DNA of 64,000 bases from Nitrospira sp. GTDB taxonomy: Bacteria > Nitrospirota > Nitrospiria > Nitrospirales > Nitrospiraceae. The first letter of the stretch is position 1, and each line of letters opens with the position of its first letter. A program made the position numbers and the translations under genes. The notes below the pieces were generated by a model that was not told the origin of the DNA, did no database searches, and saw nothing but the letters and a program-made list of their open reading frames with translations. Below are positions 1 through 64,000 of this stretch, piece by piece. The stretch is from positions 2,155,001 through 2,219,000 of the forward strand of contig CP054184.1 of assembly GCA_015709715.1 (NCBI GenBank), read 5' to 3'.

Positions 1-148
1 GGGAATCCGTTTTCGAAACCACCCGGACCTCCGTCGGATCTTGATGCCGGACGAGTATGACGAAGGGTATCCTTTGCGCAAAGATTTCCCGCTCCGCGGG
101 AAAGGGTGGCGCGACACATTTGATTTTTTGGATGAAGCGGTCCGATAG
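1..148 (+). CDS. nuoC: NADH-quinone oxidoreductase subunit C, 3' end only
   Basis: Partial gene cut by the left edge. Read in the frame starting at base 2 it gives a C-terminal tail with the family signature [20 protein letters not shown] and ends at TAG (146-148). NuoC is part of the peripheral arm of complex I and helps form the quinone-binding module with NuoD. It lies 32 bases upstream of nuoD in the same direction, which fits the usual C-D order. Only about 48 residues are visible, so a NuoCD fusion is excluded (there is a stop) but the upstream part cannot be judged. Confidence 0.88.
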
Positions 149-180
149 CCCGACCTCACCCCACGAACAGGCGAGCGCCT

Positions 181-1428
181 ATGGCACAGTTCGAAGATCA
201 ACGTACTACCATCTATAAAGTCGATCCGGACCATCCGGAAGACGCAACGTTGCCGACGCTCCGTACCGAGGAGTTGCTCCTCAACATGGGCCCCCAGCAC
301 CCTAGCACCCATGGCGTGCTGAAAGTCATCCTGGAGTTGGAGGGCGAACGCCTGGTCAAGTCGACCCCGGTCATGGGATTTCTCCATCGTGGCGTCGAGA
401 AGCTGGCCGAGGAAGGGACGTATCATCAGTTCATCCCGCACACGGACCGGCTGGACTATGTGTGCGCGATGTACAACAACTTCGCCTACTGTCGCGCTGT
501 CGAAAAACTCATGAACGTTACGGTGCCGGAACGGGCAGAGTATCTTCGCACGATCGTCGCCGAGGTGCAGCGCATCATCGGGCACCAGTTTTGGCTCGGC
601 ACCCAGGCGCTGGATATCGGTGCGATGACGGTGTTCTTCTATTGCTTCCGAGACCGCGAGATCTTGCTCGATTGGTTCGATGAACTGTGCGGCGCTCGTT
701 TGACGACGAGCTGGTATCGCATCGGCGGCGTCGAACGTGACTTTACGCCGTCTCTCTTCGCAAAGCTCAAGCAATTTTTGGACTACTTTCCCCCGAAGAT
801 CGATGAATATGTGATCTTCCTGGAGAAAAATCGCATTTGGCTCGCTCGCACAAAAGGCGTCGCGGTGATTTCGGCGGAAGACGCCTTGAGTTTTGGCCTC
901 AGCGGCCCCACACTCCGCGGGTCTGGCGTGGATTACGACCTCCGAAAATACGAACCCTATTCGGCCTATCCGAAATGCGAATTCAGCGTCCCGGTTGGAA
1001 AGAACGGCGATACGTACGACCGGTACTGGATCCGCATTCAGGAAATGTACGAGAGCGTCAAGATCATCCGCCAGTGCCTGGAGCAGATCCAGGATGGTCC
1101 GATCATGGCGGACGTACCGAGCGTGACGTTTCCCCCGAAAGAACGCGTCTTCACCAATTTGGAATCGATGATTCAGCAGTTCAAGTTGTTCTCTCAAGGG
1201 TTCAACGCCCCTCCGGGCGAGATCTACTGCGGCACGGAGGCCCACAAAGGCGAGTTGGGGTTTTATATCGTCAGCACGGGCGGAGGGAAACCTTACCGTC
1301 TCAAGATACGTGCACCGTCATTCATTCACATGGGCGCATTCGATCACATGTCTCGTGGCTACATGATCGCCGACGCGATCACGATCTTCGGTACCTACGA
1401 CATCGTGATGGGAGAGTGTGACCGGTGA
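181..1428 (+). CDS. nuoD: NADH-quinone oxidoreductase subunit D (49-kDa subunit)
   Basis: 415 residues, the normal length for NuoD. The N-terminal GPQHPSTHG motif (around residues 38-46) and the C-terminal DIVMGECDR ending are family hallmarks. NuoD is a peripheral-arm subunit of complex I descended from the [NiFe]-hydrogenase large subunit and lines the quinone site together with NuoB and NuoH. ATG start at 181. The gene is followed after 33 bases by nuoG; nuoE and nuoF, which often sit between D and G, are absent here. Confidence 0.97.
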   Translation: MAQFEDQRTTIYKVDPDHPEDATLPTLRTEELLLNMGPQHPSTHGVLKVILELEGERLVKSTPVMGFLHRGVEKLAEEGTYHQFIPHTDRLDYVCAMYNNFAYCRAVEKLMNVTVPERAEYLRTIVAEVQRIIGHQFWLGTQALDIGAMTVFFYCFRDREILLDWFDELCGARLTTSWYRIGGVERDFTPSLFAKLKQFLDYFPPKIDEYVIFLEKNRIWLARTKGVAVISAEDALSFGLSGPTLRGSGVDYDLRKYEPYSAYPKCEFSVPVGKNGDTYDRYWIRIQEMYESVKIIRQCLEQIQDGPIMADVPSVTFPPKERVFTNLESMIQQFKLFSQGFNAPPGEIYCGTEAHKGELGFYIVSTGGGKPYRLKIRAPSFIHMGAFDHMSRGYMIADAITIFGTYDIVMGECDR

Positions 1429-1461
1429 GGATTACGATTACGCCTGAGTTGAGGTAACGCG

Positions 1462-4161
1462 ATGGGTCTGAAACCAGCGACAAATCCTGACGTTGAAGCC
1501 GCCACGATCGAATTGTCGATCGATGGGCGGACTGTTACGGCCAAGGACGGGGTGTCGCTCTACGACGTGATCGCCAACACCGGCAAGATCATCCCTGCCA
1601 TGTGCTACCACTATACCTTTGATCCCTTCGGCTCGTGCGGCATGTGCCTGGTCATGCAGGAAGGCAAAAAGGCGCCGGTGCGATCCTGCACCGCCAAGGC
1701 GACCGCCGGCATGATTATCCGTACCGAAGGCGACGACCTCTTCGCCGCGCGGAAAAAAGCGGTCGAGAAGCATCTGTCGGTGCACCCGCTGGACTGCCCC
1801 GTTTGCGATGCAGACGGTCACTGCGAACTGCAGGACATGGCCTTCCAGCACGGCGTGACCAACCTCGCCAACGCGAAGCAAAAGTTCATTCCCGAAGACA
1901 CCCGTAGCCTGGTCCTCGACTTCAACATGAACCGATGCATCGCCTGCGCCGAGTGCATCAACGTCTGTAAAGACGTGCTGATGATCGATGCCCTTCAGTT
2001 CATGAAAAAGGGTGGCTTCAACCAGGTCGTAGCCAAGGGGGACCAACCCCTGGTCTGCGAATTCTGCGGCGACTGCTTGGCCGTGTGTCCCGTCGGGGCC
2101 ATTACAAACAAGTATTCGAAATATCTCTACAAACCCTGGCAGATGAAAAAGACGACGACCACCTGCAATTATTGCGGGGACGGCTGCCAGATGTATCTGG
2201 AAACGAAAGACACGGAAGTGGTCCGCGTCACCTCGCCGCTATCGTGGAAGAATAAGTGGGGCGACCGGGCAGAAACGGCCAAAGGCCACGGCGGGCTCTG
2301 TGTGCGCGGCCGATTCGGCTTCCAATACATCGACAGCGAGCAGCGGCTTCGACAGCCATTAGTCCGCAAGGGTGACCGCCTGACCGAAACGCCGTGGCTG
2401 GAAACCATGTACACCGTGGTCGATCGGCTATCCGAAATTCTCCGCAAGCATGGTCCCGAATCAATCGCCGGGCTCATCACGGCCCGCTGCACCAACGAAG
2501 AACTCTACCTCTTCCAAAAGCTGATGCGGGCCGGCTTCCGCACCAATCAGCTCGACAGCAGCGCCCGTTATGGGCACCTGAACTACGTGCACGCCGTCCG
2601 CCACGCCGTCGGGGTCGGTCGGCCGCTGAATGACTGGGAGGACCTCACGAAAGCCAAGGCCATCCTGGTGATCGGATCGAATATCACCGAAACCAATCCA
2701 TTGACCTCCGTCCGCATCAAGGAGGCCATCCGGGTCTACAGCGCTCAGGTCATCGTCGCGGATTCGGCCAACACCAATATCGCGCAACTTGCCTCTCACC
2801 CTCTGTTGATCAAGCCGGATACGGAGTCGCTGCTGATCGACGGCTTGTTGAAGGCGGTCATCGAACAGGATCTTGTCGATGAAGGCAGCGCCGCGAAACA
2901 TCCCGAAGCCTTTGCGGCCTTGAAGCAGGCCGCGACCAAGATCTCCATGGAACAGGTCGCGGCTCAGACCGGTATTTCTGGCGAGCAGATTCGTGAAGTG
3001 GCCACGATTTTTGCCGAAGCACCACGGGCCATCGCGCTGTGCGCAGAGGGCATCGTCCGTCGTCCGCACGGCTACCGGAACGTACTCAAACTCCTGGACC
3101 TAGCCTGGGTCACCGGAAAATTGGGGCAGCCAGGCAGTGGCGTCACCACCGTGACCGAGGAGATCAATGAACAGGGTGCGGTGGACATGGGTGTCGCGCC
3201 GGAGTTCCTCCCGGGACAAGCCCGATTCGATGATCCCGGTGCCCGCGAACGATTCGGAAAAGCCTGGGATATCACTCTCCCCACCAACGTCCACAGCGCC
3301 AACCTCCTGGAAATCTTGGCGCGGATCAGAAGCGGACAGATCAAGGCGTTGTATGTGATCGGAGAAAATCCGCTGGCGACCCTTCCCGCTTCTTTGAACG
3401 TGCGGGCCGCGCTCGAACAGTTGCAACTCCTGATTGTTCAAGATCCTTTCCTCACGGAAACCGGCCAGCTGGCGCACGTCGTGCTGCCTGCCGCCACCTA
3501 TGCGGAAAAGGATGGCACCTTTACCAATTTCGAAGGCAAGGTCTTACGCATCCGCCAGGCGCTCGACCCCATCGGAGAGAGTTTGCCCGACTGGCACATC
3601 ATGACGTCCTTGGCCAACGGATTGGGGTACGAATGGGCCTATGAATCCCCGCAGGACGTGCAGAACGAAATCATGCGCTTGCTGCCTGGGTATTATAATT
3701 TGGGCCAGCCCCGGCGCATCGCACCATCGCCCGATGCCTATCTGTCGAATGGATATGCAGTCGAAGTCGCCGGCCGATATGCCGCCGGCTCCCAATCAGC
3801 GGATTCAGCCAGACCGTTCACTCTGCTGATGGGACAACTCCTGTACCATTCCGGCAAGATGTCGACTCGCGCCTCAGGCCTCATCAACATCGAACCGAAT
3901 CACGGCAAACTCCGTATGAACCCGGCGGACCTTGAGCAACTCGGGCTCACTGAGGCCTCGACGGTACGGGTCAGTTCCCAACAGGGCTCCGTCCAGCTGG
4001 GCGTGAAGGCGGACCCTGACGTGATGCGAGGCACTTGCTTCTTCCCAGAACATTTTAACGAGCCGCCCGTCAAGGATGTGATGGCCGTCGACGTCGATTC
4101 CACGACGGGAGTTCCGTCCTTCAAGTCAACGCGCGTGAATATTGAAAAGGTCGGCGCGTAG
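1462..4161 (+). CDS. nuoG: NADH-quinone oxidoreductase subunit G, iron-sulfur/molybdopterin-fold
   Basis: 899 residues. Order of domains: N-terminal 2Fe-2S ferredoxin (cysteines in GSCGMC, residues about 45-70), the His/Cys cluster HPLDCPVCDADGHC (about 110), two 4Fe-4S motifs CIACAECINVC and CEFCGDCLAVCP (about 155-215), then CNYCGDGC plus a later Cys that would bind the N7-type cluster, and a long molybdopterin-oxidoreductase-fold domain with a C-terminal molydopterin-binding-like barrel. It carries electrons through the peripheral arm. The electron-input genes nuoE and nuoF are not next to it, so the electron donor (NADH through distant NuoEF, or ferredoxin) cannot be told from this window. 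Confidence 0.95.
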   Translation: MGLKPATNPDVEAATIELSIDGRTVTAKDGVSLYDVIANTGKIIPAMCYHYTFDPFGSCGMCLVMQEGKKAPVRSCTAKATAGMIIRTEGDDLFAARKKAVEKHLSVHPLDCPVCDADGHCELQDMAFQHGVTNLANAKQKFIPEDTRSLVLDFNMNRCIACAECINVCKDVLMIDALQFMKKGGFNQVVAKGDQPLVCEFCGDCLAVCPVGAITNKYSKYLYKPWQMKKTTTTCNYCGDGCQMYLETKDTEVVRVTSPLSWKNKWGDRAETAKGHGGLCVRGRFGFQYIDSEQRLRQPLVRKGDRLTETPWLETMYTVVDRLSEILRKHGPESIAGLITARCTNEELYLFQKLMRAGFRTNQLDSSARYGHLNYVHAVRHAVGVGRPLNDWEDLTKAKAILVIGSNITETNPLTSVRIKEAIRVYSAQVIVADSANTNIAQLASHPLLIKPDTESLLIDGLLKAVIEQDLVDEGSAAKHPEAFAALKQAATKISMEQVAAQTGISGEQIREVATIFAEAPRAIALCAEGIVRRPHGYRNVLKLLDLAWVTGKLGQPGSGVTTVTEEINEQGAVDMGVAPEFLPGQARFDDPGARERFGKAWDITLPTNVHSANLLEILARIRSGQIKALYVIGENPLATLPASLNVRAALEQLQLLIVQDPFLTETGQLAHVVLPAATYAEKDGTFTNFEGKVLRIRQALDPIGESLPDWHIMTSLANGLGYEWAYESPQDVQNEIMRLLPGYYNLGQPRRIAPSPDAYLSNGYAVEVAGRYAAGSQSADSARPFTLLMGQLLYHSGKMSTRASGLINIEPNHGKLRMNPADLEQLGLTEASTVRVSSQQGSVQLGVKADPDVMRGTCFFPEHFNEPPVKDVMAVDVDSTTGVPSFKSTRVNIEKVGA

Positions 4162-4205
4162 GAGTAAGCTCGTCCGTCTTTTTGAGGTCGTCAGAGGTGA
4201 AGGGC

Positions 4206-4793
4206 ATGAATGTCGGAGACTTGGCCAAGAAGGTGCTGCAGGCGGCCCTGTTTTATGAAATTTGGGACGCTATGAAAGTGACCTTCAAGCACATGTTCCA
4301 TAAGCCGATCACGTTCCAGTACCCGCGAGAACAGCGGACGATTCCCGACGGCCACCGCGGGGCACTGGGCCTGCTTCGCTACGACGACGGCCGCGAGCGT
4401 TGTGTGGGCTGTGACCTCTGTGAAGCCGCCTGCCCGTCCCGCTGCATCAAAGTCATCAGCAACGAAGATGCCGACCGGCCCCTGCAACGGTACGCCACGG
4501 AATTCTATATCGACATCACCAAGTGCGTGTTCTGCGGCTATTGTGTCGAAGCCTGCCCGGTGAACGCACTGGCGATGACGAAAATGTATGAATATTCGAC
4601 GCACGACAAGCGCACCCTCCTATTCGACAAGAAACGCCTCTACGAGATCGGTGAACGCCATCTCGCGGACGCGAAAAAATATCTGTATACCCATAATCAA
4701 GAAAAAAATTCGGACGAGAGCCGGGAGTATCGCTACTACTTTCCCCAGTCGGTGCTCAAGCCCACACAGTCACAACCCAAACATCTAAGCTGA
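4206..4793 (+). CDS. nuoI: NADH-quinone oxidoreductase subunit I (2x 4Fe-4S)
   Basis: 195 residues from the ATG at 4206. An in-frame TTG at 4182 would add eight residues, but the ATG has a proper GAGGTGA ribosome site seven bases upstream, so the shorter form is chosen. Two ferredoxin motifs, CVGCDLCEAACPSRC and CVFCGYCVEACPVNA, bind clusters N6a and N6b that pass electrons toward the quinone site. In most nuo operons nuoH lies between G and I; here G and I are directly adjacent (44 bases), so NuoH must be encoded elsewhere. Confidence 0.95.
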   Translation: MNVGDLAKKVLQAALFYEIWDAMKVTFKHMFHKPITFQYPREQRTIPDGHRGALGLLRYDDGRERCVGCDLCEAACPSRCIKVISNEDADRPLQRYATEFYIDITKCVFCGYCVEACPVNALAMTKMYEYSTHDKRTLLFDKKRLYEIGERHLADAKKYLYTHNQEKNSDESREYRYYFPQSVLKPTQSQPKHLS

Positions 4794-4803
4794 CCGAACC
4801 GTT

Positions 4804-5328
4804 ATGGCCTTTGTGTTTTTCGGGTATTTCGCAGTGGTAAGTATTGTCGCGGGCATCCTGACCGTGACGCTGAAGAATCCGGTCCAATGCGGCCTGGCCC
4901 TCCTCGCGCTGTTGCTGCACGTATCCGGCCTCTTTGTCATGTTGAATGCTGAGTTCTTGTGGGCCGTGCAAGTCATCGTATACGCCGGCGCCATTCTCGT
5001 GCTCTATCTATTCGTCCTGATGCTGTTGAACCTCAAAACCGACGACCGGTATTTCCACGCCAAGGCGCCGTACATGCTGGCACCGGCGGTCATCGGCCTG
5101 CTGTATCTCGTCTTCCTTCTGCTGCAGTCTCCGCTCAGCGGAGCCAAGGGTGACACTACGGCAGCGGCCATCCTGCAGGACGGGGACGCCCATGCGGTCG
5201 GCATCAAGATGTTCAGCGAATACCTCCTCCAATTCGAAATCATCGGAGTATTCCTCACAGCGGCCATCATCGGCGCCATCGTGCTGGCCAAAACTCCCAA
5301 GCCCATCGAAACGAGGCGTGACGGATGA
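4804..5328 (+). CDS. nuoJ: NADH-quinone oxidoreductase subunit J
   Basis: 174 residues, five predicted membrane segments beginning at the N-terminus, with the typical third-helix region QVIVYAGAILVLYLFVLMLLN (family pi-bulge helix) near residues 58-78. NuoJ is part of the membrane arm at the junction with the quinone module. It starts ten bases after nuoI and its stop overlaps the nuoK start (ATGA), showing translational coupling. Confidence 0.95.
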   Translation: MAFVFFGYFAVVSIVAGILTVTLKNPVQCGLALLALLLHVSGLFVMLNAEFLWAVQVIVYAGAILVLYLFVLMLLNLKTDDRYFHAKAPYMLAPAVIGLLYLVFLLLQSPLSGAKGDTTAAAILQDGDAHAVGIKMFSEYLLQFEIIGVFLTAAIIGAIVLAKTPKPIETRRDG

Positions 5329-5627
5329 TTCCACTATCCGCATACGTCGTGGTCAGCACCGTGCTGTTCGCCACCGGCCTGCTCGGAGTGCTCATCCGCC
5401 GCAACTTCATCATTGTGTTGATGTCGGTCGAGATCATGCTGAACGCCGCCAACATTAACCTGGTCGCCTTTTCCCATTATCTGGAGTCCATGCAGGGCCA
5501 AATTGTCGCGCTGTTCATCATCGCCATCGCGGCGGGCGAAGCGGCCATCGGTCTGGCCATCATCATCGTGGTCTTCCGCGGGAAGATCTCGACCAATGTC
5601 GACGAAATGAATTTACTGAAGTGGTAA
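5325..5627 (+). CDS. nuoK: NADH-quinone oxidoreductase subunit K
   Basis: 100 residues, three membrane helices, the standard size. The middle-helix glutamate of the family is present in SVEIMLNAANINLVAF (about residues 34-49), and a second one lies in AAGEAAIGLAI (about 72), both part of the proton-translocation path shared with NuoJ. The start codon overlaps the nuoJ stop by four bases and nuoL begins one base after its stop. Confidence 0.96.
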   Translation: MIPLSAYVVVSTVLFATGLLGVLIRRNFIIVLMSVEIMLNAANINLVAFSHYLESMQGQIVALFIIAIAAGEAAIGLAIIIVVFRGKISTNVDEMNLLKW

Positions 5628-5628
5628 C

Positions 5629-7632
5629 GTGTCGGACTCTATCGATCTCATCGTCAAACTGATCCCCGTGTTCCCATTGATGGCCGTTCTCGTGAACGGC
5701 CTCTTCGGACATCGTTATTCCCACGACTTGGCGCATCGCTTCGCCTGGGGCTCCGTGCTGATGTCCTTCCTCTGCGTCCTGGCGGTTTTTACCGACGTCC
5801 TGAAGACCGGGGCCGCACGGGAGGTGGTGGCCTACAAGTGGATCTTCGGCGGGGACCTGACGATCAACCTGGCTTTTTTGATTGATCCGCTGACCTGCAT
5901 CATGTTGCTGGTCATCACAGGAGTGGGCTTCCTCATCCATGTCTATTCCGTGGGCTATATGCACGGGGAGTCGGGCTTCACTCGATTCTTCGTCTACATG
6001 AACCTCTTCATGGTCTCAATGTTGTTGCTGGTCATGGGCAACAACTACGTCGTCCTGTTCATCGGCTGGGAGGGCGTCGGCCTCTGTTCGTACCTGCTCA
6101 TCGGCTACTACTACGACAAGGTGTCAGCCGCCAAGGCGGCCACGAAGGCCTTCGTGGTCAACCGTATCGGTGACGCGGGATTTCTCCTGGCAATCTTCCT
6201 CGTGTTCATGAATTTCCGCACGCTCGACTATACGCAGGTCATGCAGAACGCCTCACAGCTTTCTCCTGGTATGGCTACGGCCATCGCCCTTTGCCTGTTG
6301 GTCGGCGCCGTCGGAAAATCGGCCCAGCTGCCCCTCTACACCTGGTTGCCCGACGCCATGGAGGGCCCCACACCGGTCAGCGCGCTCATCCATGCCGCCA
6401 CCATGGTCACGGCCGGCGTCTACATGATCGTCCGTAACCACGTCATTTTCGACATGTCCCCCGTCGCCATGACGACCGTCGCATGGATCGGAGGCCTCAC
6501 CGCCCTGTTCGCCGCCACCATCGGCTTGGTCCAGACCGACATCAAGCGGGTACTGGCCTATTCCACCGTCAGTCAGCTCGGATACATGTTCCTTGGCTGC
6601 GGCATCGGGGCCTATACGGCGGCTGTCTTCCACCTCATGACGCATGCCTTTTTCAAGGCGCTCCTGTTCCTCTCGGCCGGTTCCGTGATCCATGCCCTCT
6701 CCGGCGAGCAGGACATTCGGAAAATGGGGGCCTTGAAATCGAAGATTCCTTGGACTCACACCCTGTTCCTCATCGGCACGATCGCCATTGCCGGGATCCC
6801 GCCCTTGGCAGGCTTCTGGAGCAAGGACGAAATCATGGGCCATGCCTTCGTCCACCATCACTATGTCCTCTATGGGATGGCCGCCGTCGGCGCGTTCCTG
6901 ACATCCTTCTATATGTTCCGGCTGACGTACCTCACGTTTTACGGCACATCCCGCTTGGACCACCACACCGCTCACCACGTGCATGAATCTCCGATGGTGA
7001 TGATCGGCCCCTTGGTCGTCCTCGGCACCCTATCCGTCATCGGCGGATTCCCCGGTGTCCCGCCTGAAAACGGATGGTTCCACCACTTCCTGCATCCGGT
7101 GGCGGGGGTGGCAGGAGAAGAACATGGGGTCGCGCCGGCCCTGCTCTTTGGATTGATGGGAACGGCTACGGCCATCGCCCTGTTGGGTTGGGGATTGGCG
7201 CATTACTTCTACAGCGGACACTCCACCGCAGCCGACGCTTTGGCCCAGAAGATGCCGGGTCTCTACACGACATTGCTGAACAAATACTATGTGGATGAGC
7301 TGTACGACGCCGTCTTCGTGGAGCCGATCAAGCGTCTGGGACAACTCTGGGATTGGTTCGACCGGACCGTCATCGACGGTGTCGTTCGCGCCGTGGACCG
7401 AGGCGCGGATCTCAGTTCCGCCGCCATTACCTGGACCGAAAAATACGTCATCTATGGCGGCCTCAATGTAATCGGGTACGCAAACCACCTGTTGGCACGA
7501 TCCTGGCGCCGCCTGCAAACCGGCATGGTGCACCATTACGCGGCCATCATCGTTGCCGGACTGTTCATTCTTGTTCATGTGATTTTGTTGATTTGGACCG
7601 GCACCGGATCATCCGGGCATACCGCGCGCTGA
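5629..7632 (+). CDS. nuoL: NADH-quinone oxidoreductase subunit L (antiporter-like)
   Basis: 667 residues, GTG start. About fourteen antiporter helices: the TM5 glutamate lies in FIGWEGVGLCSYLLIG, the TM7 lysine is K230 (VGKSAQLPLYTWLPDAMEG), followed by a C-terminal amphipathic lateral helix. The stretch between VIDG and RRLQTG near the C-terminus is about 42 residues, clearly longer than the roughly 18 I would expect for an ordinary NuoL, i.e. an insertion in the lateral helix. This matches what has been described for complex I enzymes that carry an extra NuoM. It is the distal proton pump of the complex. Confidence 0.95.
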   Translation: MSDSIDLIVKLIPVFPLMAVLVNGLFGHRYSHDLAHRFAWGSVLMSFLCVLAVFTDVLKTGAAREVVAYKWIFGGDLTINLAFLIDPLTCIMLLVITGVGFLIHVYSVGYMHGESGFTRFFVYMNLFMVSMLLLVMGNNYVVLFIGWEGVGLCSYLLIGYYYDKVSAAKAATKAFVVNRIGDAGFLLAIFLVFMNFRTLDYTQVMQNASQLSPGMATAIALCLLVGAVGKSAQLPLYTWLPDAMEGPTPVSALIHAATMVTAGVYMIVRNHVIFDMSPVAMTTVAWIGGLTALFAATIGLVQTDIKRVLAYSTVSQLGYMFLGCGIGAYTAAVFHLMTHAFFKALLFLSAGSVIHALSGEQDIRKMGALKSKIPWTHTLFLIGTIAIAGIPPLAGFWSKDEIMGHAFVHHHYVLYGMAAVGAFLTSFYMFRLTYLTFYGTSRLDHHTAHHVHESPMVMIGPLVVLGTLSVIGGFPGVPPENGWFHHFLHPVAGVAGEEHGVAPALLFGLMGTATAIALLGWGLAHYFYSGHSTAADALAQKMPGLYTTLLNKYYVDELYDAVFVEPIKRLGQLWDWFDRTVIDGVVRAVDRGADLSSAAITWTEKYVIYGGLNVIGYANHLLARSWRRLQTGMVHHYAAIIVAGLFILVHVILLIWTGTGSSGHTAR

Positions 7633-7656
7633 GCTGGCGCGTTCGCTGGACACACG

Positions 7657-9216
7657 ATGCTTGAAGAATTCAGCTTTGGATTTCCGATCCTCTCCTATCT
7701 GATTTTCCTCCCATTGGTCGGCGCCGCCGTCCTGTGGTTGATCGAAGACGAGGATTTGATCAAGGCGACGGCGTTGGGCATTTCGTTGCTCGAGATGGCC
7801 CTCGCCATTCTCGTGCTCTTACGCTTCGTGCCCGATTCCGCCGCCATGCAGTTTGCAGAACATGCGCGCTGGCTCCCGGCCATCGGCATCGGCTACCACT
7901 TGGCCGTCGACGGCATCAGTGTCCTCTTTGTGGGCCTTACGGCGTTCCTCACGGTCTTGATCGTCATCTATTCATGGGACACGATCCGCACCCAAGTCCG
8001 CCTCTATTTCATGGCCCTCTTGGCCCTGGAGACGACGACAATCGGCATTTTCGCCTCCATCGACTTGGTCTTGTTCTTCGTGTTTTGGGAATTGATGCTC
8101 ATCCCCAGCTATTTTCTCATCAAGCTCTGGGGCGGCGGGGCAGACCGGCATTACGCGGCGCTCAAGTACGTGCTCTATACCCTGCTCGGCAGCGTGTTCA
8201 TGCTGGTCGGCATCGCGCTTCTGGATATCAACTACCACCAGTGGGCCGTCGCCCATCACCTCGACCACGTCTATTCCTTCGACCTGCTGGAACTGTTGTC
8301 CGTGCCCATTCCGCTCTCTCAACAGATCCTGATCTTCTGGCTCATGTTCCTCGGGTTTGCATTCAAGGCGCCGGTCTTCCCCTTCCACACCTGGTTACCG
8401 GACGCCCTCATCGAAGGGCCGATCGGGATGGCCGTCATGCTCGCCGGGATGAAGTTGGGCACCTATGGGTTCCTTCGCTTCGTGTTTCCCCTGGTTCCAG
8501 ACGCCTCCAAAAGCGAAGGTGTGATCTCGATCGTCATGTTCCTGGCCCTGGCCGCCATCATCTACGGCGCTATCGTGGCGCTCGTGCAGCCGGATTTCAA
8601 ACGACTGCTCGCGTTCAGCAGCATCAGCCACCTGGGGTTCGTGGTGGCAGGCCTGTTCGCCCTCAATTTTCAAGGCCTCCAGGGCAGCCTCCTCACGATG
8701 ATCAACCTCGGCTTCAGTACGGCCGGGCTGTTCTTCATGGCCGGCTTCCTCACGACGAGACAGCAAAGTTCGCACCTCTCCGCGTTCGGAGGATTTGCCA
8801 AACAGGTCCCGCTTCTAGCCACCTTCCTACTGCTGATCGGGATGGCCTCCATCGGTCTTCCAGGCACCAATGGGTTCGTCGGCGAATTTTTGATCCTGCT
8901 CGGCGTCTTCAAGGCCCAATGGTGGTACGGGGCGGTCGCCGTGCTCGGCGTGATCTTCGGGGCCGCCTATTTCCTGTGGTATTACGAACGGTCCATGTTG
9001 GGCCCGCTCGGCAAGCACGTCTCAGCGTCGATCAAAGACCTGCACATGCGCGAGATCACCATTGCTCTGTCGCTCTCCATCATGATCTTGTGGATCGGCC
9101 TGTTCCCGTCACCTTTTCTGCGCATGATGAACGGGTCGATTCAGGCATTGGTCGACCGGCTTGATCGGGCGAAAGTAGCCTCCGTAGACACCACCATCCG
9201 CGTGCCCACGGAGTAA
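7657..9216 (+). CDS. nuoM: NADH-quinone oxidoreductase subunit M, canonical copy
   Basis: 519 residues, about fourteen membrane helices. The key charged residues of an antiporter-like subunit are visible: Glu in VFWELMLIPSYFLIKLWGG (TM5), K237 in GFAFKAPVFPFHTWLPD (TM7), Lys in GMKLGTYGFLRF (TM8) and Glu in FVGEFLILLG (TM12). It therefore looks fully able to pump protons. A second NuoM-like gene follows after five bases. The ribosome site is weak; the ATG is chosen because it gives a normal NuoM N-terminus. Confidence 0.95.
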   Translation: MLEEFSFGFPILSYLIFLPLVGAAVLWLIEDEDLIKATALGISLLEMALAILVLLRFVPDSAAMQFAEHARWLPAIGIGYHLAVDGISVLFVGLTAFLTVLIVIYSWDTIRTQVRLYFMALLALETTTIGIFASIDLVLFFVFWELMLIPSYFLIKLWGGGADRHYAALKYVLYTLLGSVFMLVGIALLDINYHQWAVAHHLDHVYSFDLLELLSVPIPLSQQILIFWLMFLGFAFKAPVFPFHTWLPDALIEGPIGMAVMLAGMKLGTYGFLRFVFPLVPDASKSEGVISIVMFLALAAIIYGAIVALVQPDFKRLLAFSSISHLGFVVAGLFALNFQGLQGSLLTMINLGFSTAGLFFMAGFLTTRQQSSHLSAFGGFAKQVPLLATFLLLIGMASIGLPGTNGFVGEFLILLGVFKAQWWYGAVAVLGVIFGAAYFLWYYERSMLGPLGKHVSASIKDLHMREITIALSLSIMILWIGLFPSPFLRMMNGSIQALVDRLDRAKVASVDTTIRVPTE

Positions 9217-9221
9217 GACGT

Positions 9222-10871
9222 ATGGCTGATTACACACTCCTCATTATTCTTTTCGCTCCCTTCGCAGGGGCCCTCGCGCTGATCTTTGTCCCGAACCGAC
9301 AGGTCTCAGCGGTCCGCAGTGTCGCCGCAGGGTCAGCGTTCATCGCGTTGATCACGTCGATCTACCTATTCTATGCGTACGATCCCCTCAGGGGCGGATA
9401 CCAGTTCATTCAGAAAATCGAATGGTCGCGCCAGCTTGGGATCTCACTTCATCTCGGCGTCGACGGCATCGGAACACCGCTCGTCCTCGCGTCCGGCATC
9501 CTCTTGTTCGCCGGCATTTTCGTCTCCTGGCACATCAAGGATCGCCTCAAAGAGTTCTACATCTGGATTTTAATTCTCGCAGCCGCCACCATCGGCGTCT
9601 TCATGTCCCTCGATCTGTTCTTCCTCTATTTCTTCTATGAAATGTCCGTGATCCCCATGTATCTCCTGCTGGGCATGTGGGGGAGCCACACGAAGAAGTA
9701 TTTGGAAATGACGGATCCCGAAGGCCTAAAGCTGCGGGATTCCGTCGGGTTCATCTTCAACTTCGGCGCGAACAGCAAAGAATATGCGGCCATGAAGTTG
9801 GTATTGTTCCTCTCGGCGTTTGCCGTCGCGGCCCTGATGGGGATCCTGCTCATCTACAAGTTCTCCGGGCTCAACACCTTCGATATTCTAGTGCTGCGCG
9901 AGAAGGCCCACTTCTCAGGCCCGTTGGCCACGCTGATCTGGATCCTGATCTTCTTCGGCTTTGCCTCCATCGCGCCGATCTGGCCGCTGCATTCCTGGTC
10001 CCCTGTCGGCCATGCCGCCGCGCCGGCCGCCACCAGCATGTTGCACGCCGGCGTGCTCATGAAGCTGGGCCATTTTTCGATCATCCGCGTCGCATTTGAG
10101 ATCCTGCCCGAAACCACCCGTGAACTCATGCCGATCGCGGCTGTCCTGTGCATTTTCAGCATCATCTACGGCGGGCTCGTCGCCTATTACGCCAAAGACA
10201 CCAAGTATGTCATCGGTTATTCCAGTTCCAGCCATATGGGCTACGTGTTTCTCGGAATGGCCGCACTCGACTACATCAGCTTGAGCGGAGCCGTGATTTA
10301 TATGTTCGCCCACGCCATGGCCACCGGAATGCTGTTCGCCATGGCCGGCTGGGTGTACGACCAAACCCACACCCGCGATATCCCATCCTTGGGCGGCCTC
10401 TCCAATCGAATGCCGTTCATCTCCGCCGCCTTTGTCATCGGCTGCATGGCTTCGATCGGTATGCCGGGCACCGTCAACTTCATTGCCGAAGTCATGATCA
10501 TCGTGGGCAGCTGGAACAAATACCCGTTCCAAGTCATCGTGGCCGTGCTGGGCATCGTGTTGACCATGGCATACCTCTTCAAGATGATGCGCGGCCTCTT
10601 CTACGGATCGATGGCCGAAAAATACAGTCATTCCCACGACGCCGTGGCGGTCATCGACCGGATGCCCCTCTTGCTGATGATCACCGTCAGCATCGGGTTC
10701 GGCATTTTTCCCGGCCATCTCTATTCAGTGGTCCGTTCCGGCGTCGATCCCCTGATCGCCCGTATCACCAAGGTCGTCCCCGTGGCGGAACAGCTCCACA
10801 ACAGTCCACAGGCCGCCGCACCGATGCTACCGGCTGACGGTGAGGCGCTTGCGAAGGTGACCCCACGATGA
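9222..10871 (+). CDS. second NuoM-like antiporter subunit (NuoM2)
   Basis: 549 residues, clearly homologous to NuoM but divergent. It keeps the TM5 Glu (FFYEMSVIPMYLLLGMWG), the TM8 Lys (VLMKLGHFSI) and the TM12 Glu (FIAEVMIIVG), but the TM7 lysine is replaced: GFASIAPIWPLHSW has Ile250 where the upstream NuoM has Lys237. The following LPD motif is also changed to SPVGHAAAP. An insertion of about 30 residues (around 150-180, EMTDPEGLKLRD...) follows TM5. GGAG lies upstream of the ATG; the 3' end overlaps nuoN by four bases. Extra NuoM subunits are established for '2M' complex I of Nitrospira; loss of the TM7 lysine suggests an altered proton path. Confidence 0.93.
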   Translation: MADYTLLIILFAPFAGALALIFVPNRQVSAVRSVAAGSAFIALITSIYLFYAYDPLRGGYQFIQKIEWSRQLGISLHLGVDGIGTPLVLASGILLFAGIFVSWHIKDRLKEFYIWILILAAATIGVFMSLDLFFLYFFYEMSVIPMYLLLGMWGSHTKKYLEMTDPEGLKLRDSVGFIFNFGANSKEYAAMKLVLFLSAFAVAALMGILLIYKFSGLNTFDILVLREKAHFSGPLATLIWILIFFGFASIAPIWPLHSWSPVGHAAAPAATSMLHAGVLMKLGHFSIIRVAFEILPETTRELMPIAAVLCIFSIIYGGLVAYYAKDTKYVIGYSSSSHMGYVFLGMAALDYISLSGAVIYMFAHAMATGMLFAMAGWVYDQTHTRDIPSLGGLSNRMPFISAAFVIGCMASIGMPGTVNFIAEVMIIVGSWNKYPFQVIVAVLGIVLTMAYLFKMMRGLFYGSMAEKYSHSHDAVAVIDRMPLLLMITVSIGFGIFPGHLYSVVRSGVDPLIARITKVVPVAEQLHNSPQAAAPMLPADGEALAKVTPR

Positions 10872-12364
10872 CGTTTGCTCTGACCTTCTCGGCATCGGAT
10901 CTTCTCTATCTTCTGCCGGAACTATTCTTGACCCTGTGGCTCTGCGTGGTCTTGGCCGTCGACTTTTCCTTGAAACGCATTGTCCAAGAGCAGTTGGCCT
11001 ACCTGTCCGTGCTCGGGCTGGCCGTCGCGCTGGGAATTCTGGCCTGGTTCGACGCCTCGGGCATCACCGGCACCCTGTTCGGCAAGATGTTCGTGTTGGA
11101 TCGTCTCGCCATCTTCTTCAAGATGATGATCCTGCTCGCGACCATCCTGGTGATCCTGCTCTCGGTCGACTATGTGCATCGCTTCTCGTTCTTCCGCGGT
11201 GAATACTACGTGCTCGTCACGATGTCCGCGCTAGGGATGATGTTCATGTCCTCCGCGAACGATTTGTTATCGCTGTTCGTGACGCTCGAATTCTCCACCT
11301 TCGGCTTCTACGTCTTGGTCGCCTATCTCCGCGACGACATGGCCTCCAACGAGGCCGGTCTCAAGTTTTTCATCCTCGGCGTCTTTGCCGCCGGCCTCCT
11401 CGCTTACGGCATCAGCTTGGTGTTCGGCGAAACAGGCAAACTGGTCTTCTCCGACATGACCGGTGCCGCCCCGACCACCGGTCTGGTGATCGGCTTCCTG
11501 CTCATTTTTGCCGCCCTGGGTTTCAAGATCGGCGCCGTGCCCTTCCATTCCTGGATTCCGGATACCTACCACGGCTCGCCCACGCCCGTGACGGCCTTCC
11601 TGTCGATCGCACCCAAAGTGGCGGCCTTCGCCATCTTGCTACGGCTGTTCCTGGTCGCACTCCCGACCTTCAAACCAGCCTGGGCTCTCCTGCTCGTCGC
11701 CGCTTCGATTCTGTCGATGACGTACGGCAACATCGTCGCCATTGCACAACGCAACATCAAACGGCTGCTGGCCTATTCCGGTATCGCCCAAGTCGGCAAT
11801 GTTCTGATCGGGTTGGCGGCCGGCACCAAGATGGGCACCGATTCGATCCTGTTTTACCTACTGACCTACCTCTTCGCAAACCTCGGAGCATTCGCGGTCA
11901 TCATGGCCATCAGCAATGCGGTAGGGAGCGAGGAAATCGAAGACTACAGCGGGCTCAACCGACGTTCGCCGTTCTTGGCATTCGCGATGCTGATTTTCCT
12001 GCTGTCACTGGCCGGCGTTCCGCCGCTCGCCGGTTTCATCGGGAAACTCTACATCTTCGTCGCTGCGATCAAAGAGGGGCTCTACACGCTGATCACCGTC
12101 GGGCTCATCAACATCGTCATTTCGATGTACTACTACCTGATCGTCGTAAAGAAGATGTACATCAGCGAGCCACTCGATGCATCCCCCATCAAAACTACCG
12201 GGCCGCTCCGGGCCGTGGTGTACATCGGTCTGGCCGGAACCCTGGTGATCGGCATCTATCCGCAGCCGTTCATCGACTGGGTCGTTGCAGCCACGCTCAT
12301 GTTTTCCAATCTTGTCGGGTCTTCCGCGGCGCTCCCTCCCTCGGGTCTTCCCTTCGGAGGGTAA
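10868..12364 (+). CDS. nuoN: NADH-quinone oxidoreductase subunit N
   Basis: 498 residues, fourteen predicted helices. TM5 glutamate in VTLEFSTFGFYVLVAYLRDD, TM7 lysine in ALGFKIGAVPFHSWIPDTYHG and the usual FLSIAPKVAAFA segment are all present. It is the last gene of the nuo operon; its start overlaps the NuoM2 stop (ATGA). A GC-rich inverted repeat 24 bases after the stop may end the transcript. Confidence 0.96.
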   Translation: MTFALTFSASDLLYLLPELFLTLWLCVVLAVDFSLKRIVQEQLAYLSVLGLAVALGILAWFDASGITGTLFGKMFVLDRLAIFFKMMILLATILVILLSVDYVHRFSFFRGEYYVLVTMSALGMMFMSSANDLLSLFVTLEFSTFGFYVLVAYLRDDMASNEAGLKFFILGVFAAGLLAYGISLVFGETGKLVFSDMTGAAPTTGLVIGFLLIFAALGFKIGAVPFHSWIPDTYHGSPTPVTAFLSIAPKVAAFAILLRLFLVALPTFKPAWALLLVAASILSMTYGNIVAIAQRNIKRLLAYSGIAQVGNVLIGLAAGTKMGTDSILFYLLTYLFANLGAFAVIMAISNAVGSEEIEDYSGLNRRSPFLAFAMLIFLLSLAGVPPLAGFIGKLYIFVAAIKEGLYTLITVGLINIVISMYYYLIVVKKMYISEPLDASPIKTTGPLRAVVYIGLAGTLVIGIYPQPFIDWVVAATLMFSNLVGSSAALPPSGLPFGG

Positions 12365-12387
12365 GGCCCGCTCACGCGCTCTCTGCT

Positions 12388-12406
12388 GCGAATTGCGTCA
12401 ATTCGC
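12388..12406. terminator. inverted repeat after nuoN, possible terminator
   Basis: GCGAATTG, a three-base loop CGT, then CAATTCGC: a perfect 8-bp stem 24 bases after the nuoN stop and 74 bases before the kinase gene. No T-run follows, so it is either a Rho-assisted end of the nuo transcript or a protein-binding palindrome in front of the kinase gene. Confidence 0.35.
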
Positions 12407-12479
12407 TCCGTACTGCACAGCCTTTTGTTACAATGCGCGTTGACTTGATTCGACGCGAAACGTTCTCGAACGTGGCCTG

Positions 12480-14003
12480 ATGGACACCACGTTCCGTTCC
12501 TATTCCATGAGCATGGACGAACAACTACCCCAGGCTCCCGCCCTAGACGGAGACGCTGCGCCGCTCGTGTCCGATTCTGCGGAACAGGCTGCGGCCCACC
12601 CGTTACCGACGCCGGTCGCCGCCCCGCCGCGTCGAAGGTGGTCCATTGAAGGACGGGTGCTGGCAGGATTCGGACTCGTGTTTGCAGGGATTCTGGTCAT
12701 TTCCGCCATTTCCTATCGCAACATGACAGTGCTGATTCGAAACGGCTTGCAAGACCAACGCAGTCACGAGTTCATCCAGATTCTGGATGCCACTCACGAA
12801 GCCATGCACGATGCGGAGAGCAGCCATCGCCGCTTCTTGGTCACGGGGGACGAGAGCTACCTGGCCCCGTTCCACAGTTTGCAAGACCGGGCGCCGGATT
12901 ACGTCCGGTATCTCCGCGACCGCACCGAGCCGGACAGTCCTCAACGGACGCGGGTCGAAACACTCGCCCGGTTGATCAATCAGCAACTGCAGGCGGAGCG
13001 GGCGACCATGGAGTTACGCAAGCAGACAGGATTCGAGTCGGTGCGGGCCATGGCCCTGTCAGGCGTTGCCAAACAGGAACTCGACACCGCCCAGCGTCTC
13101 CAGGCGGAGATGGAGCAGGACGAGACCAAGGCGCTGGCGCGGCGCGTCCTTGAATCCACCGCGACCACCCGGTCCAGCATCATCCTGCTGATCATCGGCG
13201 CACTGCTGCTCTTCGTTCTCCTGGCCGCCGTGTACTATCTGATACGGCACGACGTCACCGAGCGTCGGCGCGTCGCAGCGGAGCTGAAGCGTCGCGGTGA
13301 ATTGCTTGAGGCAGCCAATAAGGAATTGGAGGCCTTCAGTTACTCGGTGTCGCACGATTTGCGAGCGCCTTTGCGGCACATCCATGGTTATGCCTCCTTG
13401 CTCTCGAACGCGGTGGCTGCGTCGTTGGACGACAAGGGCAAACGTTATCTGCAGACGATTTCCGACTCGGCTACGCAGATGGGACAGCTCATCGACGACC
13501 TGCTCGTGTTTTCGCGCATGGGGCGGCAAGAGATGCTGCAGGGAACCGTCAACTTGAACCAACTCATCGCCTCGGTACAGCATGAGCTTCGGCATGACCT
13601 GCAAGGCCGCGCCATCTCATGGACCATCGCTCCACTTCCTGAAGTCACCGGGGATGCCGCCATGTTGCGGCAAGTCTTTCTCAACCTCATCGCCAATGCC
13701 GTCAAGTTCACCGGCACCAGACCGCAGGCCTCGATCGAAATCGGCAGCCACAGCAGTTCACAGGATGAAGTGGTGTTATTCGTGCGGGATAATGGTGTAG
13801 GATTCGATATGCGCTACGCCAGCAAGTTATTCGGCGTCTTCCAACGGCTCCATCGCGCCGATGAATTCGAGGGCACCGGCATCGGGTTGGCCAACGTCCG
13901 CCGCATCATCCATCGACATGGCGGAAGGACCTGGGCGGAGGGAGTAGTCGGGGGAGGCGCGACCTTCTATCTCACGCTTCCCATTGCGAGGACTGCATCA
14001 TGA
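12480..14003 (+). CDS. membrane histidine kinase, CHASE3-HisKA-HATPase
   Basis: 507 residues. Pro/Ala-rich N-terminus, TM1 around residues 58-80, a CHASE3-like periplasmic four-helix sensor (motif HEAMHDAESSHRRFLVTGDE), TM2 around 234-257, HisKA with the phospho-acceptor box SVSHDLRAPLRHI, and an HATPase with FLNLIANAVKF, DNGVGFD and GTGIGLANVRRI. This arrangement is common in kinases paired with single-domain Rcp1-type regulators, which is what follows with a four-base overlap. The signal sensed is unknown. No strong ribosome site precedes the ATG at 12480; the ATG at 12507 is an alternative start. Confidence 0.88.
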   Translation: MDTTFRSYSMSMDEQLPQAPALDGDAAPLVSDSAEQAAAHPLPTPVAAPPRRRWSIEGRVLAGFGLVFAGILVISAISYRNMTVLIRNGLQDQRSHEFIQILDATHEAMHDAESSHRRFLVTGDESYLAPFHSLQDRAPDYVRYLRDRTEPDSPQRTRVETLARLINQQLQAERATMELRKQTGFESVRAMALSGVAKQELDTAQRLQAEMEQDETKALARRVLESTATTRSSIILLIIGALLLFVLLAAVYYLIRHDVTERRRVAAELKRRGELLEAANKELEAFSYSVSHDLRAPLRHIHGYASLLSNAVAASLDDKGKRYLQTISDSATQMGQLIDDLLVFSRMGRQEMLQGTVNLNQLIASVQHELRHDLQGRAISWTIAPLPEVTGDAAMLRQVFLNLIANAVKFTGTRPQASIEIGSHSSSQDEVVLFVRDNGVGFDMRYASKLFGVFQRLHRADEFEGTGIGLANVRRIIHRHGGRTWAEGVVGGGATFYLTLPIARTAS

Positions 14004-14467
14004 CCGCAACCAAACCGATCCTGCTTGCCGAAGACAACCCCCGTGATGCCGAACTGGCCTTGGCCGCCATGGAAGAGCACCACTTGGCCGACAAGGTCAT
14101 CCTCTGTCACGACGGCGCCGAGGTGCTCGACTATCTCTATTGCCGGGGCCCCTTCAAAACGCGACTACAAGGCAATCCCGCCGTCGTCTTCTTGGATCTG
14201 AAGATGCCGAAAGTGGATGGACTCGAGGTCTTGCGGACCATTAAGAGCGACAATGCCTTGAAGCCGATCCCGGTCGTTATGCTCACGTCCTCGCGGGAAG
14301 AACGGGACTTGGTCGAAAGTTATGCCTTGGGGGCCAACGCCTACGTGGTCAAACCCGTCGAGTTTCCCCAATTCCTCAAGGCCGTGAAGGAACTCGGCGT
14401 GTTCTGGGGCATGATCAACGAACCCCCGCCTGAAGGGGCCGGACGAACGGGCAGCGCGTCCTCGTAA
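14000..14467 (+). CDS. single-domain response regulator, Rcp1/CheY-like
   Basis: 155 residues, one receiver domain and no output domain. Phospho-acceptor Asp66 in FLDLKMPKVDG, acidic pair in LLAEDNP, conserved Thr/Ser in VVMLTSS and Lys in YVVKPVEF. The long loop after helix 2 (CRGPFKTRLQGNPA) is typical of the Rcp1 class that partners phytochrome- or CHASE3-type kinases. The start codon overlaps the kinase stop, so the two form one system, presumably relaying to another protein. Confidence 0.9.
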   Translation: MTATKPILLAEDNPRDAELALAAMEEHHLADKVILCHDGAEVLDYLYCRGPFKTRLQGNPAVVFLDLKMPKVDGLEVLRTIKSDNALKPIPVVMLTSSREERDLVESYALGANAYVVKPVEFPQFLKAVKELGVFWGMINEPPPEGAGRTGSASS

Positions 14468-14491
14468 GTCGACAACACACAGAGGATGTTG

Positions 14492-15418
14492 ATGTTCGGC
14501 GTCAACCCGGTATCAACCACATCCGTCACTCCCCGGCGAAGATGGGTGGGGCGGTGTTTGGCGGCATGCGGAATCCTGTTTCTCGCGGGAGGAACGACTG
14601 ATGCCGCCGAGGCGCCGTGGGAACGTCTGACGTCCGGTATCCAGGTCTCCTGGTGGAATCCCGGCGATGCCTGCCCCCAGGTTCCCCCGCTGCTCATGCT
14701 CCAGATCGACCCGGAGCGATTTCGCTTTTCGATCTATCACTTTCGCGACGAAGGCCTTCCGACCCCCCTCTCCATTCCTGAGTGGCAGCAACGCACCGAC
14801 GCCTATGTGCTGTTCAACGCGGGGTTGTTTCGCGAGGACTACTCGTACCTCGGGTGGCTCTTCAAGGAAGGCCGCTCCCTCGGCGGCAAGAAACATCACT
14901 CCTGGCAGGGACTGTTCGCAGCGGAACCGACCGATGGCAGCCTGAAGAAAGCCCGGGTGCTGGATCTTGCCTTCGACATGGTTGGGGAAGGGCTACCGCC
15001 CTATCGGGAGGCGGCGCAGTCGTTGATGCTCCTCGACCGTACCGGCAAGCTTCGAGTGCGCGACAGCGGGAAACGCGCATACCAAACCGTCGTGGCCGAA
15101 GACCGCCAGGGAACCATTCTGCTGATCAAGACGGCGGAGATCGTTACCCTGCACCAACTGGCCGACTGTCTCCACCGCACCATGCCGTCGATTCACCAAG
15201 CCATGGCGATGGACGGCGGTTCGTCCTCCGATGTCATCGCAAGCCCCGACCTGCTCCATGCCGTGACACCTGCCGGAAACCAGGCTCCATGGCGCTCCCT
15301 GCTCGCCGGAACCTCGAGCCTGCACATTCCGTTGCCCGCAGTCATCGGTGTCAGCCCCCGCACGGGGCCCCATCACATGACCGCGCCGACGACCGTCGCC
15401 CCTCGGCACAACCCCTAA
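14492..15418 (+). CDS. exported phosphodiester glycosidase-family (NAGPA/DUF2233) protein
   Basis: 308 residues from the ATG at 14492, chosen because AGAGG lies six bases upstream; the ATG at 14486 sits on top of that site. A signal peptide with a Leu/Ala/Gly core (about residues 22-40) precedes a domain with the features of the NAGPA/DUF2233 family: VLFNAGLF near the N-terminal half, and the late AMAMDGGSSSDVI motif (about residue 230) typical of its active site. Family members cleave GlcNAc-phosphodiesters or act on cell-surface glycans. Role here unknown; it is only loosely linked to the preceding regulator gene. Confidence 0.75.
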   Translation: MFGVNPVSTTSVTPRRRWVGRCLAACGILFLAGGTTDAAEAPWERLTSGIQVSWWNPGDACPQVPPLLMLQIDPERFRFSIYHFRDEGLPTPLSIPEWQQRTDAYVLFNAGLFREDYSYLGWLFKEGRSLGGKKHHSWQGLFAAEPTDGSLKKARVLDLAFDMVGEGLPPYREAAQSLMLLDRTGKLRVRDSGKRAYQTVVAEDRQGTILLIKTAEIVTLHQLADCLHRTMPSIHQAMAMDGGSSSDVIASPDLLHAVTPAGNQAPWRSLLAGTSSLHIPLPAVIGVSPRTGPHHMTAPTTVAPRHNP

Positions 15419-15426
15419 TCCCAAGG

Positions 15427-15852
15427 TTATCGCGCAGGCTCGACGGGATAACCGGCCTCGGTCCAGGCGTTCATGCTGCCGACCACGTTGTAGACATGCT
15501 TATAGCCCAGGTCGGCCAGGGCCTCGGCGGCAATGTTGCTGCGGCGGCCGGACTGGCAGTACAGGACGATATGGTCGTCCAGCTTGGCTCCCAATTCGCG
15601 ATGCCGCTCCTTGATCTCCCGAAAGTCGATATTCCCGTCGGTGCCGGGAATGACACCGGAGGCATGCTCTTCCGGAGAGCGCACGTCGAACAGGATGAAT
15701 CCTTTATTGGCCGGTGAGGACGCCTTCGAGAGACCGGCCCGCAATTCCTGGACAGTCAACACGTAGGAATGGTAGGCAAAGGTGACCTGCGGGACCTGCA
15801 GGAGGAGACCGCAGAGAAGGGCGCCGCACAAGGTAAGAATGACAGCTCGCAT
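15427..15852 (-). CDS. periplasmic rhodanese-like sulfurtransferase
   Basis: 141 residues from the ATG at 15852, which has AAAGGAG eight bases upstream; longer in-frame starts reach into the divergent gene. N-terminal signal sequence (ALLCGLLLQVPQVTFA), then one rhodanese domain with DVRSPEEHASGVIPG and the active-site loop around Cys99 (YCQSGRRS). Such proteins transfer sulfane sulfur or act as redox or sulfur carriers in the periplasm. Divergent from the lipoprotein gene, with about 65 bases shared between them; converges on the DUF2233 gene. Confidence 0.87.
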   Translation of the reverse strand: MRAVILTLCGALLCGLLLQVPQVTFAYHSYVLTVQELRAGLSKASSPANKGFILFDVRSPEEHASGVIPGTDGNIDFREIKERHRELGAKLDDHIVLYCQSGRRSNIAAEALADLGYKHVYNVVGSMNAWTEAGYPVEPAR

Positions 15853-15917
15853 AGTCCATACTCCTTTGCTCGGACTGACAGAAACAGTGGCGACGTTTCG
15901 CCTATGATAGGAGGCCC

Positions 15918-16229
15918 ATGAAAAGCCGGTCAAGAGTCGTCCTGTTCGCCCTGTGGCCGCTCCTAACCGCCTGCGGGGAAGGCGCCATGCTGGTCAAAGA
16001 AACTCAAGACGGCGGGGTGGTGGTCTATCCCTACCGAGCAGAACAGGGGCGGTTGCTCTCCTCGTTTCGGAAAGAGGCGATACACCTGATGGAGCAAAAA
16101 TGCCCGAGCGGATACACGACGGTTCGTGAAGGAGAAACAAAGGGCCGGCTCCGACAAGCCAGCCCCATTGCGGGATCCAGCGACGTGGTGGAGGAGCGGC
16201 GCTGGGGGATCCAGTTCCAGTGTAAATGA
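15918..16229 (+). CDS. small lipoprotein, function unknown
   Basis: 103 residues. Basic N-terminus, hydrophobic stretch and lipobox LTAC (Cys about 19) point to an outer- or inner-membrane lipoprotein; GATAGGAGG sits seven bases before the ATG. The mature part contains a Val/Tyr-rich strand, a helix (SFRKEAIHLMEQKC) and a second Cys. I recognise no family with certainty. Convergent with pyrE. Confidence 0.7.
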   Translation: MKSRSRVVLFALWPLLTACGEGAMLVKETQDGGVVVYPYRAEQGRLLSSFRKEAIHLMEQKCPSGYTTVREGETKGRLRQASPIAGSSDVVEERRWGIQFQCK

Positions 16230-16257
16230 TTGGCGCGCCTGCGACCTCCCCGGCCCC

Positions 16258-16836
16258 TCACGTCGTGGGGCGTCGGCCCTGCATCAAATCGTCGATGGTC
16301 AGGAGACTCCTGACCCGTACCCGTTCCTGTTCGATACGGGCCAGCCCATCCTGCTCCTTGCGATCGACGATGACCAACACATCCTGTACCTGAAGCCCTG
16401 CCGCACGAGCTGCCACGATCGCTTTCAGCACGGAGCCTCCGCTCGTCAAGACGTCATCCACAATCAGCGCGCGGTCGCCGGATGTGACGACACCTTCGAG
16501 CAGCCGACCCAGGCCATGGTCCTTGGGCTGCTTGCGCACAAAAAACGTCCGCCATTCGCGGCGCGGGACCGCGGCATAGGCAAAGTCAGAAATGGAGGTG
16601 GCGATCGAAATGGCCCCGATCTCCAATCCCCCCAGACAGTCAATACGCAACTCCTTCGTCGCCTCATAGGCCAAGTGAGCCACGAGGTGGCGCGCATGCG
16701 GAAACGCCATCAGGGTACGGCAGTCGACATAAAAGGGGCTCATCAAGCCCGAAGCCAGCTTGAACCCCTTGTCGGGATCCCATTTGAACGCCTGCGTGGC
16801 GTGAAAGGCGGCAATCAGTTCATCTCGCACCGTCAT
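16258..16836 (-). CDS. pyrE: orotate phosphoribosyltransferase
   Basis: 192 residues, normal for PyrE. The PRPP-binding signature is clear in ALIVDDVLTSGGSVLKAI (about residues 118-135) and the substrate region FVRKQPKDHG precedes it. It makes orotidine 5'-phosphate from orotate and PRPP in pyrimidine synthesis. AAGGTG lies upstream of the ATG at 16836. It sits 107 bases downstream of the long minus-strand array and may be read with it or from its own promoter. Confidence 0.93.
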   Translation of the reverse strand: MTVRDELIAAFHATQAFKWDPDKGFKLASGLMSPFYVDCRTLMAFPHARHLVAHLAYEATKELRIDCLGGLEIGAISIATSISDFAYAAVPRREWRTFFVRKQPKDHGLGRLLEGVVTSGDRALIVDDVLTSGGSVLKAIVAARAAGLQVQDVLVIVDRKEQDGLARIEQERVRVRSLLTIDDLMQGRRPTT

Positions 16837-16943
16837 GGTTCACCTTACTCCCTGGAAAAAGTCCTCCGCCCCCCGCTGGGCCCTCCAGCTCGATTCGGGA
16901 AGGGCCGATTGTACACCGATCGGGAGGTCGATCACAGTACACC

Positions 16944-17480
16944 TCAGCGGAGACGGCCAGCTGCCGCGGAGCCGTGGATACGCGCGGCCGTCTGCACGAA
17001 GAGCGGCAGAAGCCCAGCCCACAGCAAAGCCAGCAGTAGAAGTGCCAAGGCGTCGGTGGGCCCCAGCGTCAGCGCCCCAAAGGCCTGTCCGGCCCCATAA
17101 CTGACCGGCCCAGCCATCCCGCCGAGGAGGGCGGCCAGCCAGCTCCGCCCCTCCAGCCAGCGGAGCGAATGGTGCAACGTCGTGGCAAAGAGGTACCAGA
17201 GGGCACAGAGCCACGGTGGGCACAGCCAAGGCGCAAAGGGGTGATCACCGAACCGGAGCAGGCCCAACGCTGTCAGCCCGCTATCCAACAACAACCCGGC
17301 AGATCCAATCACCAGGACCACCAGGGTCATGGCGCGAGGCTGGGACGCATTCCAGATATTCACTGCGAGGAGCCCCCCCAGGACCGGGGGAGCCAACCAG
17401 GGCTGCCCCCGGCCGGCGCTCAGGATAGCGATCCACCATCCGAGCTGAAAGAAGACTGCATTGCCTAGGGTCTTGATCAT
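16944..17480 (-). CDS. DUF2878 integral membrane protein
   Basis: 178 residues from the ATG at 17480, which overlaps the stop of the upstream cfa gene (ATGA); an upstream in-frame extension would run inside cfa. Five or six membrane segments, Trp-rich, with SYGAGQAFGAL and a C-terminal helix ending in an Arg/Gly tail. Resembles the DUF2878 family, which recurs beside cfa, DUF1365 and FAD-oxidoreductase genes. No biochemical role is established. Confidence 0.72.
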   Translation of the reverse strand: MIKTLGNAVFFQLGWWIAILSAGRGQPWLAPPVLGGLLAVNIWNASQPRAMTLVVLVIGSAGLLLDSGLTALGLLRFGDHPFAPWLCPPWLCALWYLFATTLHHSLRWLEGRSWLAALLGGMAGPVSYGAGQAFGALTLGPTDALALLLLALLWAGLLPLFVQTAARIHGSAAAGRLR

Positions 17481-18787
17481 CCTGCCATGGGGTCCTGTCG
17501 CCAGCCGGAGCGGGCGAACAGCAAATGCGCCGTCGAAATCGATCGTTCCAGGAATCCGCCTTCGCAATACGACAGATAGAAATCCCAGAGGCGGAGAAAG
17601 TCATGGCCAAAGCCGAGTTGATGGATCCGCCTCAGGTTCTGCCGAATGTTCGCGCGCCAGCCGCGCAGGGTCGGCGGGTAATGGGCGCCGATATCCTGGA
17701 CATGCAGCAAGCTGAAATCCGATGCGCGGGTCATGGCGTGGCAGAGGCTTATCACCGAAGGGATACAACTTCCCGGGAAAATGACGCGCTGGATGAAATC
17801 AACCGACCGTTTGGCCCGTTCGAAATACCGCTCGTCGATCGTGATGGCCTGCATGAGCATCAAACCATCCGGTTTCAGCAGCCGCCAACAGGCGTCGAAA
17901 AACGCGCCATAATACTGCCACCCGATCGCTTCGATCATTTCGACCGACACCAACTTGTCGAATTGCATATCGAGAGAGGGCAGGTCGCGATAGTCACACA
18001 GCAGCACTTGCACGCGGTCGGACAGGCCCTCGTCACGAACACGCCGGAGCGCCCAGTCGTATTGGGCCTGAGAGATCGTGGTCGTCGTGACGCGACAGCC
18101 AAAGGTCTGAGCCGCGTGACACGCGAGCCCACCCCAGCCGGTCCCGATTTCAAGCAGGTGGTCATCAGGCGACAGATGCAGCTTGCGGCAAATGAGATCG
18201 ATCTTGGCGCGAGAGGCGTCTTCGAGCGTACTGTCAGGACGAACGAAGTACCCGCAGGAATACATCATCGTCGGATCCAGCATCAGCGCGAAAAACTCAT
18301 TGCTGAGGTCGTAATGCGCCGCGATGTTCCGCCGACTGCCCGCCTTCGTGTTGCGCCTCAGACCATGCATGAGCTTCAGGAATGGAGCCGACAAGCGGGC
18401 GGCTCCCTGCTCCATTCCATCGAGCATGGCGCGGTTCAGGACGAACAGCCGTACGAGCGAGGTGAGATCGTCGCAGCTCCATGCGCCACGGCCGTAACTT
18501 TCTCCGGCACCGACGGTCCCACCCCAGGCAATGTCCCGATAGCAGGCGGGGTCGTCGATGATGACCACCGGCCGGAGGGGACAAGGCGACGTCGGGCTGC
18601 CGAAGGTCGTCCGTTGCCCGCCCTCCACGATGGTGAGGGCCCCCTGCGTGATCAACTGGAGCCGAGCGAAAACCATGCGCCGCGCCAGCCGGATAGAGAA
18701 GCCGTCGCGAGCGCCGGATTCCCTTCGCGGGACGAGGCTCCGTTCCGTCGGTCCCGATGCACAGTCGGTCTTCATAAGACCGTTCAT
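17477..18787 (-). CDS. cfa: cyclopropane-fatty-acyl-phospholipid synthase family protein
   Basis: 436 residues from the ATG at 18787, which overlaps the DUF1365 stop and has GGGAGGT eight bases upstream. The SAM-binding motif is LLEIGTGWGGLACHAA, preceded by NIAAHYDLSNEFFALMLD and followed by VSVEMIEAIGWQYYG, all diagnostic of the CFA synthase family. It transfers a methylene (or methyl) from SAM to an unsaturated acyl chain in membrane phospholipids. Together with DUF1365 and the FAD amine oxidase it forms a widespread stress- and light-linked lipid-modification set. Confidence 0.92.
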   Translation of the reverse strand: MNGLMKTDCASGPTERSLVPRRESGARDGFSIRLARRMVFARLQLITQGALTIVEGGQRTTFGSPTSPCPLRPVVIIDDPACYRDIAWGGTVGAGESYGRGAWSCDDLTSLVRLFVLNRAMLDGMEQGAARLSAPFLKLMHGLRRNTKAGSRRNIAAHYDLSNEFFALMLDPTMMYSCGYFVRPDSTLEDASRAKIDLICRKLHLSPDDHLLEIGTGWGGLACHAAQTFGCRVTTTTISQAQYDWALRRVRDEGLSDRVQVLLCDYRDLPSLDMQFDKLVSVEMIEAIGWQYYGAFFDACWRLLKPDGLMLMQAITIDERYFERAKRSVDFIQRVIFPGSCIPSVISLCHAMTRASDFSLLHVQDIGAHYPPTLRGWRANIRQNLRRIHQLGFGHDFLRLWDFYLSYCEGGFLERSISTAHLLFARSGWRQDPMAG

Positions 18788-19569
18788 CCGGAAGACCTCC
18801 CTGTCTGCGCCAGCGAGGCGCGTGTCTTGGGGTGTGGGTAAAAGGGACAGTGTTTCATCCACAGCCGCAAGGCCTGCCAATGAATCGCGCCGATGACCCT
18901 GGCGGTCATGAACGGGTATTGCACCAGGGTCCGCGCGAGGGACGCGGCCGTAAGTTCACGGCGTGTCAGAACCATGGTCGCGTCGAAGAAGCGGCGCCCA
19001 TCACGCAGATTCACCATATGCACCATCAGACGCTCGCCCGGAGCGCCAAAACGCCAATCGTAGTCCACGTCCATCGGCATAAAGGGCGACACGTGGAATT
19101 GCTTTCCGAATCGATACCGGTGGTGAAGGCCGTGGCCCTCGTCCAAAGTCCGATCCAACACATAACAATGCCGTTCGCCCCAGGGCGTGTTCGTCACCTC
19201 GGCCACAATGGTTTCCAAGAACCCATCCGCGTGGTCGAAGCAGTAGTAAAAACTGACGGGATTGAAGACATACCCAAAGTACCGCAGGTGGGTCAGCAGG
19301 CAGATCGGTCCCGCAGGCCTCCGCCCTGTAGCGGTTTCGACGAGGTCGCGAACGCTTTGATCCAGCGGCACGCCTGCATCGCCCACATGGTCCGCTCGGC
19401 GAAACCAGGCCAGATTCGGATGCGAGGCCGACCAGAACCAGCGCCCGTCGAACAGACTCGGCAACTCGTCCAAATCCAGGTAGAGCATGAACAGGGCATA
19501 CCGAAACACATGGCTCACCGGGGCCATTCGCCGATGCCGCACCGTTCCCTCATAGACGCCGCTCCTCAT
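18784..19569 (-). CDS. DUF1365 family protein
   Basis: 261 residues from the ATG at 19569, overlapping the preceding FAD-oxidoreductase stop by four bases. Family motifs visible: YEGTVRHRRMAPVSHVFRY at the start, LRYFGYVFNPVSFYYCFD in the middle and FHVSPFMPMDVDYDW. DUF1365 proteins almost always travel with CFA-type methyltransferases and FAD amine oxidases and are thought to act in fatty-acid modification. The biochemical activity is not established. Confidence 0.9.
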   Translation of the reverse strand: MRSGVYEGTVRHRRMAPVSHVFRYALFMLYLDLDELPSLFDGRWFWSASHPNLAWFRRADHVGDAGVPLDQSVRDLVETATGRRPAGPICLLTHLRYFGYVFNPVSFYYCFDHADGFLETIVAEVTNTPWGERHCYVLDRTLDEGHGLHHRYRFGKQFHVSPFMPMDVDYDWRFGAPGERLMVHMVNLRDGRRFFDATMVLTRRELTAASLARTLVQYPFMTARVIGAIHWQALRLWMKHCPFYPHPKTRASLAQTGRSSG

Positions 19570-20825
19570 TGCGCCCAGGCCTCCAGCGCTCGACAGGCCG
19601 CCATGGCACTCTTCACGCCATCCTCGTGAAAGCCGAATCCCCAATAGGCTCCACAATAGAACGTGCGCTGCTGCCCGTTGATGGACCCGTACCGCTCCTG
19701 TACCGCGACCGCCTGGGGCGAATACACCGGGTGGTGATAGACAATGCGCTTTAGAACCTTCGCCGGGTCGATCGCCTCGCCATGGTTCAAGGTCACGCAA
19801 AACTCACAGGGGGCATCGAGACGCTGCAGCCGGTTCATGTGGTAGGTCAGGACGACCCGCTCCGGCGGTGTGGGCAGCAGATGATAGTTCCACGCCGCCC
19901 AGGCCAGTCGCCGCTTCGGCAACAGGGACCGATCGGTATGCAACACCGCTTCGTTTCGCTGGTAGCGGATCGCACCCAACACGTCCTGTTCCAAGGGCGA
20001 GGGGTTCGCTAGGAGCGCCAAGGCCTGATCGCTATGGCAGGCCAGCAGGGCCGCCTCGAAGCGCTCGGCTTGCCCTCGTCCCTGCCGGTCTCGCCACCGC
20101 ACTTCCACGCCTTGCGGGAAGCGTGCAATGGATTCCACTGGAGATTGCAGTCTTATCCGGTCGCGGAAGGGTCGTACCAACGGATCAACATACCGCTGCG
20201 ATCCGCCTGTAATGACGCGCCAGGTCGGCCGGTTGTTCACCGACAACATTCCATGGTGCTTGAAAAATCGGACCAGATATTGGGCCGGAAAGTCCCAGAT
20301 CGTCGCCTGGCCGGCCGACCAGATGGCCCCCGCCATGGGCAGCAGATAATTCCGAATGAAAGGCTCCGAGTAGCGCTCGTGTTCGAGGTAGGCCCCGAGC
20401 GACGGTCCGGGCCCCGGCTGCTCCAGCAACGCGACCGATTCACGATTGAATCGAAGGATGTCGCGAACCATCCGGTAAAAGGACGGCCGCAGAAGATTAC
20501 GTCGTTGCGCAAAGAGGCTGTTCAGGGTGGTCCCGTTGTATTCCAGGCCGGTGCGCTCGCAACGCACGCTGAAGCTCATGTCGCTTGGCTGATGCGCAAC
20601 GCCCAGCTGGTCGAGCAGGGCGATGAAGTTGGGATAGGTCCAATCGTTGAAGACGATGAAGCCCGTATCCACGGCATAGGTCTTTCCTTCGCAAGGGACC
20701 TCGACGGTGTTCGTATGCCCACCGATGTAGTCCCCCGCCTCGAACAGGGTGAGATCGTGCCGGCCGTGGAGGAGGTGGCCCGCCGTCATGCCCGCGATGC
20801 CGCTACCGATAATGGCGATTTTCAT
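19566..20825 (-). CDS. FAD-dependent amine oxidase/phytoene-dehydrogenase-like protein
   Basis: 419 residues from the ATG at 20825, coupled to the SDR gene by an ATGA overlap. Dinucleotide-binding motif IAIIGSGIAGMTAG at the N-terminus followed by FEAGDYIGGHTNTV, the second FAD contact. The C-terminal part has the YCGAYWGFGFHEDG motif of this subfamily. Likely a flavin oxidoreductase working on lipids with the DUF1365 and CFA neighbours. Substrate not known. Confidence 0.88.
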   Translation of the reverse strand: MKIAIIGSGIAGMTAGHLLHGRHDLTLFEAGDYIGGHTNTVEVPCEGKTYAVDTGFIVFNDWTYPNFIALLDQLGVAHQPSDMSFSVRCERTGLEYNGTTLNSLFAQRRNLLRPSFYRMVRDILRFNRESVALLEQPGPGPSLGAYLEHERYSEPFIRNYLLPMAGAIWSAGQATIWDFPAQYLVRFFKHHGMLSVNNRPTWRVITGGSQRYVDPLVRPFRDRIRLQSPVESIARFPQGVEVRWRDRQGRGQAERFEAALLACHSDQALALLANPSPLEQDVLGAIRYQRNEAVLHTDRSLLPKRRLAWAAWNYHLLPTPPERVVLTYHMNRLQRLDAPCEFCVTLNHGEAIDPAKVLKRIVYHHPVYSPQAVAVQERYGSINGQQRTFYCGAYWGFGFHEDGVKSAMAACRALEAWAQ

Positions 20826-21592
20826 GGCTCTCTCACTAGCCGGGCGCACAAGCGCAGGTAGAGTCGAGTCGGCAGCAGAGTCAACAGCTTGAACGCCAGA
20901 CTGAAGCGTTTCGGAAAGTGAATCTCCGCCTTGCCCGCTTCGATGCCATCCACGATTCGGCGAGCTGCATCCTCCGCCTCGATGCGAAAGGGCATGGGAA
21001 AATCGTTCCGGTCCGTGAGGGGCGTCCGCACGAAGCCGGGACAGACGACGGACACCGTGATGCCAAGTCGGTACAGGTCGATTCGCAGGGACTCCAACAG
21101 GTACCTGATGGCTGCCTTCGATGCCCCGTAGGCCTCGGCGCGCGGAAGCCCCGCGTAGGCCACTGTGCTGCTCATGCCGACGAGGTGAGGAGCCGGTGAT
21201 TGTCGCAGGAGCGGCAACACTGCCTCGATGCCATAGACCATGCTGAGAAAGTTGCTACGCATCGTCCGCTCGAACACTGCGCTGTCGAAGCGATCGACCT
21301 CGACATATTCACAGGTGCCAGCATTGAGAACCGCCACATCAAGGCCGCCGAACTGACCGACGATCTCGGAGGCCGCCCGGCGATTAGCGACAGGATCGGA
21401 CACATCGCAAGGGACTGCCGCCAGGCGGTCGCCGCCGCACTGCTCTACGAGGTGATGGAGCGGGGACTCGTTCCGCGCCGACGCGATGACGGTGGCGCCG
21501 CGACGCACCAATTCGACGGCCACCGCTCGACCGATGCCGCTCGATGCGCCGGTGACCCAAACCCGTCGCCCGTTGACCGGATGCCGCCTCAT
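20822..21592 (-). CDS. short-chain dehydrogenase/reductase
   Basis: 256 residues. Classical SDR signature: cofactor motif VTGASSGIG (residues 13-21), NAG in AVLNAGTCEY, catalytic YGASK with an upstream Ser in GMSSTVAYAG, and the PG motif CPGFVRTPL. NADP(H) is the likely cofactor (Arg in SARNES). Starts one base after the NTF2-like gene stop and overlaps the FAD oxidoreductase gene. Same module as cfa/DUF1365. Confidence 0.9.
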   Translation of the reverse strand: MRRHPVNGRRVWVTGASSGIGRAVAVELVRRGATVIASARNESPLHHLVEQCGGDRLAAVPCDVSDPVANRRAASEIVGQFGGLDVAVLNAGTCEYVEVDRFDSAVFERTMRSNFLSMVYGIEAVLPLLRQSPAPHLVGMSSTVAYAGLPRAEAYGASKAAIRYLLESLRIDLYRLGITVSVVCPGFVRTPLTDRNDFPMPFRIEAEDAARRIVDGIEAGKAEIHFPKRFSLAFKLLTLLPTRLYLRLCARLVREP

Positions 21593-21593
21593 C

Positions 21594-22016
21594 TCACACC
21601 CGCTCCTTGATGAGTCGAATGACCATGCCGATTACGGGGATCTGTTCGTACAGCATCGCACCTGCGTCGAAATAATCCCGGTGGTAGTGAATCTTCTGCC
21701 GGAAGTGCAGGTGCGTGGAGCCTGGCACCACCACCGGCTGCCCGCCATTGAGCTTCGGGTGCCTCAGTGCCATCGTCCACATCAGCACGGCCCGCTGGTC
21801 CTGCAGCACTTCCTCGTCAAAGGTGAAAGAACAGGCTTCCACGTGGGCATACAATTCCGCAAAATACCGCATGACGGCTCCAAGCCCATCGAGTTTCCGG
21901 AAGGGATCCTGAAACACCACATCATCCGCGTAGAGATCCGGCAAGCGTCCCACCGTCTGGGCGTTCAGCCGTCGGTAGGTCTCCTTGAACCGCTCCACGA
22001 TCGGCTGCATGGACAT
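21594..22016 (-). CDS. NTF2-like/SnoaL-like protein
   Basis: 140 residues from the ATG at 22016, with AGAGGA just upstream; ATG at 22010 or 22028 are alternatives. An N-terminal helix (IVERFKETYRRLN) followed by DLYADDVVFQDPF, the usual NTF2-fold pocket start, and a run of beta strands (FDEEVLQDQRAVLMWTMAL). Small pocket proteins of this type commonly accompany the SDR-FAD-DUF1365-CFA module. Catalysis or ligand binding cannot be assigned. Confidence 0.8.
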   Translation of the reverse strand: MSMQPIVERFKETYRRLNAQTVGRLPDLYADDVVFQDPFRKLDGLGAVMRYFAELYAHVEACSFTFDEEVLQDQRAVLMWTMALRHPKLNGGQPVVVPGSTHLHFRQKIHYHRDYFDAGAMLYEQIPVIGMVIRLIKERV

Positions 22017-22038
22017 TGTTCCTCTCATCGCCGAATGC

Positions 22039-22638
22039 TCATCGGTTCAACAGCCGGGCCTTCAAGGCCTGGTTGATGGGGTCCGGCCCCAGCCAAATGG
22101 CGAAGTAGGCCGCCGCAAAGTCCGCACCCTCGACGGTCCCCTTCACGACTCCGTTGAGGGCCAGCTCGGTACCCACTCCCGGGAGATAGGTCAATCCGTA
22201 CCGATCACCCGGCTTCACATCTTCATAGAGGCGATGCATCTGTTCGATTCGCGGCGCCAGGATCGAGAGCGTCTCCGGCGGAACATTGTCTGCCAAGACC
22301 TTGGTGGCGGCTCGCCCAAACTCTGCCCTCCGGATGCTGCGGAAATAGGACAACTCCAGGCGCTTCGGCACGTCGTCCAACACTCGGTCGGGCTCCAAAG
22401 CCGATGGGAGATAAAGGGCGGCCACATAGAGAGAAATCGTCCGCATGAACTTCGCGAGACCGACTCCCCGTAGTGGCAGAGTCACGGAACCGGCATGGAT
22501 CGAATCGGGGAAGGTCACGCCCTCGAGGGAAGCCGCCATGCCTGGGCTCGGCATCGCGACCAGCAGAAAGCCCAACAGCCCGCAGGGTACCGTCCGGTTC
22601 CACCATTTCTGCCATCGCTGTTGTAGCCCCCTCCCCAT
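22039..22638 (-). CDS. periplasmic chalcone isomerase-like protein
   Basis: 199 residues with a signal peptide (LLGFLLVAMPSPGMAAS, about residues 21-37). The mature part has the chalcone-isomerase-fold pattern: GVTFPDSIHAGSVTLPLRGVG, a Tyr-rich strand ISLYVAALYLPS, and KRLELSYFRSIRRAEFGRAA. Bacterial members bind fatty acids or haem-like ligands rather than chalcones. It fits the lipid theme of the neighbours. Ligand unknown. Confidence 0.82.
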   Translation of the reverse strand: MGRGLQQRWQKWWNRTVPCGLLGFLLVAMPSPGMAASLEGVTFPDSIHAGSVTLPLRGVGLAKFMRTISLYVAALYLPSALEPDRVLDDVPKRLELSYFRSIRRAEFGRAATKVLADNVPPETLSILAPRIEQMHRLYEDVKPGDRYGLTYLPGVGTELALNGVVKGTVEGADFAAAYFAIWLGPDPINQALKARLLNR

Positions 22639-22673
22639 AACCCACCCCCATTCCTCGTGCGAACCCCACTCGG

Positions 22674-23183
22674 TCAGGCGAAGCGACGGATCTGGTCCGC
22701 GAGGGTGTTCGCCACCCTCGTCAGATCAAACGGCCAGGCATAGCGCAATGACACGTTTGGATACTGGCTGCGCAAATGGTCTAAGATTTCCGGTATCTCC
22801 ACCTCAGAATGCGAACCGCCTGGTGTAAACATGGTCGTCGTCACAGTGATTTCGGTGGCACCTTGCTTGATCAGAGACTCCACCGATTCCTCTAGGGTCG
22901 GGCCGCAAAATTCATTGTAGGCCACGGCGAACAGCGCGCCGTCCAATTGGGTACGTAGCCGCGCCGCCACGGCTTCCAGCCCTGCTTGGTAAGGATCGCT
23001 CTGCGCCGTGCGCGGCCAGCTTCGGATCGTGCGGTCCAACTCCAGTTCCTCTTGCGACGGAGGCAACTTCGCGGCCCGGCGCTGAGCCTCCAGCCGCTTC
23101 AATTTCGTGACGAGATCCTGCGGACAATCCTTCGGAATTCCGCCGTGCCCCACCAAAATCACCCCTCGTGTCGTCCCCGCCAT
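22674..23183 (-). CDS. CbiX-like sirohydrochlorin cobaltochelatase/ferrochelatase family protein
   Basis: 169 residues from the ATG at 23183, with a GGAAGGAG site upstream. VILVGHGG near the N-terminus and TTTMFTPGGSHSEVEIPEIL near residue 120 are the two metal/substrate-binding motifs of the CbiX family (single-copy small chelatase). It could insert cobalt into sirohydrochlorin for B12 synthesis. Its place in an operon apparently controlled by a B12-binding photoreceptor is suggestive. A role in sirohaem or in another tetrapyrrole step is also possible. Confidence 0.78.
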   Translation of the reverse strand: MAGTTRGVILVGHGGIPKDCPQDLVTKLKRLEAQRRAAKLPPSQEELELDRTIRSWPRTAQSDPYQAGLEAVAARLRTQLDGALFAVAYNEFCGPTLEESVESLIKQGATEITVTTTMFTPGGSHSEVEIPEILDHLRSQYPNVSLRYAWPFDLTRVANTLADQIRRFA

Positions 23184-23250
23184 GCTGCCATTCTCCTTCC
23201 TGACGAGTGTGGTCGATCGTGTCACACCGCTCTTTGATGGAGTTTCGCCG

Positions 23251-24204
23251 TCACACGTGGTTGCGTAACATGAGCTCTTTCGGATGTGGGTTGAGATACA
23301 CCTGGTCATGGACGTACTCGACATCGAAAACCTGGACGTAATGTTTGATCAGCGTGAGGGGTACGATCAGCGGCGTAAGGCCCTGATGGTAATCCGCAAT
23401 GACGCCCAACAGTTCCTGCTTTTCCTGCACGGTCAACCGGTCTTTGAAGTGCCCCAGAATATGTTGCAGAACGTTCACGTGTTTGCGCACCGTCGCCTTC
23501 ACGGCCAAGGCTTGCATGAACAACTCGCCGTATCGGGAGGCCAGTTCGTGCGGGCGGTGTTGATTGGCCTGCGCCACCAGGCGTCCAAGCGTCTGGTAGT
23601 GCCGGACGCTGTGCGCGAGCAGGAGATACTTGTGAATCGTGTGGAACCGCACTACGGCCTGCCTGGTCGCCCCCCCCTGCACGAGATCGCGCCAGCGCCG
23701 ATAACAAAACACCCGCTCGATGAAGTTCTCGCGCAGAATGGGATCACACAGCCGACCTTCCTCTTCCACTGGGGTCAGGGGAAAGCGTTTCATGAAGGCC
23801 ATGGCAAACAGACCCACCCCCTTGCGGTTCGGCATTCCATGTTTGTTATAGAGGCGCACCCGCTCGATTCCGCAGCTCGGCGAGTCCTTCTTGAAGACGT
23901 AACCGGACAGGTCCAGCCGGTCGAGTTCAAGGAGGCGGCTCTTCGCCATCGCCTCGATCGCGGGCGTATGGTCCTGCCCGCTCTTGATGGTCATGAGGCG
24001 GGGACCATCAGGGTCGCCGACCAACCGCATCGCTTCGCGCGGGGTCCCCAACCCGGCTTCCACTTCGGGACAGACCGGCACCCATTCGACATACCGCCCC
24101 AACAGGTCGGTGAGAAAGGCATCCCGCTTGTGCCCTCCATCGAATCGCACACCCTCTCCGAGCAGGCAACGGCTGATCCCCAGGCGAAGCGGCGCGATGG
24201 TCAT
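23251..24204 (-). CDS. DUF523-DUF1722 two-domain protein (YbgA-like fusion)
   Basis: 317 residues from the ATG at 24204, coupled to the photolyase stop (ATGA). N-terminal DUF523 (ISRCLLGEGVRFDGGHKRD, VCPEVEAGLGTPRE, and a second Cys in DSPSCGIERV), then DUF1722 from about residue 180 (FHTIHKYLLLAHS...HPKELMLRNHV). The same pair is regularly found next to photolyases and LitR/CarH regulators. Recent work links the DUF523 fold to thiouracil desulfidases, but a function here is unproven. Confidence 0.88.
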   Translation of the reverse strand: MTIAPLRLGISRCLLGEGVRFDGGHKRDAFLTDLLGRYVEWVPVCPEVEAGLGTPREAMRLVGDPDGPRLMTIKSGQDHTPAIEAMAKSRLLELDRLDLSGYVFKKDSPSCGIERVRLYNKHGMPNRKGVGLFAMAFMKRFPLTPVEEEGRLCDPILRENFIERVFCYRRWRDLVQGGATRQAVVRFHTIHKYLLLAHSVRHYQTLGRLVAQANQHRPHELASRYGELFMQALAVKATVRKHVNVLQHILGHFKDRLTVQEKQELLGVIADYHQGLTPLIVPLTLIKHYVQVFDVEYVHDQVYLNPHPKELMLRNHV

Positions 24205-25643
24205 GTCGTCCCCTTCTGTTTGGCCAAGGTGAGATATTCTTCCCGCGCAGTCTTGTGGTCCACCATCGGCGCAGGATAGTCGACCCCGATCCGGCACCCG
24301 GCCCGCTCCTGTTCATCGGGTGGCATGAGATGCGGCTCATGGAGCCACTTCACAGGCACCTCCGCCAGTTCCGGCACATAGTGCCGAATGTAGTCCCCGT
24401 CGCGGTCGAATTTTTCGCTTTGGATGCGCGGGTTGAAGATTCGATACCCCTGCATGGCGTCTGTGCCCGTGGATGCGCACCATTGCCAGTTTCCGTTGTT
24501 GGCCGCCAGATCACCGTCCACCAGGTGCTGCATGAAGTACCGCTCGCCGCTCTGCCAATCGATCCGAAGGTCCTTCACGAGGAAAGAGGCCGTGACCATG
24601 CGCACCCGATTGTGCATCCAACCAGTCTGATTGAGTTGTCGCATCCCCGCATCCACGATGGGATAACCGGTGCGGCCCTCGCACCAGGCCGCAAACAAGC
24701 AATCACGATCGGGGCCCTCTGGGCGCGGTGCCGGCAATCCGTCCTTCGCCTTGAACGGTCCCTTGGTCACCTGGGGAAAGGCCATGAGCACCTGTTGAAA
24801 AAATTCTCGCCAGACCAATTCGTCGAGCCAGGTGAAAACATCGGCCCTGGAAACGGCCCCCCCTGCCGTGAGGGCGGCCAAGGCCGCATGCACGGCTGTT
24901 CGGGAGGACAGGGTGCCAAATCGGAAGTGTGGAGACAGTTTGGACGTCCCATCGAGCGCAGGCAGGTTGCGCCCATTCACGTAATCATGGATCGGCCCGC
25001 GCAGGAACCATTGCAACCTGGACTGGGCCGCCCGTTCTCCCGGTTCGATCCACAGCGGAACCTGCTCGTAGCCCAAGTCCTGCGCCGACGGCCAGTCCCG
25101 CGGCATCGATGTCTCGTTGCCGTCCGCTCTCCGCTTGGGCGCCGGAATCATCGGCGGAGTCGCTGCGCGCCACTGGTTCCACCAGCGATCCCGGTAGGCG
25201 CTGTACCTTTGGAAGGGGTCACCGGTCAACCCACGAACTTCCTCCGCCTCGAACACGACATGGTCCTTGAATGTCTTCACGGTTCTGCCCTGCTGGGAGA
25301 GGCAGTCCTGGACCCTGCGATCGCGATCCCGCGCGGCCGGCTCGTAATCCCGATTCCAGTAGACCGCGTCGATCCCGAGATCCCTCACCGCCTGGAGGAC
25401 TGCCTCGGTCTGCTCACCGATGCGGTACTGGAGCATTAGCCCCAGTTGGCCAAGCGAGGCTCTCAATTCATTCAAGCAGCCCAGCATGAACCCGACGCAG
25501 GCAGATCCGAACAGGTGGGAGCGCAGGAGCGGCTCGTCGAACACGAACAGCGGCACGACCTCTCGGCAGTCCCGGCAGGCGGCAAACAAAGCGGGATTAT
25601 CGCGGACACGGAGGTCACGGCGAAACCACACCAACCCCTTCAT
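24201..25643 (-). CDS. phrB: deoxyribodipyrimidine photolyase (class I CPD type)
   Basis: 480 residues. N-terminal antenna-binding Rossmann domain starts LVWFRRDLRVRDNPAL; the C-terminal FAD domain carries RMVTASFLVKDL and DGDLAANNGNWQWCASTGTDA, the strongest photolyase signature. It uses blue light to split cyclobutane pyrimidine dimers. This gene is the clearest functional marker that the surrounding array answers to light. Its 3' end overlaps the DUF523 gene and its start lies inside the preceding gene's end. Confidence 0.95.
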   Translation of the reverse strand: MKGLVWFRRDLRVRDNPALFAACRDCREVVPLFVFDEPLLRSHLFGSACVGFMLGCLNELRASLGQLGLMLQYRIGEQTEAVLQAVRDLGIDAVYWNRDYEPAARDRDRRVQDCLSQQGRTVKTFKDHVVFEAEEVRGLTGDPFQRYSAYRDRWWNQWRAATPPMIPAPKRRADGNETSMPRDWPSAQDLGYEQVPLWIEPGERAAQSRLQWFLRGPIHDYVNGRNLPALDGTSKLSPHFRFGTLSSRTAVHAALAALTAGGAVSRADVFTWLDELVWREFFQQVLMAFPQVTKGPFKAKDGLPAPRPEGPDRDCLFAAWCEGRTGYPIVDAGMRQLNQTGWMHNRVRMVTASFLVKDLRIDWQSGERYFMQHLVDGDLAANNGNWQWCASTGTDAMQGYRIFNPRIQSEKFDRDGDYIRHYVPELAEVPVKWLHEPHLMPPDEQERAGCRIGVDYPAPMVDHKTAREEYLTLAKQKGTT

Positions 25644-26068
25644 GACGGAACCTCCGGAGTAGACGCCAGCCGACGGGCCGGTGGCAAGGGATCGGCGAAC
25701 AGTGCCCGCCGCCAGGCCAGGTAACAGAGAAACAAGACCGTGGAAACCATGAATCCCGTTCTCAATCGATGGAATCCAAATGCCAGTTGATTCAACAACT
25801 CACTTACGATCCCGAACCCGCCATACGCCATGGCGAGCCCCCAAGCCCAGGGGCGAAGGAACAAGAAGCCGTAGCCAATGACGAAGTGGGCGGCCGGAGA
25901 ATGGAGCTTCACGATATAGGCCAGCGGACCGGCGATCGTGACGCCGAACAACTTCAGGGCATAAGCCGGGAAGAACTCGATGATGAGCAGATCGATCAGG
26001 CCGACGAGGACGAAGAGAGCCCCGAACAGTTTGATGTCCCGCCCGTGCTCACTGCTATGGCCGGCCAT
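25640..26068 (-). CDS. small integral membrane protein, function unknown
   Basis: 142 residues from the ATG at 26068, which has AAGGAGGA nine bases upstream. Four predicted helices: FGALFVLVGLIDLLIIEFF, PLAYIVKLHSPAAHFVIGYG, AWGLAMAYGGFGIVSEL and TGFMVSTVLFLCYLAW, with a short His-rich start and a Pro-rich tail. The stop overlaps the photolyase start. I do not recognise a named family. Likely a membrane companion of the photolyase region. Confidence 0.72.
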   Translation of the reverse strand: MAGHSSEHGRDIKLFGALFVLVGLIDLLIIEFFPAYALKLFGVTIAGPLAYIVKLHSPAAHFVIGYGFLFLRPWAWGLAMAYGGFGIVSELLNQLAFGFHRLRTGFMVSTVLFLCYLAWRRALFADPLPPARRLASTPEVPS

Positions 26069-26225
26069 GGTCAGGTCCTCCTTCCATTGCGGCGGCGATA
26101 TCGGATTGTTGCCGCACACTCGATTGGATCATTTCCTTCGCCATGCGAGCCAGGCCACCAGGCGGATCCACCAAGTCTTCCGTATGCCGATGCGCCAGGT
26201 TCAAGTAGAGCTGCTCCACCGCCAT
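26055..26225 (-). pseudogene. shifted-frame continuation of the PDZ protein, or a 56-residue overlapping gene
   Basis: Just before the PDZ gene ends, another minus-strand frame becomes strongly protein-like: RLSPDESWMAVEQLYLN, then LAHRHTEDLVDPPGGLARM and AKEMIQSSVRQQSDIAAAME, ending at TAG (26055-26057) inside the start of the next gene. An ATG at 26225 could begin it alone, but no ribosome site precedes it. The frame is open upstream of the ATG, so a one-base slip near 26250 would fuse it to the PDZ domain. Either a frameshift (real or sequencing) or a tiny coupled gene. Confidence 0.5.
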
Positions 26226-26680
26226 CCAGCTTTCATCCGGGGACAGCCGTAGAGAGTTTGACTGGATACTCGGGCAACCGTGATGTCCCGAACCTCGCCG
26301 TCTCGCTTCACGCCCAGCTTGACCACCGATCCGGCCTCGCCGCGTATCATCGACGCCACTTGTTCGTAGGTCTTGCCGGTGACGGCTTGCCCGTCCACAG
26401 TCACGAGTTCATCTCCTTGCTTCAACCCTGGTTGCTGCGCCGGCCCATCGGGATAGATCTGCGCGATGTACAAGACCGCCGGATCGCCCACACGCTCGGC
26501 GCCGACGTGGAGCGCCACCCCGATCACCCCATCCGGGCCCGACGTCTCCGCGCCGTGGCCGGACGTCGCCGTTCCCGGAGGCGATTCTGAGTGGGCCAGG
26601 GCCAAGCCAGAAGGGGGCCACGCCAGGGTCGTGATCAGCCCCACTAGCACGGTCATCTTGATTACGGATCTCGTCTCCAT
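26201..26680 (-). CDS. secreted PDZ-domain protein
   Basis: 159 residues. Signal peptide (MTVLVGLITTLAWPPSGLALA), a short linker, and one PDZ domain: AVLYIAQIYPDGPAQQPGLKQG, GDELVTVDGQAVTGKTYEQV and GSVVKLGVKRDGEV. The last about 15 residues (after VARVSS) look unlike protein-coding sequence and a better frame takes over (see 26055-26225), so the true C-terminus may be about 60 residues longer. PDZ domains bind peptide ends; here it presumably organises a periplasmic partner. Confidence 0.8.
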   Translation of the reverse strand: METRSVIKMTVLVGLITTLAWPPSGLALAHSESPPGTATSGHGAETSGPDGVIGVALHVGAERVGDPAVLYIAQIYPDGPAQQPGLKQGDELVTVDGQAVTGKTYEQVASMIRGEAGSVVKLGVKRDGEVRDITVARVSSQTLYGCPRMKAGWRWSSST

Positions 26681-26697
26681 CGTTCGGTTCCTCCCTG

Positions 26698-27168
26698 TTA
26701 AAGGTGCAGGCTCATCAACAACAATCCCAGGCCCCCGAACAACACCAGTGCATTCAGATACAGTGACCGCTGATGCAAGCGGGTCCAGGCTGCCGACAAC
26801 TGCGCATCCACGGCACCCTGACGCTCTTGCTCCTTGAGCCGATCCCGCATCTCATTACTCCGAGGGGTGAGGGGCGAAAGGCAATAGTCTTCAGCGGCCA
26901 GGAGACACAGCCAGGTGAGACCGACCGCCCAGTAGAGCGGGCTCACTCCAGTCACCAGGCCGATGATGACCCACGAGAGCAGCCCCATCCCCGTCGCCAG
27001 CATGCCCAGCAAGTAATAGGCCGGGAACAGCTTCCGTACGACCTTGCCGAACGATTCCGGCTCCAAGGTCCTGGCCAGCACCGGAGCCACGACGAACGAA
27101 AGGCAGACCACCTTCCCTATGAGGGTGCCGATTGCCAGCGTATGAAGATATGTGAGCAGTCCTTCCAT
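26698..27168 (-). CDS. DUF4149-like four-helix membrane protein
   Basis: 156 residues from the ATG at 27168, preferred over the GTG at 27177 because GAGAGGTGA lies eight bases upstream. Helices begin LLTYLHTLAIGTLIGKVVCLSFVVAP, with FPAYYLLGMLATGMGLLSW and a last hydrophobic helix at the C-terminus, matching the DUF4149/TMEM205 pattern. A charged loop (RSNEMRDRLKEQERQG) separates helices 3 and 4. Function unknown. Confidence 0.75.
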   Translation of the reverse strand: MEGLLTYLHTLAIGTLIGKVVCLSFVVAPVLARTLEPESFGKVVRKLFPAYYLLGMLATGMGLLSWVIIGLVTGVSPLYWAVGLTWLCLLAAEDYCLSPLTPRSNEMRDRLKEQERQGAVDAQLSAAWTRLHQRSLYLNALVLFGGLGLLLMSLHL

Positions 27169-27204
27169 CCGAGTCACCTCTCCCGATTCCAGGCCAACCG
27201 GCCC

Positions 27205-28131
27205 TTACGCCGCTTCCGTTCGGCTTGGCCCATGCACGATAGCCTGCAAGGCCGCTTCGAGCGTCGGATAGACGAATTGGTACCCACCCGCTTGAGCCTT
27301 GGTCGGTTCCACCCGTTGCCCGGTCGTTAACAAGGTTCCCAGCTCGCCCAGCGCCACCTTGAGGGCAAGTTCCGGCACCGGCAGCCACGACGGCCGATGG
27401 AGCACGCGTCCGAGCACCTCACAGAACGTTTTCATCGTCACGGCCTCGGGCGCGACGGCATTGACCGGCCCGGCGACGCTCGGAGTGGCGAGGGCCCACA
27501 GGATCAAGCCGATCAGGTCTTGGCGGTGAATCCACGAAACCCACTGCGTGCCGGGCAGCACCGGACCTCCGGCGTAGAGACGAAACGGCAGCAGCATTTT
27601 CGCCAATGCCCCGCCGTCTCGTTCGAGCACCATGCCGATTCTGAGGAGGACCACGCGGGCTCCGGCTTGGGCTGCACGTTGCGCTTCGGCCTCCCAGCGC
27701 GCGGAGAGATCGGCCAGGAACCCTTGACCCAACGGAGCCTCTTCACCCAGTGCCCGCGCACCACCGACCCCGTAATACCCGATGCCCGAGGCGCTGATGA
27801 GCACTGGAGGCCTTGTGGCCTCTGCCATGAGACCATCGACCAGACAGCGCGTGGCGGATAGGCGGCTGTCGAGTAGTTGCCGCTTCCGCGCACTCGTCCA
27901 CCGCTTGTCGGCGATGGGCTCTCCCGCTAGGTTCACTACGGCCTGGGCGTCACGAAGGTCCTTCCACCAGGGCCCCGCCGACCTGGCGTTCCACTCCACC
28001 CGCTGCTCATTCGGGAAGGAGGGCTGTCCCGGCTTGCGCGTCAGCACGACGACCTGATGGCCAGCGCCACACAACTCGGCCACGAGCGCCCGGCCGATAA
28101 ATCCCGTTCCGCCCGAGACAACGATCTTCAT
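27205..28131 (-). CDS. TIGR01777-family NAD-dependent epimerase (YfcH-like)
   Basis: 308 residues from the ATG at 28131, which has AAAGGAGGCGG just upstream. N-terminal Rossmann motif VSGGTGFIGRALVAELC, then NLAGEPIADKRWTSARK, the hallmark of TIGR01777 proteins, and the C-terminal DUF1731 segment with GGYQFVYPTLEAAL. Related proteins are sugar-epimerase-like, with plant/cyanobacterial relatives tied to chloroplast division or pigment. Repeatedly found in light-responsive clusters. Substrate unknown. Confidence 0.9.
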   Translation of the reverse strand: MKIVVSGGTGFIGRALVAELCGAGHQVVVLTRKPGQPSFPNEQRVEWNARSAGPWWKDLRDAQAVVNLAGEPIADKRWTSARKRQLLDSRLSATRCLVDGLMAEATRPPVLISASGIGYYGVGGARALGEEAPLGQGFLADLSARWEAEAQRAAQAGARVVLLRIGMVLERDGGALAKMLLPFRLYAGGPVLPGTQWVSWIHRQDLIGLILWALATPSVAGPVNAVAPEAVTMKTFCEVLGRVLHRPSWLPVPELALKVALGELGTLLTTGQRVEPTKAQAGGYQFVYPTLEAALQAIVHGPSRTEAA

Positions 28132-28168
28132 GGTGCCGCCTCCTTTCCCTTCCGTAGAGCCGACCATG

Positions 28169-28534
28169 TCAGGGGTCTTCGTCCAGGTCCGCCTCATCGT
28201 CACCATCCGATCCCGCGACCTCATCAGCCTTCTCATCGACCTGTCCAACCGTGCCGCCCTCGCTCGACCGTTTCGTCACCCGCTGACTGAACTTGCGTTC
28301 CTTGGTCCCGTACAGCAAGTTCGGCGGCGGACTGCGGCGATTTCTGAGAATGACGGGATCGATGACCTCGCCACAGAGGGTACAGTGCCAGGCGGTGATA
28401 TCAATCTGACCCGTATCATCAAGCAAGTCGACATAGTGCTGTATGAGTAAGAGCCCTCCACATCGGGCACAGGCATGACCCCGCGCAGGCGTGAGGGAGG
28501 GTCTCCTTCGTCCCGGTGTCCCATTTGTTTCCAT
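28169..28534 (-). CDS. zinc-ribbon protein, paralogue of the 32302-32586 gene
   Basis: 121 residues from the ATG at 28534, the start that aligns with the paralogue; ATG at 28606, directly after the upstream stop, is the alternative. Two CxxC knuckles, HACARCGGLL and WHCTLCGEVIDPVI, separated by about 30 residues (LDDTGQIDITA), form a likely zinc ribbon. A very acidic C-terminus (GDDEADLDEDP) follows. May bind metal or nucleic acid. Two copies of this family frame the SUMF1 genes. Confidence 0.68.
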   Translation of the reverse strand: METNGTPGRRRPSLTPARGHACARCGGLLLIQHYVDLLDDTGQIDITAWHCTLCGEVIDPVILRNRRSPPPNLLYGTKERKFSQRVTKRSSEGGTVGQVDEKADEVAGSDGDDEADLDEDP

Positions 28535-28606
28535 TGGAACCCCCGCATTAAGACAGGGTAGAACCTCATACTCAGGAGCCGCACGCATTCCTCCGCGCAG
28601 CTCCAT

Positions 28607-28738
28607 TCACCGAACCGAAACCCGAACTGGGCCCGAACACCGACGGACCGGCATTGGCACCGGCCGACGAGCCTTGGCCGCCCAGGCAACAAGGCTTAGA
28701 GCGATGACTGCCATACCACCGAGCATCACGCCGACCAT
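28607..28738 (-). CDS. 43-residue single-helix membrane peptide
   Basis: Very short gene with a perfect ribosome site (AAGGAGGTGG, three bases before ATG at 28738). The product has one hydrophobic helix (MVGVMLGGMAVIALSLVAWA) and a basic Arg/Pro tail with one Cys; its TGA abuts the ATG at 28606. The 153 bases between it and the SUMF1 gene upstream hold no other gene I can see. The strong initiation site and helix make it more than chance, but no homologue is known to me. Confidence 0.5.
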   Translation of the reverse strand: MVGVMLGGMAVIALSLVAWAAKARRPVPMPVRRCSGPVRVSVR

Positions 28739-28891
28739 AACCACCTCCTTGGATTGAGCGATTGGACCCACCGAGGAGACAGGTCCCTCCGAGGGAGAGA
28801 CCCGTCTGCCTCAGGGAGCACCGCGTGCGGAGTCGCGGTACCTCTCATGAGAACCAGCGTCCGCTGCTGGAACCGTCGGTTCATGTCCGAC

Positions 28892-29755
28892 TCACTTCGC
28901 GCCGACCTCCTGACTCGCATGGCCCTGCTGAGCCGCCTCGAGGCTGCGCGCGCACCGGAAGCCCGTACCGTGGGTCTGCAGCGCGAATCCACCGCGCCCC
29001 CTCGCCGCCGCACCGATGTCCGAGACCGGGCTGTGCCACGACCCTCCTCTAATCACCCGAACGACGCCCTTGTCGGGGCCCACTGGGTTCCGGGTCGGCG
29101 CACTGGCGTAGTAGTCGGGGTCGTACCAATCCTGGACCCACTCCCGAGCGTTACCGGCCATATCCTTGACGCCGTAGGGGGAGTCGCCCTCCGGCTTTGT
29201 ACCCACTGGATGCATGGTCTTCTCCCCATCCCATTCGCGATCGTAATTGGCCCGCAGCAGGCTCGGCTGGTCGTTTCCCCAGGGGAACTGACGCCCATCC
29301 GTACCGCGCGCCGCCTTTTCCCATTCCGCCTCCGTCGGCAAACGTTTTTTTGCCCAAGTGCAGTAAGCCTTCGCGTCGTACCAAGTCACTTGTACGACAG
29401 GCAGTTGTTCGATTCCCTTCGGCGAGGTCAACGAACCGGTGCCATAGGGGTTCGGCGGGTTGCGGTGCCCGGTCATGGTCACAAACGCCATGTAGCGCTC
29501 GTTGGTCACCTCCACCTGATCGATTGTGAAGGCGTCGACGTGTACCATGCGTTGTGGCCATTCATCGGCCCGGCCCTGGGGGTTGTCATTGCCCATCAGG
29601 AAGGACCCCGCTTTAATGGTGACCATGGGAACGGGGTCCAGCTCCTTGACCGGGGCCGCTGCGAAGACCGGCGACAGGGCGACCGCGCAGGCCACCGCAG
29701 CGAATAGGCCGATCGACGAATGGCTCGGTCTCCTCCTTATGAAAACATGTGTCAT
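28892..29755 (-). CDS. secreted SUMF1/formylglycine-enzyme-fold protein (paralogue 3)
   Basis: 287 residues from the ATG at 29755, overlapping the preceding gene's stop. Signal peptide (IGLFAAVACAVALSPVFAAA), then the SUMF1 fold: FLMGNDNPQGRADEWP, VEVTNERYMAFV, WYDAKAYCTWAKKRLPTEAE, GNAREWVQDWYDPDYY and the closing THGTGFRCARS. The pair of cysteines that makes true formylglycine-generating enzymes work is missing (no Cys in the SDIGAAARGRGG region), so oxidation of sulfatase cysteines is unlikely. Third of three paralogues in one array. Confidence 0.85.
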   Translation of the reverse strand: MTHVFIRRRPSHSSIGLFAAVACAVALSPVFAAAPVKELDPVPMVTIKAGSFLMGNDNPQGRADEWPQRMVHVDAFTIDQVEVTNERYMAFVTMTGHRNPPNPYGTGSLTSPKGIEQLPVVQVTWYDAKAYCTWAKKRLPTEAEWEKAARGTDGRQFPWGNDQPSLLRANYDREWDGEKTMHPVGTKPEGDSPYGVKDMAGNAREWVQDWYDPDYYASAPTRNPVGPDKGVVRVIRGGSWHSPVSDIGAAARGRGGFALQTHGTGFRCARSLEAAQQGHASQEVGAK

Positions 29756-30120
29756 TTCTTCTGCTCCTTGCTCCCTTCGATGGCCCGGGCCGTATGCATT
29801 TTGATTTCCCCGACCAGGCGACCTACCTGCTGGACTTCTCCCCGGTCGGCGGCTTCTTGTGCCTGGGGCACGAGGGTTCTCGCTTCGTGGAGATGTTGCT
29901 CGATTTGCGCTTGTAGCGCGGGCGAGGCAATCGTCCCGCCCAACGCCGCACGGTGATACACCTCCCATGCATGGTCCACGCTATGCTCGGCTTCGTGGAC
30001 CATCTGGAGCGCGTCCGGATGGGGATGGCGGGAGCTATCGATGGGACCCGCCTGCGTCACTGCCGTACTCAACACGAGTGCGATACCACCGATCAGAGAA
30101 CCCATTCGTGAGCCCCTCAT
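29752..30120 (-). CDS. small exported helical protein
   Basis: 122 residues. Signal peptide (GSLIGGIALVLSTAVTQAG, about residues 7-25), then an all-helical, His-rich mature part (RHPHPDALQMVHEAEHSVDHAWEVYHR; the latter half QIEQHLHEARTLVPQA). GGGAGG lies eight bases before the ATG at 30120. It looks like a small periplasmic helical-bundle protein, possibly metal-binding through its histidines. Coupled by overlap to the downstream SUMF1 gene. No family recognised with confidence. Confidence 0.65.
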   Translation of the reverse strand: MRGSRMGSLIGGIALVLSTAVTQAGPIDSSRHPHPDALQMVHEAEHSVDHAWEVYHRAALGGTIASPALQAQIEQHLHEARTLVPQAQEAADRGEVQQVGRLVGEIKMHTARAIEGSKEQKK

Positions 30121-30169
30121 AACTCTGCCTCCCTCATGTCGGCGAGCGGGCGACCGGCCGCCGTCGCCT

Positions 30170-31228
30170 TCATCGCTGTTTCAACGACTGTTCGATGAGC
30201 GCCTTCAACTCCAGCAGCTCGACACTCTTCGGATCCAGGGCCAAGCCCCGGTTCACCGATTGCTGGGCTTCGGCAAACCGCTCACGGCCCATCTCGACCA
30301 GCGCAACGATGTATGTGTCCCTGATGAGCTGTTCAAGCTCGGGCGGTGCCACCTTCGCGCAGCGGAACCCCAACCCCACGCCGTAACTGTTGTTGAGCGG
30401 GTGGTTCCAGAACCGATGTGTCGAACGGACCGTGCCCTCAGGAGCGATCCACGACCCTCCCCGGATGACGCGCTTCTCGCCGACCGTGAGGCGATCGACG
30501 TAGGTCCCGGTGCCGCCGATCCAGAGCGGTTTCTCCGGACCGGTCGGGTTCACCATGGTCTGCAACTTTCCGTAGTATTGCGGGTCGTACCAATCGTTCA
30601 CCCACTCGAAGACGTTCCCTGCCATATTGTAGGCGCCGTAATAACTGGCTCCCTCCGGCAAGGCATCCACAGGCAGCGTCGCTTCCCGCTGGCGGTTGTA
30701 ATTGGCCTTGGCGGCATTGAACTCGTTGCCCCATGGATACAGGTTGGCATTAGGGCCCCGCGCGGCCTTTTCCCACTCGGCTTCCGTCGGCAGCCGCTTG
30801 CCACGATATTCGCAATAGGCCTTCGCGTCATACCAATTCACCCCCACCACCGGCTGGTGCGGTGTATTAAGACGAGGGTCATCCCAGTAGGCCGGAGCCG
30901 GGTGGCTTGTAGACATGATGAACTCGCCGTAGTCCTTGTTCGAGACCTCGTACTTGTCGATGAGATAGGAATCCAAGAAGACCATGTGAGCCGGCCCTTC
31001 GTCATGAAACGCCTCGGCCGACCAGGGAGTCTTCATGCGCTTGTCATAGGCGGTGAGCCGTTTGCTCGACTCGGTCTGCTGTTCATGATCGAGACCCATC
31101 ACTGACGGCCCATGACCTACATAGACCATGTCCTTGGGTACGAGCGGGTCCTCTGCCTGCGCCGCCGCGCTGAACAGCGAGAGCGTCGTGATCACTCCAA
31201 CCTGTAAGATGCGTTCGATTGTCTTCAT
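30170..31228 (-). CDS. secreted SUMF1-fold protein with C-terminal TPR-like tail (paralogue 2)
   Basis: 352 residues. Signal peptide (VGVITTLSLFSAAAQAED), SUMF1 core with YEVSNKDYGEFI, WYDAKAYCEYRGKRLPTEAE, GNVFEWVNDWYDPQYYG, VIRGGSWIAPEGT and GLGFRCAKV, then about 55 residues that look like a TPR unit (AEAQQSVNRGLALDPKSVEL). The catalytic Cys pair of formylglycine-generating enzymes is not present. It differs from paralogue 3 by the extra TPR-like tail, which it shares with paralogue 1. Confidence 0.86.
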   Translation of the reverse strand: MKTIERILQVGVITTLSLFSAAAQAEDPLVPKDMVYVGHGPSVMGLDHEQQTESSKRLTAYDKRMKTPWSAEAFHDEGPAHMVFLDSYLIDKYEVSNKDYGEFIMSTSHPAPAYWDDPRLNTPHQPVVGVNWYDAKAYCEYRGKRLPTEAEWEKAARGPNANLYPWGNEFNAAKANYNRQREATLPVDALPEGASYYGAYNMAGNVFEWVNDWYDPQYYGKLQTMVNPTGPEKPLWIGGTGTYVDRLTVGEKRVIRGGSWIAPEGTVRSTHRFWNHPLNNSYGVGLGFRCAKVAPPELEQLIRDTYIVALVEMGRERFAEAQQSVNRGLALDPKSVELLELKALIEQSLKQR

Positions 31229-31290
31229 AGACGCCTCCTCTGCGTCATCCTGAGCAGGGAGCGGCTGCGCCGCTCCCTCCCGACAGGAGA

Positions 31291-32250
31291 CTACTTTTTT
31301 GTGCTCTTCTTGATCAGCTCTCGGGTTGCCTGGTATTCCGCATTGTTCGGATCCAGGGAGAGGGCTTTCTCGATTGAGGCCATAGCATCGGCTTGTTTCT
31401 CTGCCCCCATGGCGACCAGTGCTTGGATGAACGCCTCACGAGCGGCCTGGATCGACTCTTCGGACACGGCGGTGACCGACTTCGCGCAGCGGAAGCCCAG
31501 CCCAACGCCGTAGGAATTGTTCTCCGGCTGATTCCAGAATCGATGGCTCGTATGCAGTGAGGTCTCCGGCGCCAGCCAAGATCCGCCGCGCAGCACCTTG
31601 ACCGGGCCCTGGTTGGCGAAGTTGTATCCCTTCTCGGCGCCGCGAGGATTCAGCGCGAGGCTGCTCTTGTAGTACTTCGGGTCGTACCAGTCTTCGACCC
31701 ACTCGAAGACATTGCCCGCCATGTTGAAGACGCCAAACCCGCTCACGCCCTCGGGATAGGAATCCACCGGCATGGTGCGGCCGACGTTCTGTCCGTAATT
31801 GGCCTTTTTGGGGTCTAGGTGGTGGCCCCAAGGATAATGATTGTCTCCCTCCGGGCCCTTAGCGGCCCGTTCCCATTCCGCCTCAGTCGGCAGCCGTTTC
31901 CCCTCCCACTTGCAGAATGCGTTCGCATCCGTCCAACTCACGCCGACCACCGGCTGAGTCGGACCGTTGAGCCGCGGATCGTCCCAGTAGGCTGGGGCAG
32001 GGTGACCAGTCGCCCGCATGAACTCCTTGTAGCGGGCGTTCGACGCTTCATACTTGTCGATCAAATAGGCATCGAGAACGACCTGGTGCTTCGTTTCATC
32101 CGAATGTTCATTACTGCCCATGGCGAATTCCCCCCTGGGAATCTTCACCATATCCTTCTCGGCTACCGTCTCGGCGGCATTCGCCAACGAGAGTGAGCCT
32201 GCAACCAGCACTGTCCCGAGTCCCACTTGCAACAATGTGTGTCTCCGCAT
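31291..32250 (-). CDS. secreted SUMF1-fold protein with TPR-like tail (paralogue 1)
   Basis: 319 residues. Signal peptide (VGLGTVLVAGSLSLANAAE), KIPRGEFAMGSNEHSDETKH, YEASNARYKEFMRATGH, WTDANAFCKWEGKRLPTEAE, GNVFEWVEDWYDPKYYK, VLRGGSWLAPETSLH and GLGFRCAKS. C-terminal KQADAMASIEKALSLDPNN is TPR-like. Clearly a recent duplicate partner of the 30170-31228 gene (YWDDPRLN, TQPVVGVSW versus HQPVVGVNW). First SUMF1 gene after the divergent promoter. Not an active formylglycine generator by the missing Cys pair. Confidence 0.87.
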   Translation of the reverse strand: MRRHTLLQVGLGTVLVAGSLSLANAAETVAEKDMVKIPRGEFAMGSNEHSDETKHQVVLDAYLIDKYEASNARYKEFMRATGHPAPAYWDDPRLNGPTQPVVGVSWTDANAFCKWEGKRLPTEAEWERAAKGPEGDNHYPWGHHLDPKKANYGQNVGRTMPVDSYPEGVSGFGVFNMAGNVFEWVEDWYDPKYYKSSLALNPRGAEKGYNFANQGPVKVLRGGSWLAPETSLHTSHRFWNQPENNSYGVGLGFRCAKSVTAVSEESIQAAREAFIQALVAMGAEKQADAMASIEKALSLDPNNAEYQATRELIKKSTKK

Positions 32251-32301
32251 GACCCCCTCCTTGATAGTGACCAGGGCATTCCCTGGCGAGTTAAGGACCT
32301 G

Positions 32302-32586
32302 TTAGACCGGAACCTGCCCTTGGATGGCTACTGCCGGCTGGGAGATCAACCGTTCCGCAGTCGAGATAACACGGAAATGCCGCTTGCGCCGAATGACTGC
32401 ATCGACGACGTCCCCGCATTGCACGCAACGCATGGTTTCAGAGTCCAGTTCGCCGATCGTGGCCAGCACATCCATGTGGCAATCCCGCACAAGCAACCCT
32501 TCGCAGCGGGTGCAAGCGGTTTCACACCCTCGATGATCTACCGTTCTGAGAGCCTCTCTGTTGCCGCCTCGCCCCGCCATCGCCAT
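32302..32586 (-). CDS. zinc-ribbon protein, first gene of the light-linked array
   Basis: 94 residues from the ATG at 32586, with AAGGAGG five bases upstream. Two CxxC pairs, ETACTRCEGLL and MRCVQCGDVVDAVI, with the same spacing as the 28169-28534 gene, so the two are paralogues. A basic central part (RRKRHFRV) could touch nucleic acid. It is the first gene after the minus-strand promoter that faces carH. Confidence 0.75.
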   Translation of the reverse strand: MAMAGRGGNREALRTVDHRGCETACTRCEGLLVRDCHMDVLATIGELDSETMRCVQCGDVVDAVIRRKRHFRVISTAERLISQPAVAIQGQVPV

Positions 32587-32624
32587 GTTGACCTCCTTCT
32601 TAATGTTCAATCTTTGTAACGAGT

Positions 32625-32698
32625 ATGTCTAATGTATAACCTCTAATGTCCAATGTGTCAAGTGTTTATATATTAAATATTTGACAAACATTAGACAT
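32625..32698. promoter_or_regulatory. operator boxes (ACATTAGA family) between carH and the array
   Basis: ATGTCTAATGT at 32625-32635 and its perfect inverted match ACATTAGACAT at 32688-32698 flank the region; a third, shorter TCTAATGT lies at 32642-32649. One box falls in each promoter spacer and one on the minus-strand -10 edge. In addition TTTGACAAACA and TTAGACATGTG (32680-32701) form an 11-base-spaced TTnGACA direct repeat over the carH -35, the spacing known for CarH operators. Confidence 0.65.
32633..32661 (-). promoter_or_regulatory. sigma-70 type promoter for the minus-strand array
   Basis: On the minus strand: -35 TTGACA (32661-32656), 17-base spacer, -10 TATACA (32638-32633). The spacer contains ACATTAGA, and a second ACATTAGACAT overlaps and follows the -10. 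It points at the zinc-ribbon gene at 32586, leaving a leader of roughly 40 bases. Near-consensus elements with operator-like boxes suggest a strong promoter held off by a repressor. Confidence 0.8.
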
Positions 32699-32709
32699 GT
32701 GAATATAAT
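32681..32709 (+). promoter_or_regulatory. consensus promoter of the CarH-like gene
   Basis: TTGACA (32681-32686), 17 bases, TATAAT (32704-32709): a perfect sigma-70 consensus. The ACATTAGACAT box lies inside the spacer, so the regulator probably represses itself. The expected transcription start (about 32716) is only about five bases before the ATG at 32721, so the mRNA may be nearly leaderless. Confidence 0.85.
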
Positions 32710-32720
32710 TCCAATGAACG

Positions 32721-33638
32721 ATGAATGCTCATAGAATTCATAGAGTTGCGAAGCTTACCGGGCTGTCGAAGGATGTGATCCGGGTTTGGGAGCGCCGATT
32801 TGGACTTCTCAAGCCAACGCGAGGAGCCAATCGGTACCGCAATTATTCGGATGAGGATGTGGCACTGCTGCGTTATCTGAAGGAACAGCTCGATGCCGGT
32901 ACGTCGATCGGCGATTTGGCAAAACTGGGGCGGGAAGAATTACTGCATCGTGCACGGGTCGCAACGCCGCGCACGGCGATCGTAGACAATACGTTTGATC
33001 GGCTGCTGCGGGAGCTGCTCGCGGCGTTGACCCCGCTCGACCGGATCACGTTCGAAAAGCGCTTGAACGGGGCGGTCGCGGTCGTGCCGTTCGAAGAAGC
33101 GCTCCACGGCATCCTCGTGCCGCTGCAGGAGCAGGTGGGACAGCTCTGGCACGACGGGCGCATCCATATCGCTACCGAACATTACGTGACCAATCAGATC
33201 CAGCAGAAGATGTTCGCGGCGCTGAATCAGCTCCCCGTCGCCGAGTTCGGCGCGAAGGTCATCGTCGCCTGCCCGCCCGGGGAAGAACACAACCTCGCCG
33301 CCCTGGCTCTAGCCTATCGGTGCCGCGTGCGCGGCTGCCGAGTCTACTACCTAGGATCCAACGTTCCGGTCGCTTCGCTGAGTGCGCTCTGCCGCGAAGT
33401 GAAGCCGAACCTGACGATCTTGTCCTTTCCTCTTGCCTTCCCGGATGCGCGCGCCGCCGACGTGGTGCAGGCGCTGGCGTACGAGGTCTGTCCGTTTTCC
33501 ACCGTCGTGGCCGGCGGCAACGGCGCATTGGCCATGCGGGACCATTTCAATCGGGCTCACATCGAAGTACTGGAAGGGTTCGGAGAGTTGGATGCCAAGT
33601 TGGAACAGCTCACGAGACGTTCAACTATTCCAAGTTAA
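32721..33638 (+). CDS. carH: CarH/LitR-type B12-dependent light-sensing MerR repressor
   Basis: 305 residues. N-terminal MerR helix-turn-helix (HRVAKLTGLSKDVIRVWERR, residues 7-26), a four-helix linker domain and a C-terminal cobalamin-binding Rossmann domain. Residues that bind and sense adenosylcobalamin in Thermus CarH are all present with the right spacing: W143-H144, E153-H154 (Trp-x9-Glu-His) and lower-ligand candidate His190 in PGEEHNLAAL (ExHxxG with Gly changed to Ala). In the dark such proteins bind DNA as tetramers; light breaks the Co-C bond and frees the promoter. Divergent from the photolyase array it likely controls. No ribosome site before the ATG; a leaderless start is probable. 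Converges on rnhA with a four-base overlap. Confidence 0.9.
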   Translation: MNAHRIHRVAKLTGLSKDVIRVWERRFGLLKPTRGANRYRNYSDEDVALLRYLKEQLDAGTSIGDLAKLGREELLHRARVATPRTAIVDNTFDRLLRELLAALTPLDRITFEKRLNGAVAVVPFEEALHGILVPLQEQVGQLWHDGRIHIATEHYVTNQIQQKMFAALNQLPVAEFGAKVIVACPPGEEHNLAALALAYRCRVRGCRVYYLGSNVPVASLSALCREVKPNLTILSFPLAFPDARAADVVQALAYEVCPFSTVVAGGNGALAMRDHFNRAHIEVLEGFGELDAKLEQLTRRSTIPS

Positions 33639-34060
33639 GGGACTTCGGTCTCCCTGGGACGAAATCCCTGAGAAGCCGCCCGTTGCGCCAACGCATCACA
33701 GGCTTCGTTCTCAGGATGGCCATTGTGTCCGCGAACCCATTGCCAGCTGATCTGATGCCGTCCCGCCAACTGGTCCAGGACCGCCCAGAGGTCATGATTC
33801 TTGTTGCGTTTCCAACCCAGCGTCATGGTCTTGATCAACAGTTGCGAATCCGAGTGCAGCACGATCGATTGCGACGGCGGCAACACCCTCAACGCTTCGA
33901 TCGCAGCCGTCATTTCCATGCGATTGTTGGTGGTGTCGGGACAGTGCCCCCATCCCTCCCGCCGCTGCTCTCCATCATGGATGATGTAGGCCCAGCCCCC
34001 TGGCCCGGGATTCCCCAGACAACTGCCGTCGGTATAAATCTGCACGCAACCTCCGTTCAT
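33635..34060 (-). CDS. rnhA: ribonuclease HI
   Basis: 141 residues, single RNase H domain. Catalytic acids: Asp in IYTDGSCLGNPGPGGW, Glu in NNRMEMTAAIEAL, Asp in LHSDSQLLIK and Asp in NEACDALAQ; a handle-like segment WKRNKNHDLW follows. It removes RNA from RNA-DNA hybrids. Ends four bases into the carH 3' end. Confidence 0.93.
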   Translation of the reverse strand: MNGGCVQIYTDGSCLGNPGPGGWAYIIHDGEQRREGWGHCPDTTNNRMEMTAAIEALRVLPPSQSIVLHSDSQLLIKTMTLGWKRNKNHDLWAVLDQLAGRHQISWQWVRGHNGHPENEACDALAQRAASQGFRPRETEVP

Positions 34061-34064
34061 CGCC

Positions 34065-34952
34065 TCACCATGATCGACACCAGCGTGATAGGCACCGCCA
34101 GGCCGCTTTAAGACTTCGGCCTTCTCCCAAGCCTAGCGCCAGCCCTTCGAGCAACGCGGCTCGGCCTTCGCGGGCCTGTCCTCCCTTGACCAGATGTTTG
34201 CCCCGGTCCGCCAGGTAGAACGCTCGTTCGCGTTGAAGATACCGGCGTTTCTCGGGATCTGTCCCGAACCGTGTCATCAAGCGTTCGATCAGGAGGGGCC
34301 GGTGGCCGAGGGCAATGTCGGGCGGCTTGATCTCACGATTGCGGTGATAGGTCAAGGGCTCGGGAATCCCGACGATGGTGGTCGCGGCGGCAATCCTGGT
34401 CCATAATTCATGGTCGTCCATGCCGGCGGAATTGAACTGTTCGTCGAATCCGCCCACGCTCTCGAGCACGGCCTTGCGAATGAGCGTGGCCGACGGTGTC
34501 GGGACAAAGCCCTGCACGAAGAGTCGCGCGAATTCATGCTGTGGCTGAGAGGCCGGCCCGATTTCATGCATCGGGCGTCCGGCTCGATCCAGATGGGCCA
34601 CGTCCGTCACCACCATGCCGACCGTCGGCTGGGCGTCCAGAATCGCAACTTGTCTGGCGAGTTTCTCGGGATCCCACAGGTCGTCGTGATCCAGTAGAGC
34701 GACGTATCGCCCACGTGCGGCGGCGATGCCGCGATTTCTCGCTTGGGCCACCCCGCCGTTGGACTGCCGGAGATAACGAACCTGGTCCCCGAATGCGACC
34801 ACAAGCTCGCCCGAGCCATCCGTCGAGCCGTCATTGATGACGACGATTTCGAAATCCCGATAGGTCTGCGCCAAGGCGCTCCGGATCGTCTCTTGAATGA
34901 CATCCCGCGCGTTGTACAGAGGGATCACGATGCTCACGACCGGCTCAACCAT
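34065..34952 (-). CDS. family 2 glycosyltransferase
   Basis: 295 residues. GT-A fold start VVSIVIPLYNARDVIQETI, VINDGSTDGSG, the nucleotide-sugar DxD-type site in YVALLDHDDLWDPEKL and an acceptor-side EDDxxx-like GMDDHELWTRI. No membrane helix, so a soluble or peripheral enzyme adding a sugar to a surface glycan. Follows the methyltransferase gene after three bases (read right to left) and precedes rnhA. Confidence 0.88.
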   Translation of the reverse strand: MVEPVVSIVIPLYNARDVIQETIRSALAQTYRDFEIVVINDGSTDGSGELVVAFGDQVRYLRQSNGGVAQARNRGIAAARGRYVALLDHDDLWDPEKLARQVAILDAQPTVGMVVTDVAHLDRAGRPMHEIGPASQPQHEFARLFVQGFVPTPSATLIRKAVLESVGGFDEQFNSAGMDDHELWTRIAAATTIVGIPEPLTYHRNREIKPPDIALGHRPLLIERLMTRFGTDPEKRRYLQRERAFYLADRGKHLVKGGQAREGRAALLEGLALGLGEGRSLKAAWRCLSRWCRSW

Positions 34953-34955
34953 CCG

Positions 34956-35519
34956 CTACGGTTTGACCGCCTCCAAGATGACCGTCATCTCCTCACACAC
35001 ATTCCACAGATATCGCCGGGCGCGTTTTTGAACATAGGCCGGCAGATACGCGAACGGCTTTCGCATGCCGAACTCGATCGCGACCGTCCGAAAGTTCGTC
35101 GGCAATCCGTAATAATTGGGCGACTTAAAATATTCGAAACTCTCCTCCGTCATGAACCGCACATGCGTCGGGTCGAGGAAGGCTTTGCGGGACGTGTAAT
35201 AGGGGGTCTTGATATAAACCCGCGCCCCGGGCGCGCAGACGCGATAGAGGTCCACCATGAAGGTGATCAAATCACGCATATGTTCCACGGAATGGATCGA
35301 GTAGGCCGCCCTTACACTGTCGGTCTTGAAGGGGAGCCCCCGCTCGAAATCGCAGACGACATCGACGCCCGGCACGGCTCGTTGATCAACGCCGACCGTA
35401 CCCAGCTGCTTGAGGGAACCGCAGCCGATGTCCAGGACAAGGCCCGTGCGAAGCGCCTCCGTCACCTCGGAGGGGACAGGTCGATCAAGCCAGAATCGTT
35501 CAGAACCGCCGCCAGTCAT
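34956..35519 (-). CDS. class I SAM-dependent methyltransferase
   Basis: 187 residues. SAM-binding motif LVLDIGCGSLKQLG (motif I), acidic VDVVCDFERGLPF, and SIHSVEHMRDLITFMVDLYRV (post-motif helix) fit the methyltransferase 11 group common in glycan clusters. It probably works with the neighbouring glycosyltransferase. About 210 bases upstream (35520-35733) hold no recognisable gene. Confidence 0.83.
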   Translation of the reverse strand: MTGGGSERFWLDRPVPSEVTEALRTGLVLDIGCGSLKQLGTVGVDQRAVPGVDVVCDFERGLPFKTDSVRAAYSIHSVEHMRDLITFMVDLYRVCAPGARVYIKTPYYTSRKAFLDPTHVRFMTEESFEYFKSPNYYGLPTNFRTVAIEFGMRKPFAYLPAYVQKRARRYLWNVCEEMTVILEAVKP

Positions 35520-35733
35520 CTACGGCATAATCCGCGGAAGGAGGCGAGGAAAGCTATCGCAGCCATGGTTTCTCTTTGTCTCCCGGATGGTCCGCTTGCT
35601 CTGGGCTGCCCATGCAGAGTGACACCTATATACCACTTGGTCGGCCAGGCTCAAGCGTAGGCATCCCCTTTGAGAAGGACGGGCCCTCAGGGGATCGACC
35701 ATCGTCTTCTGGACGACCGATCCCCCAGACACC

Positions 35734-36702
35734 TTACTCCGTCTTGCGCAGATCGATCACCGTTCCGTTCTCATCCAGCTCCACGGTGACCAGAGCTCCC
35801 TCCGCGATCGGTTTCGTTTTCACCTCCATCCGATCCAACGGGAACACCTTATCGCCTTCAGGCGTCCAAAGTTTGATTTCCTTCTTGGTCAAGCCCGCAT
35901 AGATCAACTTGCCGGTGATCAGACGATGCGCGCCCGCCTTGTTCTTGTGTTTGCCGTGGTGGTCGATAACCATGTTCTCCTCGTTCAACCACAGGGTCAC
36001 CTCATCCCCAACCGCCGCGTCAGACGGCGCCGTCTTCGCGTTGATGGTGTACTGCCCCACGGGTGTCTTCACATACACCAACCCCGACTGGATTTTCGTC
36101 ACCTCTCCGTTCAAGGTCAGGTGATAGCCGGACTTGGTGTGCGGTTGCTCGTCGATCTCGAGTTCGACGGTCATGCGATGGATATCGATGACCTTACCGG
36201 CCTCATTCAGTTCCACCGTGATCTGGGTGCCCTCTTCGATGCCGGACAATTGCGAGCGACCCGTTTGCACGGCGAAGGCCTGTTCGCCTTCCAGCGTCCA
36301 GAGCTTGATCTCCTTGCGGTCGACGGAGGCATAGGCCAACTTGCCGGATACGAACCGATGAGCATGAGCGGCTTCTCCCTTGCGATGCACATCGACCACC
36401 ACGTTATTCTCGTTCACCTGCATTTCCACTTCCTCGCCGACCGCCAGACTCTTCGGAGCGGTGCCGGAGGAGAAGCGCACCTTGCCCCAGGGCGTCTTCA
36501 CCGTGATGAGATCGCCTTGGACCTGTGACACCACGCCGCTGACCTTCATATGTGTCCCCGGCCGATGCGAATGCGTGCCGCCTTGATCGGCCAACGCGGG
36601 TGAGGCAGCCACGAGCAGGCCCAGCAGCATAGCCCCCGACACCGAAAGGCCGTGAGGGGTGTGGCGGTGAGTTGAGGGTTCAATGGGATGATGGTTGGTC
36701 AT
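35734..36702 (-). CDS. secreted protein of two tandem ~120-residue repeats
   Basis: 322 residues from the ATG at 36702, which has AAGGAGGA seven bases upstream. Signal peptide (GAMLLGLLVAASPALADQGG), a His-rich stretch, then two copies of the same beta-rich unit: VSQVQGDLITVKTPWG... and VTKIQSGLVYVKTPVG..., each with VxVDEVxLxxNENN(V/M)V(I/V)D, GKL(A/I)YA, KKEIKLWT(L/P)EG and VTVELxExGxVIDxxxxE. An internal duplication is obvious. OB-like or barwin-like strand repeats of this kind occur in periplasmic metal-stress proteins, but I recognise no named family. Confidence 0.75.
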   Translation of the reverse strand: MTNHHPIEPSTHRHTPHGLSVSGAMLLGLLVAASPALADQGGTHSHRPGTHMKVSGVVSQVQGDLITVKTPWGKVRFSSGTAPKSLAVGEEVEMQVNENNVVVDVHRKGEAAHAHRFVSGKLAYASVDRKEIKLWTLEGEQAFAVQTGRSQLSGIEEGTQITVELNEAGKVIDIHRMTVELEIDEQPHTKSGYHLTLNGEVTKIQSGLVYVKTPVGQYTINAKTAPSDAAVGDEVTLWLNEENMVIDHHGKHKNKAGAHRLITGKLIYAGLTKKEIKLWTPEGDKVFPLDRMEVKTKPIAEGALVTVELDENGTVIDLRKTE

Positions 36703-37394
36703 GATGCGTCCTCCTTGTGAATGATGTGTAGGTCCCGTTCGCGCATGTCCTGTGTCGCCATGCGCGACTACCCACGACACATCGCAAGCCCCGTTCCCGG
36801 CGGCACAGTTGCGCAAACTCGTTGATGAAACGAAGAACGCGGCCAGAAGGCGGCTCGAACCACGTCCAGGTGACGAAACCAAACGACGCCTCATCGTCAA
36901 GTGACGAATCCGTCGTCAGATGCGATCCATCACCGCACGGCTTCCGTGTCGCAGTCGGAAGGTTGGATCCATGCTCGGCTCAGCATGGCGCCATTCTCCT
37001 CGGCGACAGCAGCGGGTGCCGTTGCACCGTTCGCCAAGAGAAAGGCCGTGAGAGAGAGGAAAGCATGAATGCGCATGGGCGTCCCTTGAAGTGCGCGTAA
37101 TGTGTCGCGCCACGAGTTGTGGCCTTACATCGCGCGCCCACTATACGGATCGCGTGAACCGGTCCGGCTAGGGAATTCCCCCGTGCCCTGCCAAACGCCC
37201 CCCTTGATAGAACCGAAAAAGACCCTGGCCCGCACAAAAGCCTCCGTGACACCGATGCGAAGGCGCGTTCCGCATGGTAGATACGTACAGATACCGTGGG
37301 GAGTCGAAACATTCCCCAATGCAGCGCGTGATCGCGCGCGCCGTTCACACTTCGCAGATCACGCGCAACCACCATGTTCGGAGGGAGGGTAAAA
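36703..37394. other. 692-base region with little coding evidence
   Basis: Apart from a possible 48-residue minus-strand gene (36930-37076) I see no convincing gene, RNA or repeat. Frames open across it lack ribosome sites and have unnatural composition. It includes the promoter regions for the duplicated-domain gene (minus) and the cupredoxin-like gene (plus). Confidence 0.5.
36930..37076 (-). CDS. possible 48-residue secreted peptide
   Basis: The reading frame from ATG at 37076 gives a credible signal peptide (MRIHAFLSLTAFLLANGATA, then PAAVAEE with an AxA-like cleavage site) and a short mature part with one Cys. AAGGGA lies eight bases upstream. A TGA ends it at 36930; reading through would add ten residues. 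No homologue is recalled. Confidence 0.35.
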   Translation of the reverse strand: MRIHAFLSLTAFLLANGATAPAAVAEENGAMLSRAWIQPSDCDTEAVR

Positions 37395-37805
37395 ATGAAA
37401 ACCATCATTCATGCAGCAGCGGTGGCGGCTTTGTTCATCGGATGCGCGGGCTTGCCGCAAACGTCGAGAACGGCGGTCATCCACGAGGTCAAATTTGAGG
37501 ACAAAATGATGCCCGCCGACCTGACGGTGAACGTCGGCGACGAGATTCGGTGGGTGAATCACCGCACACTTCCAGTCAGGATCGACATCCCCGGCCTGAA
37601 GAACGGCTTGTTGTCCTGCGATCGTGGCTTCTCGAACGCCTTCGGCAGCACACGCGAGGTGACCGAACTGGATCCCGGCAAGAGTGCCAGCCTCTGTTTT
37701 GCCCAACCGGTGGTCCTCGGCTACAACGCACGGATGAAATCCGCCGTTCCCGGTGGCATGGCCATCGAGCCGGGCACTCTTCGGGCAGTCGCACCGACAA
37801 GGTAA
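37395..37805 (+). CDS. cupredoxin-like lipoprotein
   Basis: 136 residues from the ATG at 37395, preceded by GGAGGGAGGG. Lipobox near LFIGCAG (Cys about 18) predicts a lipid-anchored periplasmic protein. The rest is a cupredoxin-type beta sandwich: VKFEDKMMPADLTVNVGDEIRW, NHRTLPVRIDIPG with a His, SLCFAQPVVLGYNARMK with Cys and Met at the position of blue-copper ligands. The second His of a full type-1 site is not obvious, so copper binding is uncertain. Confidence 0.75.
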   Translation: MKTIIHAAAVAALFIGCAGLPQTSRTAVIHEVKFEDKMMPADLTVNVGDEIRWVNHRTLPVRIDIPGLKNGLLSCDRGFSNAFGSTREVTELDPGKSASLCFAQPVVLGYNARMKSAVPGGMAIEPGTLRAVAPTR

Positions 37806-37834
37806 CTGCTCTGGCTGCCCCATCCTGCTCCCCC

Positions 37835-37865
37835 TCACCCTGGAGCTGAATCAGTTCCAGGGTGA
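37835..37865. terminator. 10-bp inverted repeat after the cupredoxin gene
   Basis: TCACCCTGGA, 11-base loop, TCCAGGGTGA: perfect 10-bp stem 30 bases after the stop. No T-run, so a Rho-assisted or partial terminator is the likely role. Confidence 0.45.
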
Positions 37866-37976
37866 ACACACCGGATCACGACTAGGCGCTCACCGCGCAG
37901 ACGGGTGCCATCACCGGACGAGGCACTACACACTTCACAAGTTCTCGAGGTCGATAGGGGCTAGGAAGAGGAAGGG

Positions 37977-37994
37977 ATGGTGACGAAGCCGGGA
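37977..37994. repeat. left attachment site copy (tRNA 3' fragment)
   Basis: ATGGTGACGAAGCCGGGA, matching 17 of 18 bases of the tRNA-Leu 3' end at 44594-44611 (one A/C change). It marks the left boundary of the integrated element. Confidence 0.78.
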
Positions 37995-38017
37995 TACAGC
38001 AAGCAATACTGCTTTAA

Positions 38018-38111
38018 TTTCGACTATTACGCAAAGGCTCTATCCATACGGGTTTTCAGTTCTTGCTCTTTCGGCTATCATAGTGGAGCACCTAGGTTTT
38101 CGGCTATTACG
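38018..38111 (+). repeat. three 14-base direct repeats at the element's left end
   Basis: TTTCGACTATTACG at 38018, TTTCGGCTATCATA at 38069 and TTTCGGCTATTACG at 38098: consensus TTTCGGCTATTACG. Located between the left att copy and the first gene, a position typical for integrase arm sites or replication iterons. Confidence 0.6.
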
Positions 38112-38138
38112 GTTTAGCATCTCCGTTTGTAAGCAGGC

Positions 38139-38759
38139 ATGAACGAACCAACCTTCGATGACCTACCAGACCCAGCCAAGACCAGCCTGGAAGATTTCCT
38201 GAAGGCCGCTTCAAGGCGTGCTCGGGCGATCTGGAAGCAACATCACCCTGGCCGGCCTATACATATGGGCCGGCCATCCCAACGTTTGATAATTATCGAG
38301 GCCTGCGAACGTTTAGCTAAGCAAAAGCAGAACGATTTTAGCCATCTGACGCTTGGGAAAATTGTACAAATACTTTCTGACCGCTTGTCGGCGACAACCA
38401 AGAATATTAGCGGAACCACTCTTTCGAAACATGCGAGGGAGTGGTTAGTCGAGGGACTAATTTCCGAAAGATTTTCGCTCGATCAGTTGCCGCTGGGATT
38501 AACCCCCTATCTATTTAAAAGCCAGAACTCTTTTGCGATGTTGCGCTGGATTGTTTGCTGGGGTGCCATTTGTCGAGAGCAACCGGAGGTGCAGAAATGG
38601 GTGAAGGAAAAAATGGGCATGTTGCCACCGGAGTTACCGCATGAGGTGTTACCCGAAAAATTTACAAAGCGCTATAAGAATTGGGAGTCACAGTATGATC
38701 AGTGGGTGCTAGGCGGGCTGCTTAAAGCCCAGAATGAGCGCCGATCGTTTCCCCGCTAG
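38139..38759 (+). CDS. element protein of unknown function
   Basis: 206 residues, soluble and basic. The first part (PAKTSLEDFLKAASRRARAIW) is helical; the segment LTLGKIVQILSDRLSATTKN followed by SGTTLSKHAREWLVEGLI resembles a winged-helix DNA-binding arrangement. No catalytic motif seen. First gene after the repeats; it may be a DNA-binding regulator or replication partner. About 140 bases follow before the next gene. Confidence 0.55.
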   Translation: MNEPTFDDLPDPAKTSLEDFLKAASRRARAIWKQHHPGRPIHMGRPSQRLIIIEACERLAKQKQNDFSHLTLGKIVQILSDRLSATTKNISGTTLSKHAREWLVEGLISERFSLDQLPLGLTPYLFKSQNSFAMLRWIVCWGAICREQPEVQKWVKEKMGMLPPELPHEVLPEKFTKRYKNWESQYDQWVLGGLLKAQNERRSFPR

Positions 38760-38900
38760 AAGCTTCTCAAAACAGTCTATCTTTCGATAAAACCCCCAGA
38801 AAAGTACCTTTTTAAATTTCTTGCCCCCCTGACCTCTCGTCTGTCGTGCGGTACTGTTCCAAGCGAAAGCAACGGAACACCACGCAGAAAGGGAGGTCCT

Positions 38901-39140
38901 ATGCACAAAAGCAATTCAGCCCGCACCAGAAACCGTCGGCATCTCGGTCCCCCACTGACATTTGGTGACTTGCCTGATTGGGTCTCGCCGTTACAGGCAG
39001 CCAGATATCTCCAGTCCGGACTTGTCACCGTTTATGACCTCTGCAAACGTGGCTCCCTTCCATGCAGGCGATTTGGACGTTTGGTCAGAATCCCCAAAGA
39101 ATCCCTAAGACCTGCTGATACCACTGGGCCAGGCTGCTAG
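38901..39140 (+). CDS. AlpA/excisionase-like HTH protein
   Basis: 79 residues with AAAGGGAGG six bases before the ATG. The core VSPLQAARYLQSGLVTVYDL, then RRFGRLVRIPKESL matches the MerR-like HTH of excisionases (HTH_17). In elements of this class it bends DNA at the att site and steers the integrase to excision, or acts as a regulator. Confidence 0.7.
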   Translation: MHKSNSARTRNRRHLGPPLTFGDLPDWVSPLQAARYLQSGLVTVYDLCKRGSLPCRRFGRLVRIPKESLRPADTTGPGC

Positions 39141-39143
39141 TCC

Positions 39144-40070
39144 ATGCGTGAATACGGAAAGGTCGCGCCAACGTTTTGGACCGGCGAGACAGGCAAGAAG
39201 ATCAGGAAGGCTGGCCTGAATGCTCAGGTCGTCGCGCTCTATCTGCAGACGGCTCCGGGGTCGAACATGTTGGGTCTTTATTACCTTCCCATTCCTGTCC
39301 TAGCTCATGAAACGGGGATGACCTTAGAAGGGGCTTCGAAGGCCCTTCAATGTCTCTCTGAAGTGGGCTTCGCAGAATATGACCATGAGTCTGAGTATGT
39401 GTTCGTGGCTCGCATGGCGCATTACCAGATCGGAAGCAGTCTGACCATGGGTAAGGATGGGCCGGATAAGAGAGTTGTGGGTATCAAAAAGCAGCTCGAA
39501 CCCCTCAGAAAGAATCCGTTTTTCAATCGATTCCTAGAACTCTACCGCGAGGCATATCACCTTCAGGATGTAAGCCCCTCCGAAGCCCCACAGAAGCCCC
39601 TTCGAAGCCAGGAGCAGGATCAGGAGCATCTTCAGGAGCAGGATCAAGAACAGGAACAGAAGCAATATGCCGCTGCGCCTAAATCCGGCGCGCGGCCACT
39701 GGTGAAGGTTGTCGAAGGTAAGACCGTAGGAACTTGGGATGCCTATTCAGCAGCCTACCGGTTTCGGTATGGGGTCGATCCACACCGAGATAAAAAGGTC
39801 AATGGAGTGTTAGCCAAATTGGTTGATCGATTGGGCCCAGAGGTGGCCCCTCATGTTGCCGCATTTTACGTGGATCACAACAAGCCCTCCTACGTTTCAG
39901 AGAGGCACCCCGTCGAGTTGTTGTTGAAGGATTGTACTGGTCTGAAGACGCAGTGGCAGACGGGTGTGAAGGCTACGACCGGAGAAGCCAAAAATGCCGA
40001 AAGAAGGGACGATGTGATGGAACAGGTCAAACGCGTCACGGCCATGATGAAAACTCAAGGAGGTGCGTAG
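39144..40070 (+). CDS. phage-replication-like winged-helix protein
   Basis: 308 residues. N-terminal helix-turn-helix segment (IPVLAHETGMTLEGASKALQ, residues about 53-73) followed by a Gln/Glu repeat linker (QEQDQEHLQEQDQEQEQ, about 160-180) and a C-terminal part. The arrangement resembles phage replication initiator O-like proteins (winged helix, linker, partner-binding end). Starts three bases after the excisionase-like gene; its stop overlaps the GTG of the next gene. Confidence 0.55.
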   Translation: MREYGKVAPTFWTGETGKKIRKAGLNAQVVALYLQTAPGSNMLGLYYLPIPVLAHETGMTLEGASKALQCLSEVGFAEYDHESEYVFVARMAHYQIGSSLTMGKDGPDKRVVGIKKQLEPLRKNPFFNRFLELYREAYHLQDVSPSEAPQKPLRSQEQDQEHLQEQDQEQEQKQYAAAPKSGARPLVKVVEGKTVGTWDAYSAAYRFRYGVDPHRDKKVNGVLAKLVDRLGPEVAPHVAAFYVDHNKPSYVSERHPVELLLKDCTGLKTQWQTGVKATTGEAKNAERRDDVMEQVKRVTAMMKTQGGA

Positions 40071-40624
40071 TGGAGTTGGCAAAAGCAGTAGCCGCAACCT
40101 TTGCCGTTGTTGGGCAAGAAATGCCGGATATCGGTCTTGCGACCATCGTCAGTGAACTCCTGGACTATCCGCTAGGAGATGTCCTCAAGGCCCTTGCGCG
40201 CTGCCGAAAAGAGCTTCGAAAAATTACGCTGGCTGACATCATCGATCGCATCCCGAGTGGACATCCCGGAATTGAAGAGGCTTGGGCCATGATCGCGGGA
40301 TTGCTGAGCGATGAAGACCGTTCAGTGGTCTGGACTGGCGAAATGGCAGAAGCCTTCGGAGTGGCAAGGCATCTAGCTCATGACAAGGTTGCGGCTCGTC
40401 TTGCGTTCAAAGAGGCCTATTCAAAAGCCCTTGCTGAGGCGCGAGATCAGAAGCGTAGTCCAAAATGGCGGGTGTCGCTGGGACATGATCCGCATGGCCG
40501 GCAGGGAGCGCTTGAGGAAGCAGTACGCCTTGGACGGATACCAGCGGAGCACGCTCAGAAACTAATTCCCGATTATTCAATTCCTGAAGGCGTCACTTTG
40601 CCAAAGCTTCGAATCATTGCCTAA
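40070..40624 (+). CDS. element protein of unknown function
   Basis: 184 residues with GTG start at 40070 overlapping the preceding TAG by one base; AAGGAGG lies seven bases upstream. Earlier in-frame starts run through the previous gene and lack a ribosome site. All-helical, with DIIDRIPSGHPGIEEAWAMIAGL and AFKEAYSKALAEARDQK. Looks like a small replication- or packaging-associated helper, but I recognise no family. Confidence 0.6.
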   Translation: MELAKAVAATFAVVGQEMPDIGLATIVSELLDYPLGDVLKALARCRKELRKITLADIIDRIPSGHPGIEEAWAMIAGLLSDEDRSVVWTGEMAEAFGVARHLAHDKVAARLAFKEAYSKALAEARDQKRSPKWRVSLGHDPHGRQGALEEAVRLGRIPAEHAQKLIPDYSIPEGVTLPKLRIIA

Positions 40625-40639
40625 CAACCAGGAGGCTCT

Positions 40640-40678
40640 ATGCAAGTGGTCACTTATGAACCAACGCCGGAGCGGTAA
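40640..40678 (+). CDS. 12-codon leader-like reading frame
   Basis: A very good ribosome site (AGGAGG, four bases before ATG) starts a frame of 12 codons that ends at TAA 40676-40678, twelve bases before the next gene. Either a translated leader peptide that couples to 40690, or a decoy site. No homologue expected. Confidence 0.3.
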   Translation: MQVVTYEPTPER

Positions 40679-40689
40679 GGGGAAAGAGC

Positions 40690-40992
40690 ATGGCAAGAGA
40701 GGCCTTAGTGCCAGCTAAGAATATGAAACGTAAAGAGAAAACTATACGGGGTATACCCCAGGAATGGCGAGATCTGGCAAACGTCGGTGATGTGTTTCGC
40801 ATGCTTCGCTACTGCCTGCTGCAAGTCGACAAGGGCAGGATGACCATTCGCAAGGCTAACTGCATGGGCTTTTTGGGCGGAAAGATGATTGACGCAGCTG
40901 AGAAGGTCGAGTTTGAGCGCCGACTAGCAGAACTGGAAGGACGCCAAGGAAATCATGACGGTGGAGTCATCCAAATTTCGGTGAGCAAATGA
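40690..40992 (+). CDS. small element protein, unknown
   Basis: 100 residues, basic N-terminus (REALVPAKNMKRKEKTIRG), then helices GDVFRMLRYCLLQVDKGRMT and AAEKVEFERRLAELEG. Stop overlaps the ATG of the 58-residue gene at 40989. No family recognised; context suggests a DNA-associated or regulatory role. Confidence 0.5.
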   Translation: MAREALVPAKNMKRKEKTIRGIPQEWRDLANVGDVFRMLRYCLLQVDKGRMTIRKANCMGFLGGKMIDAAEKVEFERRLAELEGRQGNHDGGVIQISVSK

Positions 40993-41165
40993 AGCGATCA
41001 GCACTGACACGACTTGAACGATTGGAGAAGGGAAAGAGTGGGCGCAGTGGAGCCCTCGCTGTTCCGAATCCCTGCACGCTGGAGGAGTGGCTTGCCCGTT
41101 GGCAGAACTACAACCATGAAGAGAGAAAGCCGTCCATTTTTATCGATGATCGGAGACCCTTATGA
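40989..41165 (+). CDS. 58-residue element protein
   Basis: Begins at ATG 40989, overlapping the TGA of the previous gene by four bases, and ends with an ATGA overlap into the next gene, so it sits in a coupled run. Basic first half (MKRSALTRLERLEKGKSG), then LEEWLARWQNYNHEERKPS. The MKRSALTRLERLEK start recurs in spirit in the 41518 gene (MNRSLRSRLDRLAGQ), a shared N-terminal pattern. Function unknown. Confidence 0.6.
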   Translation: MKRSALTRLERLEKGKSGRSGALAVPNPCTLEEWLARWQNYNHEERKPSIFIDDRRPL

Positions 41166-41515
41166 AATTTATTCAGATCGAAGACATGCACGTTGACCTT
41201 GAAAAGATCCAGTTCATCAAGGAAGAACCGCAGCACTTCGACACACCGCGGATTGATGTCTACTACGCGTCCCGCAAATTTGAGATCCGCTCTGACTCTC
41301 CCAAATGGACAGAGCTGCAGGCCCTTTTCCCTACCTCGTTTTGCTTCGTCCAAGGCGCCCACATCGACGTGGCACAGATCGACTTTGTACGCGAGGAAGC
41401 GCAGAGCCAAGGCCAACCGATATGCGTGGTCATGTACCACAACCGAGAGTTGCGCGTGCTCAAAGGTTCGACCGAATGGAACGCACTTCACGCGAAGATG
41501 TACGGAGAGGCCTAG
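41162..41515 (+). CDS. small element protein, two similar halves
   Basis: 117 residues. Two parallel segments can be seen: MHVDLEKIQFIKEEPQ...VYYASRKFEIRSDSPKWTEL and AHIDVAQIDFVREEAQ...VMYHNRELRVLKGSTEWNAL, about 60 residues apart, so it looks like an internal duplication of a small beta-alpha unit. Coupled to the neighbours by overlap. No known family recalled. Confidence 0.6.
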   Translation: MKFIQIEDMHVDLEKIQFIKEEPQHFDTPRIDVYYASRKFEIRSDSPKWTELQALFPTSFCFVQGAHIDVAQIDFVREEAQSQGQPICVVMYHNRELRVLKGSTEWNALHAKMYGEA

Positions 41516-41517
41516 AG

Positions 41518-41865
41518 ATGAATCGCTCGCTGCGCAGCCGGCTGGACCGTTTAGCAGGTCAGAAACCTGGCGCTCCTCAGGTTGCTTACATCCAATTCGA
41601 TTCCTTGGAGATGACCTCCGAAGAAGCCATCGAAAAGGCGTTTGAAGCGGGATACATCCAGCCCGGATGCGCGTTGATGGTGCTTCCTAAAACGGTGACG
41701 CCTGCACAGTGGGAATCCATGATTCCGATTTGGCAGGAGTGCATCCGTACCGGATCGAAATGGGATGAGCTGCCCTATTGGGCCGGGGGCGGGGCCCTGT
41801 TGCCGAAGGTGAAGTTCGGCACCGCGTTTTTGAGGCGCGTCAATCGTGCGGCTTACAGATCGTGA
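41518..41865 (+). CDS. small element protein, unknown
   Basis: 115 residues from the ATG at 41518, three bases after the previous stop; an earlier in-frame start would run inside the preceding gene. Basic start (MNRSLRSRLDRLAGQK), then FDSLEMTSEEAIEKAFEAGY and a Trp-rich central part. Function unknown. Confidence 0.55.
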   Translation: MNRSLRSRLDRLAGQKPGAPQVAYIQFDSLEMTSEEAIEKAFEAGYIQPGCALMVLPKTVTPAQWESMIPIWQECIRTGSKWDELPYWAGGGALLPKVKFGTAFLRRVNRAAYRS

Positions 41866-41915
41866 TAACCATTTGCTAATGCTGAAATGTGTTCCCTGTC
41901 ACACACGTTAGACAA

Positions 41916-42125
41916 TTACGCCTTTTTTTTAGAGGTCGCGTACTTCTTCAAAAGATCCTTCAAGGCTTCCTCTATGAGCTCGTTGAACCTTCGGCGCTGT
42001 CGAAGCCCCAAGATTCTGACTTCCGTCAAAAGCTCGTGATCAACCCTCGCTCCTATCTGTTGTTTTGTTTTTTCTGCTTCTTCTTCGCCTGGCATGGGAG
42101 CGGACGATACTGAAGCATGTCGCAT
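41916..42125 (-). CDS. ribbon-helix-helix protein
   Basis: 69 residues, the only minus-strand gene in the element. The core QIGARVDHELLTEVRILGLR, then RRFNELIEEALKDLLKKY has the strand-helix-helix pattern of Arc/MetJ-type repressors. Divergent from the second RHH gene, with about 70 bases between them. Probably the element's repressor, or an antitoxin without a visible toxin. Confidence 0.65.
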   Translation of the reverse strand: MRHASVSSAPMPGEEEAEKTKQQIGARVDHELLTEVRILGLRQRRRFNELIEEALKDLLKKYATSKKKA

Positions 42126-42197
42126 GAGTCAAGTGACATGATTTGACACCATTCAGTGTAACGTGGTAACACTATCACATCTGCACAGGAGACCATT

Positions 42198-42350
42198 ATG
42201 AAAATGACACGTCTTAACATCCAGATCCCTTCATTGCTCAAGGCGAAACTTGATGCTTTGCGCGCAGAGGGAATCACGGCAGCCGGCCTGATCCGGCACC
42301 TATTAACCCAACATTTCAACCAGGCTCAGAAGAGCCAGAAAGGCAGGTGA
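42198..42350 (+). CDS. 50-residue RHH-like protein
   Basis: Too short for many gene finders. ATG at 42198 with AGGAGA upstream. Sequence MKMTRLNIQIPSLLKAKLDA, then LRAEGITAAGLIRHLLTQHF reads as a beta strand (RLNIQI) followed by two helices, the ribbon-helix-helix layout. Its end overlaps the GTG codon in front of the next gene. Likely a small DNA-binding regulator. Confidence 0.6.
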   Translation: MKMTRLNIQIPSLLKAKLDALRAEGITAAGLIRHLLTQHFNQAQKSQKGR

Positions 42351-42355
42351 AGAAC

Positions 42356-42649
42356 ATGGACGATGTAGGCCAAGAGACAGCATTAGGAAGAGCTGAAGGG
42401 AGAGCTTGCGACCTGTCAGACGAGGTGAATGGGTTAGCCAGTTTATGCCGGATGGTTGCTTATCTCGGAGATGGCACCGACAGAAGTATCAACGAACGCG
42501 ATTTTGTGAGTGCCATGAACCTTATCAGCACAAACATGGATCGATTCAGGAATGAGGTCGAGCAGATGGTGAGTCTTCTCGGCGATGCCAATGATCAAAT
42601 CAAACGACTAGAGAAAACGATTGCTGAAACTCGGACGACTAATATTTGA
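42356..42649 (+). CDS. small coiled-coil element protein
   Basis: 97 residues from the ATG at 42356 (AGGTGA six bases upstream); GTG at 42347 is the alternative. Almost entirely helical and acidic, with FRNEVEQMVSLLGDANDQIK, then RLEKTIAETR likely to form a coiled coil. Function unknown. Confidence 0.5.
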   Translation: MDDVGQETALGRAEGRACDLSDEVNGLASLCRMVAYLGDGTDRSINERDFVSAMNLISTNMDRFRNEVEQMVSLLGDANDQIKRLEKTIAETRTTNI

Positions 42650-42663
42650 AAGGGCGGTGACTC

Positions 42664-42861
42664 ATGGCGAAACCACATGTGAATTATGAGGTTGTTCGTG
42701 ATGTGCCAGGCTATCCATTCGACCCGTGCGGCTATCAGTCGAGCAGCCTCAGGGACGCACAAAAAGAACTTAGGCAAGCACGCCGGCACTACCCGGAAGC
42801 CTACTTAGCACGAGTGGAATACACCCGTTACCAGAAGAGCAGATCTAAGAAGGGACGGTGA
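42664..42861 (+). CDS. 65-residue element protein
   Basis: Strong ribosome site AAGGGCGGTGA before the ATG. Mixed composition: VRDVPGYPFDPCGYQSSSLR, then helix RDAQKELRQARRHYPEAYLA and a basic end (KSRSKKGR). Similar start-site sequence to the next gene. Function unknown. Confidence 0.5.
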   Translation: MAKPHVNYEVVRDVPGYPFDPCGYQSSSLRDAQKELRQARRHYPEAYLARVEYTRYQKSRSKKGR

Positions 42862-42864
42862 TTC

Positions 42865-43080
42865 ATGGCGAAGAAGAAGCCTGGTCGTTTCCTGCACATC
42901 GAATTCCCCTCAGAAGGCATCAGCTCGTCTGCTGACATAGCGTTTCGGTTGTCCATGCTTCATGCGACAGCTTTGGAGCTTAACGCGCATAACCGAGTCA
43001 AAGTCTCATACACCGGAATGCCTCGAACCAGTGAAGAAAAAGACCCACAAAAGGATAACGGCCTCCGGCTCGTGAAATAA
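42865..43080 (+). CDS. 71-residue element protein
   Basis: ATG at 42865 preceded by AAGGGACGGTGA, the same ribosome-site pattern as the previous gene. Sequence begins MAKKKPGRFLHIEFPSEGIS and ends in a basic, Lys/Asp-rich tail. Function unknown. Confidence 0.5.
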   Translation: MAKKKPGRFLHIEFPSEGISSSADIAFRLSMLHATALELNAHNRVKVSYTGMPRTSEEKDPQKDNGLRLVK

Positions 43081-43098
43081 CCACAAGAAAGGACAATT

Positions 43099-43353
43099 AT
43101 GCCAAGCAAAGACTTCCGGATGAATCCAGACAGAATGAATGAAATCATGACAGCGACAAGCCATGTCGCAGAAGCGGCTGAGCGATTGGCGAAGTCCTGT
43201 CGAGAATTCACGACGAAGGATGCCAGTTACATTACATTCGAACAATTTCAGAATGCAGGTATCCCCATTCATGCCGCCGCCAATGATCTCGGCGCCTGCT
43301 TTGCCAGCTTGGCAACTTTGCAGGCGAAATTCGAAGCAGAAAACGAAAAATAA
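43099..43353 (+). CDS. 84-residue helical element protein
   Basis: ATG at 43099 with GAAAGGAC upstream. Helices MNEIMTATSHVAEAAERLAK and FASLATLQAKFEAENEK; otherwise no motif. Sits directly before the integrase gene in the same direction. Function unknown. Confidence 0.5.
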   Translation: MPSKDFRMNPDRMNEIMTATSHVAEAAERLAKSCREFTTKDASYITFEQFQNAGIPIHAAANDLGACFASLATLQAKFEAENEK

Positions 43354-43382
43354 ATCTCACAAGTTCCTTTCAAGAGGTACCT

Positions 43383-44528
43383 ATGCGCGGCCACATCTTT
43401 CAACGATCGGAAGGCAGTTGGACCATCGTCCTAGACGTCGGCCGGAAAGTGGACCCGGCCACGGGAAAATTGAAACGCATCCAGAAGTGGAAGACGGTTA
43501 GAGGGACCAAGAAAGAGGCTCAGGCCGAACTGACTAACATGTTACACAACCTAAGCCGGGGCCAAGTGATCAGCCCTTCACGCATGACCCTCGGTGAATG
43601 GCTGGAGGAATGGCTGAAATCGGCCATCCAGCCGCACAAACGGCTCAGGACCTATGAAACCTATCGATCCGTCATAGAGCGTCACCTGAAGCCCGTTTTG
43701 GGTCAATATCGGCTCTGTGATCTCAGGGCGAGCCATCTCCAAGCGTATTACCAGTCGGAGAAGGTGGCGCCGGCCACTCTGCAACAGCATCACACGATTC
43801 TGCATAGTGCCTTGAAAGCGGCCACCATGCAGGATCTGATACCCCGAAACGCGGCATCGCTGGTGATAGGCAAGCCTCGGCGCAGGGATGGACACGAAAA
43901 CATCCTTCAGAACTGCTGGGAGCCTGAAGAGGCGAGAAAGTTCCTCGATACGGCTAAGGCGCATAGCACGCATGCGGCCGCCTTGTACTCTGTGGCCCTT
44001 GATAGCGGAGCCAGAAAAGCAGAGCTCTGCGGGCTCAAATGGTCGGAGGTTGATATTGAACGACGGTCTATCTCGATCGTGCGCCAGCTGGTGAAGGTCC
44101 GGGAAGAGCCATTATTTGGCCCACCGAAGAACGGGAAATCCCGGACCGTTCAGCTAGACGAAAAGACAATCGAGGTCTTAAGGAAGCAGAAAGCTGCGCA
44201 GGCCGCTCAAAAACTGCTTCTTGGAACGTCCTATAGAGACCATGGCCTAGTTTTTTCGCGCGACTTCGGGCAACCCCTCACCTTGAATAATATCGGGCAA
44301 CGCGAGTTTGCCAGGCTTATTAAAGCGGCCGGCGTGAAGCCGATCACCTTTCACGGGCTTCGCCACACGTGCGCGACCTTGGCACTCAAGGAAGGGGTTC
44401 CGGTGAAGGTGGTATCAGAACGACTAGGACACAAGCGGATCGAGATTACATTGAACGTGTACGCGCATGCCCTCCCCTCCATGCAGCAGGAAGCAGCGGC
44501 AAAGTTGGGGCGATTGCTGCACGGTTAG
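43383..44528 (+). CDS. int: tyrosine recombinase/integrase
   Basis: 381 residues. N-terminal arm-binding and core-binding domains (GEWLEEWLKSAIQPHKRLRT, then HLQAYYQSEKVAPATLQQHH), then the catalytic domain with Arg in LDSGARKAELCGLKWSE, the HxxR box in FHGLRHTCATLALKEG and the nucleophile Tyr in LNVYAHALP. It inserts and excises the element at the tRNA-Leu 3' end; it lies 65 bases from the att copy. Preceded by the AlpA-like gene in the element, the usual int/xis division. Confidence 0.93.
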   Translation: MRGHIFQRSEGSWTIVLDVGRKVDPATGKLKRIQKWKTVRGTKKEAQAELTNMLHNLSRGQVISPSRMTLGEWLEEWLKSAIQPHKRLRTYETYRSVIERHLKPVLGQYRLCDLRASHLQAYYQSEKVAPATLQQHHTILHSALKAATMQDLIPRNAASLVIGKPRRRDGHENILQNCWEPEEARKFLDTAKAHSTHAAALYSVALDSGARKAELCGLKWSEVDIERRSISIVRQLVKVREEPLFGPPKNGKSRTVQLDEKTIEVLRKQKAAQAAQKLLLGTSYRDHGLVFSRDFGQPLTLNNIGQREFARLIKAAGVKPITFHGLRHTCATLALKEGVPVKVVSERLGHKRIEITLNVYAHALPSMQQEAAAKLGRLLHG

Positions 44529-44593
44529 CGGATTGTTTGCAATCGAACAGCTTGAACGGTCTAAACCACTGACAAGTTTACAGTCTAGGGGGT

Positions 44594-44611
44594 ATGGTGC
44601 CGAAGCCGGGA
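44594..44611. repeat. right attachment site copy (tRNA-Leu 3' end)
   Basis: ATGGTGCCGAAGCCGGGA, the 3' terminal segment of tRNA-Leu(CAG) read on the plus strand, matching the left copy at 37977-37994 in 17 of 18 bases. The integrase gene ends 65 bases to its left. Confidence 0.78.
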
Positions 44612-44681
44612 CTTGAACCCGGACAGGCTTTCGCCCACATGGTCCTGAGCCATGCGCGTATGCCAATTCCGCCACTTCGGC
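44595..44681 (-). tRNA. tRNA-Leu (CAG)
   Basis: Read on the minus strand: acceptor GCCGAAG pairs with CTTCGGC, discriminator A and encoded CCA at 44597-44595; D-loop with GGAATTGGCA, anticodon loop CTCAGGA with anticodon CAG, a long type II variable arm as in leucine tRNAs, and T-loop GGTTCAAGT. 87 bases with CCA. It is the integration target of the adjacent element. Confidence 0.95.
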
Positions 44682-44745
44682 CAGAGGAATGGAGGCGAAT
44701 TATCGCTGATCGGTCGGAACCCGTCAAGGTGAGCGGGAGGAAAAT

Positions 44746-46215
44746 CTAGGGGCGGAGCCGACCGCTGATGTTCCACCGCCCCTTCTCGCTCAACTCGGCG
44801 AGGTCGCCGGTTAGGACGATTCGTTCTCGCACCAAGCCGGCCGCGGCCAACAGGTAGGGACTGCCGATCCTGAAAGCGTCGTCCGCAATCAGGACGTCGA
44901 AGCGCACGCGGCGAAAGAGGGGATCTACCGCCACCCGTGAGGCGGTGGTCACAATCACTCGCCGGTTCTGCACGAAGGCTTGTCGATTGGTGTTCTCCTG
45001 CGCCGCCAACAGCTCTCGAATCTTCTTGGTGCCGCCCAACTTCAACACGTCCTCTTTGAGTTCGGCGAATTCCGGCTTCAGGTCCTTGGGCACCGTCGCC
45101 TCCGGAATCAACTCGGCGATGCGCGCCTTGGCAATGTCGATTTCCTGGCGCAAGCCCGCGCTCTGCCGGTCATAGATGGCCTTATACTCCCGCAAGGATT
45201 CGACATTCTTCCCCACGGCCTGCATCGAGAGGCGCTTCCAGATCGGCAGTTGCTCGTACGCGGCCAGCGTCTGATCGATTTCCGTGATCTTGGCCTGCAG
45301 CTCGCTCAGATGCGTCATCAAGCGCCATTCCAACAGCCGGACTTCATCCAGATCCTTTTGCTTCTGCGCCTTATAGGCGAGCAGCGGAGTCAGTTCGCGA
45401 AACCGCTCGTACTTTTTGCGTAGCGCCGCCTTTTCGGATCGAGCCTTGGCATAAAACTGGTGCATTTGGGCTTCGAAGCCGAGGTCGGAAAGGGGAATGC
45501 CGCCGCTGTCCTGGCTGATGGCAAGCTCGTACCGGCTGACCCAGCTCTTAAAGGTCAGCCCGGCCGCCTTCATGACCCGCGCGATCTGGAGGGTGATGCG
45601 GTCGGCATCGTGGTGATCCGGCGTGACCAAAAGCAGGCGCTTGTTGGCCCGGATCAACTCAATGACGAGGGAGGCCACCTTCTGCTGCCGAGCAGCCACA
45701 TCGCCATGCCACAAGGGCATCAGGACCGAGGTGGCGGTCAAGCCTTCCAGTGCAGCCCGATCCCCCACCTGACCGGCCGCCAACAGCGGCAATAGACGTT
45801 CCGCGGGCCCCAACGTATAGGAGCCGCCGGCCTTGCTCATCTCATGCAAGCGATGGGCGGCCGTCTGCGCAAATCCCGCCGCATCGGGCAGCAGGGTGGC
45901 TCTGGGGACGACGTCACCGACCGCGTCGAAGGTTTGCACCACCAGGCGCTCTCCTTCCTGGGCAAGGATGAGCCCCTCCGTCGGTTCATCCTCCTCACCC
46001 AACAACACGGTCACCGGAACATCCAGCCCCACAGACAGATTAGGGGGCAGGACAAACTCGTAGAGATGGAGCGTGCCGACCGTCTGGATCCGGCGACCAC
46101 CGGTCACGACCACCGTCTGATCCGGTTCGGATGTCGCGGAGGCAGCGGCTTCCCGCTCCAATTGAAGGGCCAGCTGCTCCAACAAATCAGGCAAGGTCTC
46201 AGGAATCGTCGTCAT
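44746..46215 (-). CDS. helicase-like protein without a P-loop
   Basis: 489 residues from the ATG at 46215. The C-terminal half keeps superfamily-1 helicase features (VIVTTASRVAVDPLFRRVRF, the DEAD-like box as IADDAFRIGSP, and IVLTGD), and the middle LVIELIRANKRLLLVTPDHHDAD fits motif Ia. But the place of the GxxGxGKT Walker A loop reads MPLWHGDVAARQQK, with no GKT, so ATP binding should be lost. A coiled-coil segment fills residues about 270-400. Probably a pseudo-helicase with a structural or regulatory role. Not connected to the element beyond the tRNA. Confidence 0.6.
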   Translation of the reverse strand: MTTIPETLPDLLEQLALQLEREAAASATSEPDQTVVVTGGRRIQTVGTLHLYEFVLPPNLSVGLDVPVTVLLGEEDEPTEGLILAQEGERLVVQTFDAVGDVVPRATLLPDAAGFAQTAAHRLHEMSKAGGSYTLGPAERLLPLLAAGQVGDRAALEGLTATSVLMPLWHGDVAARQQKVASLVIELIRANKRLLLVTPDHHDADRITLQIARVMKAAGLTFKSWVSRYELAISQDSGGIPLSDLGFEAQMHQFYAKARSEKAALRKKYERFRELTPLLAYKAQKQKDLDEVRLLEWRLMTHLSELQAKITEIDQTLAAYEQLPIWKRLSMQAVGKNVESLREYKAIYDRQSAGLRQEIDIAKARIAELIPEATVPKDLKPEFAELKEDVLKLGGTKKIRELLAAQENTNRQAFVQNRRVIVTTASRVAVDPLFRRVRFDVLIADDAFRIGSPYLLAAAGLVRERIVLTGDLAELSEKGRWNISGRLRP

Positions 46216-46358
46216 GCGGCAGGTCCCGGGTGGTTCGGCGCCGTATCTTAATGACTCGGGAAAGAGCCTGTCCACTGGGGCGGCAGTGCGGCGAGTCAAT
46301 TGACTTTTGCACAGCCCCTCAGTATGCTTTTTCCCTTTCCAACAGAAGGAGTTGCAGT

Positions 46359-46832
46359 ATGAAGGTGATTCTCCAAGAAACCCTCGAAGGCGTAGGCGAC
46401 CTCGGCGACCTCCTGGATGTCTCCGACGGCTTCGCCCGAAACTACCTCTTGCCTCGCCGCAAGGCGGTGGAAGCCAACAGCCGCAACATCAAGGAATTCG
46501 AACATGCCAAGCGGGCCGCCGCCGAAAAGGCCAAGAAGGAAAAGCTGGAAATCGAGGCCCATGGCAAGAAGATCAGCGCCGTCTCGCTCACGATCTCGGT
46601 CCAGGTCGGAAAAGACGACAAGCTGTTCGGCTCCGTCACCGCCAAGGACATCGCGGAAGCCTTAGCCGCACAGGGCCACACCGTCGACCGTCGCAAGATT
46701 CAGCTCGCCCAGCCCATCAAGGAACTGGGGACCTTCACGATCCCCATCAAGCTCCCGCGCGAGGTCACCGCCAGCATCGCGGTGCACGTGGTGAAGCAAC
46801 AGGAAGAGCCGGAAGCGGCCGCGACGGCCTAA
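46359..46832 (+). CDS. rplI: 50S ribosomal protein L9
   Basis: 157 residues from the ATG at 46359, seven bases after AGAAGGAG; upstream in-frame starts are spurious. N-terminal domain MKVILQETLEGVGDLGDLLD with GFARNYLLPRRKA, an Ala/Lys-rich connecting helix and a C-terminal domain (KDIAEALAAQGHTVDRRKIQ). It binds 23S rRNA at the L1 stalk base. Not part of the usual rpsF-rpsR-rplI order here; its left neighbour is the pseudo-helicase gene in the opposite direction. Confidence 0.95.
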   Translation: MKVILQETLEGVGDLGDLLDVSDGFARNYLLPRRKAVEANSRNIKEFEHAKRAAAEKAKKEKLEIEAHGKKISAVSLTISVQVGKDDKLFGSVTAKDIAEALAAQGHTVDRRKIQLAQPIKELGTFTIPIKLPREVTASIAVHVVKQQEEPEAAATA

Positions 46833-46889
46833 GCCCTTGTGCCAAATCATGCGCGGCGTTCGGCCTCGTCCGCCGTGCTCGGAGGACCC

Positions 46890-48167
46890 ATGCAGGATCT
46901 GATCGGTTCGTTGGACGCGCTGAAAGCAACCGACCCTGAGACCTATGCGGCCATCACGGCCGAGGAGGAGCGTCAGCGGGACAAACTCCTGTTGATTGCT
47001 TCCGAGAATTTCGCGAGCCCGGCCGTGTTGGCCGCCCAAGGCAGCTTGATGACCAACAAGTATGCCGAGGGCTATCCCGGCAAACGCTATTACGGCGGCT
47101 GCCAACACGTCGATACCGTCGAAACCTTGGCCATCGAGCGGGCCAAGCAGATCTTCGGCGCCGAACACGTCAATGTGCAGCCACACTCCGGCTCTCAAGC
47201 CAACATGGCCGCGTACCTCGCCGTGCTCAAGCCCGGCGACACGATCCTGGGCTTGGACCTGGCGCAGGGCGGACACCTGACCCACGGCAGCAAGGTGAAT
47301 TTCTCCGGGACCATCTTCCGCGCGTTCTCCTACGGCGTGGATCGCCAAACCGAAACCATCGACTATGCCGCGGTGCAAAAGATCGCCGAGGAATGTCGAC
47401 CGCGCATGCTGGTGGTCGGGGCCAGCGCCTATGCCCGCACGCTCGACTTTCCCAAATTCCAGGAAATCGCCAAATCGGTCGGCGCCTACCTACTGGTCGA
47501 CATTGCGCATATCGCAGGGCTCATCGCGGCAGGGCTGCACCCCAACCCGGTGCCCTATGCCGATTTCGTCACCACCACGACCCACAAGACCCTCCGGGGA
47601 CCGCGGGGCGGCGTGACGATGTGTAAGGCCGAACATGCCAAGGCCGTCGACAAGATCATTTTCCCCGGCCTGCAGGGCGGACCGCTGATGCACGTGATCG
47701 CCGCCAAGGCCGTCGCCTTCAAGGAAGCGCTGTCTCCCGCCTTCAAGCGTTACCAGCAGCAGGTGCTGGCCAACGCGCGCACCCTGGCCCAAGGCCTGAT
47801 CGATCGAGGATACAAGATCGTGTCCGGGGGCACCGATACGCATCTGATGCTCGTGAACCTGACCAATAAGGGTCTGACCGGCAAGGAGGCCGACGCCGCG
47901 TTGGATGCCGCCGGCATCATCGTCAACAAAAACGCCGTCCCCTACGACGAAAAACCGCCGGCGGTCGCGAGCGGCATCCGCATCGGCAGCCCTATCGTTT
48001 CCACCCGCGGCATGCGGGAGGCCGACATGCGGGAGATCGTGGCCCTCATCGACCGCGTCTTGCAATATCCGCAAGACCAGCAGGTGCAGGCTGACGTACG
48101 GGCGCAAGCGAAGGCGCTGTGCAACCGCTTCCCCATCTTTCATGCCTACGATGCGTCTCCCTCATAG
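46890..48167 (+). CDS. glyA: serine hydroxymethyltransferase
   Basis: 425 residues from the ATG at 46890, with GGAGG upstream; a GTG at 46839 would add 17 unconserved residues. PLP-binding lysine in [14 protein letters not shown], active-site regions [12 protein letters not shown] and [14 protein letters not shown]. It converts serine to glycine plus methylene-THF, feeding one-carbon metabolism. Followed by nrdR after 15 bases. Confidence 0.97.
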
Positions 48168-48182
48168 GCAGGACGTGCGCCG

Positions 48183-48647
48183 GTGAAGTGTCCCTTCTGC
48201 GACGATGTCGAAGACAAAGTCGTCGATTCACGGATGGCCAAGGAAGGCGAGGTCATTCGACGGCGGCGCGAGTGCCTGTCGTGTAAACGCCGGTACACGA
48301 CCTACGAGCGGGTCGAAGAAACCATGCCGGTCGTGGTGAAGAAGGACGGACGCCGGGAACCCTTCGACCGCGGCAAGATCGTCTCCGGCCTCAAGAAGGC
48401 CTGCGAAAAACGCCCGATCAGTACGGCCACCATCGAGGCGGTCACCGATCGCATCGAAAAGCGGATCCAAGAGATGGGGGAAACGGAAATCGTCAGCACC
48501 TCCATCGGCGAAGAGGTCATGAAGGAGCTGTCGCAACTCGATCAGGTGGCCTACGTGCGGTTCGCCTCCGTGTATCGGGATTTCAAAGACATCGACCAGT
48601 TCATGGACGAAATCAAAGCCCTGGCCCAGCAGCGCCGAGAGCGTTAA
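48183..48647 (+). CDS. nrdR: transcriptional repressor NrdR
   Basis: 154 residues, GTG start. N-terminal zinc ribbon with [17 protein letters not shown] and [20 protein letters not shown], then the ATP-cone ([20 protein letters not shown]). It represses ribonucleotide reductase genes when dATP is high. A glyA-nrdR order is common. Confidence 0.97.
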
Positions 48648-48702
48648 GGGCTGCCCCTTCCACCGCCGGGACGGCCCTCGCAGCCCCGGCATCAGCGAAC
48701 CC

Positions 48703-49818
48703 ATGGCCACGACCAAGACTTTACGCGAACGACGAAAAACGCTGCGACGCCGCCGGGCCTCGGGTGCCACCCATGTGGCCATCATCGGCGCCGGCCGCGG
48801 CGGCACCGCCTTGATGGAGATTTTCGCCAACGATCCGCTGGTCCGGATCGTGGGCGTCGCGGACATCAGCCCCCAAGCTCCGGGCATCGGCCTGGCCAGA
48901 CGCCTGAACATCCGCGTCACGCGGAGCTACCGTCAACTGCTGAAAATGGGACCGGTCGACTTGGTCATCGACGTCTCCGGCAATCCGGAAGTCGGCGAAT
49001 TTCTCCAAGACATCCGCCGTATGGGCGTGGCCGTCATCGGCGGCGCCAGCGCCAAGTTCATGTGGCAGTTGATCGAGGCCCGCATTCGAGCCACCGCGGA
49101 AATCGAGAAGACCCTGAACAAATACCAGTCGCTCTACCGCCTCTACGTCAAAGAAACCGGCGCCGCGGTGACGGAAGAACGTACCCGCATCGCCTGCGAA
49201 ATCCACGACGGTCTGGTGCAAAGCCTCGCCGGCGTCAACTTCAAGTTGGAACTGTCGCAGGAGCTGATCCGGAAGAATCCCAAGGCCAGCCTCGCGACCC
49301 TGCGCGAGTCGAAAGCTCAGCTGAAGATGGCGATTCAGGAGGCACGACAGGTGATCTTCAATCTGCGCCCGCTCCATTACGACAAGATGGAGTTGATCCC
49401 CGCCCTCACCAACTATCTCAAGTCCTACGAAACGCAATACCACATCAAAACCGCGTTTTCCGTCACCGGAGACGAAACGGTCCTGTTCCCGCGCACGAAA
49501 ATCTTCCTCTTCCGGATCGTGCAGGAGGCGCTCAGCAACGTCCAGAAACACGCCAAAGCGGACCGGGTGTCCGTGCAGCTCGACATTCGCGAGAACCTGC
49601 TGCAAGTCACCATTATCGACGATGGGATCGGATTCGACATGGACACGGTCCTCCGCGATCCCGAAAAATGGGACCACTTCGGCATTCGCGGCATTCTGGA
49701 ACGGGCGCGGCTCGTGGGCGGAGAGGCAACCATCGACTCGAAGAAGGGACGCGGCACAAAGATCGTCTTGCGTGTGCCGCTAGCCGACAAGGAGACCATT
49801 CGCAATGGAAAAAATTAA
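48703..49818 (+). CDS. NarL-type histidine kinase with N-terminal Rossmann (nucleotide-binding) domain
   Basis: 371 residues, no membrane segment. Residues about 24-115 form a Rossmann fold: HVAIIGAGRGGTALMEIF (GxGxxG) with VGVAD at the end of strand 2, LVIDVSGNPEVGEF. Then HisKA_3 with H168 in ERTRIACEIHDGLVQSL, and an HATPase with FRIVQEALSNVQKHAKAD, DDGIGFD and GIRGILERARLVGG. A dinucleotide- or CoA-type ligand may be the signal, i.e. a possible redox (NADH/NAD+) sensor. It overlaps its response regulator by 14 bases. Confidence 0.85.
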   Translation: MATTKTLRERRKTLRRRRASGATHVAIIGAGRGGTALMEIFANDPLVRIVGVADISPQAPGIGLARRLNIRVTRSYRQLLKMGPVDLVIDVSGNPEVGEFLQDIRRMGVAVIGGASAKFMWQLIEARIRATAEIEKTLNKYQSLYRLYVKETGAAVTEERTRIACEIHDGLVQSLAGVNFKLELSQELIRKNPKASLATLRESKAQLKMAIQEARQVIFNLRPLHYDKMELIPALTNYLKSYETQYHIKTAFSVTGDETVLFPRTKIFLFRIVQEALSNVQKHAKADRVSVQLDIRENLLQVTIIDDGIGFDMDTVLRDPEKWDHFGIRGILERARLVGGEATIDSKKGRGTKIVLRVPLADKETIRNGKN

Positions 49819-50476
49819 GGTCCTGATCGCCGATGATCATCGCGTCGTTCGCGAAGGTCTGGCCGCCATCCTCAAGACCAAGGAGGACATCAACGTCGTC
49901 GGAGAAGCGCAAGACGGCGTGGAAGCGGTGGAAAAAACCAGGACGTTGCTGCCCGACGTCGTGCTAATGGACGTGAGTATGCCCCGCATGGGCGGCGTCG
50001 AAGCGACCAGGCAGATCAAGCGTGAATTTCCGCACATCGGCATCGTGGCCCTTACCATGTACGAAGAGCAGCAGTACATCTTCGATCTGGTACGGGCCGG
50101 GGCCACGGGTTATCTCCTCAAGGATTCCGAGTCATCCCAAATCGTGGCGGCCATCCGGGCCATTTACCGCGGCGAATCCCTCATCCATCCCTCCGTAGCG
50201 AGCAAGATCCTCGCGGAGTTCTCCCTCATGGCGCAAAAGAAGGGGAAAAAGCCCGCCTGGGTCGAACATGATCTGACCGAACGGGAAATCACGGTGCTCC
50301 GGTTGGTCGCCGATGGAAAAACCAACAAGGAAATCGCCAACAGCTTGGACTTGAGCGAGAAGACCGTGAAGAACCATGTGCGTAACATCTTCCATAAGCT
50401 TCAGGTGTATGACCGGACCCAGGCGGCCATCTTGGCCATTCGAAAGGGATTGATCGAGCTGGAACCCAGGCCGTAA
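49805..50476 (+). CDS. NarL/FixJ-family response regulator
   Basis: 223 residues. Receiver domain with Asp56 in VVLMDVSMPRMGG, Thr in IVALTMYEEQ and Lys in LLKDSES; GerE/LuxR HTH at the C-terminus (LTEREITVLRLVADGKTNKE, NSLDLSEKTVKNHVRNIFHK). Partner of the Rossmann-domain kinase, with which it overlaps. Ends 170 bases before dabB; the palindromes in that gap could be its targets. Confidence 0.92.
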   Translation: MEKIKVLIADDHRVVREGLAAILKTKEDINVVGEAQDGVEAVEKTRTLLPDVVLMDVSMPRMGGVEATRQIKREFPHIGIVALTMYEEQQYIFDLVRAGATGYLLKDSESSQIVAAIRAIYRGESLIHPSVASKILAEFSLMAQKKGKKPAWVEHDLTEREITVLRLVADGKTNKEIANSLDLSEKTVKNHVRNIFHKLQVYDRTQAAILAIRKGLIELEPRP

Positions 50477-50508
50477 TCCGCGTCGGGATTGCGTGCGCGG
50501 GCACACGC

Positions 50509-50526
50509 CAGTGCGCATGCGCACTG
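50509..50526. promoter_or_regulatory. 18-bp perfect palindrome upstream of dabB
   Basis: CAGTGCGCATGCGCACTG, fully symmetrical, 33 bases after the response-regulator stop. Candidate dimeric regulator site (or hairpin). Confidence 0.45.
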
Positions 50527-50554
50527 TGAGGTGGTTGGTATCAGCCCGCTCGGC

Positions 50555-50578
50555 GTGAGCAGTTCGACCGCTGCTCAC
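50555..50578. promoter_or_regulatory. 8-bp inverted repeat upstream of dabB
   Basis: GTGAGCAG, 8-base spacer TTCGACCG, CTGCTCAC. Second symmetrical element of the same 170-base gap, 72 bases before the dabB start. Could be a terminator for the regulator gene or an operator for dabBA. Confidence 0.45.
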
Positions 50579-50649
50579 ATCAATTCTTCAAATCAGAGGG
50601 TTTTGTTGCTCCCCGGTACGTGGCCTCCTTTTTGCTCAACGACTGAACC

Positions 50650-52311
50650 ATGGACGTGCTCTTCCCCCTTCTTACGATTCTGGCGCCGCTGCTGAGCGCG
50701 TTGCTGATCCGAACCTTCCAAGCGGATCTGGGAGAACGATGCGCCCGCATCGGGATTGCCGCGTTGGCCTGCTCGGCTGTCGGCGCGATCGCGACCCTGT
50801 GGCTCGTCGTCTACGGCGAGCCGATAGTCCTGACCCTGTTGACCCTAGGTGCCGGCGCCTTCGACCTGACCCTCCTGGTGGATCGATTGGCCGGCATCAT
50901 GATGGTGCTGATCAGCCTGGTCAGCCTCGTCATCCACCTCTACTCGAACCGATACATGGTGGGCGATGCGGGCTATACGCGCTTCTTCGCCCGCCTGGGC
51001 CTGCTGACCTTCGTGTTGCTGAGTTTGGTGACGAGCGGCAACCTCTTGTGGTTGTTCGCCTGCTGGCACCTCGTGACCTGGCTGCTCGGGACACTCTTGG
51101 CCTTCAATCAGGATAGTCTTCCTGCCCAGCGGGCTTGCCGAAGCACCGTCACCATCCACAGCATCGGGGATGCGGCCTTCCTCCTGGCCATGGGGCTCCT
51201 CTACCACGTGTACGGCACATTGGACCTGCGTACCCTGTTCGATCGGCTCGCAGAGGGCGCGTCACAGCCGGTCGGCTTCATGGGCCTGGAGGTCCCGACG
51301 TTCGCTACCCTGCTGCTACTGGTTTCCGTGATGACGAAATCCGCCCAGTTTCCCTTTCACATCTGGTTGCCGGGTACGATCGAGGCACCCACTCCGGTCT
51401 CGGCGCTGCTGCATGCCGGAATCGTGAATGCGGGCGGATTCTTGGTCAATCGACTGGCGCCGCTGTACGGCCTCGCGCCGACGACGCTGCATCTCATGTT
51501 CCTCATCGGCGCCCTGACGGCCTTGATCGGCGCGACCACGATGCTGACCCAATCCAGCATCAAGCGCACTCTGGTCTATTCGACTATGGGACAGATGGGC
51601 TACATGGTGATGGAATGCGGTCTGGGTGCGTTTGCGCTCGCGGTATTCCACCTCTGTGCCCATGGACTCTTCAAGGCCACCCTGTTTCTCAATTCCGGCG
51701 CGAACATTCACGCTTCGCGCACCGACCTCAAGCTCCCCGATCACCGCACGGTGGGAGCGCCGGCGCAGTTCTCCTTCATCACCTGGGCCACTGGCTTGGT
51801 CATGACCCTCATGCTGCCGCTGATGATCCTCCTGATGGCACATGGGCTCGTGAACATTCCGCTGTTCGAGGCGCAGGGGACCGTGATCTTCCTGTTCTTC
51901 GCCTGGGTCACCTCCGCCCAAGCCATCTTCAGCCTCTATCGACTCCATAGCGTGGCGTCATGGAAAGTCTCCGCTACGATGCTCGCGACGCTGGCCTTCA
52001 TCGGCCTCACCTATTTGTGGGCGGGAGAAACCTTTACCCACTTCCTCTATCCGACCCCAGGGCAAGCGGCCGCCTACTTCCAGGTCGCCGGATGGAACCA
52101 AGGCCTGTTCGATACGTTCATGGCCCTCTCGGCCTGCATGGTTATCGGAGTCTGGATGATCCTCTACGGGAAGGCGCATGGTGTCAGAATCCTCGTGCCC
52201 GAATGGCTGCGTACTCTCCAAGCGGCCGCTTACGTGGCGTTTCTCAACGGGCTCTACGTGGAAGACGGGCTGAGGGCCCTCCGCGGCGGCCAGCACCGCA
52301 AGACCAGCTGA
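50650..52311 (+). CDS. dabB: DabB-type proton-conducting membrane subunit
   Basis: 553 residues, about fourteen membrane helices, NuoL/MrpA-like. Key residues of the antiporter fold are kept: TM5 region FACWHLVTWLLGTLLAF, TM7 lysine in VMTKSAQFPFHIWLPGTIEAPTP (K about 233), and HAGIVNAGGFLVNR. Directly followed by dabA (8 bases), so it is the membrane partner of the DAB inorganic-carbon accumulation complex, which couples the proton or sodium gradient to vectorial CO2 hydration. Confidence 0.9.
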   Translation: MDVLFPLLTILAPLLSALLIRTFQADLGERCARIGIAALACSAVGAIATLWLVVYGEPIVLTLLTLGAGAFDLTLLVDRLAGIMMVLISLVSLVIHLYSNRYMVGDAGYTRFFARLGLLTFVLLSLVTSGNLLWLFACWHLVTWLLGTLLAFNQDSLPAQRACRSTVTIHSIGDAAFLLAMGLLYHVYGTLDLRTLFDRLAEGASQPVGFMGLEVPTFATLLLLVSVMTKSAQFPFHIWLPGTIEAPTPVSALLHAGIVNAGGFLVNRLAPLYGLAPTTLHLMFLIGALTALIGATTMLTQSSIKRTLVYSTMGQMGYMVMECGLGAFALAVFHLCAHGLFKATLFLNSGANIHASRTDLKLPDHRTVGAPAQFSFITWATGLVMTLMLPLMILLMAHGLVNIPLFEAQGTVIFLFFAWVTSAQAIFSLYRLHSVASWKVSATMLATLAFIGLTYLWAGETFTHFLYPTPGQAAAYFQVAGWNQGLFDTFMALSACMVIGVWMILYGKAHGVRILVPEWLRTLQAAAYVAFLNGLYVEDGLRALRGGQHRKTS

Positions 52312-52319
52312 CGGGACGT

Positions 52320-55300
52320 ATGACGACTCGCCCGCCACAGGCCTTTACCGATGCCCAACGCATGGAACTCCGCTCATACGTGGAGTTGGCCGGCGAGGCC
52401 ATTGCGCAGTTTTGGCCCATGCGAACCTTCATTCACCATAACCCCCTGCATGGGTTGGAGACCCTGTCGTTCGAACAGGCGGTGGCCCGAGGGACGGAAC
52501 TCTTCGGCGCGTGCGGGTACTTGAGCAACGACACCTACCGCCGCTACTTTCGACAAGGCCGAATCCGGGAAGAGGATGTGCGAACGGCGCTCCATCCGAT
52601 GGCAGGCGACAAGCGAGTGACCTTCGGTTCGCTAGAAGTCTCGCATCAAGATGTCCTCGCTGCCTCCTTGATCCATGGCATCTCGGACCCAACAACCAGC
52701 AAGCCGAGCCACACGCCGGATGGTGATCCCGAAGCCCCCTCGCGCATTGAGGCCTGGCTGGCCTCCGCCTTGGGCAACCAGGTCGTCGGTACCCCTCCCG
52801 CACTGGCCCCCTGGCCCTCGTCCGACTTGCCGCGTCGGGAAACCCTGGGCGCCTGGTGTGACCGCACCCTGGGGACTTCCATCGTCGAGACCCTGAATCG
52901 CGAGCTGGTGAAATGGGCCAGCGCCTTCCTGGATGAAGGCGAGGTCAGCTGGTCTATGCCCGAACGCGAGCAAACCTTTTACCGCGCCTGGAAGACGCTG
53001 GCGCGTCACGACCTCACGCTGCGCCTTCTCGGCATCTCGGAGGCGCCCGCCAAGATCCAGGCGCTTCCCCACCGGCCGGAAGAGGCCTTACTCCAAAGCC
53101 TCATGCAGCTCGGCATCCCCAAATCGGCCTGGGAGGAATACCTCGCACGGCACCTGAGCGCCATGCCGGGCTGGAGCGGCTACATCAAATGGCGAGCACA
53201 CCAAAGCGACCATCCTTGGCAGGAACAGTTCCCCATCGACTTGGTCAAGTACCTGGCGGTCCGCCTGTTTTACGAACGGGAACTCGTCGACCAGGCCTGC
53301 CGCTCCCAACTGGGCCTCGCCGGAAACACCGGGGACATCGCGGCCTATATAGACCACCACCCGCATGCCTATTGGTTCAGGCGGGAATGGATCGCCGGCC
53401 GGCTGTCTTCCGACGCCGCCGCCATCGGGAAGAATCTAGCCGCGTCCGATCGACGGCACGATCACACGCAGTGGGAAGAGGCGGGACGCCGACAGTATGA
53501 AGCGGTCTTGAACGAGCACCAGGCCCGGGCCATCCGGCGCGGCGCCGACCGGCTGCTGCGCTTGGCGCAAGCCCTGTCGGTCCCTCTTGAGTCGGTTGTG
53601 ACTACCGCGCCGTCGGATGCCCGCACCATCCTCCAATGGCTGGAGGACTTTCCTCCGTCACACCATGGAGCCGTCTGGCTCGAAGCCTTCGAGGGCAGTC
53701 ATCGCCATCAGTTGCTCAGCGAGCTGCAAACCGCCGCCCAGCAGCCTCCCTCCACTCCCTCGTTGGGTGAGGGGGACAGCGGATCTCGCCCGCTGGCCCA
53801 AGTGGTGTTCTGCATCGACGTCCGGTCGGAAGTGTTTCGCCGCCACCTGGAAGACCGCGGCGGGTATGAAACCTTGGGCCTCGCCGGATTTTTCGGCGTC
53901 CCCCTGTACTACCAGCCGTTCAACGCGCACCATACGGTCACCCATTGTCCGGTGCTGCTGAAACCGAAGAACCACGTTCGCGAGCTGCCCCGCAGTTACC
54001 ACGGTGTGCTCGCCGAACGGCACAAGACCGCCGCGCAACTCGCGGAAGCCGCGCACACGCTGCTCCATGACCTGAAGGAAAACGTGGTCACACCCTATGT
54101 CATGGTGGAGGCGCTCGGCTGGTTTTTCAGCCTGCCCTTTTTCGGAAAGACACTGCTCCCCCGCTGGTACCATGCGATCGGTCGATGGCTCCGCGAGATG
54201 TTGACGCCGGCTATGGCCACCACCCTGACGGTCGACAAACTTTCCCGGGAAGAGGCGGAGGAAATGGTGGCGGCCGAGCAGCGGGGCCAGATTCGGGAAA
54301 TCCTCCGGGCGCGCTTCGGCCTCAGCGGACCGACGCTCTCTCCGACATTGCTGGAGTCAATCCGCAGGAACGCCTTAGGCCAGGCAGACCCGACCGGAAG
54401 CGAAGTGGCCGCCCTGCTCTCGCTCACGACGGAGAACGAGCAAGCGCTCTACCGCGACCTGCGCGAACACCAACGGATCAGCCCGCGCGGGGTCTCGGAG
54501 CGTCTCGACCGCATTACCCAAACGGGATTCTCCGTCTCCGAGCAAACGTACTTCGTGGAAGCCGCTCTCCGCCTGATGGGACTCACGTCGAATTTTTCGC
54601 GGATGGTGATTTTCTGCGCCCATGGCAGTACGTCGCAGAACAATCCCTACGAGTCGGCGCTCGATTGCGGCGCCTGCGGCGGCAATCAAGGCCTGCCCAA
54701 CGCGCGAGCCATCGCCGCCATGGCGAACCATCCGGCCGTGCGGGCCCAATTGCTCGCCCGTGGCATTACCATTCCCGGAGATACCCATTTTCTGGCCGCG
54801 CAACATGACACCACCACCGACCGCGTTCGCATCGTCGACTTGGAAGATGTGCCCGCCACGCACCGGAAGGATCTCCAACGCTTGCTCACAGACCTGGACG
54901 AAGCCGGCACGCAGGCGTCGCTGGAGCGGAACCGCGCCCTCGGTCAGGTGGCTGCACCGTCGGACAGCCGCCGGTCTCGGCTTTTAGCTCAGCGAAGAAG
55001 CGAGGATTGGTCCGAGGTCCGTCCGGAATGGGGCCTGTCGCGGAACAGCGCGATGATCATCGGACGACGCGCCTTGACGCAGCCGGTGGACTTACGGGGC
55101 CGCGCCTTCCTCCATTCGTACGACCACCGGCAGGACGCCTCCGGCAAACTGCTCGAGGCCATCATGACCGCTCCGCTGGTGGTCGCCCAGTGGATCAACA
55201 TGGAGCATTACTTTTCCACCGTCGACAACGAGGTGTACGGCAGCAGCAGCAAGGTCTATCACAACGTCGTCGGCCGGATCGGGGTGATGACGGGTGTGTG

Positions 55301-55586
55301 GAGCGATCTCCGGATCGGGCTTCCCGCCCAAACCGTCCTGAACGGTGGAGAGCCATACCACGAGCCCATGCGGTTGTTGGCGATCATCGAAGCTCCCCCG
55401 GCGCGCATCCGCGCAATCGTGGATCGGCACCCGCTGTTGGAACAATTATTCCGTTTGCGATGGGTCACGCTCGTGGCGTTGGACCCGCAGGACAACCGCT
55501 TTTATCACTACGACCCTTCCGGCGAATGGAGAGGAGGAGACACGAACGATGCTCGGGTTCACACTGCATCCCATGAAGGAAATTAA
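52320..55586 (+). CDS. dabA: DabA (DUF2309), inorganic-carbon uptake catalytic subunit
   Basis: 1088 residues from the ATG at 52320. It carries the zinc-binding set of DabA: Cys498 and Asp500 in VVFCIDVRSEVF, His768 in IFCAHGSTSQNNPYESA and Cys783 in LDCGACGGNQG; the Cys-Asp spacing of 2 and His-Cys spacing of 15 match those of Halothiobacillus DabA. It is a beta-carbonic-anhydrase-like protein that hydrates CO2 to bicarbonate when driven by DabB. N-terminal HNPLHGLE motif is also typical. Long upstream open frame was rejected because the ATG after dabB is the family start. The 3' end overlaps the PII-like gene by 38 bases. Confidence 0.93.
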   Translation: MTTRPPQAFTDAQRMELRSYVELAGEAIAQFWPMRTFIHHNPLHGLETLSFEQAVARGTELFGACGYLSNDTYRRYFRQGRIREEDVRTALHPMAGDKRVTFGSLEVSHQDVLAASLIHGISDPTTSKPSHTPDGDPEAPSRIEAWLASALGNQVVGTPPALAPWPSSDLPRRETLGAWCDRTLGTSIVETLNRELVKWASAFLDEGEVSWSMPEREQTFYRAWKTLARHDLTLRLLGISEAPAKIQALPHRPEEALLQSLMQLGIPKSAWEEYLARHLSAMPGWSGYIKWRAHQSDHPWQEQFPIDLVKYLAVRLFYERELVDQACRSQLGLAGNTGDIAAYIDHHPHAYWFRREWIAGRLSSDAAAIGKNLAASDRRHDHTQWEEAGRRQYEAVLNEHQARAIRRGADRLLRLAQALSVPLESVVTTAPSDARTILQWLEDFPPSHHGAVWLEAFEGSHRHQLLSELQTAAQQPPSTPSLGEGDSGSRPLAQVVFCIDVRSEVFRRHLEDRGGYETLGLAGFFGVPLYYQPFNAHHTVTHCPVLLKPKNHVRELPRSYHGVLAERHKTAAQLAEAAHTLLHDLKENVVTPYVMVEALGWFFSLPFFGKTLLPRWYHAIGRWLREMLTPAMATTLTVDKLSREEAEEMVAAEQRGQIREILRARFGLSGPTLSPTLLESIRRNALGQADPTGSEVAALLSLTTENEQALYRDLREHQRISPRGVSERLDRITQTGFSVSEQTYFVEAALRLMGLTSNFSRMVIFCAHGSTSQNNPYESALDCGACGGNQGLPNARAIAAMANHPAVRAQLLARGITIPGDTHFLAAQHDTTTDRVRIVDLEDVPATHRKDLQRLLTDLDEAGTQASLERNRALGQVAAPSDSRRSRLLAQRRSEDWSEVRPEWGLSRNSAMIIGRRALTQPVDLRGRAFLHSYDHRQDASGKLLEAIMTAPLVVAQWINMEHYFSTVDNEVYGSSSKVYHNVVGRIGVMTGVWSDLRIGLPAQTVLNGGEPYHEPMRLLAIIEAPPARIRAIVDRHPLLEQLFRLRWVTLVALDPQDNRFYHYDPSGEWRGGDTNDARVHTASHEGN

Positions 55587-55878
55587 GATCGTCGTGCAGG
55601 GCGATCAACTGAAGTTTGTCACGGAGGTGCTGGATCGGGTGGGAGCCACCGGCTACACGATCATCAACAACGTGTCCGGAAAGGGCCACCACGGATTCCA
55701 TGAAGGCCACCTGCTGTTCAATGACACCAGCAGCCAGGTGATCGTCTTCACGGTCGTCCCGGAAGACAAGGTGGAACCGATCCTGGCCGCACTGGGACCG
55801 CTCTTCAGCAAGCACTCCGGCGCCATGTTCGTGAGCGATGTGGCCGTCAGTCGGCGGGAACACTTCCTCGCCAAGTAA
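55549..55878 (+). CDS. PII-like signalling protein
   Basis: 109 residues from the ATG at 55549, with GAGGAGGA upstream and the start inside dabA. MKEIKIVVQGDQLKFVTEVL, then DRVGATGYTIINNVSGKGHH is a PII-like ferredoxin fold: beta-alpha-beta start, and a T-loop shortened around NNVSGKGHHGFHEG. C-terminal YVSDVAVSRREHF-type ending. PII-like proteins (SbtB, CPII) gate bicarbonate transporters by binding adenine nucleotides or bicarbonate, so this one probably regulates DabAB. Confidence 0.82.
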   Translation: MLGFTLHPMKEIKIVVQGDQLKFVTEVLDRVGATGYTIINNVSGKGHHGFHEGHLLFNDTSSQVIVFTVVPEDKVEPILAALGPLFSKHSGAMFVSDVAVSRREHFLAK

Positions 55879-56003
55879 CGGCAAGGGTGTGGCCGGCGCC
55901 GGATACCGGAAGCCTGCGGGATTGATTGCGCCTTGGACCACTACCGGCACTGCCTTGTCCGGCCACGAGGCCTCGGCTCGGCCCGAATCCGGACCTCATC
56001 TCC

Positions 56004-57998
56004 ATGTCTTCACCCAAACGTCCACGCCATAGCGCCTCGCCCCCCGTCCTGCAGGAAGCGGCCGCGGCAGAGGTCTTGGCCTGGGTCAGCACCTGCATTG
56101 AGGACGGCCTCTGTCTTATCTCCCAGGGTATCCTGATCTTTGAGAGCCACCGCTTCACGGACCTCCTCAGAGCCGTCAGCGTTCCCGAGGCCGCCCACGG
56201 AGAAGTGGTAGCCCCAGACCACCGACCCCTTCGAGGCCGGCTGTTTGCGGAGGCTCGCGCCTGGAACCAGGAACCCCTTGGAGCACAAGGCTCCAGGGAG
56301 TATCGGTTCACGGATACGCAGGGCCGTCCATTGCAGTATGAATGCCGCTACACGCTCGTGCCCTATCACGGCGAGACCGGCGTCTTGCTGGCATTGCGGG
56401 ACGTCACCGGACAAGCCCTGCCGGTCCAGGAGGAGTCGCAGGCGGTGCGGTTTCAATCGGTGCTCGCCCGCATCGGCGCGCTGGCGGTGAGTGATGCCCC
56501 GGCGCAGGAGCTGATGAACCAGGCCGTCCGATTGACCGCGGAGGCGCTCCGCGTTGAACTGTGCAAATTGCTCATCCCGCGCGAGCCCGATGACCACTTG
56601 GCCGTCATGGCCGGGGTCGGCCTCAAGGAGGAGCTGATCGGGAAACTCACCATCGAAGGCGGGACCCATTCGCAGGCTGGTTACGCCATCGGCAAGCGCC
56701 TCCCGGTCGTCGTGCGCGACCTGCGCAAAGAAACCCGCTTCACTCCCTCGAAACTCCTGACAGAACATGGAGCTATCGCGGGGATGTGCGTGCCGATGCT
56801 GATTGAAGACCGGGTGTACGGCGTCATGACCGCCCACACGCGACAGGTCCGGGACTTCTCCGACTCGGAATTGGAGTTTCTCTGCTCCGTCGCGAACACG
56901 GTCGCGACCGTACTGGAGCGGCGGCGGCGCGCGGATACGCAGATGGACCTCTATCACCGGCTATTCATGTCTGCACGAGACGGCATTATGCTGACCGACA
57001 CCGAAGGGCGGATCCTCGAATGGAACCCGGCCCTGGAGCGCATGACGGGGTGGACGCGCGAGGAGACGCTGGGGCAACGACCGGCCATCCTCAAATCCGG
57101 CAAACATGCGCCGGACTTCTACAATCGCCTCTGGCAGGCTATCCGCTCCGGCCGTCCATTCGTCGACCGGTTCATCAATCGCCGCAAAGATGGATCGGAG
57201 TTTCTCGTCTGGGAAAGCGTCAGCCCCGTGAACGATCGTGACGGCACCACCCAGTATTACATGGCCATCCTGACGGACCTGAGCGAGCGCGAACAGATGC
57301 TGGAGGCGCTCCGACATACCGAGCAGGTGAAACTGGTCGGACAACTGGCGGGTGGGATCCTCCACGAGATCCGCAATCCCTTGATCGGATTGGGCAGCCT
57401 GGCCACGCACCTCGCCGCTCAGGACACGCTGCCCCAGTCTGCGCGAGACCGATGCAGACTGATCGCGAGAGAAGCGGCGCGGATCGACGAACTCCTGGAG
57501 TCCCACCTAGGACAATTACGGCCTCGCCCTTTTGATATGCGCCCTTGCGACCTCACCTCTTTGCTAGACGATGCGTTGACCCTCTTGAGACCGAATCTGG
57601 TCAAACACGGGATCGTCGTACAGAAGATCGTCGCGCCCGACCTGCCGACCGTGGAGCTATCGCTTGCCCACATCCATCAGGTCTGTCTCAACATCATGCT
57701 GAACGCCATCGACGCCATGCCGAACGGCGGACAACTCATGGTCGGGGTGCGGCTCGACAACAGGCAACGCCCCGGCCTGCTGCTGTCCTTTGCGGATTCC
57801 GGCAAGGGCATCCCACCGGACGACCTGAAGCGCATTTACGAGCCCTTTTTCACGAGCGGCAAGGCCAAGGGGGTCGGCCTCGGCCTGACCATTACGCAGG
57901 ACATCGTCGAGCGGCATGGGGGCCAGTTGGCCATCAACAGTCCGCCCAGCGGCGGCGCGGTGGTCGACATTTGGCTTCCGTTGCATCACGAGGCCTAA
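56004..57998 (+). CDS. PAS/GAF sensor histidine kinase (NtrB-like)
   Basis: 664 residues from the ATG at 56004; a TTG start 26 codons earlier is less likely. N-terminal PAS-like region (about 20-150), GAF domain (about 155-300; KLTIEGGTHSQAGYAIG), PAS domain (about 315-430; LTDTEGRILEWNPALERMTG), then HisKA with LAGGILHEIRNPLIGLGS and HATPase with LNIMLNAIDAMPNGG, SFADSGKGIP and GVGLGLTITQDIVERHGG. No membrane segment. It precedes a sigma-54-dependent regulator by one base, so the pair is an NtrBC-type system. Confidence 0.88.
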   Translation: MSSPKRPRHSASPPVLQEAAAAEVLAWVSTCIEDGLCLISQGILIFESHRFTDLLRAVSVPEAAHGEVVAPDHRPLRGRLFAEARAWNQEPLGAQGSREYRFTDTQGRPLQYECRYTLVPYHGETGVLLALRDVTGQALPVQEESQAVRFQSVLARIGALAVSDAPAQELMNQAVRLTAEALRVELCKLLIPREPDDHLAVMAGVGLKEELIGKLTIEGGTHSQAGYAIGKRLPVVVRDLRKETRFTPSKLLTEHGAIAGMCVPMLIEDRVYGVMTAHTRQVRDFSDSELEFLCSVANTVATVLERRRRADTQMDLYHRLFMSARDGIMLTDTEGRILEWNPALERMTGWTREETLGQRPAILKSGKHAPDFYNRLWQAIRSGRPFVDRFINRRKDGSEFLVWESVSPVNDRDGTTQYYMAILTDLSEREQMLEALRHTEQVKLVGQLAGGILHEIRNPLIGLGSLATHLAAQDTLPQSARDRCRLIAREAARIDELLESHLGQLRPRPFDMRPCDLTSLLDDALTLLRPNLVKHGIVVQKIVAPDLPTVELSLAHIHQVCLNIMLNAIDAMPNGGQLMVGVRLDNRQRPGLLLSFADSGKGIPPDDLKRIYEPFFTSGKAKGVGLGLTITQDIVERHGGQLAINSPPSGGAVVDIWLPLHHEA

Positions 57999-57999
57999 C

Positions 58000-59397
58000 A
58001 TGGCATGGCAATTACTGTTGGTCGAAGATGAAGAATCGGTCCGCGAGGCCTTCGTCCTGCGCTTAAGCGACCACGGCTACGTCGTCAAAACAGCCGCCTC
58101 AGGTGAGGAAGCCTTGGCCATCCTGCACTCCTTCGAGCCCGATATTCTCGTGCTGGATCTCGTGATGCCCAACCTCTCCGGCCTCGACGTGTTGGCACGT
58201 GCCAAACAATCGTATCCTTCGCTTCCAGCCCTGGTCCTGACCGCGAGAGGAACCGTCAAGGATGCGGTGGAGGCCATGCGGCTCGGCGCGTTCGACTTCG
58301 TCGCCAAGACGATCGACATGGAAGACCTGCTCCACGCGCTCCGACGGGTGACGACGTACCTGACGTTACAGCGACAGGTTCGCTTGCAGAGCGGCCGAGA
58401 CGCAGCCCGCTATGCGATGGATCGTGTCATCGCCCACAGCCCTGTGACCCAGGCGTTCCTCGCCCAAATACGCGAATTGGCCAAGAACGATCGTGTCACC
58501 GTCCTGCTCCAAGGCGAAACCGGAACGGGCAAGCAGTACATGGGGCGCGTGATCCATTTCAACAGCCCGCGAACGGACAAGCCTTGTCTGGAGGTCGACT
58601 GCCCTTCCATTCCTCGCGACCTCTTCGAAAGCGAGTTATTCGGGCACGAGAAGGGATCGTTCACCGGAGCCGCCGGTCGCAAATGCGGCCTGATTGAGAT
58701 GGCCGATGGGGGCACGGTGCTGTTCGACGAGATCGCCGATTTACCGCTCCCGCTGCAAGCCAAATTGCTGCGCGTGCTCGAAGAGCGGACGCTCCGCCGG
58801 GTCGGTGGCTCGACGTCGATTCCCGTCGACGTCCGATTCATGGCGGCGACGAACCGGGATCTCAAAGCCGCCGTGGCGCAGGGAGACTTTCGGGAAGACC
58901 TCTATTTTCGGCTGAACGTGGTGACGGTCACCGTTCCGCCGCTACGGAGTCGAGGCGACGATATCATTCCGTTGGCAGAACAGTTCTTGTTGCGGTCGGC
59001 GGTGGAGCTGAATAAACCGGTGCGCGCCCTTGGACCAAGCGCGCAGTCGTTGCTTCGCCGCTATCCCTTTCCCGGAAACGTCCGGGAATTGAGCAACGTG
59101 ATCGAACGGGCCGTCCTCTTCAGTTCGGACACAACCTTGGAGGCCACCCATTTCCCGCCCGACATTCAAGACCACCCGGTCTCGACCGGCAAACACCAGG
59201 ACACACCGTCGTCGGTCACGGGACGGGCGGATTCGGAGACCGTGCGGATCGACTTTCGGGTCGGCGAACAGACACTCACCGATCTGGAGGACCGCATCAT
59301 CACCGAAGTGTTAAAGCGTTGTGAGGGCAACAAGACCCTCGCCGCAAAGCATTTGGGCATTACCCGGTGGAAGCTGGATCGGCGCCGAAAAACCTAA
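58000..59397 (+). CDS. sigma-54-dependent response regulator (NtrC family)
   Basis: 465 residues from ATG 58000. Receiver with Asp53 in ILVLDLVMPNLSGLD, AAA+ domain with Walker A GETGTGKQYMGRVI, the sigma-54 contact loop GSFTGA (variant of GAFTGA), Walker B GGTVLFDEIADLPL, and Arg fingers in LRRVGG; C-terminal Fis-type HTH (NKTLAAKHLGITRWKLDRRR). The GSFTGA form is a recognised functional variant. The next gene, lpxC, has a consensus sigma-54 promoter, so it is the obvious target. Confidence 0.9.
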   Translation: MAWQLLLVEDEESVREAFVLRLSDHGYVVKTAASGEEALAILHSFEPDILVLDLVMPNLSGLDVLARAKQSYPSLPALVLTARGTVKDAVEAMRLGAFDFVAKTIDMEDLLHALRRVTTYLTLQRQVRLQSGRDAARYAMDRVIAHSPVTQAFLAQIRELAKNDRVTVLLQGETGTGKQYMGRVIHFNSPRTDKPCLEVDCPSIPRDLFESELFGHEKGSFTGAAGRKCGLIEMADGGTVLFDEIADLPLPLQAKLLRVLEERTLRRVGGSTSIPVDVRFMAATNRDLKAAVAQGDFREDLYFRLNVVTVTVPPLRSRGDDIIPLAEQFLLRSAVELNKPVRALGPSAQSLLRRYPFPGNVRELSNVIERAVLFSSDTTLEATHFPPDIQDHPVSTGKHQDTPSSVTGRADSETVRIDFRVGEQTLTDLEDRIITEVLKRCEGNKTLAAKHLGITRWKLDRRRKT

Positions 59398-59634
59398 GCC
59401 GCTTGGGGGGTATGGCACGACAACCTTGCGCCTCATCTGCCGATTAACCAATTGAAAAACAATTATTTTTTAGACCACTGCCATCCCCACAAAAGATACA
59501 ATTGTGTTTTTTTAGCAACATGCGCCTAAAAGGAAATGTTTCCACAACTCATTAATTTTTAATACATTTTATCCATATTCATAAATGGCACAAGCATTGC
59601 TAAACTCTGGATCCGCAATATTGAGGAGGCCCCA
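59398..59634. other. AT-rich region before lpxC
   Basis: 237 bases, strikingly AT-rich compared with the rest of the window. No gene. Contains short symmetrical stretches (AATTGAAAAACAATT followed by a T-run at 59449-59470 and CACAA...TTGTGTTTTTTT near 59490-59515) that could be activator sites or weak terminators, and a sigma-54 promoter at its right end. Confidence 0.6.
59586..59601 (+). promoter_or_regulatory. sigma-54 promoter of lpxC
   Basis: TGGCAC, five bases, TTGCT: the GG of the -24 element (59587-59588) and the GC of the -12 element (59599-59600) are exactly 10 bases apart as required. It lies 34 bases before the lpxC GTG, in an otherwise AT-rich gap, directly behind the NtrC-type gene. 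Confidence 0.82.
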
Positions 59635-60561
59635 GTGCGGTTTCAGCAAACCATCGGATCGTCTATTTCTTGTTCAGGTGTTGGTCTTCATTCCGGGCAG
59701 CCGGTCACGATGACGTTGCGGCCGGCCCCCCCTAACACGGGCATTGTCTTCGTGTGCAAGACCGGCTCAGACGAGGTCCTGCTTCCCGCTTCGGTGACGA
59801 ATAAAGTCCCGACCGAACTCTGCACGGCCATCAGCTCGAACGGTCGTCAAGTGAAGACCATCGAACATGTGCTGGCCGCACTTGCCGGCATGGAAATCGA
59901 TAACGTTTACGTAGAGGTCGACGCCGGGGAAGTCCCCGTCCTCGACGGGAGCGCCAGCCCGTTCGTGCACCTCATTCGGACGGTCGGCGCCATTCCGCAG
60001 AGTCGGCGGCAATCCTTCGTGAAGATCACACAACCTATCGAAGTCGTGGATGGAGCCAAGCGGGTCCGGATCGAACCTTCGTCGACCCCCAAGATTACCT
60101 ACTCAATCCATTACGACCATCCGATGATCCAAACTCAGTCCTATACCTACGCGCACTCCGTTGCGGCATTCGAACGTGAAATCTCAGCCGCTCGGACATT
60201 CGGGTTTTTGCATGAGGTCGAAGCCCTGTGGTCCCGAGGCCTCGGCAAGGGCGGAAACCTGGACAATACGGTCGTGCTCTCCCAAGAGGGAGTCGTCAAT
60301 CAGTCCGGGTTGCGCTTTCCAAATGAGTTCGTCCGCCACAAGGTGCTGGACCTCATCGGGGATGTGGCGCTGCTCGGCTTCCCGTTCATCGGACACATCG
60401 TGGCCGAGCGGTCCGGCCATGCGATGCACACAAAACTCGTCGAACAGATCCTGGCACAACGCGACAAATGGGTCTTGATCACCGCAGAGTCCGCCCCGGT
60501 CGCGCAGGAATCTCGCCCGTCGCTCGGCCTGCTTCGCCCAGCCCCGTCGCTCGCAATCTAA
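59635..60561 (+). CDS. lpxC: UDP-3-O-acyl-N-acetylglucosamine deacetylase
   Basis: 308 residues, GTG start with GAGGAGG five bases upstream. Zinc ligands: His in TIEHVLAALAGMEID (about residue 80), and the HxxxD pair in VRHKVLDLIGDVALLG (about 238-242); GHAMHTKLV is the last catalytic motif. First committed step of lipid A synthesis, so the cell makes an outer membrane. Single promoter appears to be sigma-54 type, which is unusual for this gene. Confidence 0.95.
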   Translation: MRFQQTIGSSISCSGVGLHSGQPVTMTLRPAPPNTGIVFVCKTGSDEVLLPASVTNKVPTELCTAISSNGRQVKTIEHVLAALAGMEIDNVYVEVDAGEVPVLDGSASPFVHLIRTVGAIPQSRRQSFVKITQPIEVVDGAKRVRIEPSSTPKITYSIHYDHPMIQTQSYTYAHSVAAFEREISAARTFGFLHEVEALWSRGLGKGGNLDNTVVLSQEGVVNQSGLRFPNEFVRHKVLDLIGDVALLGFPFIGHIVAERSGHAMHTKLVEQILAQRDKWVLITAESAPVAQESRPSLGLLRPAPSLAI

Positions 60562-60635
60562 ACACGCCTGCGCGTCGGTTCATCCTCGCACCGGCTGGAA
60601 AGCGCCTCCTGCCGCCGGCGACCTCTTTTCGACAC

Positions 60636-60672
60636 AAAAAAACGCCGGAGGCAAGTGGCCTTACCTCCGGCG
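60636..60672 (-). terminator. Rho-independent terminator of the lysine-rich peptide unit
   Basis: On the minus strand a perfect 9-bp stem (CGCCGGAGG / CCTCCGGCG, 60672-60664 and 60651-60643) is followed by seven T (A run 60642-60636 on the plus strand). It lies 19 bases after the stop of the 60691-60747 peptide gene. Confidence 0.88.
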
Positions 60673-60690
60673 CGTAAATCCTGGTGGGAC

Positions 60691-60747
60691 TTACTTCTTC
60701 TTAGCGGTCTTCTTCGCTGGCTTCTTCGCTGCCTTCTTCGTTGCCAA
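60691..60747 (-). CDS. 18-residue lysine-rich peptide (histone-tail-like)
   Basis: Starts at TTG 60747 with an excellent ribosome site (GGAGGTGAGGAG two bases before) and ends at TAA before a strong terminator. The product MATKKAAKKPAKKTAKKK is nearly all Lys, Ala, Pro and Thr, like the tail of bacterial H1-like proteins. An upstream TGA excludes a longer form. Its own terminator and ribosome site argue for a real gene; a nucleoid or nucleic-acid role is inferred. Confidence 0.6.
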   Translation of the reverse strand: MATKKAAKKPAKKTAKKK

Positions 60748-60803
60748 GACTCCTCACCTCCCTTCACACATTAAATGTTCATGCCCTGTTCGCCCACTGC
60801 TAC

Positions 60804-61313
60804 TCACACTGCGGCCGTCAGCTCCTGAGCCATGACGGCAAAGGTATTCGGCCCGACCTTTTGGAACCGCTTATCCCGTTTCAATGATGTCGCCACCGAG
60901 GTCAGCGGTGTTTTGCCCTTGATCTGCAACCCGCCCTCGAGCAGACGTTGCAGCAACTCTTTAGCATGCATGGGGCGGCTCGCCTCCCGCAGAATCTGAT
61001 AGGCAGCTTCGGGCACACTTTTGCCGACGTACTTGCTCTTGCCCAGCAAAATCTCGCGGGATTGGTCCGTCACATCCGTGACAGGAAGAGGACGGATTCC
61101 CTTCTCGTCCGTGATGATCTGACTCGACAAACTCGCCAACTTCGCCTTGTCGGCCTCCACTCGATACAAAGTTTCGGCCAGCTCCAGATATTTCTTGATG
61201 GTCGCAATTTCGTCGTCGAGCCGTCGCCGCTTCTTCTCGAGCTCCTGATAGCGGTTGCGGTAGGCACTGATCCGCTGTTCGAGGCCGACCAAAATGTCTG
61301 TTAATTCTTCCAC
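60804..61313 (-). CDS. coiled-coil plus HARE-HTH-like winged-helix protein
   Basis: 169 residues from the GTG at 61313, with AAGGA six bases upstream (the TTG at 61319 would overlap that site). N-terminal coiled coil (LEQRISAYRNRYQELEKKRR), then a linker and a C-terminal winged helix (SVPEAAYQILREASRPMHAK and SVATSLKRDKRFQKVGPNTF), the pattern of HARE-HTH domains linked to chromatin-like and RNA polymerase delta proteins. The lysine-rich peptide gene lies 56 bases downstream and may share its transcript. Confidence 0.7.
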   Translation of the reverse strand: MEELTDILVGLEQRISAYRNRYQELEKKRRRLDDEIATIKKYLELAETLYRVEADKAKLASLSSQIITDEKGIRPLPVTDVTDQSREILLGKSKYVGKSVPEAAYQILREASRPMHAKELLQRLLEGGLQIKGKTPLTSVATSLKRDKRFQKVGPNTFAVMAQELTAAV

Positions 61314-61340
61314 AAGCAATCCTTAAAGAAGCATACTTGC

Positions 61341-61369
61341 TTATTAGCAAATCTTTTAAATTGTGTCAA
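61341..61369 (-). promoter_or_regulatory. promoter of the HARE-HTH gene
   Basis: Minus strand: TTGACA (61369-61364), 17-base spacer, TAATAA (61346-61341). The predicted start is about 20 bases before the GTG at 61313. Confidence 0.65.
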
Positions 61370-61562
61370 GCTAGCTGTAATTATAATTTGATCGCATACT
61401 CCGCATACTGAACAAGAGTGCAATCAATGCCTTTTCAAGCCTTGTCATACAAGAACAAGCTATTGTAACATCTTTTATTATCAATATGTTACAATGCTAC
61501 TCCGAATAAACGAGATCGATGGAACTAGCTTCCCCACGTGCACCAAGGAGACTGTCACGGAG

Positions 61563-62381
61563 ATGCAGACCACAGAGAGGATGCTTCCCCCGGATTATCC
61601 GGACCTGATGGCCACTGCGGTTCAGGCGGCCCAACGGGCAGGGGAGACCCTGCGCGACTATGCGAAGTCCGGCTTCCGCATCCATTACAAAGCCGCCATC
61701 AACCTCGTCACCGATGCCGATCGCCAGGCCGAGGAATGCATCGTTCAGACCATTCGCCACACCTATCCCTCCCACCGCATTCTTGCGGAAGAGCGCGGCC
61801 AGGACGGGACCGCACCTTCGCCCTATCAGTGGATTGTCGACCCGTTGGACGGCACCACCAACTTTGCCCACGGCTTCCCCTTCTATTCCGTGTCGATCGG
61901 GTTGGAATACCGAGGCCAGTGCGTGTTGGGCGTCGTGCTGGACCCTGTGCGCGGCGAACTCTTTACAGCCGGGGTCGGGCAGGGAGCCTTCCTCGACGCA
62001 GAACCCCTGTCTGTCTCCGCCATCGATACACTCGACAAGTCCCTCCTGGTCACGGGTTTCGCCTACAACATTCGCGAAACGGCGAACAATAACCTCGATC
62101 ACTTTTCACATATGTCGCTCCGGGCGCAGGCGATACGGCGTACCGGTTCCGCGGCACTCGACCTCTGTTATGTCGCGGCAGGACGATTCGAGGGGTACTG
62201 GGAAGTGACTCTGAGCCCATGGGATATGGCCGCGGGCATCGTCATTGTGCGGGAAGCAGGAGGGAGAGTCTCCGGGTTTGCTCATGAACCCTTTTCACTG
62301 TACGGCCGAGAACTCGTCGCTACCAACGGCCGTATCCACGAGCAACTCCTGGCGGCACTGCGCCGGCAAGACGCTCGTTAA
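61563..62381 (+). CDS. inositol monophosphatase family protein (SuhB-like)
   Basis: 272 residues from the ATG at 61563; an upstream frame starting at 61494 is open but lacks a ribosome site. Metal-binding motifs: Glu pair in ILAEERGQDG, WIVDPLDGTTNFAHGFP and C-terminal LSPWDMAAGIVIVREAGG. It removes phosphate from inositol phosphate or related substrates, or acts as the SuhB antitermination factor. AT-rich DNA before it (61380-61490) has candidate promoter elements. Confidence 0.9.
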   Translation: MQTTERMLPPDYPDLMATAVQAAQRAGETLRDYAKSGFRIHYKAAINLVTDADRQAEECIVQTIRHTYPSHRILAEERGQDGTAPSPYQWIVDPLDGTTNFAHGFPFYSVSIGLEYRGQCVLGVVLDPVRGELFTAGVGQGAFLDAEPLSVSAIDTLDKSLLVTGFAYNIRETANNNLDHFSHMSLRAQAIRRTGSAALDLCYVAAGRFEGYWEVTLSPWDMAAGIVIVREAGGRVSGFAHEPFSLYGRELVATNGRIHEQLLAALRRQDAR

Positions 62382-62487
62382 CTGAAGCGCCCGCCCGGTC
62401 ATGGGCGGTGCAACCGCGCCATATACAGCGTCACGACCGATGGAGTATCATGCCCCATCCACAGCGCTCTCCAAGGAGTACAGCGAC

Positions 62488-62760
62488 ATGGCCAGTCAAG
62501 CGCCTCCACCGAAACCCGGCGCCGCTCCGCCGCCTAAAACGCAAGATGTGTGGGACGTTGAGTTGCTCCATGTGCTCGTGTCGCGCAAGGGGCAGTCGGT
62601 GAATGCCGAATGGGCGATCCATCCGCAGATCAAGGCGGATCTCAACGCCGACGAGTGGAAGGAACTCGGGGATTTGATGCGAAAGGTCACGACGATCGTC
62701 GGAAATCGATTTTCTCAAGTGCTGAGCAAGGCCGAACCACCTCCCCCGGGCAACGCCTGA
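62488..62760 (+). CDS. conserved hypothetical protein
   Basis: 90 residues from the ATG at 62488, nine bases after AAGGAG. Pro-rich start (APPPKPGAAPPPKTQD), then a compact domain VWDVELLHVLVSRKGQSVNA, EWAIHPQIKADLNADEWKEL. No membrane segment. I do not recognise a named family. Independent of its neighbours by spacing. Confidence 0.6.
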   Translation: MASQAPPPKPGAAPPPKTQDVWDVELLHVLVSRKGQSVNAEWAIHPQIKADLNADEWKELGDLMRKVTTIVGNRFSQVLSKAEPPPPGNA

Positions 62761-62844
62761 CAGCCACCGCACTCAGCGTCGACAGCCGGTCTCCGCGCAA
62801 GGCTTCCCTTGCACGCACCATCTACTGACCCTGCGAGGTAATCC

Positions 62845-63177
62845 ATGGAGCATTATTACCACTCGAAAGATCTCGGCAAATTCTCGGAGATGGGCAAGGG
62901 CAACCCGGCGCTCTGGGACAAATTCATGGCGTACTACAATGCCGTGTTTGCGGAAGGTGCGCTCACCGAGCGCGAAAAGGCCTTGATCGCCCTAGGCGTC
63001 GCCCATGCCGTGCAGTGTCCTTACTGTATCGATGCCTACACCCAGACTTGCCTGGAGAAGGGATCCAATACCGAGGAGATGACCGAGGCCGTCCATGTGG
63101 CCTGCGCCATCCGAGGCGGCGCCTCACTGGTGCATGGTGTGCAAATGCGGAACGTCGCCGAGAAACTCTCGATGTAA
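62845..63177 (+). CDS. arsenosugar-associated peroxidase-like (AhpD/CMD family) protein
   Basis: 110 residues. KALIALGVAHAVQCPYCIDA (CxxC at about 58-61) with a following His-rich helix gives the AhpD/carboxymuconolactone-decarboxylase active site; the ending IRGGASLVHGVQMRNVAEKL and GKGNPALWDKFMAYYNAVFA start match the subfamily annotated as arsenosugar-biosynthesis-associated. The CxxC is expected to be redox-active. No arsS or arsM partner is visible to the right; the window ends soon after. Confidence 0.8.
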   Translation: MEHYYHSKDLGKFSEMGKGNPALWDKFMAYYNAVFAEGALTEREKALIALGVAHAVQCPYCIDAYTQTCLEKGSNTEEMTEAVHVACAIRGGASLVHGVQMRNVAEKLSM

Positions 63178-63193
63178 GGCGTTGCCGGCCACG

Positions 63194-64000
63194 TTACCAG
63201 TGGGGATGCTCAGGAATCGCGAGGGCGAAATATTTCCCCCGCTCCTCGTAGAGGATGCGCTTGGCGGTCAAGTGCGCCAATGACTCCACCAGGGCGCTGT
63301 CCGACAGGGCATCGCCGTCACCTTGCTCTCGAATGGCCTGCTTCAACTGCTCCAGAGACTTGGGCGCCTCATTGCAGGCGTCGATGACGAAGGCTCCGGG
63401 CCAATCGAACCGCTCGCGGGTCGGCGCTGACGGCGTCCGGCCGTCATATACCGTCACATAGTCGAAGGCCTTCGAGTAGTAGAGAAAGGGCTTGTCCGGT
63501 GACGCGGCGCGGCGCTGCCATTCCTGCACGATCTCTACCAGCTCCTGGTAGACATCAGGATCGACCGCCCACCGGTCCAATTCATATTCGAAATCGTAGG
63601 CGATTTTCATCAGATCGACCTGGCGCCCGTCATACACATAGGGGTAGGCCAGACCTGGGCCGGTGATGCGCACCCCGTGCTCCCGTGGACGTGTGTAATA
63701 GGGACTGAACCGTTCCAGCCAGAATTTCCCAGCACCCTCAGGAGGCTGCAGATGGAAGAGCGAGGGAATGATTTCGATTTGTCGACGGTAGTCCTCGTTG
63801 GTCTCCCCGGGAAACCCGAGCAGAATATTCCAGGACACGGCGACACGGTAGTAATAACACCACTTCAAGCACACCAGGTTCTGCATGGGCGTCACGCCCT
63901 TATCCATGGCGCGCAACTGCGCCAGACTCAGACTCTCTAATCCCGGCTGCATACACTTCACGCCGCCGGCGGCGAGCAGCTTGATCTGACTCTTCTGCAG
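63194..64000 (-). CDS. RiPP-maturation B12 radical SAM enzyme, 3' part
   Basis: Truncated by the right edge: about 268 codons of the C-terminal part, with the frame open to base 64000 (LQKSQIKLLAAGGVKCMQPG). Motifs QPGLESLS, LVCLKWCYYYRVAVSWNILL, GFPGETNEDYRRQ and FWLERFSPYYTRP match the RiPP-maturation radical SAM C-methyltransferase family. The CxxxCxxC and B12-binding domains should lie in the missing upstream part. No precursor peptide is visible downstream; it would lie in the missing left part of the operon, to the right in these coordinates. Confidence 0.82.
   Translation of the reverse strand: MQKSQIKLLAAGGVKCMQPGLESLSLAQLRAMDKGVTPMQNLVCLKWCYYYRVAVSWNILLGFPGETNEDYRRQIEIIPSLFHLQPPEGAGKFWLERFSPYYTRPREHGVRITGPGLAYPYVYDGRQVDLMKIAYDFEYELDRWAVDPDVYQELVEIVQEWQRRAASPDKPFLYYSKAFDYVTVYDGRTPSAPTRERFDWPGAFVIDACNEAPKSLEQLKQAIREQGDGDALSDSALVESLAHLTAKRILYEERGKYFALAIPEHPHW

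Follow-up and report, generated by a model that had tools for sequence, protein, structure and literature searches.

In a Nitrospira of the nitrite-oxidizing type, a repressor very probably senses light through vitamin B12 and, by way of a conserved control region, turns on a series of genes against sunlight damage. These genes cover the repair of DNA and tRNA, antioxidant lipids of the membrane, and several unexplained proteins that are secreted. A search for AMO gave no match, and neither did its control, so that comammox metabolism may still apply. The locus lies in a stretch of 64,000 nucleotides (hereafter, the window) that represents positions 2155001-2219000 of a single-contig 4.16-Mb Nitrospira genome, and the genome contains one close CarH match. 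The reading with the best support for this region is a light-sensing repressor that depends on B12 and stands at the head of a photoprotection array: the light signature is complete, the predicted fold resembles that of Thermus thermophilus CarH (TtCarH), conserved TnnACA boxes lie over both promoters, and AdoCbl-forming enzymes are encoded. Light sensing itself, and control that extends over the whole 15.6 kb, are what we infer from these features.

A CarH-like protein with a complete light signature

The sensor candidate is encoded by a single gene:

32721..33638, + strand: carH-like gene, 305 aa, with MerR DNA-binding and four-helix-bundle/Rossmann cobalamin-binding domains

In this open reading frame, MerR_1 and B12-binding_2 exceed their Pfam cut-offs (for MerR_1, 59 bits versus a cut-off of 21.6, with the RxWERRY/F recognition helix reading RVWERRF), and the B12-binding family scores 27.3 bits, below its cut-off of 32.1. 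The NCBIfam CarH equivalog NF052513 reaches 128 bits versus a 400-bit cut-off and is still the best-scoring family. The closest solved relative found by phmmer is Thermus CarH/LitR (E 6e-28). Structural modeling against Thermus CarH, proposed as a check in the earlier note, points to the same protein. In an AlphaFold model built from 20 homologues (mean pLDDT 86), the four-helix bundle and Rossmann cobalamin domain of the TtCarH type are both present, the top Foldseek matches are all TtCarH, and the predicted structure aligns to the TtCarH cobalamin domain (VIA-align) with Z 23.0 and an rmsd of 2.2 Å over 197 residues; the value for methionine synthase (Z 17.2) is clearly lower.

The AdoCbl contacts that the earlier note listed as kept (W143, H144, E153, H154, and H190) are all there, and the adenosyl-capping motif Wx9EH reads W143-x9-E153-H154. 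The same note gave their spacing as that of Thermus, which is correct from W/H to E/H and slightly wrong from H154 to H190 (36 residues versus 35 in Thermus). Other CarH-like proteins also vary by one residue at this point, and the conclusion on CarH is unaffected. In a 20-sequence alignment of diverse homologues, W143, E153, H154, and H190 are invariant, as are G140, E188, and S235. A published signature that marks light-responsive cobalamin domains consists of GxxW, EH, GxxH, and GxxxP (PMC11796333). All four elements are present (G140QLW143, E153H154, G187EEH190, and G212SNVP216, the last taken from its position as the YLGxxxP element).

The classic B12 motif, D/ExHx2G/Px41SxT/Vx22-27GG (PMC9304148), does not occur in its strict form. 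The earlier note named one change, the replacement of the ExHxxG glycine by alanine; this residue is indeed Ala (A193, in the place of G/P), but SxT/V is altered as well, to S235-F-P237. Retained are E188-H190, the x41 spacing, and GG265-266. Among 52 CarH-like proteins of the order, Ala193 occurs in 30 and Pro237 in 12, which makes both of them lineage traits.

The two altered elements could suggest a repressor that works independently of B12, in the manner of Myxococcus xanthus CarA or the class II LitR of Pseudomonas, and that an antirepressor or a short LOV partner releases. It would also fit this reading that the locus has its furan-fatty-acid, RudS, and photolyase genes in common with Pseudomonas class II LitR loci (PMC9758184, PMC11417400). 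However, both cobalamin subdomains and Wx9EH, the motif that separates photoreceptor CarH from B12-binding CarA (PMC9304148), are intact and invariant in close relatives, whereas CarA is without the Trp. In class II LitR the C-terminal domain is not of the B12 type, and the Rossmann cobalamin domain whose absence marks that class is present here. We therefore regard a B12-independent repressor as highly improbable.

The genome encodes adenosyltransferases of two families (BtuR and PduO), so that AdoCbl can be made from cobalamin. Homologues with 70-80% identity and the same neighbors recur across Nitrospira, including Ca. N. defluvii, which argues that the arrangement around carH is more than chance.

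Putative operators overlap both divergent promoters

The carH gene and the array that it faces are separated by a divergent region of 134 bp (32587-32720) that carries TnnACA boxes. The predicted elements are as follows:

32681..32709, + strand: carH promoter, TTGACA-17-TATAAT, a 12/12 match to consensus
32681..32697, + strand: putative carH-side operator, TTGACA 32681-32686 (doubling as the -35 element) and TAGACA 32692-32697, 11 bp apart
32661-32656 and 32638-32633, - strand: array promoter, -35 TTGACA, 17 bp, and -10-like TATACA
32604..32661, - strand: putative array-side operator, TGAACA 32609-32604, TAGACA 32631-32626, and TGGACA 32652-32647, with spacings of 22 and 21 bp

Every box reads TnnACA on the strand of its own promoter, and the layout is one of tandem repeats, with a pair spaced by 11 bp on the carH side (one of the two is the -35) and a set of three at intervals of 21-22 bp in front of the array, where the -35 and the -10-like hexamer sit among the boxes. 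Box pairs at 11 or 22 bp have p of about 0.001 versus simple shuffles. The published CarH operator unit, nnnnTnnACAn, is known from Thermus, Bacillus megaterium, and myxobacteria, with one unit including the -35 (PMC9304148, PMC8156234). The array side has weak points, in that the pseudo-units falling between boxes 22 bp apart match poorly and the -35 box lies 9, not 11, bp from its neighbor.

These elements are conserved across the order. In 43 of 47 homologous upstream regions the carH-side TTGACA and a TRGACA are 11 bp apart, and the same 47 regions contain TGTYYAATGT boxes directly repeated at 22 or 21 bp. In a separate collection, the carH-side pattern is matched by 64 of 75 upstream regions, with most of the others off by a base or two. 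From sequence, then, the conserved TnnACA boxes that overlap both divergent promoters support the wiring through CarH.

Between the end of the -10 element of the carH promoter and the ATG there are 11 bp, in which no Shine-Dalgarno sequence is visible, so carH probably has a near-leaderless message. This close spacing of -10 and start (32704-32723, + strand) is retained in relatives.

A search of the 4.16-Mb genome with two strict operator patterns yielded no other convincing site, although weaker or degenerate operators would escape such patterns. A third match (G000 2871849, TTGACCGTCACATTGGACA), with a single box and without a consensus -35, was attributed to chance. Control of carotenoid synthesis, the usual role of CarH, was also considered. 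Two genes of the squalene/phytoene-synthase family occur elsewhere in the genome, and no convincing strict-pattern operator was found outside the carH region.

Gene content of the array

The earlier note described an unbroken minus-strand array facing carH, and this is what we find: from 32586 to 16944 (about 15.6 kb) there is no plus-strand gene. In order from carH, the genes (all on the - strand) are:

32302..32586, -: ZnR1, small protein containing two CxxC motifs, both invariant; first array gene, AAGGAGG before its ATG
31291..32250, -: FGE1, SUMF1/FGE-fold protein, exported (N-terminus resembling a signal peptide), with invariant histidines but lacking the copper cysteines of FGE
30170..31228, -: FGE2, exported SUMF1/FGE-fold protein
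29752..30120, -: small protein, no Pfam family
28892..29968, -: FGE3, SUMF1/FGE-fold protein that probably starts close to 29779
28607..28738, -: 43-aa open reading frame with a Shine-Dalgarno sequence (read directly), in the only large gap
28169..28606, -: ZnR2, second zinc-ribbon-like protein
27205..28131, -: NAD-dependent epimerase with DUF1731 domain
26698..27177, -: DUF4149 membrane protein
26201..26680, -: exported PDZ protein
25640..26119, -: membrane protein, no Pfam family
24201..25643, -: class I-type DNA photolyase
23251..24297, -: RudS-type tRNA 4-thiouridine desulfidase (TudS + DUF1722; PMC11417400)
22674..23324, -: CbiX-like chelatase family protein
22039..22638, -: chalcone-isomerase-like protein
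21594..22028, -: NTF2/SnoaL-like protein
20822..21592, -: short-chain dehydrogenase (SDR)
19566..20849, -: FAD-dependent oxidoreductase of the amine-oxidase family, candidate UfaD counterpart (PMC7380195)
18784..19800, -: DUF1365 protein, UfaO-type (PMC7380195); true start probably downstream of the listed one
17477..18880, -: CMAS-family methyltransferase, UfaM/cfa-like (PMC9758184)
16944..17567, -: DUF2878 membrane protein, last gene before pyrE

The photolyase and the cfa-like, DUF1365, FAD, SDR, NTF2, and chalcone-isomerase-like genes of the original description are thus all present, but that description left out the genes that are nearest to carH and most conserved; missing from it were the zinc-ribbon protein, the three SUMF1/FGE-fold proteins, the epimerase, the PDZ protein, and RudS.

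Several products have a plausible place in a response to photo-oxidative damage. Apart from the array photolyase, no FAD_binding_7 protein was found in the genome, which leaves it as the sole photolyase. The genome also encodes ThiI, the enzyme that produces 4-thiouridine and thereby the substrate for RudS. UfaO is a protein with the DUF1365 domain, and the methyltransferase of furan-fatty-acid synthesis is UfaM (PMC7380195, PMC9758184). The CMAS-family gene would be the UfaM counterpart, and by sequence the cfa/DUF1365/FAD genes appear to be UfaM/UfaO-type genes for furan-fatty-acid synthesis (the ufa cassette). Rhodobacter cells without furan-fatty-acid synthesis die from singlet oxygen (PMC7380195). 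The CbiX-like chelatase might tie tetrapyrrole or B12 supply to a B12-dependent switch.

Conservation and the extent of CarH control

In 40 stretches from relatives, a core of carH, ZnR, FGE, epimerase, PDZ, photolyase, and RudS genes persists through much of the genus and family, and in part through a second family. What stays constant is the SUMF1-fold trio with the zinc-ribbon protein, usually accompanied by the epimerase and photolyase; what varies is the ufa cassette.

Two CarH genes per genome (about 70% and 51% identical to that of the window) occur in L051-L055, L067, L070, and L071, and most of these genomes have a conserved divergent operator at each copy. In L063-L066, from another family, the last array gene is a second CarH-like paralogue (about 30%) with EQ or EN for EH; this is reminiscent of the CarA-type, B12-independent partner in a CarA/CarH pair. 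A 3.2-kb contig titled Pyrinomonadaceae bacterium (L089) encodes a CarH 75% identical to that of the window and is probably a mis-binned Nitrospira contig.

How far control by CarH extends along the array is a separate question from the nature of the sensor. It is possible, if on the unlikely side, that control by CarH stops at the proximal genes (carH, ZnR1, the three SUMF1-fold genes, and possibly some others), with photolyase, RudS, and ufa genes under other promoters and the array made up of at least two units; this would be compatible with the best explanation of the sensor itself. The ufa cassette is locally missing in several relatives among the 40 stretches, in which carH and the SUMF1-fold genes remain. 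Further, among the 44 named loci whose array side spans >9 kb, no partner is as constant as the FGE genes (FGE3 in 44/44, FGE1 in 42/44), and the photolyase is found within about 9 kb in 30/44. There is also a 123-bp gap upstream of mem25/phr. On the other hand, the genes are co-directional, many overlap, and most gaps are <65 bp (the single 285-bp gap holds the 43-aa open reading frame). Scans for intrinsic terminators and sigma-70 promoters within the array gave fewer sites than shuffled sequences, with no convincing internal promoter or terminator. Photolyase also strongly co-occurs with CarH (106 of 120 genomes with CarH versus 15 of 77 without, in counts that ignore relatedness). Given that no internal CarH box was found near the distal genes and that the ufa cassette is missing in several relatives, the distal genes may have promoters of their own.

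The SUMF1/FGE-fold proteins

FGE1-3 all have the SUMF1/FGE fold (PF03781, E 1e-46 to 1e-56), and in all three the copper Cys pair of FGE (RGGS-x2-C-x4-C) is absent at its position; the Streptomyces CHDSYC aligns to APETSL in FGE1. Seven FGE1 histidines (H49, H55, H83, H138, H143, H233, and H236) are invariant in 39/39 homologues, and two of the seven belong to the HTSH that adjoins the position of the lost copper cysteines. These invariant residues, and the location of HTSH, suggest another metal site.

A CarH-type system is already known in kind, and the SUMF1-fold partners are the unusual part. Our search of the open-access literature found no paper linking CarH to Nitrospira or to SUMF1-fold proteins, although some may exist. 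One tentative idea, which we hold as rather doubtful, is that the exported SUMF1-fold trio, with a new HxxH histidine site, is the core and ancestral target of CarH and serves in periplasmic protection from, or repair of, light damage, rather than pigments or DNA repair being that target. These conserved exported proteins, with no function assigned, are the most promising subject for follow-up.

Proposed mechanism and implications

We consider it likely that the protein is a class I LitR/CarH photoreceptor that keeps carH and the array repressed without light and frees both upon illumination. In the dark, AdoCbl-loaded CarH would assemble on the tandem TnnACA boxes that overlap the two divergent promoters and block RNA polymerase, keeping carH and the array low. 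UV, blue, or green light would break the cobalt-carbon bond, so that the oligomer dissociates and both promoters open. Among the products released, photolyase would repair DNA, RudS would strip near-UV-sensitive 4-thiouridine from tRNA, and UfaM, the DUF1365 protein, and the flavoprotein would make furan fatty acids that quench singlet oxygen; the exported SUMF1-fold proteins would appear with them. Release of carH alongside the array would make this an autoregulated photoprotection response. In this scheme we infer AdoCbl binding, release by light, DNA binding at the TnnACA boxes, a single transcript reaching DUF2878, and the role of each product.

The same protein could instead be primarily a sensor of B12 status, such that shortage of AdoCbl, not light, opens the array. 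Apo-CarH is a poor DNA binder (PMC8156234), N. marina is a B12 auxotroph that relies on salvage (PMC8115632), and a gene for a CbiX-like chelatase lies within the array. Yet the array is above all one of photolyase, RudS, and furan-fatty-acid genes, and the light residues (W143, H144, E153, and H154) are retained, including the Wx9EH that distinguishes photoreceptor CarH from CarA (PMC9304148). This makes a primary role in B12 sensing quite unlikely.

Nitrite oxidizers are strongly inhibited by blue-green light, and gene regulation has been suggested to act in recovery, with no sensor named (PMC9797979). For Nitrospira inopinata, wavelengths below 550 nm inhibit activity (PMC9797979), and CarH absorbs in this range. 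A conserved B12 light switch with a mapped putative operator and an apparently single target region makes the poorly understood light response of nitrite oxidizers directly testable. CarH would also tie that response to the supply of vitamin B12, which some Nitrospira must obtain from neighbors (PMC8115632).

Comparison with known systems

The singlet-oxygen response of Rhodobacter sphaeroides (UfaM/UfaD/UfaO) likewise involves a UfaM-type methyltransferase and a DUF1365 protein (UfaO), but there the ufa genes respond to singlet oxygen via ChrR/sigma-E and not via a B12 photoreceptor. The class II LitR regulon of Pseudomonas (PplR1/PmlR1-2) shares photolyase, UfaM, FAD oxidoreductase, SDR, and RudS with the Nitrospira array and is repressed in the dark, as proposed for that array. 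In contrast, class II LitR is without the B12-type C-terminal domain and acts via short LOV proteins and TGTACA-N12-TGTACA sites. On plasmid pAZKH of Azoarcus sp. KH32C, a divergent MerR/B12 gene that keeps Wx9EH faces the same lipid cassette in the same arrangement, as FAD-DUF1365-cfa-CHI-MFS-DUF3833-SDR-NTF2, although that locus has no photolyase, RudS, or SUMF1-fold genes, and its CarH-like protein has 28% identity.

For the sensor and its operator, the counterpart is the class I CarH/LitR of T. thermophilus. The Nitrospira protein is about 30% identical to it and has Ala for the motif Gly as well as SxP; its putative targets are not carotenoid genes, and the array-side boxes lie two turns apart (21-22 bp). 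The two proteins share domain order, fold (Z 23), Wx9EH, and the lower axial His, and the putative carH-side operator resembles that of Thermus in its 11-bp TnnACA units, of which one is the -35 element. In Thermus brockianus, a CarH-like gene on a plasmid also diverges from a photolyase-containing set (crtB-phr).
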